DNA of 64,000 nucleotides from Pyrenula massariospora (taxonomy: Eukaryota; Ascomycota; Eurotiomycetes; Pyrenulales; Pyrenulaceae): assembly GCA_021030905.1 (NCBI GenBank), contig JAGFMI010000017.1, positions 496,001-560,000 on the forward strand, in the 5' to 3' direction. The position numbers and the translations under genes were made by a program. Under the pieces are notes generated by a model. That model saw only the letters and a list, made by a program, of their open reading frames with translations. It made no database searches and was not told where the DNA came from. Below are positions 1-64,000 of the stretch, piece by piece. Positions within the stretch are counted from its first letter, which is position 1, and each line of letters starts with the position of its first letter.

Positions 1-1936
1 TTCGCATGCAGTAGCGGTGTGCCGATTAGGTCCGCGGGAGAAGGTTTCAGAGGCTCAGTTGTATATTGAAATTTCTTTGCTGGTTTCGATCTTAGCCTGG
101 CGGTCCTCTGGCGAAAGCTCTAACGAGGAATACGTACGGCCAAAGGTATTGTCACCGTATTCTAGCAAACCTCTCGTGCTGAGCTTGTCCGGTCTTCGCC
201 TCGTACATAACGTTGTACCCCAGTCTTGAAGTTGCTTTTCTACAGTAGCCGGGAAGTCTTTACCGGCTATGACGAGGCACCCGACTTTTGCTGCTCGCGC
301 GGAACCGGTGAAGATTCGGGCTCCTAAGGTGGCTGAGTGAAACGAGATTATATTAGTATTATCATTCTACCATTTACCATTGAGTGGTAGTTCAAACCGT
401 AGGAAGCAGAACCGCCGGCTACATCTGTTAGCGGAGGACGTGCTGGGAGGCGGATCTCATCAATCACCACCATTCCGAGCGAAATGAACCAGACTTCTGG
501 CTCGGGCCGGGTTCTTGAAATAGGATCCCCCATAATGCAAGGCGAGGTGGGATGGGAGTGAATCCCGGGCTCCGAGTGGAAGACTAGACTCTCGTGATGA
601 TGAACAGCGAGCTAACTAACTACAAGGCATACAAGGACGTTTTACAGGTCTTTGCGTGTGATCAGGCCACATGATGTGAAGGACTACAAGTGTATGAGTG
701 AATGGCTCTCCTCATTCAACTCTCTGTACCGTGAATTCTCGGTCTTTCTTAAACCCCTCGCTGAGCGTGAGGTTGCGGTAGCTTCTGCTGCTGCGCTATA
801 CTCTTTTGGTTAGGCTCCTAGCTTAATGTACCGCGCGTCACTAGGTATTTATGTACCTTATCCAGCGAAGTTATCTAGTGCCACACTGCCGCGCTAGCCT
901 CACACTTAGAGTCGATGAACTGTTGTGGGTGTTCAGGTTGAGAAATCTTGTTGTAGAACGCGTAGAGGGCATGTGGAGCAGAACATGCCCTAATGCCAGA
1001 TACTCGAGAGAATGATATGGAGACGCTGCCGTTGTAGGTGCGCAATGTGTTGACATTATTAACAGGCAAAGTGTTTGGTTCAGCTAATCTTTTCAAGTCA
1101 GCAGACCTCCTGCTCGTGTTGGCACTACAGTGACGCGGTCGACGTAAAGGCGAAGACTTTGCTCACTGCTCACTGGTTTACCATTGAAGATGAGTTCATC
1201 TTCCAGCAGATCTCCAGTCGTCTCTAGAGCCAATTATCTTTTCAACAACTTTACTGATGACTCAGGCTGCAGGGAAGCTACGGTGAATTGCACTTCCTGC
1301 GGCCCACATGCAACGTTCCGAGGCAGGATGCTTGTTCAAACCTCATGCACGTGCGCATTATTGCCCAAGTACCTCAGATTCCCTCGCGCTTAAAGTCAGC
1401 ATTTAGAATCTTCATGGATCTTGCGATGTGGTATTGAATCTCCGAACATCCGCAAGGGATTAGTATTGCCGAGGAAGAATTCCGTATAACCATAACGGCC
1501 TTGGAAATGTGGTTGAGCAAACGCATACATTGGTCAAATATGGCTTATATAAGGGAATGTTTCTTTTACTAAGGGGTCATTGACTTGAAAGAGCGCTGAC
1601 ACAGCCTGTGCGAGACAACAACTCTGATGTGAGTGGCCTCAGTGCTGTCGGAACTAGCAGAGTAGCTCGGCGACCTCCAGCTTCCGTCGTGAATTTGCTC
1701 CTTCCTGTTTCTTTGCTTGCTGCGAGAACCATCCGCTCACGTGATCACGCGATTTGAATTGTCGCCTCCCGCTTTGCTTCGATTTCGTTTGGAATTTTGT
1801 TAACTCTGCCTCACGTTCTACTCACATCGATGTCTTTTATCGCGTTGTTTCGGTTATTCATTGATGCCTCGTTGTCCCGAGATTTTGAGCTCGAGGTCTA
1901 CCCCTTCGACCCAGTCCCGTTTACGAGCATAAACCA
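1..1936. other. Intergenic region upstream of HFM1
   Basis: I see no convincing gene here. Open frames are all under 85 codons, carry no recognisable motif and overlap one another on both strands. A TATA-like TATATAAG lies near 1545, about 390 bases before the HFM1 start. It could be part of that promoter or unrelated. Confidence 0.5.
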
Positions 1937-4900
1937 ATGGCGGATCCGGCTCGTTACTTATCATTCCTCAATGATGATGCGGGCAGTAGATCTAGTCCTT
2001 CGGGCCATACCCGCAGCAAGCGATCCCAGGAGTCCCTGACGAGCAGATTCTTCCAACCAAAATCGGATCTGTCGGTGAGAAAGCCATACCACCACACAGA
2101 TGACGACGATAGCTTCCAGCGGCTCGTTGAGCAGCATCAGAGTGAAGATACGCCGTTAGATGCTTTCGGTAAGTAATTTGCTGGCTAGCATAGACAAGTT
2201 AACCTAACATGTGCAGACAAGGAGCTACTTTCAGAAAGACCAGATGAAAGACAATGGCAGGCTTCTCAGGGGCTTCAGAGAATCTCGTTGCCACCGAGAG
2301 TGTCTACGCCGAGTCTCAGTCGTCCCCCACCAATGCAGGCACCGCCTCGTAAGTATTGAACAGGCAAGATTTCTGAAGGTTACTGACGGCAAGAGCAGCA
2401 AATCCTCGCTACAAGACTCCGAGTGTCGGTCAGAACTCCAGTTCATCTCCCACAATACCGCTTTCCAGCCCAACTATACAAGCCCTAAGCCAGAGGCGGA
2501 ATCAGAAACAACAAGCTGAAAAGCCTGGACGCGCTTACAAGAGAGTATACCCATCGCCGGTAAATGTCGAAAAGGACCACCGTCCAAGTCCAGACCCTCC
2601 CAACGAGGTAGCAGCTGGTAGGACGATACAGTTGGGCCATGCTCCGCCAATTATCCAAGGAATCCGACTCGTCTCTGCACATGACTTACCGGACCGCTTT
2701 CGTTCACTCTTTCCCTACACCGTCTTTAATGCTATCCAATCCAAATGCTTCGCCTCGATTTTTCATTCTTATGACAACCTAGTCCTGTCAGCTCCTACCG
2801 GTAGCGGCAAAACAGTGGTAATGGAACTTGCCATTTGTCGCTTGCTCCATACTTTCAAGAGTGGCCAATTCAAGGTAGTTTATCAAGCGCCAACAAAATC
2901 ACTCTGCTCAGAACGATACCAGGATTGGAATCAGAAATTTGGTGTGCTGGATCTGCAGTGTGCAGAACTGACAGGAGATACCGATAACATGCAGTTAAAG
3001 ACCGTTCAGAGTGCAAGCATCATTATTACAACGCCCGAGAAGTGGGACAGCGTGACGAGGAAATGGAAAGATCATCTCAAGCTAGTACAAATGGTGAAGC
3101 TTTTCCTTATTGACGAGGTTCATATTCTCAAGGAGACGCGAGGCGCTACATTGGAAGCAGTCGTTTCTCGGATGAAGTCGGTTGGCACGAATGTGCGCTT
3201 CGTCGCTTTGAGCGCTACCGTGCCTAATGCTGAGGATGTAGCAGTCTGGTTAGGAAAAAATTCGACGAACTTGCACCTTCCTGCTCATATAGAAAAGTTT
3301 GGAGAGAGCTTCCGCCCGGTACAGCTGCAAAAATTTGTGTACGGGGTGCCGCCAAAAAGCAACGATTTTGTGCTGGACAAAATTTTGAACGACAAATTGC
3401 CGGAGTACATCGCAAGCCACTCAAAGAAGAAACCTATCTTGATTTTCTGCTGCACAAGGAGCTCGTGCGTCACAACAGCAAACACTCTAGCCACCTCATG
3501 GGAATCGACGAATCCACCACTGAGGCAATGGTCTGGGCCGACGAGGGTTCTAGCAGTGCAAAGCCCGGAGTTGAAGAAGACCCTTCCAGCAGGTGTAGCA
3601 TTTCACCATGCTGGGTTGGATCTTGCCGACCGAAAGACAGTTGAGCAAGGCTTCTTAGACGGGCAAATCAACATTATCTGTTGCACATCCACCCTCGCTG
3701 TTGGAGTCAATTTACCATGCTATCTCGTTATAATTAAGAACACTGTCACCTACACTGATAGCGGATTACAGGAATATTCTGACCTTGAAATGACGCAAAT
3801 GCTCGGTCGAGCAGGCAGACCACAGTTCGAACAAAATGCATGTGCCGTGATTGTAACAAAAGAGGCTCGTGTCGATCACTACCAGAAGATGGTTTCGGGG
3901 CAACAATGCCTCGAGAGTTGTCTGCACCTAAACCTCATTGACCATCTTAATGCCGAAATTGGCCTTGGTACAGTCTCAGACATTGCTTCGGCAAGCAGAT
4001 GGCTTGCAAGTACGTTCTTGTTCGTCAGACTTAGGTCAAACCCAGGATATTATCGCTTAGAGGAGGGCATCGACACGAGAGATGACAATGATATTGTAGA
4101 ACAGATTTGCACGAAGGACTTCAAGCTCCTACAAGCAACTGAGCTTATCACAAAGGGAGACCGGATCAAGTGTACAGAGTTCGGCGACGCGATGGCAAGG
4201 TATTACATCAAGTTCGAGACGATGCAGATCCTCATGTCATTACCACCAAAGGCAAGAATGTCAGAGGTACTTTCTGCGATGGCACAGGCTGCGGAATTCA
4301 AAGACATCCGTCTCAAAGCCGGCGAGAAATCCCTTTACAAAGACATCAATAAGGACGTCGGCATCAAATTTCCCATCAAAGTCGACCTAGCTCTACCGGC
4401 TCACAAAGTCAGCCTACTCATCCAGTCAGAGCTTGGCGGTGTTGATTTCCCAGCAAATGAACAGTATCAGAAACACAAGCATGCGTTTCTAACCGACAAA
4501 ACACTCGTCTTTCAACATATCAATCGGCTGATACGCTGCATCATTGACTGCCAATTGCAACTGGAAGACTCTGTTGCGGCTAGAAATGCTTTAGAACTTG
4601 CCCGTAGTTTGGGTGCAAGAGCGTGGGATGACTCGCCGCTTCAGCTCAAACAATTCGAACAGATTGGCAATGTCACCGTGAGAAAGTTGGCAGGAGCGGC
4701 AATCAACAGCATTGAAATCCTAGAAGCTACAGAAGCACATCGTATAGAGTACATTCTTGGGAAGAATCCACCGTTCGGGATGAAGCTACTATCGCGCGTG
4801 GCTGATTTTCCGAAATTACGCGTTGCCGTTAAGATGATGGGGAAAGAAACCAAGCCCGGCAAACCAGTCTGTGTAAAGATGAAGGCTGAGATTGGCTTCA

Positions 4901-6835
4901 TGAATGAGAAGATCCCACACTTTTTCGCTCGGAAGCAAGTCTATGTTTGTTTCCTAGCAGAAACGTCGGACGGACGACTAATCGATTTTCGAAGGATGAG
5001 TGCGAGGAAAATTCAAAATCAATTCGAGATGCTGCTGACTGCGAATTTGACGAGCGCATTGCAATTCGTTAACTGCTATGTCATGTGCGATGAGGTTGCA
5101 GGGACGTTGAGATACGCAATGCTCAAACCTAACTTGCCGGCTGCTCTGTTTCCAGCGCCTGCAAAACAGAGTCAAGCGAATGTTCCAAAGGCCAGACAGC
5201 CGAGCAATGTTTCAATTGACTCGGGAAGCAAGAGAGGCCGCAACGATGATGAGTTTGGAGATGGCGGCCTTGATGACAAGGAGCTTCTCGAAGCTGTAGA
5301 GAATGGCGACTTCCTCGATCTTGATGATTTTCCTGACGCGGCGCTTGAATTGGGTGGACGTCAATCCAACATGAAGGAGAAGAGCAATGAAAGATTACCC
5401 AGACCTAAGCCTGCAATGGTGCCGGATGAGGACTGGGAACCAACACAGCTCGATAATGGGAAATACGAGTGCAAGCATCCGTGCAAAGACAAGTCAAAGT
5501 AAGCATGCGTTTAATAGTGTACATACATTTCTAATAAGGACTAGATGCAGCCATCAATGCTGCAAATATGGTCTCGACAAGCCACCAAAGCGACCCATGA
5601 AACCAGTTGAAGGAACTTTGCCGCCTACGGCCGAACTCTCAAGTAATCCATCTAAGCCAAAGGTCACCGAGGCACCGCTACCAAAGCAGCAGACGAAGCT
5701 CAGCCCTGGCAAGAACGCTTTCGAGAAGTCCCAGTCAAAGTTTCAGGAAAATCGCCACCATAATCAAAAGCCAGCTGTTCAGGAGAGGAAGAAGTTGAAT
5801 AAGCTGCATGCTAGCACCACAGCGGTCCAGGGACCGGGCTCAACAATTTCTTCATTTATATCACTAAATGCTTTCGCTAGTGGCGGGGAACCGAAGTTAT
5901 CATTTTTAAAAGATAACATGGGAGGAGACGAGAGAGAAGCGGATGCAGCCAATGACAGTGGCACAGAGTTGGGGGAGGGGAGTCTACCGAGCCCGAAGCA
6001 GCTCTTGAGCAGCGATAACGAAGGACGACCTTCAAGCAAGCAGGTTTCTGTCGGCGGAAAGGCTCGACACGAAACCCAATGTAAAGGAAACAAGGAAGAC
6101 GAGTTCGGTTTCGGCGGTGACGAGGAGTTCCCACGCCTGATGCCTAATGATAATGGATCCGAGACAACCGCTGCAAATAGTCCGAAAATCGACCGAAAAG
6201 TGGTCGCGATAGACCGTCACAATCAGGACACTGCAACCTCGGCTTCATCTACGACCGTCCCCAACTCTCCACACACTCAACCTCACATCACGAGCTCAAA
6301 CTCCAGCGTCTTCGACACCGACTTCGACTTTGGCATCCTCGCCAGTGATAATCTTTGGCCAGCAGCCGATGATGCATCCAACAAGATCAATGTCGACCCC
6401 GTGAAGAAAGCTCAGAGTTGTTTCATCCCCTCTACTCTCGGCAATAGCAGCCCGTTGAAGCCGTTCCTCCTCCCAAGCAGCTCCCGGACGGAGGACAGCA
6501 GCCCATTCAAACGGCTGTTCAATGAGCAAATGCACGATGCGGATGCCGCGTCGCCCGGAGTGAAGAGAAGGAAGACCAAAGCGGAGGACCTCATGCTGAT
6601 GGACAGCGAGGCCGACGACGTGGAAGTGCCGGAGAGTTTGAAACGGAAGAACAACACTACCGTGCCGCTGGAAGAGGTTAAGGATTTGGGGAACTGGGAG
6701 GAAGTCCGAGATCAAGGGGAGGAAAACAGACGGCGGAAAGAAGCGGAGCAGAAGCAGGAGCGGGATCGGAAGACGTGGGAGGTTGTAGGGAAGGATTTTG
6801 AGGATGAGTTTCGGGATTTGGTGGAGTTTTTGTGA
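1937..6835 (+). CDS. HFM1: Meiotic ATP-dependent DNA helicase Hfm1/Mer3
   Basis: This is a Ski2-like superfamily 2 helicase of the Hfm1/Mer3 family, which stabilises recombination intermediates for interfering meiotic crossovers in the nucleus. Exons are 1937-2168, 2217-2348, 2399-5498 and 5545-6835. They join in frame to give 1584 residues. Visible motifs are Walker A APTGSGKT near residue 253, the DEVH box near 360, motif III SAT, and motif VI QMLGRAGRPQF near 589. A winged-helix and Sec63-like region follow. Near residues 1146-1170 is a compact Cys/His cluster (CKHPCKDKSK joined to CSHQCCKYGLD) that I recall as a conserved Hfm1 feature. The 46-base last intron splits it, and using the acceptor at 5544 restores the whole motif. 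The last 400 residues are low-complexity and polar. The start at 1937 gives a long polar N-terminus, as in fungal homologs. The exon structure is well supported; the exact start is less certain. Confidence 0.93.
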
Positions 6836-7719
6836 TGGGTTTGAATGTACGGATGAGTTTCAAGCAGAAAGAGAGGAGGGGGGGGATGTTCGAGATTGAG
6901 CTAAGCTAAGCTGGACGGGCAAGATTCTGTGAGACTTTGTCTTGTACGGGATGTTGCTAGGAACATTACGGTGAAGATAGACACCTGTTTACGCACGCGA
7001 CACGAGCTTTCTAACTTTGATGTACAAGTCACGGAACGGTTCTAACTAACACATTTCAAATGAGCCCAAGATATTGTCTCTATCTGCTGCCCGTCACCTT
7101 GCCCAGCATGCCATACTATGCCATATCATCTATTTATCTCGAAACTCCCACCTCAACTATGAGAATGTTAGGTAAAGTCTGGGTTCTGCATCTGTTCTCC
7201 TGTCGATCTATGACCACGACTATGATCCGGGGATGGGATGCGAATCGCTCGTTGAGTATTGTGGTTGGAGGGTGGGTTGGTAGGTAGGTAGGTATGCGGG
7301 GAGATAGGTAAAGACTTTACTTTACTCTATTAGGCGTGGTTGGGGGGAGGGGTAATGGGAAGAGAGATCCCGCACAAATATATATTTGTCTACATAACAT
7401 GATATAGATAGTAATAGACCTTAGACCCACGGGTCCGTCCTCCCCGATGGGAGAATCCTAACGGGCTCACGGGCGCCACAGCTCGCTCCCGGTGCAGAAC
7501 CCTAGTGGACGCCACTTACTTGTGATTGAGGAGGATGTCAGAGGCTTTCATTACTAAGCCATGCCAAGCTAAAATTGCAGGCAAGACTCAGCCCAGCCTC
7601 GTTCGTATCAGCTATAGAGCATTCAAATATCAACATCCATGCTTGAATGGACAAGTCTTCGGTACCTGTTCCGTCTGATTGCTAGCCCCGACAGTTCTCC
7701 CAAGAAAGTAATTTGAGTC
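6836..7719. other. Intergenic region
   Basis: No gene is visible. The stretch holds a short GGTAGGTAGGTA repeat near 7277 and a G-rich segment near 7340. The only open frames are under 80 codons and show no family features. Confidence 0.5.
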
Positions 7720-8290
7720 TTACTCGAATAGGATAAGCGCTGGCGTGATGACACGAGCTCTTAGCGCCGCCAAATGAACGCCAGAGTGGATAAGATTGTT
7801 CACCGGTACTGTTGCAGAAGGCTGGCAGAGCGAGCTGTCAACCCGATCGTTGATGAAAAGCAGGGCTGTGCATGATTCACTGCAATGTAATGTACCCACT
7901 AATCCTATTGTCAGCTCCAAGATTTCCTAAACATCCCTGGGCGCGCTACGCACTGTCTCGGAACCCTCTATCATGACATAAAGCTTGGCTCACCCATCTA
8001 ACCATTTGGTTCTCCTGATACTGTCGAAGTGGACGCCAAGAACATCCAATGCCATGGCAATATTCTCTTATCAGCTGCGGGGAATCTCCAGGCACTTCTG
8101 ACGGGATATTGTATATGATGCGAGCAATCATATCATTACCTTGGATAGCCAGCGCTCTAAATGTCGCGCTCAAGAGGACCTCACGTTCACCTGGCAACTT
8201 TGGCTGAGGCCTCAAGCGAATCCTAGCGCTCCCTCTCTCGCTTTTACGTTGCTTATGGCTTGCATTGTTGCTGGGATGGGAGTTCGCCAT
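7720..8290 (-). CDS. Hypothetical small protein, two exons
   Basis: I do not recognise this protein. Two minus-strand frames join cleanly. Exon 1 is 8290-7994 (99 codons). A GTGAGC donor and TTTAG acceptor then define a 67-base intron, and exon 2 is 7926-7720 (68 codons plus stop), giving 167 residues. The N-terminus is basic and polar. The middle (LLSATFRALAIQGNDMIARI) looks helical, and exon 2 is mildly hydrophobic. No known motif or signal peptide is seen. The clean phase-0 join is the main support. It could be a chance pair of frames, a real lineage-specific gene, or a fragment of a larger protein. It is divergent from the P450 gene that starts at 8677. Confidence 0.35.
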
Positions 8291-8676
8291 CTAGACAGCT
8301 GTTTAGTGTGACACAGCAGGGAGAGGGAAGCCGGCCGCTTATCTTCACAAGGTAATTTCGCCGCTGCCTCGAGAGCTTACGAAGTTGCATACGTCGAGCT
8401 ATGCAATGTCTCTGGTGTGGTTCGAGGCCCACATCTGTTCAAAACGCTTCGGTTTGATAAGAAGGTAGCAGGGTCCTGTTGACTATAACAGGAGGTCAAT
8501 CGAGGCGTCTGACAGCTTCTACTATTCTGAAATTACGAGGGTTTTCCTATGTCCATCCTTACTTAGACTCTTCGGTAAATTACCAGTCTCTCAAGCAGCT
8601 CTCCGCGATATACGTACCTGAATACGGAAGCAGAGTCATACGGATAGCCTCCTAAAAGTTACTGCGGTGGACTACC
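8291..8676. other. Divergent intergenic region, likely P450 promoter
   Basis: These 386 bases separate the small minus-strand gene from the P450 on the plus strand. No clear TATA box or other defined element stands out. Confidence 0.4.
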
Positions 8677-10553
8677 ATGACGCTTGAAAAGCTATTGTCT
8701 GCAGCGAGGTTACATCCTTGGGTTATTGTCCCTCTGAGTATTTGCTTCGTCCTCACTACCACACGTGTGATCACATCCTTAACGTTCTATTTGGCATTGA
8801 AAAGCATCAAGACAAAGGATAGGGTGCCTCCGATACTGCCATACTGGATTCCTTTTGTCGGTCACGCGATTAGCTTTATTCGCGACGGACCTTCGCTCTG
8901 TCAGCACGTGGTGTGAGTCTTTCAATGCTGCCAGGATAGGCAAAGGCGTTTATCTATCGGCGTTGAGACTAAATGGGTACAGGACGAAGTATGGCTATTC
9001 AATTCCAATTGGAGTGAAGGTCGGGTCTCAGGTAATTTACCTGTTAAGAGATCCCGTGCAGGTCACCAAGATATTGCGACCAGCCCAGAGCGTTGCCTCT
9101 GGAGGCAGTGCAGCCTCCACAATGATGATATCAGTCCTAGGAATGTCGCATGAATCTGCTTCACTCTATGCCGAGGATGATTCTGGTCCTCACATGAAGC
9201 CCTTACCAGGCTCGACTGTGCCTCTGGATCGTCGCATCAGACATCCTGACATGGAAGTGGCTAATCGCTATCTGCTGGGGGAGAAAAGTGTCAAAATGGG
9301 CGATCGCTATGGCCAAATTTTTCAACAAAAGCTCAGGATGAAAACATTGATTCATGCCGAATGGACAGAATTACCAGACCTCTTTTCTTTCGTTAAGAAT
9401 CTTGTGTTTCCTGCTGGCGCTGAGGCTCTTTGTGGGACTGCACTTCTCGACCTGAACCCAAATTTGGCCGAAGATTTCTGGGAGTTCCACAACAATACTC
9501 CAAAGTTTCTGTACGGTGGACCTCGTTGGCTGTTCCCGGCCAGATATAAGAACCGCGATAAATTGTTGTCGAGCATCAAGAAATGGCATGAGTTCGCAAA
9601 TTCCCACTGTGACTACACCAAAATTGGGACATGTGACCCAGAATGGGACATCTTTTATGGAAGCAAATTTGTTAAGGCACGGCAAAAAGTCTTGCGAGAG
9701 CTCGACAATGTTACTCACCGGATGGACCATGATGCTCGCGCCGCAAGCGATCTCGGACTGATATTTGCGTAAGTCCTACATGCATATTATTGATATGTCT
9801 GGCTCTAATTACAAAATCACCTCTAGTTTCACTGTGAATTCAGCAATCAGTGTCTTTTGGTTTATATTTGAGGTTTATTCTCGGCCAAATTTGCTGTTCC
9901 AAGTACAGAGCATTCTCGACACTGCCCTGGATGGAGAGGCTCCTACATTCATGAGGGCCGTACAGCACCCGTTGCTCCGCTCTATCTTCGCAGAGGTCAC
10001 CAGGCTACGAATACTTGGGCTAGTGCCTCGAGCTTGCACAAAAGAGAAATTCGATTTCCAGGGCTGGACTTTCCCGAAAGGCTCCTTAATCGCGCTTTCA
10101 TCAAACATTGGTGCCATGAACGAGAATGTATGGAATCAAGGCTCTGATGAAGAACCGCATCCTGTCAGTGAGTTCTGGGCCGAAAGATTCATCGTGTATG
10201 CCGACAAGCCCCAAAGCGGTCCAGTTCGCAAAATCCCTTCGAGCCAAGGCTCCAGCAAGGATTTGGCCTCTGAAAAATTGTCTGATCGCACAGCGGCTGG
10301 ACAGGGGACATTTACGACAGAGGGTTTACAAGGATCTTACATCCCATTTGGAGGAGGGCCCGGAAAATGCCCTGGACGCGATTTTGCAAGACAAGAAGCG
10401 ATCATCAGCTTTGCTCTTTTTACTAAAGCTTATGAAATGCAGCTGATAGCGCCGAGGGGCTGGCAACCTAGAATGGACCACACCTTCTTTCCCCTTGGAG
10501 CATTGCCTCCTGCCGAGCCCATTCGATTTCGTATTCGGAGGCGGCCCTTGTGA
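8677..10553 (+). CDS. Cytochrome P450, membrane-anchored, CYP7/CYP8-like
   Basis: This haem-thiolate monooxygenase has 582 residues in three exons: 8677-8912, 8983-9768 and 9827-10553. Introns are 70 and 58 bases with GTGAGT and GTAAGT donors. An N-terminal hydrophobic anchor (about residues 12-40) is followed by the proline-rich hinge RVPPILPYWIPFVGH, so it should sit in the endoplasmic reticulum membrane. The K-helix ExxR appears as EVTR, and the haem loop is PFGGGPGKCPGRDFA with the axial Cys near residue 521. The hinge and haem-loop sequence resemble fungal P450s often labelled prostacyclin-synthase or sterol-7-hydroxylase-like. The substrate cannot be told. A Pth11-like membrane protein follows on the same strand. 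There is no sign of damage. Confidence 0.9.
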
Positions 10554-11413
10554 GACGATTGAACAAGTGAAGGATATCTTTCTAGATTATGCTAGACTAA
10601 CGATAAGGCATGGAATAGACGCCTCTTCCTGACCGAAATAGTATCTTCCTTGGGTGGTCAGTAATGGGAATGCTGTGCTTACCCAATCCTCTGACTTCCG
10701 AGATTGAATCGGTCAGCGCGCTACCTTAGATCTGATTTGCAAGCATCCACAATTTCGATCAGCTAGCACAGACGCTATGCATGCGTGCTTGCTCTTCCAC
10801 ACGGGAGATACTGGTTTCGCTTACAGACAGGCTGATTATGTGTAGAGAATAGGTATTTTGTAGCTTAGAAATGGCTGCGCAAACTCAAGTGGCATGGGAT
10901 GATCTCGATTCTAACAGGAGACTTGGGGATTGCACGGCTGAGATACCTCCCTCAACCCGGCCCCGCCAGGCAAAGGTAGGCAATACGACTGCGTGGCACT
11001 CAGCCAACTGCACGGTACCGCAATCCTGCCTCGAGTCACGGCCAATAGGCTAAAAATATCAAATCATCTTGATATGGGGGCTAAAAATCATGGCCTGCTG
11101 CTTTTATTCCGCTCGATGTCAGGCTAGATGGCCTTCGACAGGACTGTCAGACGGAAGCAAACGCCATATGGCTGCTTACAAAGGGCACAGGCTTATTCTC
11201 TATACTGTCATAGATGACATTGACTTGTGAACTGGATGCCTCGCGCAGGTCATGCATATGAAAACCTCCCGGATTCTCAGAGACAACCTCAGAAATTCAT
11301 ATTTTTACGCTTCAGTTTTATGGCTTGCGTTTTTCCGTCTCTCTATCATATGCTTCACTTGTCACTTCTATGAATTCAGTCACTTCGACTTACCGACAAT
11401 CAAGGCAGTCTTC
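10554..11413. other. Intergenic region
   Basis: No gene is supported. An in-frame ATG at 11252 could extend the downstream membrane protein upstream, but the ATG at 11414 gives an N-terminus that looks more like relatives. Confidence 0.45.
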
Positions 11414-12914
11414 ATGGCCCAACCAACGAATTTCTCGTCCTACGCGGATCTACCTGCAGGTACTCCACCTCCAGGAGCCGTGCCAAACTTTCATAGGCCG
11501 AAGACGCTAGGTCCTGAGGTACATATTGCCTTGGGTTTGTGCATTGGAATAACCTCCATATTTGTACTTTTGAGATTCTATATAAAAGCATTTATTCAGC
11601 GTACTTGGGGCTGGGATGATCGTGCGTTTTGACCATGCTCATCTTATTTTCAGACTGACCTAGTATAGTAACTTTGCTCCTTGGCTTTGTGGGTTAGCTC
11701 TTCTACTTGGATAACCAATGCTTATTACTCAACCTCAGGCTTTCCTCCTTGCTCAAGATGCCGTTGTATTCAGCAGTAAATCAGTTGAACTTCTTTTTAG
11801 ACCGACGACCAACTAACCCATTCCTCTAGTTGTGGGACGAGGAGTGGGTCGAGGCCTTGGTGTTCACACATGGGACATCCAGGTCGGCGATTTGAACAAG
11901 TCCTTTCTGCAACGAGATGACACCGTTCTCAGCCTTTTTGCGTGCGCGAGCGTCTTCGTCAAGCTATCCCTATTCATCCTCTACCTCCGGCTTTTCAAAC
12001 CAAATGCTTTGACCCGCCGCTTAGTCATCGGCGGCATGGTGGTCTGCTCCCTGTTTTACGCCATCGGCATCATCGTGGATTTTGTGCTATGCGTACCTTC
12101 GCCGAGCCACTTAGGTGATGGCGCGGCGTGGCTGAGCAAAGCGCAGTCGTCTGAACATGCCGTGGAGTCTTTGTCGCTGGCTCAAGGCATCTTCGGCATA
12201 GTCAGCGACATCTACCTTCTCTTGATCCCAATCCAGATGGTCTCACGGCTCCATCTGCCTACAAGACGCAAAATTGGAATTTGCGCCGTTTTCGCAACCG
12301 GGATCTTGTAAGTAAAAGGGCAAAAGCTCACCCTCGTCCTCGACGGACCGGAGTCCGCGGCTACTTTTCCACTGACCTTGGAGCCCCCCTTCCAGGGCAA
12401 TCGCATGCTCAGCAGGCGGCACCGTGCACCGGGCCCAATTGCTGCAAAGCACCGACAGCACCTGGAGTGGTGCGATTCCTGACATCTTCGGGTCTGCCCC
12501 CCACCCCCACCCCCTGTTTCCCTCCCTCTCTCCCGGCTGGTAGCATACGCTGACAAAGGGTGCCATCTCGCATTGAACAGCAGCGCCGAGGTCTCCGCCG
12601 GAATCATCTGCGCGTGCATGCCCCTGCTCCCTTCGCTGGTAATGCCCGCCTCCGCCACCTCCTCTAAGCAGACGCTCTTCCGCCTCCCCTCCCGCATCGA
12701 CTGGCACACGCGGAGCGGCGGCTCCTCTCGCCGAGCGTGGCCCCTGGACGGCCAAACGGCGCACTGGCGGCACGGACGGGATGGCGGGTATGCGATGACC
12801 GGGTCGGAGCAGCAGCTGTCGCTCACGCTCGAGCAGCGGAGCGTCCAGGGGGAAAGAACGGGGAGGTTCTTGTATGAGGGTTACGACCGGGCGTCGGACG
12901 ATGGTAGAGTGTAA
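11414..12914 (+). CDS. Pth11/SAT4-type integral membrane protein (fungal rhodopsin-like domain)
   Basis: This is a seven-helix membrane protein of the fungal-specific Pth11-like/SAT4 family, whose few studied members act in surface sensing. Its ligand is unknown. Six exons fit: 11414-11621, 11669-11688, 11739-11775, 11830-12307, 12396-12491 and 12581-12914. They give 390 residues with phases that all agree. Family landmarks are WGWDD at the end of exon 1, GVGRGLGVHTWD, VKLSLFILYLRLF, LSLAQGIFGIVSDIYLLLIPIQ and GIICACMPLLP. Exons 2 and 3 are only 20 and 37 bases, so this stretch is the least certain and retained sequence is possible. The fifth intron uses an unusual GTCTGC donor. The C-terminal tail is polar and Ser/Arg-rich, as is common for cytosolic tails here. 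Confidence 0.8.
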
Positions 12915-13883
12915 GCCGGCTAGCAGGCCATGAAGGATTTTACGGGGGACTGTGTTTTCGTAGACTGTAGGATTGCAGCGGGTGTGAAAGACAAGATGGG
13001 GTGGTCAAGAAAAGCGTAGAAGGAACAATTGGTGGGAATTGTTTGTTTTAGGCTAACTACCTAGGGAGGATGCAGCTGGCTGCCAAATCCTTTCAAAATT
13101 TTTGAGCTAATCTCATTTGGTGAGGTCTGTATACGAGGCAGCTCCGATGGGCGGTCTTTCAGTGTCTGCACATATCGAGAAAGTGTGGGAGTTTAGGAGT
13201 CTGCGCTATCATGTTCAACCCCTTTCCCCCCCCCCCCCCAAAAGACCTCAAAGCCCCCGGGGCACGCCCTCCCGAAATAACCCAAGTAGATTATACGTTT
13301 TGCTCACGGCGTACAGTACATACAAGACCTACTCCCCGCCCCGTATCCCACGATTAAATTCTGAAACGGAGAAAAGGAATTAAAACAAACTCACTCATTC
13401 CAGACATGCCCTCCTCTTGCGAGTTTACCTACGTCCTCAGCCAGCCCTCTTACAAGCCAGTCAATCCGCTCTCTCCGGTCAGCTTTCGCTTCAACTTCCC
13501 AGGATCCAGGATCAGAAGGCGAAGATGGTTGCCGCCCCGAGATGGGAAAGCAAAGGTGACGGGGTTCTCACCTGTTCAAGCAGGGCACCCCAGGCTACCG
13601 ATGAAGCTCTATTTTCGGGTCCGAGGTCCTGGAATCTCGCATGCGAGTGTGATACTCTCGCCGATCTGAGTAGCGCGGCCAGCGAGGTCTGTCATGAGAA
13701 CCTGGCCCTGAGATTCTGAGATCCGCATGCAAAGTCTAGAGACGGTACAACGACTTCAAAGCATTTGGCCGATCGGTCTATCGGCTCTCATTTTTTCATT
13801 CTCCCTCCTATCTAGAACAACGCATCTATCTCATGAGAACAATCAAACTCCCTCCCTCCCTCCCTTCCATTTCCCAGTTCTAC
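12915..13883. other. Intergenic region with a C homopolymer
   Basis: A run of 14 C bases lies near 13227, followed by CT-rich sequence up to the 3' end of the leucyl-tRNA synthetase gene. Open frames are short and of biased composition. No gene is seen. Confidence 0.5.
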
Positions 13884-16800
13884 CTACACATTCCGAAACC
13901 AACTCCTCGGCTCCCCCGGCTCCGCCCCCTCCGCAAAATCCGGATACACCCCCCCATCCCTCTCCAACACCTTCTCCTCCCCGCCATCCACCCGCACGAT
14001 CTCCACCTCCCGACAGCCCGTGTTCTTCTTCAGCCCCGGGATCATCGCGGTGAGCACCTCGTGCTCGTCGAAGGGCAGTTTCCTCTCAAATGCGGACCTT
14101 TTGTCGGCATGGGGGGGCAGGGCGAGCACGTCCCGGCGCAGCTTCTGCACAAAGGGCATGGCCTTTTTCATCTCGGTCTTCGGCGCGATCTTGCCGACGA
14201 ACTTGTTCAGGTCCTTCTCGTCCACGAGGGCGGTCGAAGCGAATAGATCCCTGACGCGCTCGATGTACTTGTCCTGCCAGGCGGGGAACTTGTCGGCGAT
14301 GAAGATGGTAAGGGATTTTGGTTTCTTGGGGTCGAAGGAGATGGTTTTGCCTTTCGCCGCTTTCTTGCCCGCGTTGGCTTCCGCGCTGGTGATGTTGCTG
14401 CTGGTCTGCTTGACGTAGGCGCGGGTGGCGCTGAGGGCGGGGTCGGCGGGGGGGATGTCCGAGGGCCAGGGGGCGTGTTGGATGGAGGTTGGTTGGTGGA
14501 GGATGGTGAGGTAGATGTGTTCGGACCAGTGGGGGGCGATGGGGGAAAGGAGGAGGGCTTGCAGGCGGGTATATTTGGTGAGGAGGGGGCGGGACATGGG
14601 GAGGGAGGAGGATGCGCAGGCGTCGCGGTAGAAGTCTCGGGCAAGGGTGAAGTCGTAGAAGCAAGATTTTAAGGCGAGTTTGTAGTTTGTACTGTGATAC
14701 ACACGTTAGCGTAGGACTAAAGAAGAGGGCGGATACACGGCGGGTAGACAGAGGGAAGTGGGGGTGTACACGTACTCTTCGTAGTGGCCTCTAGCTTCAT
14801 GAACCAGAGCATTCATCTCATCATCGAATAGACGATCCCATAATTCTTCGGCTTTGCCTTCTCGGAGTGTTTTGTCTTGCATTGTCTCCTCAATCCATTT
14901 CCATAAAGTATGTAATCTAAGGATCGCGCTATTTGCACTGGCTTCTTCAAAATTAGCATCATCTACTCCATCGCCAGCGTCCGCGAGAGCGATCCTTGTA
15001 GCGTCCGCGCCAAACTTGTTGATCGCATCACTCAGGGTCAGGAAGTTCCCGGTGCTCTTGCTCATCTTAGCGCCGTTCAAGACAAGATGTCCATTCGAAC
15101 GGATCGAGCGGGGCCAGTACTCCGGCGGAAAGAGTGCGATATGGATGTAAAGGAAGAAGGTAAGGTGGTTCGGAATAAGGTCTTTGCCGCTGACCCGCAT
15201 GTCGAGGGGATACCAGTACTCAAATTCTCTTCTCATTGTCTGCAGGTCTTGAATGCTGATGCCGCTCTTCTTTATCGCTTCGTCTGGCAATTCTCTGCGC
15301 GTGAAGATGTAGTCCCAGACCTCGTCTGTCATCTGTTCCGGGTTTATGGGTAGCTTCCCTGGCGTCTTGCCAAATTTGTCGCTATGGAGAAGGTGCGCAA
15401 TGGTATAGTAGGACATATAGATCGTGCTATCGCTCAGAGACTCGACGAGAAATTTTGTATCCCAAGGAAGTTTTGAGCCCAAGCCATACGTTCTAGCACA
15501 AGCCCACCGATTCAACCATTCAAGGTTCGCCGAAAGTCCATTCTTGGTGTCATTCGTGAAACAATTCAGCCCGTCGTTTACCCATTCCGTCACTGTCTGT
15601 TGCCATTTCTTGTCATTCTCCCCGTAGTTTAAGAACCATTGCCCGAGATAGGCCACAACGCACTCGTCTGCACTTCGGCTTACAACCTTGCCTGAAGGGT
15701 CTGCAAAAGGAAACGCCTCTCCAGACTTGATCAGCGCCTCTCTGATTTTTTCTTTGGCTTCTTGGACAGGCCGGCCTTTGAACTCTCCAATCAACATCGT
15801 GCCTTTGTAGAAACCTTCTGTATAAGCTTTATCTTTCGCTTCTGCCAACTGCGTAGCATCTTTTGATGAATTGATCTTCATTTTTTCGACCAAGAACTTC
15901 GCGCAAAGGTCCCCGTAAGAAGGTGTTTGGATAATTGGTATTATCTCCAGCTCGGCCCATTCTTTCTTAATGCCATAGTAATCTGCTTTCTTCGCAAGAT
16001 CTCGTACCGTGGCAAAATCATCAGGGCTATCGGACGGGACAGATGTAACAACACCTGTTCCCTTTGTAGCCAAAACAGACTCCATAGGCAGTATCCTTAC
16101 TCCATCCTTGTGAACAGAAAGCGGAGCCTGAACAAGGGTTCCAACAAAGGCCGACCCAGCTAGCTCAATCACAGGCCGTAGCTCACTCTGATCTTTCGGA
16201 AAATGCTCGCTGTCGAAGAACGTACCCTGGAATGCCATATTCCAAGCGGCCCTCTTCGTCACGACATAATACTCCTTCTCCGAGATTTTGAAGACACCAT
16301 ATGTGATTTTTGGTCCGACAAAGCAACAAGTCTGTCCGTACATAGTCTCTGGCCGCAGCGTAGCCGGCACGAAGTATACCTTCGAGCCATCAGGTATCTT
16401 CCCATGGATAGCCTTCTCCGCCTCTGGTGCCCACTCTTTGACTAGCAATTTCAACGCCGTGTATTCCGTCGGTCCAATACCCTCACCCTCTGTTCTGTCA
16501 TGATCCATGCAAGGCTGGCCATCCTTTGGACTGTAGATCGTATATCGATTTCCGTACAGAATTTTGTTCAGCTCCTTCAGACGATTCATCTGCCATCGCA
16601 CAAAGGCATCATAATATGGATTTGCGTCCGTCGTGACAAACTGTCTTCTCCAGTCTATCCTCGCGCCAAAGCTATTCAGATCATTTTGGCAGATAGGTGG
16701 GAAATACTCCAGCCAATAATTTGCGTCAGCAAATTTGTGTATTTCCTCCCTTGGAATTCCTAACGCAAGCATGATCTGAAACTGGTGCTTCAGCTTGACT

Positions 16801-17425
16801 GCCTTGCTCGCTGCCTTGCTCTTCTTCCCACTAAACTTTGTGATGTCCTCCTTGGTCTGGTCCTGTGTCGGTGCAACAGCCACGCCGTTTGGCTCGCCTT
16901 CCTCCTCCACCTCTTCTTTATACAGCTCAAATGTCTTTCCAAACCGCCTCACATCTTCCACCAATTTATCGGCACATGCCTTGATCGGCATGCCCGTGCA
17001 GTGAAACCCAAGCGGGAAAAGTACTCTTTTGCCCACCATCCGCGCGAACCCTGCCGTAAATTCGGCTTTCGAGATCGTGAAGGTGTGCCCGGCATGTATT
17101 GTCCCGTTCATGTATGGGTAGGCGAATGTGCCAAAGAATTTGGGATGCTTCTCTCGGATTGCGGCGGCGGACATGGAGCCAAAGGGAATTTCGGAAGTAG
17201 GAGGGGCATTGCTTTCGAAGACGTGGTTTTCGCGCCATTGGGCCTGGTATTTCTTCTCGTTTGCGATTAAGGTGTCGCGTTTTTCGGTCTACGATTCAGT
17301 CAGTGGGTATGCTCGGAGGAGTGTGAGAGGAGAGGTCAAGTGGAAGGTACATTTTCGAGCTTGATAGTGTTTTTTGACGCATTATTCGGGTCTAGAGCGT
17401 CCGTTGCGCCGGAGGCCGTTGCCAT
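13884..17425 (-). CDS. Cytosolic leucyl-tRNA synthetase
   Basis: This class I aminoacyl-tRNA synthetase charges tRNA-Leu in the cytosol and is the ortholog of yeast Cdc60. Three minus-strand exons (17425-17351, 17288-14776 and 14691-13884) give 1131 residues, close to the roughly 1090 of the yeast enzyme. The HIGH signature is HAGH within YMNGTIHAGHTF near residue 88. The second signature is KMSKSTGN near residue 768. The large editing insertion between them is present. The last intron was placed so that the reading resumes at TNYKLALKSCFYDF, matching the family. The start at 17425 adds 25 residues ahead of TEKRDTLIANEKKYQ, where homologs begin their conserved part. No damage is seen. This is a housekeeping gene that marks the core genome on this side of the accessory region. 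Confidence 0.95.
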
Positions 17426-17946
17426 GCTGGGCAGCAAAGTTGGAGGGATGTACAAAGTTCAGTAAAGGGAGAGGTGAGAACGTTTAATTCATAAAGTGCG
17501 ACCCAACCCACATCGCAGCTATGACTCAATAGGTCGTCGCACATCAACAACAATCATATTGGTTTGGCAGAAAACAAAGGCGGTGAGTAAGGGCTCGGAA
17601 TATTCCGATTATCTACCCCAGATCGTTGGAGTACCAAACTACGCATTATATACAATTTTTCTTTGCTACCTTGGCAGTGGCTGTTCCACTCAGAAATCGT
17701 CAACATCTTTTTGATTCTGTTCATAACTCAAAATCCCGATACCAGCAAAACTGACGCACAATTGATTTTGCGGATCTCTTTTTCTGAAATGGAGGCCGCT
17801 AGCAATCCAAGATAGCTCCTTTGAGCTGTGAAGAGAATATTCGGTGGGATACCCTTGATGCTTATATCGCGGTCCCAACTTAGCTCTATGTTAATCGATA
17901 GAGGATCTTTACAGCTCTTTACTCTACTAACATCATAGAGGGCTCT
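17426..17946. other. Intergenic region, 5' side of leucyl-tRNA synthetase
   Basis: This should hold the promoter of the leucyl-tRNA synthetase gene. No further gene or clear element is visible. Confidence 0.4.
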
Positions 17947-18360
17947 TTGAACAGTCTCAAGATTGCTGTCATGTATTTCTACAAAAGTATCCGCCCCCGC
18001 CGCCTCACCACCTTCACATCCGCTTGCTTTGAATCAACCTACACGGACCCTGATGTCATATTTGACTATGCTCTTCAAATATTCGTTTTCAACGGACCTA
18101 AGAATGAGCCGCGTCTGCCGTATATAGCGCTCTCATATACACATGGCTAAGCAGAAGATATTGACAACCATTCGACTGAAAAATCACGAACAAATCTCCT
18201 CAAAGTGAATAGGAAGCTGCTCGAACTCAGTGTCAATCTATACGCTAGTCTTCGAGAAATTAGACGACGGCTGCGAGAATCAAGTAGATCGGGCTTCTGC
18301 CTCTAGATCGACACATTATCCATTTACTCCCATCAAACCCTCGATCTAAAGGTGCCTTGA
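17947..18360 (+). pseudogene. Relic of a HET (heterokaryon incompatibility) domain gene
   Basis: A single frame still reads like the start of a HET domain, which in intact proteins triggers cell death after fusion of unlike hyphae. PRLPYIALSYTHG matches the usual YxALSYxWG opening. NLLKVNRKLLELSVNLYASLREIR matches the next conserved helix, and FCL-stop-IDTLSIYSHQ matches the WIDALCINQ motif. Two internal stops interrupt it, TAA at 18148 and TAG at 18304. The second stands exactly where Trp is expected, so TGG to TAG is likely. A final stop ends the frame at 18360. Only the N-terminal third of a HET domain survives. It is surely inactive. Stop-creating transitions of this kind fit RIP-type decay, though drift alone could do it. 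Confidence 0.65.
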
Positions 18361-18737
18361 TGTTTTAAGGAGTTTGATTTTCCACATTTTGCGAGCAACG
18401 TATAGCAGTACATCTGTAAATGTGTATTCGTGACTCAAACGCGCTAACGTAGCTTGGGAAGCTGCGCAGGACAACAACAGTATGGCTCATTTAATTTAAT
18501 CTGGTGAAATGTCGGCAAAGTATCGGTAGAGAGAAGTAGTAATATCACTACATGCAAGTCTATGTCCAAATTGTCTATTGTAGTAAATCAACGTCTTGGC
18601 ACTTACCTCTTTCGGGGAGGCTTGTCCTTCATTCTTTCCCGGCACATCTTCATTTTCTTTCACCGATCATTATATATTTGTAAGTTGAAGAGAAAATAGA
18701 CGAATCCAGCAAATCAGAAGGCAAAACAATAAAGATC
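18361..18737. other. Gene-free AT-rich stretch
   Basis: Nothing recognisable is seen between the HET relic and the tRNA gene. Stops are frequent in all frames. Confidence 0.4.
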
Positions 18738-18830
18738 GACCAGCACGTGACTCGAACACGCAACCTTAGCTTTACGAATTTCCTCGATAGAAAATAGGAG
18801 AGCTACGCGCTACCATTGCGCCAACCGGCC
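18738..18830 (-). tRNA. tRNA-Arg (anticodon CCT), with a 22-base intron
   Basis: Read on the minus strand, the acceptor arms GGCCGGT and GCTGGTC pair along seven positions with three wobble pairs. The D arm is GCGC-AATGGTA-GCGC. The anticodon stem is TAGCT/AGCTA, and the T arm is GCGTG-TTCGAGT-CACGT. The A box (TGGCGCAATGG) and B box (GTTCGAGTC) fit the Pol III consensus. The loop reads C T CCT A, so the anticodon is CCT, for AGG codons. About 22 bases are inserted after position 37, the normal place for nuclear tRNA introns. The D-arm sequence resembles yeast tRNA-Arg(CCU). Confidence 0.85.
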
Positions 18831-19065
18831 GAAGATTTGAGACCAAATTCTGGATAATGCAAATATATTCACTTTGACAATTTTGCATGGTGAAGTCGAA
18901 ACCAAACATAAGTAAATGCCGTCGAAAACGTTTCAACGAGCACTCATCCAGTAATTTATCTACTAGCTTAGAGAGGCACTCCCCATCGCGCCATTGAATT
19001 CCACCCTATCAAAATCTTCGACTTCTATTGCGCTACGTTGTGATTACCATACCGAACAACAATAG

Positions 19066-19470
19066 CTAATATGCTCTTGCAGCTGCGCTCGGAGGGTATC
19101 CAGCTAAGTACCACCAAGTTCGTTTGTGCTTTTCAAGAATGGTGAGGTGAATATTAGGTACTTCAGCCGGTAGCAGAATGCTAGCAAGGATCCTTGAGAG
19201 TCCGCTGCCAATGACGATGACTCTCAAGCTTCGGACGTCATCTATGTGGTGGTTAAGAGGATCAGAGTCAGAGACTGGGTATGGCTCATGAATGATGTTA
19301 GGAGATCTCTGCTCATCTTCTTTATCTTCAATTCCGTAGACATTGACTTCATCCGTCACGGTCGGTCTCTTGTCTGCCCTTGAAAATTTGTTTGGGTGTT
19401 GGAGAGAAGACAGTGCGGGGTTCGAAGACCCACGCGAATGGTCGCCATCGTACTGAGGAGACCCGTTCAC
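19066..19470 (-). pseudogene. N-terminal relic of a flavin-binding (Baeyer-Villiger-type) monooxygenase
   Basis: A 134-codon minus-strand frame holds the first FAD-binding Rossmann unit of a class B flavin monooxygenase. RVIVIGSGLSRILASILLPAEVPNIHLTILEK fits the family opening, but the third Gly of GxGxxG has become Arg (GSGLSR). After this the sequence decays: TWWYLAGYPP is a distorted form of the usual GGTW...NRYPG segment, then the frame stops. No NADPH-binding domain follows in the downstream sequence. The nucleotide sequence past 19090 still resembles the conserved continuation in another frame, which points to small indels. The piece cannot encode a working enzyme. Confidence 0.6.
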
Positions 19471-19932
19471 TGCCAGAAAGTCTTATCTGCTTCTAAGAGG
19501 TCTCACAAACATGGGTTGGTCTTTTCTGGACCGTCCAGTCCTCAATGAAAGTGCTCATCACTGCCCCGTTCGGCAACTGTATCCCCAATAAGACCTTCAC
19601 CAGCATAGCACGTCTTGGACGCATAATCTCGCGCCATCCAGCACATCCCCACCATGCGGTCTTTACAGGTCGGCTTGATCCCATGACGGTTGGGTTGACC
19701 GTCTTTCAAACACATCACACTGATGTTAATGCTCTTGGTGACATCGCGGTGCGATGTAGCCCACCGCGGAGCGAGTCACTGTATTGATTGAGGATTCTAC
19801 CGACCTCGGTATTAGAGCGGTGGAGGAATGCGCTTCGAATCTGCCAACTGCAAGCTATGTTTCCTTGAAAGCTTCTATATCATTGTGGTTAAATCACATT
19901 CGAGACTATGAGATAGTGGCAGGAACGTCATC
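19471..19932. other. Intergenic region upstream of the luciferase-like monooxygenase
   Basis: No gene is supported. Two short overlapping frames on opposite strands (19493-19787) show no motif. The region probably contains the promoter of the next gene. Confidence 0.4.
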
Positions 19933-21661
19933 ATGAGCTCAGTCGAAAACGTGGTCGCCAATGGTGACGACACTCCGAAAAAACATATTTTGTTGAATGC
20001 GTTCGACATGTCCACTGTTGGGCATCTATCTCCCGGCCAATGGAAGGTGTGTGTGACAGAGAGACTTGAATTTCACTAGCACCTCAAGAGTACCTCATCT
20101 AAGCCAACGTTGTTGCTGATAAACGCAGAATCCGAAAGACAAGTCTGCAACGAAGAGAGGCTTAGACTATTGGATCAATCTTGCAAAGCTACTGGAGCGT
20201 GGGCAGATCAATGCACTTTTTCTTGCAGACACATATGGCGGCTATGACACGTACGAGGGCAAACTTGACAACTGCATCCGTCGAGCTGCGCAATGGCCTA
20301 TGACAGACCCAACTATTGTAGGTATCCAAATACTGTTGCATTCCGACATACTGACAATGGCTGAACTAGCCCATCTCTGCAATGGCAGCAGTCACCAAGA
20401 ATCTTGCATTTGCAATCACTGCCTCTACATCTTTCGAACCTCCTTTCCTTCTGGCCAAGAGATTCTCGACGCTAGACCACCTTACCAAAGGGCGGTTTGG
20501 CTGGAACATAGTAACGGGATGGAAGAAGTCGGCTTTCAAAGCCATTGGTTATGATACTCCTACCGATCACGATGAAAGATACCTACAAGCCGATGAGTAT
20601 CTGAGGGTTCTTTATAAGTGAGCAAATGATATGCTCCTTTCCTCCTCTGTCGTACTGACGATCTTTTTAGACTGTGGGAAGGGTCTTGGGCCGACAATGC
20701 ACTCTCCCCTGATCCAGCCACGGACACCTATGTTGATCCTGACAAAATCCGCACTATTCATCATCACGGTAAATATTTCAACCTTGATGCTCGGCACATA
20801 GTAGATCCATCGCCTCAACGGACGCCGTTGCTATTCCAAGCTGGCACATCTGCAGCTGGTTCTGCCTTCGCTGCGACACACGCCGAAGCAATATTCGTCT
20901 CCTCCCACAGCCCAGAGATTCTCAGACCTAAAATAGCTAAGATTCGTACCCTTGCTCAGGAACAGGGCCGAGATCCTCGATCCATCAAGTTCTTCGGTAC
21001 ATTCACACCGATCATTGGTAGAACAGAGGAAGAAGCGCAGGAAAAATATGAGGAAGTAAAGCGCTATGCGTCAACTATTGGTGGCCTGGTGCTGTTCTCA
21101 GGTTGGACTGGAATTGACATCTCGAAGATTCCCTTGGATCAAGACATCACCGCCGAAGATTCAAAAGAGGCTCACAAGGTCAGGAGCATGCTCGATGCTT
21201 TCACAACTACAAGTTCCGACGTGCCAAGATGGACGCCCCGAGTGGTTGCAGAGAAAGCGGCAATTGGCGGACTGGGACCAGTCAGAATTGGAACACCGGC
21301 GCACGTAGCTGATGAGCTCGAAAGATGGGTCAGAGAAGCAGACCTTGACGGGTTCAACATCGGCTACGTGACGACTCCAGGAACTTTCGAGGAAGTTGTT
21401 GATTTATTGATTCCAGAACTTAGAAGTCGAGGACTGTACCCGGAAGCGCCAGATAGTGAGGATGAACCTCTGACTGCCCGTGAGAAGGTCTATGGTAAGG
21501 GGCAGAAAGGTCTAAGGGACGATCATGTTGGCTCGAAGTACAAATACAAGGTCTATGTTGAAGACGAGGAGGTTGGCAACAGGAAGGAATCGAACGATGT
21601 TGTGGGAGAACAACCGAATTCGCCAGAAGACTCGAATAATCCCGCAGAAGATTCGAAGTGA
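19933..21661 (+). CDS. FMN-dependent luciferase-like monooxygenase (NtaA/SnaA/DszA family)
   Basis: This is a class C flavin monooxygenase that uses reduced FMN from a partner reductase to attack small sulfur, nitrogen or carbon substrates. Exons 19933-20046, 20129-20317, 20370-20617 and 20671-21661 give 513 residues with all phases matching. The family opening is HILLNAFDMSTVGHLSPGQW. Further landmarks are ALFLADTYGGYDTYEG, GRFGWNIVTGWKKSAFKAIG, QAGTSAAGSAFAATHAEAIFV and DLDGFNIGYVTTPGTFEEVVDLLIPEL. They run in the order usual for NtaA/SnaA proteins. The last 60 residues form an acidic, lysine-rich tail that many relatives lack. The next gene on the same strand is an organic-anion transporter, so uptake followed by oxidative breakdown of a nitrogen or sulfur compound is plausible. 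The true substrate is unknown. Confidence 0.9.
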
Positions 21662-22506
21662 AGGCCGTGGCAGTCAGCGTGTGAGGGATACCAAAGGTAT
21701 CTTATGCAAGCCGAGACCTTGTTCTTCATCGCTACCGATTAACTTTGCAACAGCTGTTCTTGCGGAAGCAAAGTGGCTTCAAGTCTTGAACAATCGAGAG
21801 GCAGCTAAAGTTTCATTGGAAGGAAGGGGAGATTGGACAAACTCACAGCACATCCACAGCAGGGCAATCCGGAGAGACGTAAGGCGTTCCTACATTTGAT
21901 ACGTTCCGGAACCTCAAGGTTTCTAAGCCCATTAATGGCGTGCTTGCACAGTCTGCAGTCGGCATCTTGAAATGTAGTAAACATTCCACTATCTGCACCC
22001 TTATCGGAGCTCATTCATTACCCCACCAATGTAGAAAGTCACCGTCATTACATTTGGTAGGACCAAGATCGATATCGGGGTCATTTCACCATTCAATATT
22101 GAACAATACCCTCCCACAGCCCTTTCACAATGTCTACCACTCTAGGAGTTGTGTTACTGTCTCAACCATGATTCCTCCCGCGGGATGTTTCTATTCACAA
22201 TGACCTGCATAATCTAATCGGTAACCAGCCTTTCAAGTGAGTGCTAGCAAGATAGGACGCAATTCTCGCTCGTGCAACTGTTGTTTGGGAGGTCGAGTTT
22301 TGCGCTGTGCTCTCAAAAATCTATGCTCGAAGACTTGGACGTGGGAAATACGAAGGTCGTTAAGGATCTCACCACTCAGCGTGTGATTGCCTAATACAGC
22401 TATTCGACATACGGCTCTCACTGCGTAGGACTTGACCTTGGCTCTCTCTATCGACCAGCTGTCCAATGAGTTCGTGGTCTTTCAACCATTGACTTAACCC
22501 AAGAAG
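21662..22506. other. Intergenic region between monooxygenase and transporter
   Basis: No gene is seen. It would hold the terminator of the monooxygenase gene and the promoter of the transporter gene. Confidence 0.4.
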
Positions 22507-24218
22507 ATGTCGGGGCCAACGTTAGATACCAGCAAAGCCAGTGCAGTTGCTGAAGATCCCGTGTATTCATTATCTCCATCGACCTCGGAAGAATACCGGG
22601 AGAGATTTCTTTCCTCGTTTACTGCAGAAGAAAGCCATAAGATCATGCGCAAAGTCGACAGGCGATTCCTCCTATTGATTGGACTGATGTACATGCTCAA
22701 GAATGTCGACTACGTAAATGCCGCTGTAGTGAATGTGTTGCAGGTCGGAGAGGAGAGAAATATTCTGAAGGAACTGAATATGACTAATGATGATTATAAT
22801 TGGGTGCAATCGATTTACTTCGTACGATCTGGTAACAGTCGCGGTATCTGACAAAGAAAAGCTGATAATCCTTGCGCAGATCAGCTATATCATTTTCGAA
22901 GTACCCAGCAATCTGTTGCTGAAGAAGATGACTCCGAGGAACTGGCAGTCTCGGATCATCGCTTCATGGGGTCTTGTACTGGCCTGCCATGCCGCGGTAC
23001 GGAACAAAGAGGGTCTCTATGCATGCCGGTGGTTCCTCGGAATGATGGAAGCGGGTTTGTTTCCTGGCTTAATGGCCCAGCTATGCAGCTGGTACCGAAG
23101 CGACGAGATGGGTAAACCAATAATGTGGATGTTTGGATGGCAGAATACTGCCGGCGTTGCGAGCTCCATCGTTGCATATGGACTGTCGTATATGAATGGA
23201 CTAGGTGGGCTTAGTGGTTGGCAGTGGTAAGTACCTGCTCATACTCTCTTAGCTCCTATTTCACTCCCCGTTCAATCATGCTCGACTTACGGTGCTCCCC
23301 AGGGTGTACCTTATCGAAGGAATCTACACCGTGCTATTCTCCCTGATCGTCTACCTCGTCCTTCCCGACTACCCAAAGTCCCCCCGTTCCGCGAGATGGC
23401 TTACCGCCCGCGAGCAAGAGTACCTCGAACTGCGCCTCACATCCAACGCCCCCCGCACTTCAGATTCTGCCTTCACGAAATCAGAAGTCCTCGCTAGTCT
23501 ACTCGACCCTCGGACCTACTCCTTCTGCTTGTCACAAGTCCTGATGAACTTGGGTGGGTATGGGTTGCAGTGGCAATTACCCAGCGTCACGACGGCGCTT
23601 GGGTTCGCAGGCTTACCTAGGAATCAGTTGCTTAACATTCCTCCCGCCGCCGCAAGTGTGCTGGCGATTATCTTCGCGGGTTGGTTCCTGAAGAAAGCAT
23701 ATACGACCAGGCCGGCTTTCGTCATGTTTCTCTGTGCCGGGGCACTGGCGTTCTTTGTTGTGCTGTGCGCGAATGCTGATCGGTATGGAACTTACATCGC
23801 ATGTATCTTTGGGACGATGTTCTATTCGGTTTACTTTATACCATTTTGGGCTTGTGAGTGCTCTAGGTTTCTTGTTTGTCGCTAAAGTCAAGATGAATTA
23901 CTTATCAATATATGTTCAGGGCGCTCCGCAACTCTCATCGGCACAACAGGCACAGCATTTACACTCGCCTTTCAATCCTGCATCGGCCAAGTCGGCGGCG
24001 TGATTGGCCCGCAGCTTTTCCAGAGTAAGTTTGCGCATAACGGGTACAAGACGAGTTTCGCGATCTGTGCGGCGGCGATTGGGGCGAGCTGGGTGGCAAA
24101 TTGCTGGACGTGGTGGCTGACGAGGGATAATGAAAAAGAGGTGTTGAGGGTGAGAAGGTTGAGGATTCGGACGGAGAGGGGTGGGGCGGTTTGGGCGGGG
24201 GAGGACGTAAGACTTTAG
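22507..24218 (+). CDS. MFS transporter, allantoate permease (Dal5/anion:cation symporter) family
   Basis: This is a 12-helix plasma-membrane transporter of the ACS family, which imports organic anions such as allantoate, ureidosuccinate and vitamins. Exons 22507-22821, 22880-23226, 23303-23853 and 23920-24218 give 503 residues. The family opening RKVDRRFLLLIGLMYMLKNVDYVNAA is a variant of the usual LDRRLLP...LDRxNIGNA segment. After it come ISYIIFEVPSNLLLKK, RWFLGMMEAGLFPGLMAQLCSWY and GGLSGWQWVYLIEGI. The last exon carries the GTTGTAFTLAFQSCIGQVGGVIGPQLF stretch and two closing helices. The C-terminus is rich in Arg, Glu and Trp. It follows the luciferase-like monooxygenase on the same strand, which suggests a shared catabolic role. 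Confidence 0.9.
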
Positions 24219-24423
24219 GTGAGGTGCGGAGGAAAATACAGAGTATCTGCAGAACTACACTATAACCGGTCCCTTAGATAGAATTCCGTCTCACAATCGA
24301 TATTTGCAGACCTTAGCAGTTGATTATACTTCCCTGCTAGACCTATTCAGGTAGTAACAGGGGCGAACAGAAAGGGGTAAAAGAAGCTTCTTCGCTGAGC
24401 GCCTGGTCCCCCTCACAGCCCTT

Positions 24424-25759
24424 ATGAACTCAACCATGGCCGAATCTCCCTCGAAGACTGGGACAATTCCTTTCAACGTCCCCTCCATCGATACTCCTTG
24501 TTCTACCTATTATAAAATCATTGGTGACCTCTCGTGCGGGTCACCTCCAGTAGTAGTGCTCCATGGCGGCCCCGGCGCTGGGCATGAATATCTTATACCC
24601 TTCGCCAGTTTGTGGACACGCTACGGCCTCCCCGTGGTGTTCTATGACCAAATCGGCTGCGGCTCGTCGACTCGCCTACCGCAGACGGCCGGGGACAAGT
24701 CCTTCTGGCAGGAAGACCTGTTCATCGCCGAGCTGGAGAACCTTCTTGATCACCTTCACCTGCACGACGGTCCGGGCTTCCATCTCCTCGGCCAGAGCTG
24801 GGGCGGCATGCTCGGCGCCGCGTTCGCGGCCGGCCGTCCGCGAGGCCTGCAGAGGCTGGTCCTTGCGAGTGCTCTGGCGAGCAAGGAGCTAGCTATCCAG
24901 GGCGTCCAGCTGCTGAGGAAGCAGCTACCGCCAGAGACGCAGCATGCGCTCGAGGAGGCGGAGCAGAAGCGCGAGTACACCGGCTCCGCGTACCAAGACG
25001 CATTAGCCATGGTCTACAGGAAGCACTTGTGTCGTGTGGAGCCGTTCCCGCCAGAGGAGCTTATGCCATCGCTGAAACACTTGAACGAAGATAAGACGGT
25101 TTACGAGACCATGTAAGTTACCCCTACGCGCAGTTCGATATCGTTCATGCCTCATGTCCGTATATTACGCGTTCAGATATCTGCACTTGAGAATAGGAGA
25201 AGAAATTTTGCCTTGCTCTATTCCTGGGCTTAAATTTTTTTTTCATCGGTCCTCCTATAATTAAGCTCTTCCCTATCAAAACACCTTGTTATATACTTCA
25301 TCTTTATCGACTTACTTATGTCATCTTGATGTTATTTCAACTTGTGTATGGCCTGCTATGAGGCCAATATGTTTCACCTACTCTCGATTGCTGCCATTGA
25401 AACTTGTTCCCTACTTTCCCCTTTTCGCCAATACTACTCACACAAATCCCCTTCTCTCTAGGAACGGCCCCTCCCCTCTGACATCTACCGGTTCGCTGCT
25501 GGGCTGGACCTGCATCCCACGCCTCCCTAACATCGCCGTCCCGACCCTCGTCTACAACGGCGAGCACGACACCTCGCATGACGTGGGAACCGTCCCTTTC
25601 TTTGAACACATCCCGCGCGTGCGCTGGATCACGTTCCCTAATGGAGGACACATGTGCCATCTGGAGGGTGGAGGACTTCGGGAGAGGATTTTGAAAGTTG
25701 TGGGGGAGTTTCTGACGCAGAAAGGAGTTGTCGAGCATGATGATGATAAAGCAAAGTAG
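24424..25759 (+). CDS. Proline iminopeptidase-like alpha/beta hydrolase (peptidase S33)
   Basis: This 328-residue alpha/beta hydrolase resembles proline iminopeptidases, which release N-terminal proline or hydrolyse small amides. VVVLHGGPGAGHEYL carries the oxyanion HGGPG motif. GQSWGGMLG holds the nucleophile Ser near residue 125. NGEHD and GGHMCHLE in exon 2 supply the Asp and His. Exons are 24424-25112 and 25462-25759. Joining them gives YETMNGPSPLTSTGSLLGW, as in homologs. The 349-base intron is far longer than all others in the window, yet both splice sites are good (GTAAGT, CTCTAG) and the reading frame is preserved. A second start four codons downstream (MAESPSK) is equally possible. 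It may serve the same catabolic block as its neighbours. Confidence 0.88.
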
Positions 25760-27250
25760 GAATGAAGAGGGACGGCGACTGGATTAATTTTACTATTCAA
25801 TAAACCAGCGTGGACAGAGGTACAACCTACAGGCAGCCACTTGCAATGCACATTTTGCTGTGACAGCTACGTGGGCCGTTTGCTAGGTAAAAAGATTTCT
25901 TATCCAGAGGAGCCACAAGACGATAGATGAGAAGAACTTACAAGAGACAGGCATCAGTCCACAGATTGCAGCTGCAAATACTACCTTCTTCCTTCAGCAT
26001 CTACTGCGCATTTCATGTTGTACATTGTATAGTATGTATATCACCCCCCCTCAACAACAAAGTCAAAAGGTCCCAATTTCAAATCTCAATCTGAAAACGG
26101 TATCCGTAAAATGGCCCTTCTATTCTCCTTTTCATCGCACCGCTCCGACGCCGCTACCCTGAACCATCCCACCCCGGCCTGTCGTGCCAGTCCATATATC
26201 TAACATCGATCGTCCCAGTTCACATATGCCTAGACCTCACAAAACTATCCTAATCCACGCAAAGCCCACCAGTGTATCTCCATAGACCCACTAAATCAAA
26301 CGACTGATCCCAGCACAAGTGACAAATCTATCATGCCACAACATCCTTTCCCCTCCCCCCATATAACCACCCCAAAGCTTCAAAACCCACGGAAGACCAC
26401 TGTCCTAGGCGGAAATCTTCGCTCTAGACGCAAAACAGAGATTTCGTCGTGACCTGACCAGAATGGAACAGCCTAAAAGGGGCTGGCTGCGCTGCGCTGT
26501 GAGCTGCTGAGAGACTGTGTTGGGGTTCTGTTTCAGCTGGCTTTATGAGGAGTGTGGGATGGTCTAGGGTGACTCTGGAGGTTAGGTGAAGGGGTGGAAA
26601 GAGGAAAGGGACGGGGAGAGTGAGTGGAAGGGATTGCTTGGTCACGGGGGGAAGAGTGGGTGTGAGCTACATGGTTGAGAGGTGGACGGAAAGGAGACTT
26701 GGATATGTGTAGGATGGTATTGGAAGCTAAACGGGAGTTTGGAGCAGTTTTAGCAATTAAGACAAAATGAAACAGGTGGGGAGCGGGAAGAACCTCTTCA
26801 CGGTGTTTGGGAGATGGTCTATACGGAAAGTGAGAGGAAACGGCCAGGCGGGGATCTGGCTTGTGTTAGGATTTTGCATTCGGAAAAGGTTGATTGGCTA
26901 GAGGGAAGGGGACCGAGCTTTGACTTGGGAATATTGTGTAACGAACTGTGGGCGGGAGGGAAGAAGGCCAAGAGAGTGAGTGGAAGAGTGGCCTTGAGAT
27001 GGAGAGGTTGTATACAATGGTGGGATTTGTGCTTGGGCGAGTTATTGATAGATCATAGCAGAGGGGAGTAAAACAGCAGCTGAACTTTATAGTACCCAAG
27101 GCTTCTGCATGTGATTTTAATGATTATGTAGATTGACATTACTTGAAACCAGCTGCTCACATGCTCAGTGACAATTAATCCGTTCATAAGAGATTCTGGC
27201 AGTACCTTGCCAGGCAAGCAGGATGTGCATCTTACTAGCACCTGTCCGCC
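25760..27250. other. Gene-free region of 1.5 kb
   Basis: I see nothing convincing. The sequence is C-rich on the left and G/A-rich near 26500-27050. Open frames of 70-85 codons on both strands are compositional shadows without motifs. Confidence 0.45.
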
Positions 27251-28698
27251 CTACAACGAAGCCATCAGCTTAGCACCAGTCCAGGGCTTCCTCTCCGCCT
27301 GCTTCGCCCTCATCTTCGCAAGCTGCGCCTCGTAGTCCACATCTGGAAACTCGACCTCAAGCTCCACATCCTCGACCACATCGACAGACGGCGGATGCCG
27401 TACCTTCCTCGACCGTAGTTGCTGCTTGTTCTCTACACACTGTCGAGAAAATTGCGCAAGCTCTCGAATCAAATGCCTCGATGGACCAAAATCAGGGAAC
27501 AAAATTGGGAAAGCGTGCATTTGGTGCTCGTAATGGTGAAAATGAACGACTACTCCATCTTCTAGTGCTCGTTTCGCGACAAACGCTCCTTGCTGGCCCA
27601 TGTGATCTTCTGCGTAGGCTAGGAACATTGGGGGAAGCTGCTTCCATGAACGGGAGCTTAAGGGGCTGACCAAGGGGTGGCAGAGCAGGGATGTATCACA
27701 GTAGATTTCGCCGCGGGGAGGGTTGGAGGGCCAAATTGGACAGTCGGGAGTCTTGTCGCACATGTAGGGTGACTCGATGGTAAGGAAATCGTATTTCAGA
27801 TTTGATTCGGTGTGGCCGCTGGAAATGGTCAGCAGCCGCCATTTTGTGGGAGAGAGGCTAGTGGTGAACTTACAGAGATGTTGTGTAGTCGAAATGTGAT
27901 CCTATGCCGGCAATTCCCGCAGGCATCGGGACCGGAAATGTTTCATTGTTGTGTTTGATGCAACCTCCATTCTTAGTATGGATATGCCGTATCAAGAGGA
28001 GGAGCGCAGTGGCTAGATTTGCTCCAGAACTTTCTCCGGCCAGCACAATCTTCTCGGGTCGGATGGGTTCGTGAAATGCGCCTTCAGATGGGTAGAGCAA
28101 TGATAGATACCCGACGAATACATCGATGAGAGCTGTTGGAAATGGGTTTTGCGGGCAGAGTCTGTAGTCCAACGAAGCGATCCGGCCGCCTAACGCTTTC
28201 GATAGTGGCCTAGTGAGCACTCTAGATGCTGCTGGACCTCCAGTGCTTTCTCCGTTAGCGAAGTAATAACAGTGGCGTAATGACAAACTAATGAAAGCCC
28301 CCGTGAATGTAGTAGAGGATAGTGTCGTTAGATACGTCTTTAATGAGACGCTGGTATTTCTCTCTTTCGTCCATATCCGGCTCAGGATCTTTTGGGCCTG
28401 CGCCACGTCGGTAGCCGGTCCACTGCACCTTCACATCTTTTGCTGAAGGCCTATCGAAGATTTCTCCGCCGCTTCCGAGGTCTTTGATCGTTTCAATCAC
28501 TGCTTTGACGATTCCCGGCCCCGCTATGGGAGTAAACGAGGTTCTACTCACCCAGATCGGGCCTCTAGCCGGCCGATCGATTGCTGTTTTTGATTGTTGG
28601 AATGAGACAGGTGTGTAGTAGAATGCTGCATTTTTCCTGAGGAACTCATTCTTCATCCATAGCAGCTTAGAGTTGGCATCTGAGCTCGTCCGGTCCAT
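27251..28698 (-). pseudogene. Hormone-sensitive-lipase-type alpha/beta hydrolase (esterase), with a frameshift
   Basis: This is an alpha/beta-hydrolase-fold-3 esterase read on the minus strand. Exon 1 starts at 28698 and reads up to ILYYIHGG, the oxyanion motif. The frame then ends at a stop within four codons. The rest of the protein continues in another frame from GAFISL, through ANGESTGG, SLDYRLCPQNPFPTAL and the nucleophile motif GESSGAN. A normal intron (27873-27819) follows, then exon 2 with AEDHM and YEHQMHAFPIL, which supply Asp and His. The break coincides with a run of five G at 28302-28298. Gaining two bases or losing one there would join the frames. No GT-AG intron of normal size can bridge it. 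It is either a recent pseudogene or an assembly error. All catalytic residues are otherwise intact. Confidence 0.75.
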
Positions 28699-30581
28699 AT
28701 CGAAGGAGTTACTAACTTGTACAATGAGACAAAGAGAACATGTGGAGATGTTGAAAGTTCCACGATGAAGGATATTGGATATGCCGTCATGGATGTTCCC
28801 GGTTCTTACGTAGGCCCTAGCTGCCTTGACAGCCGACTATAAGCGGAGCCTCAAGCAAGCTTTACTGTAGCAAACCCTTTCAGGTCCAGCCGCAAGCTAC
28901 GACAACGCCAGAGAAAATGGAGACATTTATGACAGATTGCCAAACCTATGTACACTCTCGATTTCGAGAGTCTGCTTGATAAAGTAAATGAAATGTGGCT
29001 GTGCAAACAAAAGAATATGAGGAGGTCGACATGGCAAGGACTGTAATGCGTTTCATCATCGCGACCAACGACGGGCTCAATGGAGAGTCACCTTGTGAAT
29101 TTGCCTCGGCAGTGCTGATCCATGCAGAGGCGAGGCATATTTCCTGAGACGTATGATGCTCGCGGTCATCAATAATGCTTTGGAATGACAATACAATAGG
29201 TATCACCGGTAAACAAATGTAAGAGATTGATTGAAGTCTTCGGCGGGGTTTCAAGAATCTAAGAGCGCCAATGCAGGTCATCCGGAGCCTTGTCACTAGC
29301 TAGCGGAAACTCAATATGGGGGAATCTCTTCCGCCGCCCGGCGACACTGTGGAGCCCATATCAATTGGATGTAAGATCCACGCGATGCACCGACACCTGA
29401 TCATGATCTTCTAGTGTGCTGGCTTTCTACAATATCTCGCAAGATCTAACCTGTATAGTTTAGGTAGTTCAGGGCATATCCCCGACTTTTTAAGGAGCTG
29501 ATAGATGGCTAGGTAGACAGACAGGGCCTTTCATCTAAAATTTGGAACCGTAGTGCGAAACCCCGGTAACAACACAACAAGATGCTAGTCGACGGTCTAA
29601 AGTACCAGAGAGTCAAATCCATTGCGCGTACAAAGAAGGTCAGTTGCCAGGATGCGGGGCTGAGAAGGACGTGTAGATCCAGCGGGCAAGGCGCATCGTT
29701 GCATCAATAACTCGGGCTTCAGCCTAATTCCCTCAGGCTTTGCGCATCGGCAAATAGGCAGCATCGTGGAGTACGATCTGACCCTAGCCTTCTCCAATCG
29801 CATGACTGGTAGGCTATGACCTCAGCTGACGGGGTCCAGTCTGTGCCGCATGCAAGGCCACGCCGTTCATCTTCACCACCATAGTGAACGGGCCGGCTCG
29901 CTTGCATTGATATGCTTGATTCATCACGTCCGCCAAGGATGTTCTCGGAACGCAACTGCGGCGTGCGCGCAAGGGTAGGTGCGAATTCGCGGTCGAACGC
30001 CGTTGTCAGAATCATGGTGGCTAACAGGCGAAGCGTTTCGGACGCAGTGTAGTATGCGTCTTGAGTGAGGGTGTGCTCGAAGGTGCTGAGTAGCTGGAAA
30101 TGTTGCCGAGGTTGGCAATGACTCCGGCTTCGGTGGGTTACAAGGCTATGGAAGGGGCGGGCATCGAGAATTTCGTGGTAGGGGCCAAAATGGGTATCAG
30201 CTGATCGCGAGAAGAAGGAACTTGATGGTGGTCGATCCATTAAGCTTTGCAGCCTTCAAGGTGGCTGGACTCCGCATCGGCTGAGGCACCGAAAGGCGTT
30301 GCTAGCGTACGTTAGAGTTGAGTTTGTCATACATTATCCGTACCTGAGTCATTCGCTGAGCTTCGTCATCGACTATGTTCTAAACTTCACGAAAGTTATC
30401 GCCCCACGGTTTTCAAAAAAGTCCCTGAAAATAGCCTTTGCATATCTCTACCTAGCTCACAGCAGATTCAACTGCCTGGCTCAGACCTTATGGCACTATC
30501 CTTCCAAGCGAGCGCAATATCGATGATACAACATTTAAAATGCAAGAGATCCATGCATGTTGGCAATGATAGGCCCGGGTC
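28699..30581. other. Gene-poor region of 1.9 kb
   Basis: No recognisable gene is present. A 173-codon minus-strand frame at 30240-29719 is the longest, with ordinary composition but no family resemblance. I would not call it a gene without expression evidence. A second minus frame (29296-28946) is equally featureless. Confidence 0.4.
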
Positions 30582-31949
30582 TTACTTCATGGTCTTTGTC
30601 AGGGGCGGCAAGGGACCCCCTCTATACACCATTACCCTGTCAGTAGGTTTGGCCTCCTCGTCGTCTGCTTCCACCCACTGGCACTGAGTGAACGCATGCC
30701 ACAAAGCTTGAACAAAAGTGCGATTCCTGTCCTCAAGGTAGAGATCACCGAGGAGTGGTTTCAACGCTGTTGTCGCTTCTTCGCCGTAGTAAAAGGGAAT
30801 TCGGCTAGCAAATCATTAGCGGTCTTGTCCTCCCCTAGGGAGTCCCAGTTACACACGGGAAAAGATGGTGTACAACGTGATACTCCGCCACGTTATGAAG
30901 AAGATATCTTCCAACCCATCCAAGCTCGCGGTCGACTGTTCCAGTAGCTCCTTTGACATAGGACCAAGCCTCGTTCTCGAATTTTGGGACTTTTGGATGA
31001 CAATGGTGAAGATAGGTGATACCCACGATCCAGTTGTTCACCCACATATAGGGCTGGATGTATAGCAAGGCAACCGTTTGCCAGCCAAGTAGCTGGGCAG
31101 CGTACCAAAGCGCTACCATGACGGAACCTACGCCAACGTCTGACAAAAGAACAGATCGAGCTTCCTCGACCCGAAAAAGTGAACTTGATGGTAACCAGTG
31201 TCCGTTACCGAGAAATGTGTTGGAGCGAGGCTTGGTGAGACTTCCCGGAGCTGCGGTTATATTTGTTGTCAGATACCACGGCCAGCCTAAAAGTTGTTGA
31301 ACAACGATCCGTGCTAGAGTAAACAACGGCGAGTCTTGTGTAAGATGATCAATGCGTTCTAGACTGATGGACAGGCTGGATGCATATTCTGACCGGGTGG
31401 GTGGGACATGATTGTGATCCTTTTCAAGATTGTTCGTGTACATATGGTGTCTTCGGTGGGTTGATCTCCAAGAAAAATAGGGAGTCAGCAGTAAGGAGTG
31501 GAAGACGAACCCAGCACCGTGATTGAGAGTTTCGGATGGTGAAAAAGCGGAATGACCACATTCGTGGCCAAGAACCTTTATGGTGAGCACAGGTCTCATG
31601 ATATGCGTTTGTCGGAAGCTCACCCAAATGCCAGTCATTATTAGACCTTCCACGTACCCATACAAGGCCCAGACAAGAGCCCGTAGGAAAGAATTTGGAA
31701 TGGCCGGTATCCATTTGTACGCAGCAACCATAGTGACCCATGCCAGCGTTAGGTCACGAAAGATATACCAAAATGCCCATCGGTACAGCGGCTTCCAACA
31801 GTGCTTGGGGATAGCCTCCCGAAGAATTGAAATCTGGACATCGGAATTATTCCTCTACAGTACGTTTTAGCTATCATCAAAAATATTTTCTGAATACTTA
31901 CTTCGGAACTATGGACTTTTGGCAACCCATTTTTCTCGTCGGTCTTCAT
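30582..31949 (-). CDS. Delta-12-type fatty acid desaturase, membrane-bound
   Basis: This di-iron desaturase of the endoplasmic reticulum inserts a double bond (or further unsaturation) in an acyl chain. Four minus-strand exons (31949-31902, 31854-31624, 31575-30857, 30804-30582) give 406 residues. The three histidine boxes are intact: HECGH (after splicing), HRRHH and HVVHH, and an extra YLHHCHP segment is present. Removing the last intron restores HLFPRIPFYYGEEAT, the family continuation. The second intron is exactly 48 bases with no stop, so an unspliced form would add 16 residues just before the first histidine box. The length and motifs fit fungal oleate delta-12 enzymes and their acetylenase relatives. 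It lies about 4 kb left of the polyketide cluster and could supply or tailor an acyl chain, but primary lipid metabolism is just as likely. Confidence 0.88.
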
Positions 31950-33141
31950 GATCGGTGCTAGTTGAAGAAGCTACTTTAGATAAATTAAGCCTTGAGTGTA
32001 ATACGCACACCTTTTATAGTTTTTGCAGAGCTTCAGGTGTAGAATTAGCCATGCTCAAGACTAAGAGAGTCTAGTAGTCTTATACTTCTTGAAGAAGAAT
32101 AACGTCACCGAAACTCAGATATTGGGTGCGCGTGTCAGGCTAAATGAAACATAGTATCATGTGATCCTATCGAGAAAGAAACAATTTTTTCGTGGCTCGC
32201 AATCTTTACGTTACAACAGGTTCCACGAACTTTACAATAGCCCAGCTAGGGGCCTGGATTCGGTTCCGCAACCCGCACTAATGAGATTTCACCCACAAAC
32301 CAAAGTCATTGAAGCCCAGGTCTCAGCTGAAAGCTCTTGTCAGTCAGAAAACATCGGGGCGTCCTATGAGACGTGTTTTCAGGGCAAGTCAGTGGAAAGG
32401 AAGGCTACTCAGTAAGGGTAAGCAGTCTAAAGGTGGTGAGAATTTGGGGTCCGATCCAGCCGAGATTATACGTTTCCATCAGTCTGTTGTCTCCGTTGTC
32501 ACTCATCGGGTTCCTTTTGGGAAAGGGCAGAGACAAGCGAAGGATAAATTCTCAGGCTAGAATTGGAGTGTGTTACTTTCCTGATTGGTCAAAGTAGCCT
32601 CGTCCAAAATGGTTAGTTGTACTTTCCAGGGCTAACTGTTCAGCGCCTAGGTCGCTTCTGTTGTGAAGACTCCAGTTCCCCACCGTACTGGATAATCCAC
32701 AAGAACCAAGCTTGCACCAGAAAATGAAGTGCAAGTAAGTGATAAGCAAGACATGTTGAGTACCCTAAAAATATCTGTTTGCGACCTTGAACTTCCTTGT
32801 TCGCGACCACTTTCCCTTAAATGTCAAAACACGGAATCTGTTCCTTGCCCGACACGGTCGGGTCTTCCACCCGTGGAGACTCCCGTTGGTTCAGAATAGG
32901 GTCTCCCCCTCCAACATGCAGCATACCCTGTCCTTGTGCCGATATGACTTGTCCAAAGTTCGCACGCATTTTGAGCTGTCGCATCAACAGCCCCATTTCT
33001 ACTTACCTTCAGCTGCGTTCTCGATTCACGCACTCTGGTGCTCTCTGGCTCTGTGAAGATCCATAACTTTCTTCCCATCAACTCGAATCGTCTATTTTTC
33101 GCAGCTTAGAAGCAGGACCTCTTACATTTCGCAATAACATC
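31950..33141. other. Divergent intergenic region
   Basis: This separates the desaturase from the second Pth11-like gene, so it should contain both promoters. Short overlapping frames at 32161-32600 and 32787-33081 have no motifs. Confidence 0.4.
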
Positions 33142-34395
33142 ATGGCTTCTACTACTTCTTCTCAGCAGCCTTCAGAAGCTTATCTAGCCCAATCCATTGG
33201 ATGGAGACTTGAAAGCACTGCAATTGCCTTCATTGTTGTACAAACCGTGTGCTTTACTCTTCGAACACTTTCACGCTCCCTCCAGAAGACCAAATTCATG
33301 TGGCAAGATGTATTTGCAACGCTGTCTTACATTTTCAACATGGGTCTTTGCGCCGCCTCTATAGGTGCGTATTGAGTCTCTTTCAAGGAGCAATATGCTA
33401 AATACATTTGCATAGTTGGAGTTGAGTGCACTGGATCCGGGCGTCATGTACAGGCTGTATCTCGCGATGAATTCATAGTGTTTTTTAAGCTCTTCTATAT
33501 AATCATCCCGGTCATCTACTGTTTTGCCTTTTCCTTGCCAAAACTGGCCATCTTGGACATATTTCTTCACATATTCATCGACAAGTGGACCCGAATTGCT
33601 TGCTATGCAACTGGTACAGTCCTGATTTTGAGTACTACGGTCAACCTGCCGACTGTCATATGGCAATGCATTCCAATTTCATACCTTTGGGAAGCACAAT
33701 TGGATCCGAAAGCACATGGACACTGTCACAACATCCAAGCTCACTTTTTGTACTCGTCTGTACCAAGCATTGTTACCGACGTTGTCATGTTAATTCTCCC
33801 TCTGCCAACGATTTGGAAGTTACATGCAAGCACCAGGATGAAGCTTGGTCTTTTGGCAACTTTCCTCACTGGGAGCGTGTAAGTTGGACCAGATTTGGCA
33901 GAAATGGTAGTGGCTAACTCATGCAATAGCGGACTTATTACCGCAATATTACGCTTTGTGGGATTCACGAGATCCTACGCGGATCCAACGTGGGCGTCGG
34001 TCGGGCTGACCGTCTGGACTGTCATCGAACCTTCAATATACTTCATGGCGTCATGTTTCATGACATATAACCACTTGCTGAGACGTGTCATCTTCCAGTC
34101 TGCGTTTTTCACATATATCAAAAGCATCACATCAAGATCAGGCAGCTCAAGATCTGATCCGAGTACGTCACACAGTTTCAAAAGTGGTGGAACGAAAATT
34201 GGTAAAAGCACCGTGACACAGACAACTGTCGGCCATGACCTCTACCATGATACAAGCAATTTGATACCCGGCCACAAAGGTTCTCACAACGCATTTGCTC
34301 TATCCGAGCAGAAGCCACCATCACGTCCAAGACCAAGTGAGAGCAACGACATCCATGTTCAACGGCAATTCGAGGTTGGCTCAAGCCTAGTGTGA
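33142..34395 (+). CDS. Pth11/SAT4-type integral membrane protein
   Basis: This is a 383-residue member of the fungal rhodopsin-like family. Exons are 33142-33364, 33416-33878 and 33930-34395, joined by introns of about 50 bases with good signals. Hydrophobic helices occur at about residues 22-40, 48-75, 97-125, 130-155, 175-200, 208-235 and 245-275. Landmarks are FSLPKLAILDIFLHIF, IWQCIPISYLWE, SIVTDVVMLILPLPTIWKLH and the last-helix region TRSYADPTWASVGLTVWTVIEPSIYFMASC. The C-terminal 100 residues are Ser/Thr-rich and should be cytosolic. Related genes are common beside secondary-metabolite clusters, but their role there is unknown. It is the first plus-strand gene left of the MFS exporter of the polyketide cluster. 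Confidence 0.88.
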
Positions 34396-36160
34396 GGGCC
34401 ACAGCATAATATAAGAGGAACGCAATAGTCGGGATCGTTCGATTTGCTAGGAAAGGTCTATACAAGGTTGAGCAGTCCTTCGGATCACCTTTGAAAAGGG
34501 AAAATCTGGAAAAGATGTGTAATATTTGTCGTCTCTACTGTAGCAATATTTATCGTTCAATGGTTAAGCTAAAAGTGTACGAGATACTTATCCTCAAACA
34601 AGGCCTAAGCTTATATTGATGCTTCTTTCTGGCAGAAAGGCGTCGAATCATATCAGCATCGCTCCTCATACATACAAGCAAGTAAAGCCGAGACTTCACT
34701 CTCGGCGTTCTGCAAGCCCGTTGCATAACAGCAGCGGCTAGGCACGAGCCGAGCGTAGTTCATCCCGATAATTAACTTAAGTTATGAGATCTAATGCACA
34801 TTAAGGTAGGTCTAGATTGAAAGTCTTCTGAGATGAATTGCTAGGCTTTTCTGTGTGGTGCAGGGATTGCGATATCTATCCGCTGTCATGAGGATCAACC
34901 TTTTGATTCTTCCCGTGGGTGCGAACTTAATGTCAGTGGGGCATTATACTGAACAGCCTGGTGGACTAAGCAAGCCAATCGGCGTCCTACCAAATCACCA
35001 CATACAGACACGAAGAATGTTGTAGTGGTATGGAGAGACGGAGAGGGGTAGACGGCGAGACTCCGGTTGAGTTGGTGTGCGGCAGCAACACCAGGGTCAC
35101 CCTCCCATTCATCGTCATTGAGGCTGTGTGTAGGGGTCAGAAGTGACTGAGCACCTGGTGGCACTAGAGTGTGGTTATCACATTGTGTTGTCAAGATCCT
35201 TGTAGCAATGCAACCAGAGCAAGGGCAAGCAAGGCGGCAGTCGGCCGTGTCTGTCCGCTTCAGGCATTCAAATCGTTAGTTGTGCCTTGGCTGCGTACAA
35301 ATTGGGGGCCAAATAAATGAGACTTCTGCACCAGCATCTGAAATTTCGAAAATGAAACACTCTCCTTAGCACAGCAAGGTATGCAGTGTATCTCACTCGG
35401 TATCACTCCAGCCCCCAACCCATATCTGGAACGATGTCCAAAGTGCCTAAGATGGCGCCATCAGATAGTGCAGCCTGAACAGGATCTGCAAGAGACCCAT
35501 GTCAAGAAACCGATCACGGTCCGTAGGATCCGAGGTAAGTCGATTATCGTCGATCTTCAACGGCGCCGCCACCCCCGCGAGTTCCACTGATGCACATCAG
35601 CCGTTTCGTACCAATTTCCCCGTTAGGCGAAGTCCTGTTCGGACGACTTCCAAATGAACATAGGGATTACGTGCATATTTACCCGTTGAGCTGCACTAAG
35701 CGCGGATAGCCTAGTGAGAATTGCACTTCCCATAAAGCGCAGATTCAGTCGACCTTGCTTGGTTCTTGTGCGCTGACTCCACCTTTGCTCCCATGCTGTT
35801 ACCACATCTACACAACGCATCTCGGCGGACCAGGCCTTTCCTTACAGAGGATCGGCATTTGTTGACCCAAGATGCCAGTGACGTGGTTCTCGCTCCGCCA
35901 GACGCTTATTCGCTTTGCATCTAATTCAAATGACAATTGATACGTGTAATTTTTTTGCTCGTTGGATTTACAAATTCTCCTAGCAATTCAGAAGCGTCCA
36001 GGACATGCAGGCAGCAATCAGGCGCAAGAATGCACAGCTCATCTTCTTCAACCGAGAACTTATGTTTCCTATGTTTGAAAGCTTTTCTCAAATTTGTGTT
36101 TTTAAGCTGGAGAATCGGGCTTCACCTGAGTTTTCTTAATCTAAAACCTTTCAAAGGGAA
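34396..36160. other. Intergenic region, left edge of the polyketide cluster
   Basis: No gene is supported in these 1.8 kb. Frames of 60-100 codons occur on both strands without motifs. This is a reasonable candidate for the left border of the cluster. Confidence 0.4.
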
Positions 36161-38107
36161 ATGTCACGACAAACTTCTCCTGAGCAAAATGCGCAAGCCG
36201 CGACTACTGGCAGTCGCGTCTGGTTAAATGGTTGGAGACTCCATACCATGACTTGCGGGTACTCTTAAACAGCAGCACATGCTTCATGAAACTAAGTCGA
36301 ACAGAATTCTGCTGTCAATGACACTTGTCTACATCGAGGTATCGATCGTAGGCACTTCGATCGTGTCCATCGTTCATAGCCTGAACGGCTTCAGTCAATC
36401 GTCTTTCATCGTTGCAGCCTACTTGGCGTCGTTCAGCAGTACTGATCTCTGACAGACTCTACATAAGAAGTGCTAATGGCGAAAAGGTCTTCTCATCATC
36501 TGGTGCAAGATTAGCGATGTCTTCAGCAGAAAATCCGCAATGATGACTGCCCAGTTTATGTTCGCTGCATTTTCAGGAGGCTGCGGAGCTGCACAGACTA
36601 TGGTCCAGCTGTAAGTCAAAGCGTTGAATCTCTTCCGAGAAGGTCTGAATAGTCAAAGTATCTCATGCCGCGCTTTACAAGGCGTTGGAGCCGCTGGATG
36701 TCTTGCATTGGGAATGGTGATGCTGTATGAGATGGTGCCTCCGTCTAAATATCCACTTTATGGCGCGGCCGTCTCTGCAAGCGCCGCATTAGGAAGCTTA
36801 ACTGGACCATTAATCGGGGGAGGTGTTAGCCAGTATTCAACCTGGAGATGGGCATTTCTCATCAAGTATGTCTTTGTGACTGGAGCTCCATACGCAATCT
36901 AACAATGACACAGTGTTCCCACAGCTGCAGTTGCATTGTTGCTAATCTTCATATCAATGCCTGCTGCATTCCCCTATCTGAGCAGTTCACCAATGTCGCG
37001 ATCTCCAGTCAAGTCACGAAAGTTTGCCCAACTCGATCTGATGGGATCATTTCTTCTTATCCTTGGCACTTACACCTTGGTAACTGTGCTTCTGAATGCT
37101 GGCACATTGTTTAGATGGAGTAGTGCCACCAGTATTGTACTTCTGGTCATATCGGGACTCTCATGGATCGCTTTCCTTCTCGTAGAGCGTTATCTGACGA
37201 GTAACGACTGGAATATTCAGCCCATCTTTCCTTGGCGATTTCTTCTGAACAGAATTTGGATGGGGACACTTTTGTAAGTGAAACTAAATGAAAAGGCTTT
37301 AAAAGCTTGCTTCTAACAAGTAATAGAAGTTCCCTGATCTCCGGAGTGCCATATAGTGTCCTTGTGGTCATTCTACCACAAAGATTTCAGATCGCAAATG
37401 GCCTAAGCGCTTTGAACGCTGGCGTCAGACTAATTCCTTTCAATGCCTTTATATCATTTGGCTCTACAGCTGTAAGTATCATCACAGCAAAGACAAAGAC
37501 CTCACCACTCTACTTGATGATCGTTGGGTTTGTGCTACAGCTAGCGGGAATCGTTCCAATGGCCTATCTCTCAGAAGATAGACAGTTACCTACCTCGATA
37601 TACGGATTCCAAGTCCTCGCTGGGCTAGGAGTCGGCTGCATATTTGGTATAACGGTTTTGCTTCCGCCAGTGCTAGTTGAAATGCGAGACCTTTGTGAGT
37701 GTTTTCAAGGGATTCTTGATTTGTATGACTAACGAGATGTACAAGCTGTTGGAGCTGGCGCACTCGTCCAGTTTCGGGTCCTTGGAGGTGCTGTCGGGCT
37801 TGCGATCGCCTCGACCGTCTCTAATAACTACCTTACCTCAAACTTACGAGGCTTGATAGGATCAGGAAACCTATCACAATTTATCGAATCCTTTCAGCAC
37901 ACAAAGAAATTCTCGCCACTCCAACGAGCACAGATAGAGCGGGCATTTGCTCACTCTTTCAGTCTCCAAGCCAAGGTTTTGATAGGGTTTGCAGCTGTGC
38001 AGTTTGCGGTGATTGCTCTTCTTTGGCGCAGGCCTCAAATTTTACTCCTGAATCAAATAAAGCAGAGTAAGCCGGAAGGGAGTAAGGCTGAGAAACAAGA
38101 GGTATGA
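36161..38107 (+). CDS. MFS exporter, 14-helix drug:H+ antiporter (DHA2) type
   Basis: This is a plasma-membrane efflux pump of the kind that exports fungal metabolites. Seven exons (36161-36258, 36305-36438, 36487-36610, 36659-36865, 36914-37273, 37327-37694, 37746-38107) give 550 residues, the usual DHA2 size. The short first exon restores the family opening WLNGWRLHTMTCG-ILLSMTLVYIEVSIVGTSIVS. Other landmarks are LNGFSQSSFIVAAYL, LIIWCKISDVFSRKS, the motif C-like region CRALQGVGAAGCLALGMVMLYEMVPPSKYPLYG, STWRWAFLINVP and the closing block GAGALVQFRVLGGAVGLAIAST. In the first helix, the Asp usual in LDxTIVxT is Glu (YIEVSIVGT). As the first gene of the polyketide cluster it is the natural candidate for product export. 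Confidence 0.9.
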
Positions 38108-39431
38108 AACAAGCTTATGACGGAGCATAACAGCAATTGTCATTTACCGAGAACCAAAACATTTCTGCTTTTCCTCCTAGTGCATGGGATTTTAGATCTG
38201 CTTGCCTCTTTCGCATCATAAATGGTAGCATCGTAAAGGACGTTACAAGGGCTTGCAGCAAAGGCCATCCTGTCGTGATTGCTTTTCTAGGAAGCTATCC
38301 CCGAGGACCGGAATAGAGGGGCTTGACTATGACTGGCCAAGCTCTGTCGTGTAAATAAGGGTGCCGTGGATGCCTGCCGAAAGCCGAGCGTTGCCGAACA
38401 TGAAGTGATGATGCGATAATCTTTGCATGCGATGGAACGCGACCCTGGCATCCTTGAGAATTTTGGGGTGCAAGGACTTGTTGTCCATTTCAAATCTAAA
38501 TTGGGGGCTGAAAATTGCAAGGTAGCAGCGCCTGTTTTCTTCTCGGGCCTCTAGCCAATCAAGGAAGCACTGAGATCTACAGATGACCCAGAGTGTGAGA
38601 TAACGACGTCGGGGATCCGCCCCACCATAAAATCCCGGTCAGGGATGCAGCTTACGAAAAAGTGTGTCACAAGGATGTGTGCTACCAAGAATCCGCGTGA
38701 CAAGGATGCCCAACGTATATGCAAGCCATGGATAACGGCCTCGGCGAGATCAGCCCTTCTTCAGGCTATGTATCCCTGAAACGCCACACAATAGCTCCTC
38801 TCCACGTAGGTCACTAGTCCTGCAGGCGACCTAGCAAAATAGCAGCCGCACCGCACGGATCCTTTGACCGAGAAGTGAGTCTAACGCGTTGAAGCAAAAC
38901 TGAAACTTGAGATGACGATATGGGAGGATGAGTATGGATTGATGAGTACCAGTCATTCAAAATATCGACTTGCCATCATCGGCCATGAACAAACGGAATG
39001 GGCTAAGCGAGGCTAGGATCTTGGCTCAGGCACGGCTATGGACCGATTTCCAGCCCTATATTGGTCTGCACTATCAATACCAGGGCTCACATTTCGATGT
39101 TGCGCAGCCTTCACGGCTGAAGCTAGGGAATCATGTGAATGAAATCGAAAGAAGAAACGCGCCGCGCAAAACGCCAAACTTACATCGGAACAAGCCGAAA
39201 ACGCTAGTCAAAAGACGTATCTGTTTCAGGACTTGACGAACTTGATATCGAAAAGAATGACATTGACACATTGGTCTCTTTTCGTCGTAGCGACGTGATG
39301 TATTGTCAAAAGACATCACAAATATATATACGTAGGTTGTGTGCTTCTGTGACGGGCTATTTGGACAATTGTATCACGGCCAAGCTTTGCTTTGAATTCG
39401 AGACGAAAGGTGTTCAGTTAGTCTTCCAACA
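38108..39431. other. Intergenic region between exporter and first cluster P450
   Basis: No gene is visible. Frames near 38970-39320 are short and overlap on both strands. Confidence 0.4.
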
Positions 39432-41227
39432 ATGCTCTCATCAGCTGGCATAATCTCGACCTTCAAGGTCTTTGCTCTACTCTTTGTTACTTTGATATGC
39501 ATCAGAGTACGTAATCATCGTCCCTAGCGTTCTCCCTCAGTGTCGCTAAGATTATTCGTCAGACATTAGTCGTCGCAATATACCGATGGAAATTCCACCC
39601 ACTAGCAAAGTATCCAGGCCCATGGCTTGGAAAGATCACAGACCTGTACGGAGCTTATCATAGTGCCAGAGGGCAGGAGCATTTAGCCGTTCGCAAAGCT
39701 CACGAAAAATGGGGTAAGATATAGACCGGAGTCACATTCCTTCATCTCTGACGGCGAATGTAGGTCCATTTGTCCGCATAGGCCCCAACAGGCTCTCGAC
39801 ATCTCAAGCCAATGCAGTGCACGGTAGGTGATCAAACATCTGCTGCAATTGAACGTTCTCACACAATCAAGACATCTACACATCCAAAGACTTTCAAAAA
39901 TCAAAAGCGTACATGACAATGCAGCCAGCGCCCGGAGCATTCAACCTTCATACAGCCATCGACATGGGACTTCATCGACATAAACGCAAGATTGTTGGCC
40001 AAGCTTTCACCGAGAAGTCTGTGCGGGAGTTTGAGCCTACGATAGTGGGTATGGTCAATGTCTTTCTCAACGAGATCTCCAAGGCCACAAAAGCTTCGGG
40101 TAATGTAGACTCAGGTTGGTCTAATCCGCTTGATATGAACCTCATGTGCACTCGTCTTGCAGTGGATGTTATGGGCTGCCTTGGATTTGGTCGGTCTTTC
40201 GATCTGCAAACCAGTCCTGAAAATCAATTTATCATCCCTGCTATAAATGCCGCCAGCGTCATGGCAGGAGTCTATGCCCAGTATCCCCGGTTGAAAGAAT
40301 ATGGTCTTGGAGATTTTGTGAAGTTTACCGGCGGATGGACACGAGCTCGATTTGGAAAATTGGCGAAAAGTCTTATGGAAGCCAGAGTGAAAGAGGAAAA
40401 GGATTCCAAGAGAGATCTATTTTCGTTTCTAATCGATGCTCAAAATCCTGAAAATGGCCAAACCTTCACCTTGGATGAGCTCTGGGCCGAAAGTAGACTT
40501 GTTATGATAGCAGGTGAGCCACTTTCAAAGAGATAATCCAGATCGGAACGTATCTGACCTACTTCCAGGCTCTGACACAGTGTCTACTGCCATGGCAGCA
40601 ACCTTCTTCTATCTATCTCGGTACCCAGACTGCTACCAGAAGCTCGTGTCAATCATCCGAAGCTCCTATTCTTCTTTGGACGAGATCACGCGAGATAGTC
40701 TACGCTCCTGCGACTATCTACGCGCTTGTGTCGATGAGGCGATACGCATGTCGCCACCCGTACCGTCAATGTTGTGGCGGGAAGTCATCAACTCAGGAGC
40801 CACGGTGGACGGCACTTTCATTCCGCCCGGTATTGACATCGGCCTCTCGCTGTATATAATCAATCACAATGAGTCGGTGTTCCCGCAGTCGTTCACGTAC
40901 AATCCGGATCGTTGGGTGGAGAGCGATACGAATCCCATCGACCAGGTCGAATCCCAGCGAAGGGCTTTCCGTCCGTTCATCCTCGGTCCCCAGGAGTGTG
41001 TTGGAAAAACAATGGCGTACGCTGAGGTTTCGATTGCGATCGCGCGAGCGCTTTGGTGCTTCGACATACGTCGTCCGGAAGGGCCGATGGATGCTGTTGG
41101 AGCTGGGAGCCCTGACGGATTGGAGGGTAGGCAGAGGATCAATGAATTTCAGTTGTGGGAACACATCACGGCCAAAAATGAGGGACCGTGCCTAGAATTC
41201 CGTCGTCGACCTGGGGTAGCACTTTGA
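39432..41227 (+). CDS. Cytochrome P450, trichothecene C-15 hydroxylase-like (CYP65-type)
   Basis: This microsomal P450 has 528 residues in five exons: 39432-39506, 39563-39713, 39764-39823, 39872-40513 and 40569-41227. The first exon encodes a hydrophobic anchor, followed by YRWKFHPLAKYPGPWLGKITDLY. The I-helix oxygen-binding motif is AGSDTVSTAM, the K-helix is EAIR, and the haem loop is FILGPQECVGKTMAYAE with the axial Cys near residue 453. Similarity is to fungal isotrichodermin C-15-hydroxylase-like enzymes. It is a close paralog of the P450 at the other end of the cluster (55227-56949). The second and third exons have exactly the same lengths (151 and 60 bases) in both genes. It probably hydroxylates the polyketide product. 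Confidence 0.9.
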
Positions 41228-41759
41228 TATGTCTACTAGGAGGCTGGTGCATTGCCTTCATGGCTTGCGCAAGGGGTGCAGAAGTGGGCGTTGGATATCA
41301 AATTGAAACTTGTATGTGTATTGTTGTGATGGATAAGTCCCGTTGTATAATCTATATAGTTCAAACTCATAGGAGTCTTTTGATGGTTAGCAGTCAGTTC
41401 AGGTTGGCCTCGGCCAACAACTCCAACCATTTCAAAGTCAAAGTTTCAGTAAGCTAAATAATAGTCAACCATGTCCGTAACAACAGCAGCCCACGGTACC
41501 ACCCAGTATACAGTTAGGGGCTAGGTCATTCAGAGAAGTGACAATCCCTCTTGTTGAGTAATCCGAATCTTCGGATATGCAGCAATCAGCCTAGCCCTGC
41601 AGGACAATAGAAATGTACCCCTCACTTACTCCGCTGTAGATGTCGCCTTAGCGGGCCACCAGATAAGCAGATGTGCCGCGATCTTCCACCCAGATTTCTT
41701 ATATGAACAACAAAAAAGTCCGGCCCAAATGTTTTGTACAATTATCCAAAAACAAAATG
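41228..41759. other. Intergenic region
   Basis: No gene is seen between the P450 stop and the tRNA-like element. The TTTTGTTTTT tract just downstream of that element (minus strand) lies at its right end. Confidence 0.4.
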
Positions 41760-41892
41760 GGCTGAACGGCGATTTGAACGCCGGACCTCTTACAATTTGG
41801 AAAGAAACCCAAAGCTACGAAATAATTAGATGATATATAGACAAAGCTGAAAGGAAGATTGACCAAGAATTCTGCCACTGAACTATCCAGCC
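41760..41892 (-). tRNA. Putative tRNA or tRNA-like element with a long insertion
   Basis: On the minus strand GGCTGGA and TTCAGCC form a seven-pair acceptor stem. GTTC-AGTGGCA-GAAT forms a D arm, and CGGCG-TTCAAAT-CGCCG a perfect T arm. The A box (TAGTTCAGTGG) and B box (GTTCAAATC) fit, and a T-rich Pol III terminator follows. The anticodon arm is doubtful. TCTTG/TAAGA pair, but then base 26 is missing and about 60 bases lie in the loop. The apparent anticodon would be CAA, yet no long variable arm typical of tRNA-Leu is present. It may be a tRNA with an unusually long intron, a decaying copy, or a tRNA-derived element. Confidence 0.4.
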
Positions 41893-42414
41893 TGCAGGGA
41901 ACTGAGGCTTGCAATTTTCATTAATAACACTATCTATGATCCATATTCCACAGACTGACAATTAGAAGAGACCTGTGGGATTTCCATAGCACATAGTTGC
42001 CTCGCTCTTTTCCCGGCTTCGTCTTTCAGAGGGTTCTCGAATAAAGATTTCATAATAGTCTTCCTACTGCTTCTTGCATCCAAAAGCAGCAAGAATAGAC
42101 GAAAGATTCATTCTACGTCTTGCAGTCGCTTTAGCCCATACACATTCTCTTGGTAGAAGACGAGAAAGATTTTCTGTTCTCGTAGTCCTGCGAGTCCTTC
42201 ACCTCCACACACATCCTCTATGCCAGCAGATAAGACTCAAGGAGGGAAAATAGGGAGTGAGCGACCACAGCGCATTATACGACCCGAGAAGAGTCTACTG
42301 AATTTGCAAGAAAAGAAAGATTCCTTACTGTCATAAGTTAGATATAGAGTCTAAAATCCAAACCCCACCCTAACGCCGGCCTAAACACAAAATCCCTCTA
42401 TCAATCTCATCCAT
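41893..42414. other. Intergenic region downstream of the polyketide synthase
   Basis: No gene is seen. The right part is C/T-rich and would hold the 3' untranslated region of the minus-strand polyketide synthase gene. Confidence 0.4.
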
Positions 42415-45400
42415 TCATCCATCCGCCTCTTCCACCGCCGCCGCAACAGTCCCGCTCAGACTCGCCACCGAACTCCTCCCATCCAGCAACGTCAAGAACG
42501 GCACATCCACCGCGAAGCTCTGCCAGAACCATCCCCTCAACTCCGACGCGAGCATGCTGTCCATGCCGTACGCCGCCAGCGGCTTGCTCACATCCACCTG
42601 CGCAACGGGCAGCAGGACCAGGTTGCCGAACCGCTTGGCCACGTGGGCGAGGACAGCGTCGGACAGGCTCGCTCCGCTGTTGAGCGCCTCCGCCACCTCG
42701 GCCGGGAGGTTGCTGCTGTGCTGGTGCTTGATCGACTTGTCCGCGTTGTCGCCAACGTCGAGCGCGCCGGCAAGGACCTGTGCGCGCGGGTCGTTGAGGG
42801 TCGGGCTGGAGCCCTCGAAGCCCTTTTTGCGGAGCGCCTTGAGGCCGTGGGGTTCGAGGCCGGTGAGGACGTGGGCGTGCGCGAGGGCATCGTAGGCGTG
42901 AGGGATGGTCGGCTCACGGGCGGCGGAGAGCGAGATGTCGGTTATCTGGAGGAGCTCGTCTTCGGTGAGCGCCTGGATGCCCTTTCGAAGGAGCAGGGCT
43001 TCGATCTCCGGGTTGTCGTGGAGGTAGCCGACCTCGGAGATCATGCCGAAGCCGATTGAGGTTGCGGGGAGGCCTTGGGAGCGACGGTGTCGGGCGAAGA
43101 TGTCGAGGAAGTGGTTACCCGCGCAGTAGTTGGACTCTGTTGCTGTGCCGACGCTGCCGGAGACTGAACTGGTCATCAGGAAGAAATCGAGTTCGGAGTC
43201 CTTGCCTTTGATGGCGTTATGCAAGTTCCACGTTCCTTGGACTTTGGGGTCGATGCCGGTGTGCCACGCTTCGTTGCTCATGGTTGTGAAGAGCGCTTCC
43301 TATACAATTGTCAGATACCGTGGCGTGTGTAGAAGAGCACCAAGTTGAGAGTGACTTACATTCAAACCCATGGCAGCCTGAACGACACCACCAACCTTCC
43401 CATCAACTGCATCCACAGTCTTCTTCACATCTTCATAGCTGCAAACGTCACCGCGCACGACCTTACAGGTGCCGCCGCTATATTCGAGATCCTCAATAAG
43501 GCGGCGAGCAGGTGCCTTATCGGTGCCAGAGCGACCGAGAAAGACAAATTTCCGACCTCCGCGCGACATGATCCACTTTGACATGGAACGGCCAAGCCCA
43601 CCCAGACAACCGATCATCACGTACCACTTCTCGGAGCTGAATGTATTATCATATTTGAAGAGCTGGGTACGGATTTGCGATTCCGGGTTTCCCAAGCTGG
43701 TGGCGATCTTGCCCATGCGATTCTGCGAGGAGAAATGTCGTAGCGCTTGGGTCAACTGGGAAATGTCAAAGACTTCCAGAGGCTCGATCTTCGTAATCTT
43801 CTTCTCGCGATAGAGCTTCAGCACATCGGCGAGCAGACGAGACCACTGAGCGTGATGAGCGGGGTTGTCAGAGTTACAGAGGTCTGAGATGTCAAATGCG
43901 GTAAACGTGACGTTGTTCAGGAAATGCTCCATCGAGAGCTTGCCGCCGGTGCTCAAGTCAAGGTTCCCAATCTCGATGAAACGACCGTAAGAAGCGCAGC
44001 ATTTCCACGATGCGTGCAGCAAGTCACCGCTGAGCGAGTTGAGGACTACATCCACACCACGTCCCTTAGTTGCTTCCATGATGCCGGACAAGAACGACGT
44101 GTCGCGCGAAGTAAACACATTCTCCGGCTTAATGCCAAAGTTGTCCACAAGGTAAGCTTTCTTCGCATCATTGGATACGGCCGTGAAGATCTCAGCATTG
44201 GCAAGTTTAGCGATCTGGATAGCAGCAATACCTACATCACCCGCGCCGGAATGGATCAAGACAGACTCACCCGGCTGGATACGTGCACGGTCGTGGAGGC
44301 CATAGCTCGCAGTAGCAAAGACAAAGCCAAGGGTCGACATGGAATGGAAGTCTTCATCATCTCGAAGCTTAGCGACTGACCATTCAGGTACGATCTGAAG
44401 CGTCTGGAAGCTACAGGGCGCCATTACGACAACGCGATCGCCGGTGCCAACGGACGAAACTTCCGAGCCGACATTCTCCACGATCCCGGAGAATTCGAGA
44501 CAGCAGGTCGCGTTCTTTGTATCCAGCTTTCCAGTAAGAGCGTAGAAATCTTGGTCATTGAAACCGAAAGATTTGACATGGATGGAGACTTCTCTTGCGC
44601 CGAGGGAAGTTTTTGGCTCCAACTCCTCGAAGTACACGGTATCAAATTGCCCGGGGCTTTTCATTGCCAACTTCGCCGACCTGACATCCTTCAAAGCTAG
44701 ATCCTTGTATTCATTGCCCTGCTTGAGCCTGAAGGAAGAATTGAGCGAGTCATCGGGAACAAAACGGCTCACATGAGGCACACCGTTTTGCTGAACAAAT
44801 TCAAGGTCGGGAACGCCTCCCTTTTGGCGTAGCGTGGTAAGGATATTGTCAGCTGTGATATCGATTCTGGTTCGGATGTCGTCAACGTCGTAGACGATGA
44901 ACTTCAGCGAAGGTTGCTCCAGCATAAGCGCTCGGGCGGCTCCATTGACTAAGGAAAACTCAGGAGATTCTCCCTTAAGAAGATTACCATTAGTTACCCA
45001 AACGATTGTCGAAGCATTATCGGTCATGAGCTTAATGCCACGCACCTCGGCGTGAGTACTGGTCGCTAGAACAGGTCTTTGGCTCTCGATGAGCGAGAAG
45101 ACCGTTGTCCCTGTGGTGATATCGCCATCTTTTAGATCCTCGAGTGAAACTCGTGACACGGACTGACCCGGAATTTTGGAAAGTCTGGCCACGATGGTCT
45201 CGCTGAACTCGCTAGGACCAAGATCAACAACGACAGACCTGGAAGCTTTTACCGCCTTAGAGCTCTCTTCTTCAATTGCCCGGCTCAAAGAAATCCCGCC
45301 ACTCCTAGAGGTCAATTTGGACCACAGGGTCTCAAAGTTGGTTGATCGAAGGAATCGTTCCGGCTTTGATCCGGCCAGAGCCAACACTAACCCATGAGGC

Positions 45401-48400
45401 CCGAGACGGGCTTTGAGAGACTCGATGTGAGAGTCAAGATAAACATCAGTAGTAGAGTGAAAAGGCAGAAGAATGAGATCGAACTTCTTGTCTGCAAGGT
45501 CATCTGACTCTTTACGTTCGAAAGAAGAAAGATCCACAGAAGCGCCAGAGAGCTCTCCGATTTCGTTAAAAGCGCCGCATGTGTAGGAACTAAGTCTCTT
45601 AAAGTCGGTCTTCGCAAGGAGTAGATCAAGGGTCATCGCTAAGATCTCATTGATGTCATTACCAAGCTCCAGAATCCTGAGCGTAGGATTCTTATGGGTC
45701 AGAAGATCGAGAGAAGCAGCCATCTTCAGCAGCCCCTCGTCATTAATTTCGGAATGTGCTTCACTGACAGAGCCATTTAGGTATTCGGTAAACTTGTCTG
45801 AGTTCATCATTCCCAGGCCGAAAACATCAGGTTTCCACAAGACGTGAAGCATGGGATGTCTCCTATCCGCAACACCGACTTGAGTTGCGGCTTCATAAGG
45901 GGCAAGTTTCACATTCTCGAGTTTTGCATGTATTTCCCCATCCGCTCCGACCAGCTCAGCACCAATCTTTGCTGAGCCGAATCCAGTCCGTTCAGCAAAG
46001 GAATTAATGGTGGACGGCGATGGCCTCGTGAAATCCGGAGTCTTGATTATTCCCTTTGCAACGCGGGTAGGAACTTTACCGCGAAGGGCCTTTGTCACAC
46101 CGGCAGCGGTGGCAATGAGAGAGCTTTGTAACATGGCATCAATCGTGATTGGGTGGATAGCATAAATGGAAAACTCATCACCTTCTACTCGCTGAAGAGG
46201 TACATTGGTGCTGCAGTAGTGACTATTCTTCATACGGCTGACATGGAACTCTTCAATGGGGCGGAACTTCGCACCGTAATTGAGACCTTGCTTTCGAAAG
46301 TTCTCGTACCACACGCGAGGAGCAGTAGGCTCCAGGGTACCCTCAGGTGCTTTGAACTGAGATTCAATAGCTTTCGACTCCCCGGTTATCATACTAATTG
46401 AGCCGCTGGCGTGTTGAATAGATTGGCCATTCTGGAAGGATGCAATATTGAACTCCCACCAAGTCCCCGATGTGGAGGCGCAGGTGATTCGAGTGCGACG
46501 AATGGTGGTGAAGAGCTCAACCTGAGCAGATGCTTCTGTGGAGAGTACCAAAGCACTAAGGATGTTAACATTCTGAAGGTTGAATGTAGGTCGGTGATCC
46601 CATGAGGCATTGGATGCTTGGAGGACGGCCTCCATGGCCATGCTCATATAGCCGGCGCCTGGAAAAACTACGGTTTCTTCTAATTTGTGGTCCTGGAGCC
46701 AAGAAATGTCGTCAACTCTGATAATGTTGCGCCATATCAAGTCAATTTCATTACCTCCATTACATTTAGAACCGAGGAGTTCATGACGCCGGTATTTTCT
46801 GTTTTTAAATTCGATACTTGAGCGACACTCACTCCAAAGCATGGTATCATAGTGCCAGCTATAATTTGGCAAGTCAGTAAGAACCTTAAAGTGATTGGTC
46901 TGCCTCTTGCTGCTCGACTCCAATCCGTTCATCTTCTCAAAGGAAACTTCATGACCCGCGAGCCATAGACGTCCGGCCAGATGAAGGACAGATTCGCTTG
47001 CATTTTCAAAACGTTGGATTGCTGCGTCGTATAACATATCTTCCTCGGGTATGTTCAACTTCTTACGTATCTGTTTGATGGGAAGTTGCAATGCTGAATG
47101 AGGACCGAGCTCGATCAAGTGGAATTTTCCTTCTTTACTTAGTCGCCCAATTGCTTGTGCAAATAGGACAGGACTTTCCATGTTCGACCTCCAGTATGCT
47201 GGGCTCACTTCTGTGGTGATCTTATTTGTGACAGATGATACAAAGGTAGCCCTCTCTGTGACCTTAAAGGATGGGTCAAGAGCTGGAAGGACTTTTTCAA
47301 GAATTGCTTGATAGTCTTTACCTGGTGCCAGCATGTGATGAGAGTGGTATGCCTGACCTCCGGTGTTCAATTTTCGGGCAAAAACTCCTTTCTCCTGTTG
47401 CCGAGAGAAGAAAAAATCGATAGCACCTGCGTCACCAGATATCGTGACGCTCTCAGGAGAATTGACGCAAGCAATGCAAATCTTGCCCTTGAGGCCAGCT
47501 CGATCTATCTCTTTGTCCGCTTCTTCTTGTGAAAGGCCAGCGGCCATCATGCTACCGTCAGAATGATGTTTGGAAATAAGATAACCGCGGTAGTAGGCGA
47601 CGGTGATAGCCTCCGCTGCGGTGAGAAGCCCTGCGGCAAAGGCAGCGCCGATCTCACCCGATGAATGCCCAACTGAAGCTGACGGGAAGATATCCCATTC
47701 CGCGAGCAATCGGACGAGCGCGACTTGAATGGCCGTGCAAGTAGGTTGCGACCGCGTAGGGTGATGAATCTGGCTGGTTTCTTTATCTTTGAGAATCTCC
47801 TCGCGAAGAGTCCATACAGGAGGATGAGGCAAATCTTGAAGCACAGCATCCATTTCTGAGACCGCGTCCCGGAAAACGACGAACTCAGTGAATAGCTCCT
47901 TGCACATCTCTGGCCACTGCGAGCCTTGGCCGGTGAATACGTAAGCAAATGGCAACTCGCCGCTATCAGGTCCACCTGGGATCATCGAGAGCTTCTTGCT
48001 CGCGAGAACCTCTGCGATGTTGGCGTTGCGGTCCAAGATCATATATCCCCGCTCGCGCAGATGAGACCTGCGTGTTCCTAGGGTATAGGTGAGGTCGAAG
48101 AGGCTGGTATCATGGAAATCATAGGTGGAAAGATCCTTGACGCGGGCGTCGAGGGACTCCGAAGTAGCAGCGGAGAATGGTAGCACAAAGAACTTTGGGA
48201 GGCACTGGGCACGATCAATTTTGCTTGCTGCATCATAGTCTTGTGGAAGATGAACTTGAGCATCCTCGACGATGATGTGAGCATTTGCGCCTCCGTAACC
48301 AAAGGAGTTGATACTAGCACGCTTTACTGACCCATTGGTGGCGGGCCATGGCTCCAAATGAGTGGGGATATGTATGTTCCACTCGTCAATCTTCAGCTTA

Positions 48401-49752
48401 GGGTTGATTTGTTTCAAGCCAAATACCCCGGGGATTTGGCTCTTTTCGAGAGCTAAAGTCGTTTTAATAACGCTTGATATACCGCTTGCAGCTTCTGAAT
48501 GGCCGATGTTGGTCTTTACAGATCCAATGTATAACGGAGAACGTCGTGGGCGTTGGAAGACACGTGACACAGCCTCCACTTCAATGGCATCTCCAATCTG
48601 AGTACCCGTGCCATGACACTCCACAAAAGACGTCTCAGCTGGATCGAGTCCAGCTTTAGCGTATGCTTTGCGAATGACTGCTTCTTGTGCATCAGCGCTT
48701 GGAAGGGTAATGCCGTTTGTCCGTCCATTCGCGTTGACGGCAGAGGCTCGAATAACCGATCGAACTGGATCACCATCCCTAATAGCATCATTAAGTCTTT
48801 TCACGTAAAGAGCACTAATACCATCGGCTCGTCCGTAACCATCCGCGGAAGCGTCGAAGGTATGACATGTGGAGGTGGCTGAAAGCACGCCTGCTTTCAT
48901 AGTGCCGATATGCTGCTCCGGAGATTGAACCAGATTCGCACCTGTGACGATAGCAGCATCACACTCCCCAGCTTCAAGCGCAGCACAGGCCACGTGTAAG
49001 CAATACAATGAAGATGAGCAGGCTGTATCCAAAACAAGACTAGACATTGTTAGCAACAGCTAGCTTGTTGAAATTCGCTCGTCTACTCACCTAGGGCCTA
49101 TCAAGTTGAATATGTGACTGATTCTGTTTCCAAGAATCGTGGCCCCCATTCCGGTGGCGCTGTATCTACTCATGTACTCGGGGTCTTTCGTTTGCATGAC
49201 TTGGAAGTCAACGGTGAAGTTTCCGACATAGACGGCAGTATTTGAGCCGGATGCTTTTTCAAGAGATACACCGGCACTCTCGAAGGTTTCAAAGACCACT
49301 TCAAGCAGCTTTCGCTGCTGCGGGTCCATATAGGTTGCTTCGAGGTTGTTAATTCCAAAGAAGCTATTTTCGAAGCTTCGGATATCTTCGTCTTTGATAA
49401 AGTATCCTCCTCGAGTGTTCATGCTGCCTGGTCTTTCCATCCCATTCGGATGGTAGAAGCCGTCGAGATTGAATCTCGAGGCCGGGATCTCGCATTGTCC
49501 GGATCTTGTGTTGGCGAGTAGATCCCAGAACTTGGAGCTCGACGTGCTACCACCTGGTAATTTGCAACCTGTCATTTGATCAACCAACCCTTCCTCAATA
49601 CATATCATCTAATAAACCTTACCAATACCACATATCGCGATGGACGTGTTTCCAACTCCAGACACAGCTTTGCTGACTGGAGACTCTTCCCGTCGAGGGC
49701 TCGATGCCTCACTGCTTGCCTTCGGTGAATAGATTAATCTCTCCGCCGCCAT
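42415..49752 (-). CDS. Highly reducing iterative type I polyketide synthase
   Basis: This cytosolic multidomain enzyme builds a reduced polyketide from malonyl units. Four minus-strand exons (49752-49623, 49568-49091, 49039-43360, 43299-42415) give 2390 residues. KS: DTACSSSLY with the active Cys near residue 209, plus ECHGTGT and NIGHSEAASG. AT: FTGQGSQW and GHSSGE with Ser near 662. DH: His in DHKLEETVVFPG near 986 and Asp in TIDAMLQS near 1169. The usual Gly of HxxxGxxxxP is Glu. Near 1326 a methyltransferase remnant reads ILELGNDINEIL instead of ILEIGAGTGG, so it is probably inactive. ER: LIHSGAGDVGIAAIQ near 1803. KR: IGCLGGLGRS near 2016 with Ser and the YCAGN catalytic motif near 2154. 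ACP: GMDSM near 2342 carries the phosphopantetheine Ser. No release domain follows, so release must come from partner enzymes. It is transcribed away from the neighbouring SDR gene. Confidence 0.95.
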
Positions 49753-50669
49753 GCTGTTAGTCTTATACCTTGAGCAGCATTGGTTTCATGATATCGGGCA
49801 AAATGCACGATTGATGCCGATCAAGTATTGCTTGCGCTCACATGAATAGATCCAAGATTTATATCGTCAGTCTCTCTTCCATTGATAAAGGACTTACCCC
49901 CTTCCTTAGGACCAGCAACACAATGTCTTCAATGCGCTAATTCCTTCTGATATAACAATTAATTGTAACTGTTGCTGGCCGTGGAGGGTACAGCGAACCT
50001 TGTTATCATATTTCTATTATCTCGGCTCCTCTTATCTCGCCGATTTCTTGTATCATGTGAAATATAACACAGGAATATTGTGGTGCCAGATACATGCGGT
50101 CTAGTCTAACCTAGCCTAGCCAGTTCATCTACCTACTTTGGCCTACAACGGCATACCGACTTGCTGTCAGCTGCAGATGTCGATCCTAACATTGAGACGT
50201 ACTATGAAACAAATGGAGAACCACTGTACACCTCGATCAGTGAGGTAGAATCGCTTTGATCCACCCATGGAGGCTCGACCACTAGGGCTAAGGGGTAAAT
50301 CCAGCTTACGGGAAAGTCACGACTAGCGCCTTTGAGCTGACTTTTGGTAGAACATCCACTTTGCTGAGTGCCAAAAATTCCATCACCGTGGTCTACGATG
50401 TTAGCAAGGTATCACCGCGGTGCACAAAATCGGCTCATTCCTTGTACATCAGCAGAAGTAGAGTTGGTTTAGGTGACACCTCGCGCGTTTGTTCCAGAAC
50501 TCAGATCGAGCGGTGTGTAACCAGTACGGGCTGTGTGCGAATATTTGACAGATCCCACATTTGTCTTTGTCAGGGAATTCTCTTTGTTAGGAGTCTTTCT
50601 TTATCAAGGATTTCTCTTTGTTAGGGATTTTGTGTCAAGACTCAAATCTTTTCGCTACTCTTACAAGCC
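49753..50669. promoter_or_regulatory. Divergent promoter region, polyketide synthase / first SDR
   Basis: This 917-base gap separates divergent starts and must hold both promoters. It contains a perfect 10-base palindrome CACCGCGGTG at 50413-50422, which resembles a site for a symmetric Zn2Cys6 dimer. Two near-identical copies of TTCTCTTTGTTAG start near 50578 and 50612, shortly before the SDR start. These elements are seen directly; a regulatory role is inference. Confidence 0.45.
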
Positions 50670-51882
50670 ATGGCTGCACAAAAATTTGCGCTCGTCACTG
50701 GGTAGGTCTTGTCTCTACCTTTTTTCAGGATGGGCGTGACTCATTTTCACCAAGCTGCGGAAAGGGAGGAATTGGACATGCTCTTGCCCGAGAGCTCCAG
50801 TCTAAAGGCAGAAAACCTCTTTGGTTGACTTGACATGCAGCTTCTAATTAGAAAAGGTTACATAGTATTCGCGACTCTGCTTCCACATGAAGAGCGAGAT
50901 CACCTCACTGAGCAAGGTATCCATACGTATAGCTCAGATGTCACCGAGGACAAAGATACGGCGAGTTTGCAGGAGCAGATTGACGAGATATCAAACGGAA
51001 GACTTCATATGCTGGTGAACAATGCGTGCGTCTATCTTCCTTGCGGAAGCTACACATGACCAACATCTCACTTTCAGTGGAATGTGCTACACCATGACAG
51101 CAGCAGATACCCAAGTTCGAGAAGTTGAAAAGATGTTTGCTGTCAATGTCTTTGGACCGATGCGCATGGTACACTTCTTTCACAAGATGCTTGTGGCAGC
51201 AAAGGGAACCATCGTCAATATTGGTTCCATTGGTGGTGTTGTACCGTACCCATATGGTGGTACGGAATGCTTCATGATGTCAAAGTTGGCACTGACCTTG
51301 CAACCGCTTTCAGCAAGTTACAATGCCAGCAAAGCGGCCCTGGTCCATTATGGTAACACTCTTCGGGTCGAAATGGCGCCATTTGGGTCAGTGACTCTTC
51401 TTGCTTGACAATGGACGTCGTGGAAGATTGATTTCATCACATAGTGTGCGGGTTGTCAACATAATTTCCGGAGAGATCGGAACAAACTTTTTGAAAAGAG
51501 ACATTGCGAACAGCCGGAAGCTCCCCGATGACTCGCTGTATTCGAAACTTGGGGATGATTTCATTGCTCATGTTGCGAGAGTACCGGGTCAGCACATCTG
51601 AGGGAATGCTAAGTCCCATGCTTACATCGTGTTTAGCAACAACTAGTCCTGCACAATATGCATCTGCAGTAGTTGCAGAGATTACAAAGATATCCCCGAG
51701 CGCATGGTTTTGGTACGGCTCACAAACTTTCACCGTACGATGGTGCGATGCCTTGCTTCCCCGAACTTTCTGGGTATGTCTCCATTTCTGCTTGTTCCAT
51801 CGTTGCATTCAATCCATTGACCGAATGGTAGGATTGGTTGTTCACAAGAATGTTTGGTCTAGGAAGGTTGGCACAGCCGTGA
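50670..51882 (+). CDS. Short-chain dehydrogenase/reductase, Ayr1-like
   Basis: This 279-residue classical SDR is close to fungal NADPH-dependent acyl-dihydroxyacetone-phosphate reductase-like proteins. Eight small exons fit: 50670-50701, 50755-50807, 50857-51025, 51078-51259, 51314-51386, 51445-51587, 51637-51773 and 51832-51882. All phases agree. Motifs are the cofactor loop TGCGKGGIG, VNNAG, the catalytic Ser in IGSIGG and YNASK with Tyr and Lys. The C-terminal part ISPSAWFWYGSQTFTVRWCDALLPRTFW-DWLFTRMFG matches the family and fixes the last introns. The second intron appears to use a GC donor (50808). The fourth (51260-51313) is 54 bases long without a stop, so it could be retained in frame. 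SDRs of this kind are core members of fungal salicylaldehyde clusters, where they oxidise or reduce the polyketide chain before aromatisation. Confidence 0.85.
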
Positions 51883-52270
51883 ACATGGACAAAGAAGCGG
51901 CATAACATGTTTTTAGTGGCTGGCAGGGATCAACGTATTTGCAAACAGAATCCTCTCTCTCCTGCTGCAAGTTGTTTCATTGACGCATTCCTTGCTGAAC
52001 CGGGTCATACCGCACCAATCATTTGTAGCCAACATGACCCTTAATGTATACGTGAGAGACGGTTGGCCAGCGTGAGCGTTGCAGTTTGTGGGATCGGTAT
52101 TCTAACCATTAGTATTAAAAGCGTTGCTGTTCTTCATTGATCGATTGTCAATGACGGCTCGGATTGCATAAATAAAGCAATAGACCTCGATCTTGGAATC
52201 CAAAGTTCCAATGAGTGACACCTCTAGGTTGTGACACAAATCCTACATTAAGCCGTTGAAAACATCCAAC
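51883..52270. other. Intergenic region between the two SDR genes
   Basis: No gene is seen in these 388 bases. It would hold the terminator of the first SDR gene and the promoter of the second. Confidence 0.4.
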
Positions 52271-53335
52271 ATGGCCCTGCAGATTGATGGCTTCGCCCTT
52301 GTTACAGGAGCAGGTAACGATTCTCGTATCCAAAGCTTGCACAAGCAACTCAGAAGCGTTTAGGATCGGGCATCGGCCTTGACGTCGCTCTCGCCTATGC
52401 AGAAGAAGGTGCTGCAGGTGTAGCCTTTGCCGACTTGAATGTCGATGCAGCCGAAAAAGCCGCAGAGCAGAGCAAAACCCTTGCCAGGAACCAACTTTAC
52501 AAGGCTGTCGCACTGCATGTCGACGTAACGAACCCAGAGAGCGTCGATGCTATGGTAAAGGCTACGATCAAAGCATTCGGCCGGATCGACTACAGTGTGA
52601 ACAGCGCCGGGGTAAGGCTTGTGCTACCTGAAATCTCAGTCGTACGGTGCATCATGTCAACTGACCGCCTTTCTCACTTCTAGATCGGTGTCCAGGCTCC
52701 TCAAGAGGTGGCACACGCGTCTCTGACAGAGTTTGACCGATTCTACACGGTCCACGTGCGTGGCACGCTGCTCTGCGTTCAAGCAGTGACCAAGGCCATG
52801 AAGCTGCAGAGTGAGAGGAGTGTTCCTGCTGCGGCTCGGTCTTCGACGATACAGGGATCTTCGAGCCCGGCGAGCAGAGATATAGGCCGCGGTGTCATTA
52901 TCAATGTGGGCTCAGCTAGCTCATACGTGGTTACGCCGCATATCGTGCAGTACACGGCGAGCAAGCATGCAATGCTCGGCCTTACACGTAATGCCGGTGA
53001 GTGAAAAAAAATGAAACTAAAGATGACGTCAACGAAGATAACGCCGGTTGCAATGTTCGCTAATGACTTTTTTGATAGCGTTGGACAATGCCCCATATAA
53101 AATTCGCGTCAGTGCTGTTTGTCCCTCCTGGGTTGAAACACCGATGGTTGACGCCGCGGCGGCCGGTAGTCCCGACCTCGGGGAAATGATGTCTCGCGCT
53201 ATCCCTTTGGGTCGTATTGCTAAACCTGAGGAGGTTTCCGATGTTGTCTTGTTCATGAGCAGTCCTAGAGCCAGCTATGTCACAGGAGCTGGATGGCTGG
53301 TGGACGGAGGAACGACCCTGCAGGTGCGAATCTGA
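52271..53335 (+). CDS. Short-chain dehydrogenase/reductase, classical type
   Basis: This is a 286-residue SDR in four exons: 52271-52313, 52364-52611, 52684-52996 and 53079-53335. The cofactor loop is TGAGSGIG across the first splice site. Acidic residues in VAFADLNVDAAEKAA suggest NAD preference. NSAG, the Ser of NVGSASSYV and YTASK complete the catalytic set. The C-terminus RIAKPEEVSDVVLFMSSPRASYVTGAGWLVDGG is the standard SDR ending. An insertion rich in Ser, Ala and Arg (SERSVPAAARSSTIQGSS, near residues 165-190) lies before the catalytic Ser strand and is longer than in most relatives. It lies between the first SDR and the cupin on the same strand. Together with the polyketide synthase these form the likely biosynthetic core. 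Confidence 0.9.
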
Positions 53336-53527
53336 TTCGATAATGAATATTAGCTCTCTGGCCGAGTCAAAGTCTATTATCCGGTTGCAAACAAAGCAGA
53401 TAGACCATGTGAAAGGCAGGTTCGGTTTCCTCTTGCTTAATAAAGTCCTCTGAAGTACCGGCCTTACTTACAAAATCATAAGCATTTGGACTCCTTTGTA
53501 TTCACCTACTGCTTTTAGATCTCAAAC

Positions 53528-54185
53528 ATGAGCCCCGACGCAAAGGTTTCCGGGCCTATCACCCGTTTTCCGGCCGATGATCTGCGGCCAATCACTCGTT
53601 ACATCACGTCTCACAATAAGGAAGCCAAGGGTGTCTTTGTCAAGGAGGATGATGGCGACCACCACCGTGTTATGGTGGAGGGAGCGGGCGTTACCAATAT
53701 TGTGTACAGTACCGATAGTAACCCAGTTGACTTGAACGGCGACAAAGACATTGAGTGGGCCAAGAAAAATGAGGTCAGTTCCCAGTTCTTCTTATTCCAA
53801 TTTTTTCGGATTCTCTATGTGCTAATAGCGCTCGCCATAGCCTGGTGTTCATGTTCCCAACGGCTCCGTCGTACGACTCATCGACTTCGCTCCAGGAGTA
53901 GAGTCACCCTGGCACCGTCCCATGTCGATCAACTACGGCGTCGTCATTGAAGGAATACTTGAGATCACGCTTGACAGTGGCGAGAAGCGCATTCTGCATC
54001 CAGGCGACGTTTGCGTCAACCGCGGTGCAAACCATAAGTGTCGCAATGTATTGGCTGGAAAAAGTAGCCGTGCGCTCTGGATTCTGCTGGATGTCAAGCC
54101 ACTCTATGTTGGTGGGAAGGTGTTAAGCGAAGACTTGGGAGATTTGGCCAAGGAGTACGCGGGATGTGGCCATGCAACAGCATAA
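53528..54185 (+). CDS. Cupin-domain protein of the polyketide cluster
   Basis: This is a 196-residue single-domain cupin in two exons (53528-53773 and 53841-54185; donor GTCAGT). The beta-barrel core spans [61 protein letters not shown]. Of the usual metal ligands in G(X)5HXH(X)3,4E(X)6G, one His (in SPWHRP) and the Glu of VVIEG are visible. The second barrel motif has GANHKCRN with one His. Related small cupins are found with HR-PKS and SDR genes in salicylaldehyde clusters, where they are needed for the aromatic product and may assist cyclisation or dehydration. That role is inferred from context. The start follows closely after the second SDR gene on the same strand. Confidence 0.88.
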
Positions 54186-55226
54186 ATAGGAGATTCATGT
54201 ACGCGACTGATAAATTACATCAAAAGTTCATACTTGAAGGCCTGTGACTAGAGCCATGTCGTCAGAAGTACCGTACCTCTGTGGCTATCAAGTAGTAACC
54301 TTATCATCTCTATATCGCCAACCCGACAGGGTATTACTTAAATTTTGAAGTTTCTATAGCCTGCGGAGTGGAAATTGGCTGAGCGAATGCAAATGGTGTG
54401 TACGATGGATGTTGTAGTGGACGAAGTCGAAAATGATGGGAAACATGCCAAGCCATCACGTGACAAAGGCTCATGCACCGCTAGGACTCTACGGGTGGGT
54501 GAATGACAGATATCGTAGGCCCCGCTTCGGGCCGCTTAGGTCGATTTTTAGCCGGTATGGGGGCCATGATTTCTGTCACCCAGCCTCTTGTTCTGGTCAG
54601 GGAATTGTTGACGTCCATTAAAACCCGCTGTAATTACAAACACGATCTTCCGAGACATGATTGTAACTATGTAAATTGACATGAAAATGCTGATAATTTC
54701 ACAAATGAGTCAATAAAGGGTATATCATATAAATGTAAGTCCTGAAAAACATCTACAAAATACTATTTCACCAAATAGTTTTAGGCATATGACATAATAG
54801 AGTAGGCAGAAGATGCCAGCGACCCTGCAACAGCTCACCCACCCAGGGTGTAGGTCCAAACGGTCGCGTGTCAGTTACGGCGGCGCGTACCTTTGGCCCA
54901 GAGGGAATGATTTCGACGAAATGAGGAGTCAGGCCAGCCACCAAATAGTAAATGCTACGCTACATTTGTCGGTGCATATCGACCCCAAAGCAGGGTCAAT
55001 CATGCAGAGATTGTGCGACATCCATGCAGGTAGGGTATCGCCGATCTTCCCGTTTCATTTATGAATCCAGCCTGATTACTATCGGTGGCTGTGTTTATCG
55101 TTTATCAACTGTTCCACCCCCACTCTGTGACAGCATATCTCAGATCCTCTACCAAATTGCGAACTTTCAAGATTTCGTTCCTAAGATATACACGATACTC
55201 TACACTATTGATTGTGAGAAGGTGTC
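54186..55226. other. Intergenic region between cupin and second cluster P450
   Basis: No gene is supported. A 1-kb gap here is long for the cluster. It has an AT-rich centre (54640-54790) and short frames only. Confidence 0.4.
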
Positions 55227-56949
55227 ATGGAAAGCGCGCTACAGATACTATGGCTTGTATGCCAAGTGGGCCTCGGCTATATTTTGTGCAGGGTAAAGAA
55301 CATGCCGTCGTCCTCTGCACCATCAAGCTGATAGTCTCATCCTAGGCCCTGGCAGTATCTGTTTACCGCTTCAAGTTCCATCCGCTTGCCAAATACCCAG
55401 GACCGTGGCCTGCGAAGGTGACCGACCTCTATGTAGCTTATTATAGTGTCTTGGGCCAAACCCACGTTCATATTCACCAAGCTCACAAGAAATATGGTAC
55501 AACTCACTCGTTACACACTTAGAGAAAGTACCTACTCTGTTTACAGGTCCCGTCGTCCGACTTGGTCCAAACAAGCTGTCATTCAACTCCGCAGCTGCAA
55601 TGCACGGTAAGCGGATCAGTCCTCGATAAGCTCCCATCTTATTGAGGTCGACCTCAGAGCTCTATCCATCGAAGCATGTTCAAAAGTCGAAAGGCTACGT
55701 TGCAATGGCTATCGACCCACACAATTTGAACACGCATACAAGCATCGATAAGGCCATACATCGTCGCAAACGGAGGTTGGTCAGCCAAGCTTTCTCAGAG
55801 CAGGCTCTAAGGAACTTTGAACCGATCATGATCGAACAGATCAATGTATTCATAAAGGGATTACTCGATGCTGTAGGACAGGCCAAAGACTCTTCCGAAA
55901 AGCGTGATGGGGGTTGGTCATCTCCCGTCGACCTCGGCACGCGCTTCAAGTATCTGACGCTTGACGTCCTTGGGGAATTTGGGTTTGGTCAATCTCTCAA
56001 TGTACAGACATCTCCTAAAAACAGATTCTTCATCGACGCAGTCGACGCCGCGAGCTGGCGCTGTGGAATCTACGCCCAGTACGCGAAACTCCGTCAGTAC
56101 GGCTTCGACATGATCGTCCTGCCCCTGCAGATGTCCCTCTGGAAGCGCTTCATCGGACTAAACCAGGAGCTCGTAACCACCCGCCTCCAGGACTCAAACG
56201 AAAAGCACGACCTATTCTCCTTCATCATCGACGCCAAGGACCCCGAGACCGGCCAAGGCACATCCCCCGAGGAGCTCTTCTCCGAGAGCGCCCTGTTCGT
56301 CATCGCCGGCACAGACACCACCGCCACCGCCCTCTCCGCCACGCTCTTCTACCTCGCCCGCCACCCCACACGCTACGCCAGACTCGTCTCCTCCATCCGC
56401 ACCGCTTTCGCGCGCCTCTCCGACATCAGAACCGGCCCCGACCTCACCAACCAGCCCTACCTCCGCGCCTGCATCGACGAGGCGATGCGCATGTCTCCGC
56501 CCGTCGGCGCCGCGCTGTGGCGCGAAGTCGCCACCCCCGAAGGCGCCTCCATCGATGGAGTCTTTGTGCCGCCCGGGACCGACGTCGGGGCTTCGATCTA
56601 CACCGTGCACCACGATGGATCTGTGTTCACGGACCCGTTTACTTATAACCCAGAGCGCTGGATGGAGGACGGCCACACGAAGCAGCAGTTTGAGCTGATG
56701 AAGGCGGCGTTCCAGCCGTTTTCGGTCGGACCGCGGAGCTGCGTGGCCAAGAACATGGCGTACCTGGAGCTGTCGATCACGGTTGCGAAGCTGCTGTGGT
56801 GCTTTGACGTGAGGGTCTCTGGCGCATCGGCAAGGCAAGAGCCTGAAGGTCATGAGGAGCAGTTCCAGTTGAAGGAGCACTTGACGGCAAAGTATGAAGG
56901 ACCATGGCTGGAGCTCAGATGTCGGCCTGGCGTAGAGACGGAGTTATAA
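55227..56949 (+). CDS. Cytochrome P450, CYP65-type, paralog of the P450 at 39.4 kb
   Basis: This 522-residue P450 has exons 55227-55292, 55346-55496, 55547-55606 and 55658-56949. The first exon encodes a membrane anchor (ALQILWLVCQVGLGYILC), then VYRFKFHPLAKYPGPWPAKVTDLY. The I-helix motif is AGTDTTATAL, the K-helix EAMR, and the haem loop FSVGPRSCVAKNMAY with the Cys near residue 454. The Gly usually two after that Cys is Ala here (CVA rather than CVG), a conservative change known in active P450s. Compared with its paralog, the intron inside the AGxDT motif is missing. Codons from about 56090 on are strongly G/C-ending, unlike the first half and unlike the paralog. It marks the right end of the cluster and is a likely tailoring oxidase. 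Confidence 0.9.
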
Positions 56950-58085
56950 TCACCCATTAAAGGCAAAGCTCTTGCAACAACATTCTGAATTCCGAAACTA
57001 CAGAGCTTTTGTTTGGAAACCTGTGGGAAATGTCGATTGTCAAGCTAGATGTCTGTAGCAGCGAGTCGTTATGTATTCATTTACGCGCCAGGCCACCTCC
57101 TGCGTTCCTCCGGCGCGCACGTGGCTTATGCTGATCATTGACATAAGAAACCAATAACCTTTCCCTACGATCGGGCTCGTACAGCCCGAGCACTTCCCTA
57201 GTTTCAATCCCGCTTTTACACTGCATTCTATTACAATCACCTTCCACTTCGCTCAACCATCCTACCTCCCGAGCCTAACACCAACATTACACGTAAACAA
57301 GGCTGAAAAGGTCCGCAGCCACTATCCCAATCACCACCTCCCCCATCCCATCCCACACCGTCCACCTTAGTATCCCTTCAACCCACCCCACTCATCCATT
57401 ACCCTCCTCTCTCTTCCCAGCCCCCCCTCCCCCGGCCCGCAGCCTTTATCCCAATCACCACCTCCTGCCCACCACCCCACACCGTCCACCTTAGCATCCC
57501 TTCAACCCACCAATCCAATACCCTCTGCTCTCTTCCTCTCATCTCCCTTACCCCCTTCCGCTCCCGCCGCTCAAACCCTCCAAGCAAACTTCTCCACCTA
57601 CCCACCCACCCCGCCATCCCTCTCAAACCCCCTCTCCCTTTCTCCATAACTCCTCCCCGCCTCTGTCACTAAAGCCTCCCCCAACTTTGCCCTACCCCCA
57701 TCTCTCGCCCGCGCTCAGCGTGGACTGTTTACTCTGCACTTACCTTCCTGCCCACGCCCTCATGTCCTCATTCCAACCTCCCATCCCTTCACACCAGAGT
57801 CTTAAAAGTGTGGTCGATCAACGGGCCAGAAGTACCTTACTCAGACACGCCGTGGAAATAGTAGCTACTGCGAGTAGTCACGGTGCATGTCTGTGTAAGC
57901 TTTTGAAGTTGTCTAGTTAGTTAGTTCGACAAGATTGCGCGCGCCGCAGAACGGAAAATCCCCGCCCCGCCCCCTTCTAGTTGACTTCTCCTCACCGTTC
58001 ATTCGTGACCATTTCAATCTGCGAGAAATCCCTTCCCGGCGGGAGGGAGGAATCTTCTTCATGGGATAAAAATTCAGCGCACGTA
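56950..58085. other. C-rich gene-free region
   Basis: Sequence from 57290 to 57720 is extremely C-rich on the plus strand and holds a tandem duplication, annotated separately. No gene is seen. Confidence 0.45.
57315..57540 (+). repeat. Two-copy direct repeat of about 100 bases
   Basis: The segment starting GCAGCC at 57315 recurs at 57439. Both copies share ATCCCAATCACCACCTCC, CACACCGTCCACCTTAG and ATCCCTTCAACCCACC, followed by similar C/T-rich tails. The period is about 124 bases. The copies differ by several substitutions and small indels. Confidence 0.7.
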
Positions 58086-58749
58086 TCACAGACGTTCCTC
58101 CTCCTCCCCCTCTCCACTCTCTCCCGCGACACCTTCTCCTTCGAGTCCCTCTCCCTCTACCTCCCCCGGATCCTCTTGGCCCCCGTCCCCATCATTATCC
58201 CCCTCCATCTCAGCCTCAACATCCTCCTCCTTCATCTCCTCTTCAATACCCTCGCCCACCTCTCTGTCCCATCCAAACCCCCTTCCCCCCTCCCCCTCTC
58301 CACTCCCACCAATAGACTCCCACTCATCCTCTTCCTCCCCTTCCTCCCCCTCTCCACCAGCCCCCCTACCCGCCTCCCGCATCCACCACCCCCCCTCAAA
58401 ACCTCCCCCCTCAACCCCCTAAAAGCCCCCTAAATCCCCAACCCCCGTCCTCATCTCCACAACCCTCTCCGCCACCTCCACCCAAAACACCCGATGCCGC
58501 CGGATCTGCGCGACCTCCGCGCACAGCCTCTGCCGGTCGCAGGAGAAGTGGAGGCGGGGCACGTGTGGTAGAAGGCGAGGCAGGCAGCTCGAGGGGTCGA
58601 GGTTGCGAGAGTATGTGCTGGGTGACTTCGAGAGGGAATTGGGTGAGGAGGCTGTTGGTTGGGGGGGGGATGGACGGAGGGACTGGGTGGTACGCCGTCG
58701 CTGGGTGGAGGATAAGGTTCTGGTTCTGGTTCTGGTGTTGGTTTGCCAT
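58086..58749 (-). pseudogene. Probable F-box protein relic
   Basis: From the ATG at 58749 the minus strand reads a Gln/Asn/Pro-rich leader, then LLTQFPLEVTQHILSQ, a good F-box opening. The F-box continues only after a one-base shift near 58601: LDPSSCLPRLLPHVPRLHF, then SCDRQRLCAEVAQIRRHRVFWVEVAERVVEMR. In that frame a TAG stop occurs at 58421-58419. Beyond it a long acidic Glu/Gly stretch runs to 58086. F-box proteins normally link substrates to SCF ubiquitin ligases, but this copy looks broken by one extra base and one stop. The high G content could also hide sequencing errors, and the acidic tail may be only compositional. Confidence 0.45.
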
Positions 58750-61700
58750 GTGGAGGGTGGGCGGTTGGTCGGTCGGTCGGACGTTGGGCGTTGGTAGGAA
58801 TGGCTCTGATAAATTTGATATTTGCTCTCAAGGATACCGTATGCTACCTATGCAAGCGGATGGGATGGTCGGTTGTTGGGGTGACAAAGTTAACAGCGGG
58901 TGAAGTGTTTATGTTGATTATTGTGAGGTTAGTAACCGAGGAAAGCACGATTCATAGATGAGGACCTTCCCAGATAGACCTTTTAGTCTAGGAAGCGAGC
59001 CGAGCCTCGCAGGTGATGAGGTAAGCGAATTAAATTTGTCTTCTCTCACGGCAATTTGAAATCACCATGGTTATCATCATTGTCACTTTGTTCTAGATAG
59101 AGAAGATCGGAAGGATCAAGGTGGAGGTGAACATTCGTCGTTTAGCGGTGTAGTGTAGCGGAGTGGAACGGATATTTGCATACCGCTAAGGGGGTAAAAA
59201 TAAAGCCTCGGCGGCTTTCACTCGCAAACATGCGCTCAGGTGTTCACTGTGGAGCCCAGGTTTCATTTTCACCCCCTAACCGCTTCGCTGTCAGTTTACT
59301 AAGTGAGTGTACGTTAAATTTAACAACCAATGGATCTCTTTCGACAAATAGATAGATGGAAAGTGGAGAAATGTTTCAATTTTGGAGGAATGGGTGGATG
59401 ATGTGTGATAAGATAAGAGCGAGGGAAGGGAAAGATACATGTGGTGGCTAGATTTCTGGTAAAGGGACGCTAGATTGTGCGCAGAAATTTGTCGCTGTGG
59501 ATTGGGTGCATCTGCTTTAGTCTTTGGACTCAAAATTGGAATTTGCGTCCGACACCAAGTTTCGTTCAGTCTAGACGCGAAGGCAAGGCGGACGCGCGCA
59601 GATTCGTCAGCGCCGAGCAGGATAGGGTGGATGCGGTTGTTATGGTTGGACCGAGATAGAGATGTTGAATAGTACCGGTATCGAATCGTGTGGTATATGG
59701 GAGGGTGGCTGGCTGTCATTGCTGTTGGCGCTGTTGGCACGCACTATACTTCTGGCATCTTTGATCCAAATTTTCACGCCGATAGGGGTACTTACATCCC
59801 GAGCATGTCCTGGTAAGATATGAGCAAACTCTGCGGTCTTTTTATGCGAGCAGATTTTGACAGATTTGCCGCTACTAGGTCGCCGACCACCTGTTGACAT
59901 CAGAAGCAGGAACTGGGGGTTGGATATAAAATTTTAATGCCCTATAATCTGTTAGCTAGTTAATACAAAAAAAAGAAATTAATGGAATATACCTATCATA
60001 CGCTAGAGGCCAGCCGTCAAACAGCCCAGTGCGGTCCATCCGGCTGAAAGGGTCGCACAGCTGACGACCAACTTCCGACGGATGATTCAGCGACCAGCCT
60101 TTGTTTATCTTCTATCCTCTTAAAAAACAGCAAACGTCAGCATCGTCCCAAAATCAGCGGGTCGGCTGCGGAGCTCATCGAATTCCGCGACCGGGCAGGG
60201 AACACAGAGTATCGGCCGCATTGGACTACCGTGCTCTGCGTGGAGATTCTGTGATTAAATTTCGAGCTTGTGGGTGCAGGGATCGTTTGAGATAACTTTG
60301 CCGGACTCTTCATCTTCGAGGTGCGATAAAAAGACGCCACTGTATGCAAGAGCGTTGGCCATGGTCCCGAATTTCACTCCCGGCAGCTCGACGCCGCGAT
60401 AGCGCTGCTCTATGAAAGTCTTGCATGTCATAATGATGTAGATTTTCTACTGTTGTAGCTGGTAAGACTGACTCGACTGGTCGATACAATGTCGAGGACC
60501 CAAGTGACCAAGCGCGACGCGGTGTACAGATCAGTAGAACAAGTGAGTTCTAGCATATATGGAGGATGTTTGTTTCGGTTCGGAAGTTCTGATCTCGTTA
60601 GATCAAGGACTCTACGTGAAAGCTATAGATGTGTAGGGAACGAGCGACCTGAGAAATTGAACGGCGCTGCTGCGATTTTAGTGCCTCGTCCAAATCTACT
60701 CGCCAGACAGCTGCTGCACAATCACAAAATTATAGCACAAGAGAGAAATGTTTAGGGAGAAAACAAGTTGCCCATTATCCTGATTATCGATATTGTCTAT
60801 CTGCCTGCGTGTTGCCTCTTGCAATGGCCTTCGAGTCGCCAGGCAACGAAAACTCGCTCTCTCCCAAAAGAAAAAAAAGAGCAAACACCATCTCGGCAAG
60901 GGAGTGATCGATTCCCCGCGAGGACGATGTCCGCGTTAATCCCCACGTCCCTTCTCCCCATCCCTGCAAGTATATAGCAAGGGCCCAGCATCTCTTCCCC
61001 ACTCCACACACCCAGCCCAGTAGCTGCTCAGCAACCCACACAAAAAAGTGTGGGAGCGGCGCGGTCGGACTGAACATATGGAAGTTCGGAGAAAGGGCCA
61101 CATGCTGCCTGCAGGGTTGGGGTATGGGGGACGTGCTTCTTCACCTGTCCTGACATTATAAGAACAAAGTAATGTGTTGTGTGCTGCGATAGCTTGTTCC
61201 CCGGATTTCAATCCCATCCACGCTATGCTTGTAAAACTGACAAACGAAACCGTCATGTAGATTAGGTAGTCCGGACACAAAATCCGGGATTGTGAAACCA
61301 CGAAAGCTGAGAAGAATAGCTCGACACCGACAAGCTCTCAACCATCCGACATTCGTCAGAGGGGACAACTTGCATGTCTTCGAGAAAAAGAATCCAACCG
61401 ACACGCTTAGCTCGCTGAAAAGAGATCGAGCGAGGCGATATCCGTTCCACTCCATCACGCAACTCCGTGTCTCTGCCGCACTGTGAATAAGGGGCGGAGG
61501 CGCGAAGAAGGGGCAGGGAAGGAACTTTGTTTATTGGACCGCGGGGCGTATACCGTAGCTAGGAGAAGGAGGGAGGAGGCAGCGAGAGGCGCTGATCGGT
61601 TTGCTTGTTCGTGTATGTGATCGATTGCTCGTTCTCGCCTGAATCATTTTTTCGTGCCCATTGTCTCCATCCCATTGTTCATCTTAAGCCAAGGAAAACT

Positions 61701-61978
61701 CACACCAGCGTCCAACCCATTACACACTCTCCAGTGCACACCCAGCGACCCGCGCTCTTACGCACTGAATCCAAATTGTTCACTTTTCGAAATCTTCACT
61801 CTTGAAAATGTCCTCTAAACGAATGCAACACGTCATCGTCATATAAGCTCAGATCTCACTTCACAGTGCCAATTCTCGAAACCAGAAAAGAAACAACATC
61901 ATAAGATTCTCATTTCACAAAATTCTTCATGATCCTCTCCCTACTTCGCAGAGTAGAAGACCGAACTTTCGGTTCAAA
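58750..61978. other. Gene-free region of 3.2 kb upstream of the PRM1 3' end
   Basis: No coding gene is supported. Frames under 150 codons on both strands lack motifs, including one of 149 codons at 59740-59291. The stretch contains one clear inverted repeat (annotated separately). It could carry a non-coding transcript or fast-evolving genes that I cannot recognise. Confidence 0.4.
59181..59284. repeat. Imperfect inverted repeat (hairpin), about 24-base arms
   Basis: The left arm from 59181 includes CTAAGGGGGTAAAAATAAAG. The right arm at 59261-59284 includes TTTCATTTTCACCCCC and TAACCGCT. They pair over roughly 24 positions, with about six mismatches or wobbles, around a 50-60 base loop. Just left of it is TAGCGGTGTAGTGTAGCGG. 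It could be a structured RNA or a remnant of a small inverted-repeat element. Confidence 0.5.
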
Positions 61979-64000
61979 TCAATACTTTTCACTGGTCCAC
62001 ATCTCCCCATGATGAGAGGCTCTCGGTCTCCCACCCGTGGTCGCTTCCCTCCTCAACCCGTCTTCGTAATTACGTTCTCCGCCCATTCCAAACCCCAAGT
62101 TCTTCTCTTGGTAGTCATTCTCACCCCCGACACCGCCAATCCGGCTAACCGGAAACTCCCTGCTCGGCGTGTACTTCGGCGCAGGGCTGTCCGGCCGCGG
62201 CGATGGTGCCCTCACGTGCCCGAGAGGGATATCGTCAAATCCACTCCGGTCGTCGACGTGGTAGATCCCACCGCGTGGAACACTCTGCGTGTGCGTGGTA
62301 ATATGGTACGCATCTGTGGTCCCACCTTCGCCACGTGTCTTATCTCGCCCGAACCACAGGGTCAAGGCGCGGATGATGGCGATCAGAACGATGAGCAGAT
62401 ACAGGCAGATGATGACGGTGGAAATGAGGGCCTCCTGGCGGATGCCCTTCTTGATGCCGTCTGCGAGGGAGTTGACGGTACTGGTGACCTCGTCGGTGGT
62501 AGAGGATCCTGGGGAGGCGAGGAAGGAGGATGCAGAGCCAGACTTGGCTTTTGCGGAACCGGCGGTGCTGTCGTCTTTGTTATCGTCGGCCAGCGCGGCC
62601 ATGGCACCCAGGCTGAAAGTGTCGTTCTGGAGCATGGGAAAGTCGATGTGCGCGTGGTCGCTGATCCAGGTAAGGCCCTTTTGGATGCCGACGATTTTGA
62701 GGGTGATGAGACAGTTGAGGACTTCGGTGATGGGGTCGTAGAGGATGGTGCCGCCAAAAGTCTCGTTAAGGACGTGGGTCATCTCGTTCACAAAGGTGTT
62801 GAGAGTGTCGTTGATGGCGCCAGTAGAGATGTTGACCCAACCAAGCATTTTGTCGTTAATGTCAAAGTTGGTCTGGTTGATGGCGTGGTTGGTGCCGACG
62901 GCCCACTGTTCGCTGGCATTGTTGAGCGAGTTGACGACCTTGCCGGCGAAGTCGCCCACTTGATTAGTCAGGGCGGGGACTTCTTTTTGAACGCTCTTCA
63001 AGAGAATATATTGGCAGAAGCAGGAGAAGAGGCCAGCGAGTCCAAGTGATAGGAGGAAGAGGGCCGGGGTTGAAGTCGCGTAGGCGGTGACCCATCGGAT
63101 GAGAACTTGACGACGTGTGGATCCGACCTTAGAGGCAGCCTTAATGCCCGCAGTAGCCGTGTAGGGACGACTGACAATGTAGACAACATCCATCGGATCG
63201 TGAGCTTCGCTTCGAACGAGCTGTGCGCGTTCTTGCATCGTTCTCCATCGTTTGATTTCGCGCCAGGCCATGGGAATGCAGACCAGGATTGCGGCGATGC
63301 AGATAACGATGATAAATATTTGACGTAGCTTGTATGCGAGCTCGAGGATTTTGTCGAAGAAAGAATTGATGCTGTTGTCGTCGCTGCAGAAAGTCAATTT
63401 TTCCTTTTGGGGGACGGGAAATAGGCTGCGGTTGAACTCGTAAGTGTGCATGCTATCATTGACGAGGCCCTTGAGTTTCTCGAAAGGAAAGCGGATAGCA
63501 GTATTTGTAAGATTGTTGACCTGAGCGAAAGTAGGGATAGAGTTGTTAAGCTTGTCAAGGCCTTCGTTAAGGTTGCTGGGGAGAGCGAGATCATGTAAAG
63601 CAGTCATTTGCTTGTTGAGATCCAGTGAGGGAGGCTTGATGCTGTGTCCAGTGACGGCTGTGAGACCCGAGTTGAGTCCACCCAGGAACTTGTTCCAGTC
63701 ATTTTCAAAAGTGTTGACAACCTTGCCCATGTCATCCCCAATACCCTGGATGGTCTTGTTGAGAAATGACTCGGCGTCTTTGATGACTGAGAGGGCAACG
63801 TGCAAGCTTCCGCTTACAGCCAATGTGATCAGGCAGAGATAGGTTGATGTCATCATGTTGATCACAAAGACGACGAGTTCTTCAACACCGGTCATGGACA
63901 TGAGAGCCATTTCATGGAGACCATTAACGGCTTTCTCCACCCCAGTGGCGGTGAGCTCGTTCACGCCTTTGGACATGTAATGAGGCATCGACGCCATGGC
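61979..64000 (-). CDS. PRM1: Plasma membrane fusion protein Prm1 (partial, N-terminus beyond window)
   Basis: Prm1 is a multi-spanning membrane protein that acts in plasma-membrane fusion during mating, and in hyphal fusion in filamentous fungi. The 673 codons present run off the right edge, so roughly the first 80 residues with the first membrane helix should lie beyond it. Hydrophobic segments are seen at VVFVINMMTSTYLCLITLAVSG, IFIIVICIAAILVCIPMAW, ALFLLSLGLAGLFSCFCQYILL and ISTVIICLYLLIVLIAIIRAL. Long extracellular stretches between them carry N-glycosylation sites (NLT, NDS, NRS, NAS, NET), as expected for Prm1. The C-terminal tail of about 120 residues is polar and glycine-rich. A stop ends the frame at 61979. 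No intron is seen within this part. Confidence 0.88.
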   Translation of the reverse strand, partial: AMASMPHYMSKGVNELTATGVEKAVNGLHEMALMSMTGVEELVVFVINMMTSTYLCLITLAVSGSLHVALSVIKDAESFLNKTIQGIGDDMGKVVNTFENDWNKFLGGLNSGLTAVTGHSIKPPSLDLNKQMTALHDLALPSNLNEGLDKLNNSIPTFAQVNNLTNTAIRFPFEKLKGLVNDSMHTYEFNRSLFPVPQKEKLTFCSDDNSINSFFDKILELAYKLRQIFIIVICIAAILVCIPMAWREIKRWRTMQERAQLVRSEAHDPMDVVYIVSRPYTATAGIKAASKVGSTRRQVLIRWVTAYATSTPALFLLSLGLAGLFSCFCQYILLKSVQKEVPALTNQVGDFAGKVVNSLNNASEQWAVGTNHAINQTNFDINDKMLGWVNISTGAINDTLNTFVNEMTHVLNETFGGTILYDPITEVLNCLITLKIVGIQKGLTWISDHAHIDFPMLQNDTFSLGAMAALADDNKDDSTAGSAKAKSGSASSFLASPGSSTTDEVTSTVNSLADGIKKGIRQEALISTVIICLYLLIVLIAIIRALTLWFGRDKTRGEGGTTDAYHITTHTQSVPRGGIYHVDDRSGFDDIPLGHVRAPSPRPDSPAPKYTPSREFPVSRIGGVGGENDYQEKNLGFGMGGERNYEDGLRREATTGGRPRASHHGEMWTSEKY

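Follow-up and report, generated by a model that had tools for sequence, protein, structure and literature searches.

Here, we report a seven-gene cluster in a fungal genome that is probably of the alkyl-salicylaldehyde kind, with four of its genes corresponding to the set from which salicylaldehydes are made in other fungi. The route to alkyl salicylaldehydes, which include pyriculol, sordarial, and flavoglaucin-type compounds, is unusual in that the aromatic ring is made by a highly reducing PKS (HR-PKS) assisted by a cupin. The kind is already well known, with at least 493 clusters (PMC11915489), and it is the cupin and the tailoring set that mark the present cluster as a variant.

The window, i.e., the whole 64,000-nucleotide stretch that was analyzed, is C8:496001–560000 in a genome of 37,828,131 bases and 33 contigs, and the cluster is located at 532–553 kb of contig C8. 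After hand-splicing, its seven genes (window positions 36161–56949) are open, and none of them contains a stop or a frameshift. An MFS transporter (36161–38107, plus strand, seven exons, 550 amino acids), which matches MFS_1 at 3.6e-30 (105.5 bits; cut-off, 33.4), is followed by P450a (39432–41227, plus, five exons, 528 amino acids; PF00067, 3.1e-54) and by the HR-PKS (49752–42415, minus, four exons, 2390 amino acids), which was identified by its Pfam domains and a KR tree. The promoter region shared by the PKS and SDR1 holds 4.2 copies of a 17-bp tandem repeat (50559–50630, no strand assigned), and beyond it are SDR1 (50670–51882, plus, eight exons, 278 amino acids), SDR2 (52271–53335, plus, four exons, 286 amino acids), a StrC-type cupin (53528–54185, plus, two exons, 196 amino acids; Cupin_2), and P450b (55227–56949, plus, four exons, 522 amino acids; PF00067, 1.2e-59). 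The two SDR genes adjoin the PKS and were assigned by family (Pfam adh_short; PF00106/PF13561 in each) and by a second copy of the core on contig C14. Every component named in an earlier sequence-only reading (HR-PKS, two SDRs, cupin, two P450s, and MFS) is present in an open frame with matching Pfam make-up; the layout it described, with the PKS divergent from SDR1 and SDR1-SDR2-cupin in tandem, holds as well, and the two P450s, called paralogous, are 50% identical. Splice borders are GT-AG throughout the gene models with the exception of the SDR1 intron 50808–50856, which requires a GC donor (GC-AG border); the equivalent intron of the SDR1 paralogue on C14 has a GT donor.

Pfam and motif reading gave the PKS domain order KS-AT-DH-(degenerate MT)-ER-KR-ACP. 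The catalytic motifs of KS, AT, DH, KR, and ACP are intact, and no release domain was found by Pfam in the PKS, with nothing past the ACP. The MT motif is degenerate (ILELGND), as it is in relatives, so that an unmethylated chain is predicted. The change of the ER motif from GAGGVG to GAGDVG was considered as a lesion and rejected, because Asp is also found there in 6 of 120 relatives. Of the 7991 candidates scored in the PKS search, 5331 were relatives at E ≤1e-50; among the best 120 of these, which were listed, the closest is a metagenome protein (79% identity) and the second is from a Circinaria assembly (62%), while identity is 53% to the Cladobotryum record P0153 (source name srdA) and 49% to the Neurospora crassa record P0219. 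P0219, whose source name reads only "Highly reducing polyketide s...", is presumably SrdA. The phylogenetic check proposed for the KS domain was run on the KR domain instead, with 56 rows (the window, 38 of the 120 listed relatives, and 17 KRs of the same genome) and a quick method with SH-aLRT support only. A 100* branch separates the window and 39 others from the 16 other own-genome KRs; the window's side takes in P0219, P0153, Penicillium roqueforti, two Stachybotrys chartarum, and the C14 copy, i.e., the PKS falls together with the presumed SrdA of N. crassa. Its motifs agree with SrdA-type PKSs too: the KR motif GTATE[S/A/G/C]NYC is carried by the window PKS, its C14 paralogue, and 105 of the 120 listed relatives, and is absent in all 12 readable KRs among the 16 others of this genome that were examined. 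The KR is said, in the title of a 2023 JACS paper, to be the releasing domain of this PKS class, and the shared motif would be a fitting marker of such a KR.

The PKS and the cupin also occur together elsewhere. At least 29 of the 120 listed PKS relatives pair with a listed cupin relative on an equally long contig, a lower bound because only the best 120 of 5331 PKS matches and the best 120 of 212 cupin matches were listed (119 of the cupin relatives with a contig); species names agree by eye in all 29 pairs. Gene-order tags are 3 to 6 apart in six pairs, for example 000155/000159 in Circinaria and 01620/01625 in Stachybotrys. This co-occurrence, the KR tree, the PKS motifs, and the StrC-like cupin together support the salicylaldehyde-type assignment; of the refuting conditions set for it in the sequence-only reading, those open to analysis gave outcomes in its favor.

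The sequence shows the gene content, the order of the domains, the open frames, the kinship of the PKS and the cupin, and the cupin substitutions, whereas each reaction step of the pathway proposed here is inferred. The predicted role of the HR-PKS is the assembly of a reduced, unmethylated chain, which the KR domain and the two dehydrogenases would release as an aldehyde with one hydroxyl oxidized. Ring closure and aromatization would likely be due to the StrC-like cupin, hydroxylation or further oxidation of the side chain or the ring to the two P450s, and export to the transporter; the product is likely to be a small aromatic compound related to the salicylaldehydes.

The mechanism proposed for the cluster is derived from kinship, and the cupin is the most useful point to follow in it. 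Its best PDB match is StrC of the Stachybotrys str cluster (8x0v/8x0u), with 50% identity and a superposition at 1.2 Å, and confidence in its predicted fold is high (pLDDT 92.7); the claimed kinship of this small StrC-family cupin with the salicylaldehyde type is thereby borne out, and it likely works like StrC. With respect to PatJ/AtD, the patulin and terreic acid cupins, and to AtyE, a ManC-type epoxidase cupin (PMC12356543), the observation is limited to the best matches, which are StrC and its family. The StrC-family motifs, however, are not kept: StrC has SIDYG and HKW, whereas the window cupin has SINYG and HKC in place of SIDYG and HxW. Site 113 is Asn in the window and Asp in 114 of the 120 listed relatives, with Gly in the other 6 and Asn in none; site 149 is Cys, where 110 of 112 relatives have Trp; and site 109 is Pro instead of Ala. 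The window cupin has 6 departures, D113N and W149C among them, from the 63 columns that are conserved in 85% or more of the 120 listed relatives, as compared with 0–3 in the 45 nearest relatives; 15 of the 104 full-length relatives depart at 6 or more, all of them ranked P0049 or lower. The six Gly113 cupins form a separate type (GIGTVCEG), and for two of them a second cupin of the same species is found on an equally long contig. Both Asp and Trp are retained in P0039 and P0053, the P. roqueforti cupin types, which are presumably RusC and AnuC because two such clusters have been counted in that species (PMC11915489).

These substitutions raise the alternative that the cupin has changed its function and that the aldehyde is closed otherwise, as a partly reduced ring, a pyran, or an open chain, before the P450s act, which we consider unlikely. 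Cupin motif 1 follows the pattern HxH(X)3E(X)6G. We take residues 107, 109, 113, and 120 to be its positions, by which Asp113 would be the acidic residue and Ala109 would stand at the place of the second His; from this pattern and strand parity, Asp113 and Trp149 would be placed in the pocket, so that D113N and W149C, together with A109P, may be at barrel-lining positions. In a 64-row tree, the end branch of the cupin measures 0.58 changes per column, the median being 0.13, and the only longer branch is that of P0049, a Gly113 cupin. Its mean cupin/PKS distance ratio is 0.80, compared with 0.60 ± 0.05 (z 3.7) in 23 main-clade clusters; however, five clusters outside the main cupin clade exceed this ratio when all 28 pairs are taken. 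The confidently predicted fold also speaks against such a change, as do His107 and Arg108, present in all 121 rows, and His147 and Asn151, which are retained in the window. In a related version, also improbable by our estimate, the repurposed cupin (Asn113, Cys149, Pro109) would give another, perhaps nonaromatic or differently oxidized, ring, and the duplicated P450s would replace a missing flavin oxidase; if so, this would be a new branch of the salicylaldehyde machinery, and the second copy in the genome has shed most of its cupin. On the preferred reading as an alkyl-salicylaldehyde cluster, an aromatic product is likely and not assured, because the cupin departs at two near-invariant sites, and the loss of the acidic residue and the Trp may have slowed or altered the aromatizing step or left part of it to host enzymes. 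A natural cupin with changed acidic and Trp sites beside an open core is a ready test of those residues in noncanonical aromatization: if it still aromatizes, they are not needed, and if it does not, the product of the cluster belongs to a new class.

The second copy, at C14:477,668–489,179, consists of pieces of PKS, SDR1, SDR2, and cupin arranged and oriented as in the window (PKS | SDR1-SDR2-cupin), with 39–75% identity by piece. The C14 cupin is a remnant, in which 18 N-terminal residues are fused out of frame to about 65 C-terminal residues and the roughly 110 between them are lost; the window P450s have no match within the 40 kb read there. We do not claim that the C14 PKS is a pseudogene, its frame breaks resembling introns by eye. 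With this copy further gone, one may ask whether the window cluster is itself out of use and in early decay, gathering missense and splice changes, as the SDR1 GC donor, the cupin substitutions, the missing Arg in the P450a heme motif, and the PKS could suggest, the PKS departing at 12 of 428 conserved columns against 0–11 in its 45 nearest relatives. We find this very doubtful: 19 of the 120 listed PKS relatives show at least 12 such changes, the PKS active-site motifs are intact, and the seven genes are free of stops and frameshifts. Furthermore, the window PKS and its nearest relative differ at 441 residues without a stop, for which a neutral rate of 0.045 stops per amino acid change, worked out for the PKS alone, gives about 20 stops, about 10 of them on the window's own half, arguing for selection on the PKS.

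The absence of an FAD oxidase and a prenyltransferase, as the sequence-only reading had it, stands at the level of Pfam matches, for flavin oxidases (PF01565, PF01494) and, among prenyltransferases, for the DMATS type, in searches that read intronless frames, from which a badly split gene could escape. PF01565 has 42 matches in the genome (43 of 43 candidates scored) and none on C8, i.e., no oxidase of the FogF/SrdI/VirF/AnuG type of BBE-bearing clusters was found on this contig; PF01494 has 20, none on C8 (19 of 109 candidates scored), and the DMATS prenyltransferase family PF11991 has two, on C28 and C22 and none on C8. PF00743 has 28 matches, three pieces of which are located on C8 at a long distance from the cluster, around 98 kb and 1,020 kb. 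FogF/SrdI/VirF/AnuG oxidases turn the alcohol back to the aldehyde or form a lactone (PMC11375781). No flavin oxidase having been found in the cluster, we expect the product to remain at the aldehyde or alcohol level set by the core and host reductases; with none found on C8, the predicted product is a salicylaldehyde or salicyl alcohol that has an alkyl or alkenyl chain and oxygens added by the P450s.

The rus cluster (roquesalins) of P. roqueforti has the same essential core of HR-PKS, two SDRs, and one cupin, and a P450 that oxidizes the side chain; rusA-D with the regulator rusH yielded the scaffold in Aspergillus nidulans (PMC11915489). It differs in having two flavin monooxygenases, one P450, and a transcription factor (PMC11915489), whereas the window has two P450s and an altered cupin, and neither a flavin monooxygenase nor a transcription factor was found in it. 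The srd cluster (sordarial) of N. crassa shares the PKS clade, with the PKS taken as SrdA, and the same KR motif; unlike the window, its P0219 has a degenerate ER nucleotide motif, and PMC11375781 gives it the BBE-like oxidase SrdI and describes it as without the side-chain P450 of the annullatin cluster. The fog (flavoglaucin) and vir (trichoxide) clusters have, by description, the same kind of core and a P450 (PMC11161606 and PMC11375781), but neither oxidases of the FogF/VirF type nor a prenyltransferase of the DMATS type could be found in the window cluster.

No transcription factor was found in the cluster: with 150 of 212 Zn_clus candidates scored, C8 holds a single one of the 142 matches, at 740 kb. 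No 9-mer is common to three or more of the six upstream regions. GTCAGGGA is present ahead of P450a, SDR1, and P450b, with a total count of 5 in the window, and was rejected as evidence of co-regulation because 7 of 100 shuffles reach that count. The lack of a transcription factor and of a promoter word, the cupin deviations, the SDR1 GC donor, and the P450a Arg loss are among the points that run against the main reading.

The two P450s and the MFS could also be mere neighbors outside the pathway, which seems rather improbable. Such a view gains from the lack of a shared promoter word beyond chance, and from the finding that 0 of the 25 best of the 120 listed P450 relatives are on a contig matching a listed PKS or cupin relative in length. 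The best-scoring named relatives of P450a (62%) and P450b (69%) are from one Pyrenula assembly, where their tags, 005642 and 005640, are two apart on equally long contigs, and an equally long PKS contig is absent among the 120 listed; both orthologues being there, the P450 pair is likely older than this genome. However, on either side of the core the P450s and the MFS are only about 1 kb away, and the px cluster of the same kind also has P450 and MFS genes (PMC11161606). P450s oxidize the side chain or the ring in rus, anu, and fog (PMC11915489; PMC11375781).

In the heme motif of P450a (FILGPQECVG), Gln takes the place of the Arg seen in 115 of 118 aligned relatives. Ala for Gly in the P450b heme motif was rejected as a lesion, as it is common to 5 of 118 aligned relatives, all five within the 22 best listed. 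Lichen-derived assemblies are among the nearest kin of the PKS and of the P450s.

The four-gene core, i.e., the highly reducing PKS, SDR1, SDR2, and the cupin, occurs a second time in the genome, on another contig (C14:477,668-489,179; pieces L044-L047), with the gene order found in the window; the cupin of this copy has shrunk to a frame-shifted remnant. The SDR1 intron in the window (50808-50856) has a GC donor (GCAGAA), and the C14 SDR1 copy carries GT at this site. If this intron were retained, the reading frame would end early. The divergent promoter region holds, immediately 5' of SDR1, a tandem repeat of a 17-bp unit in 4.2 copies (50559-50630).

In six cupins among the best 120 of the 212 relatives (P0049, P0056, P0077, P0085, P0086, and P0087), GIGTVCEG replaces DYGxVxEG, which defines a subtype. 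P0086 and P0087 each have, among these matches, a second cupin from their own species on a contig of equal length; the GIGTVCEG subtype is perhaps an accessory cupin in two-cupin clusters. Among the best 120 of the 5331 PKS relatives, P0123 from Bombardia bombarda combines PKS and CTP synthase domains in a single predicted protein, probably a gene-calling fusion.

The haem-motif Arg, present in 115 of the 118 aligned relatives among the matches listed, is Gln in P450a (39432-41227). Ahead of the MFS gene, a fatty acid desaturase is encoded on the minus strand at 30838-31854; the surrounding positions 27254-34392 also hold genes for an alpha/beta hydrolase and a fungal rhodopsin-domain protein. 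Directly past P450b, positions 57000-59000 show a strong skew of C over G (about -0.3).
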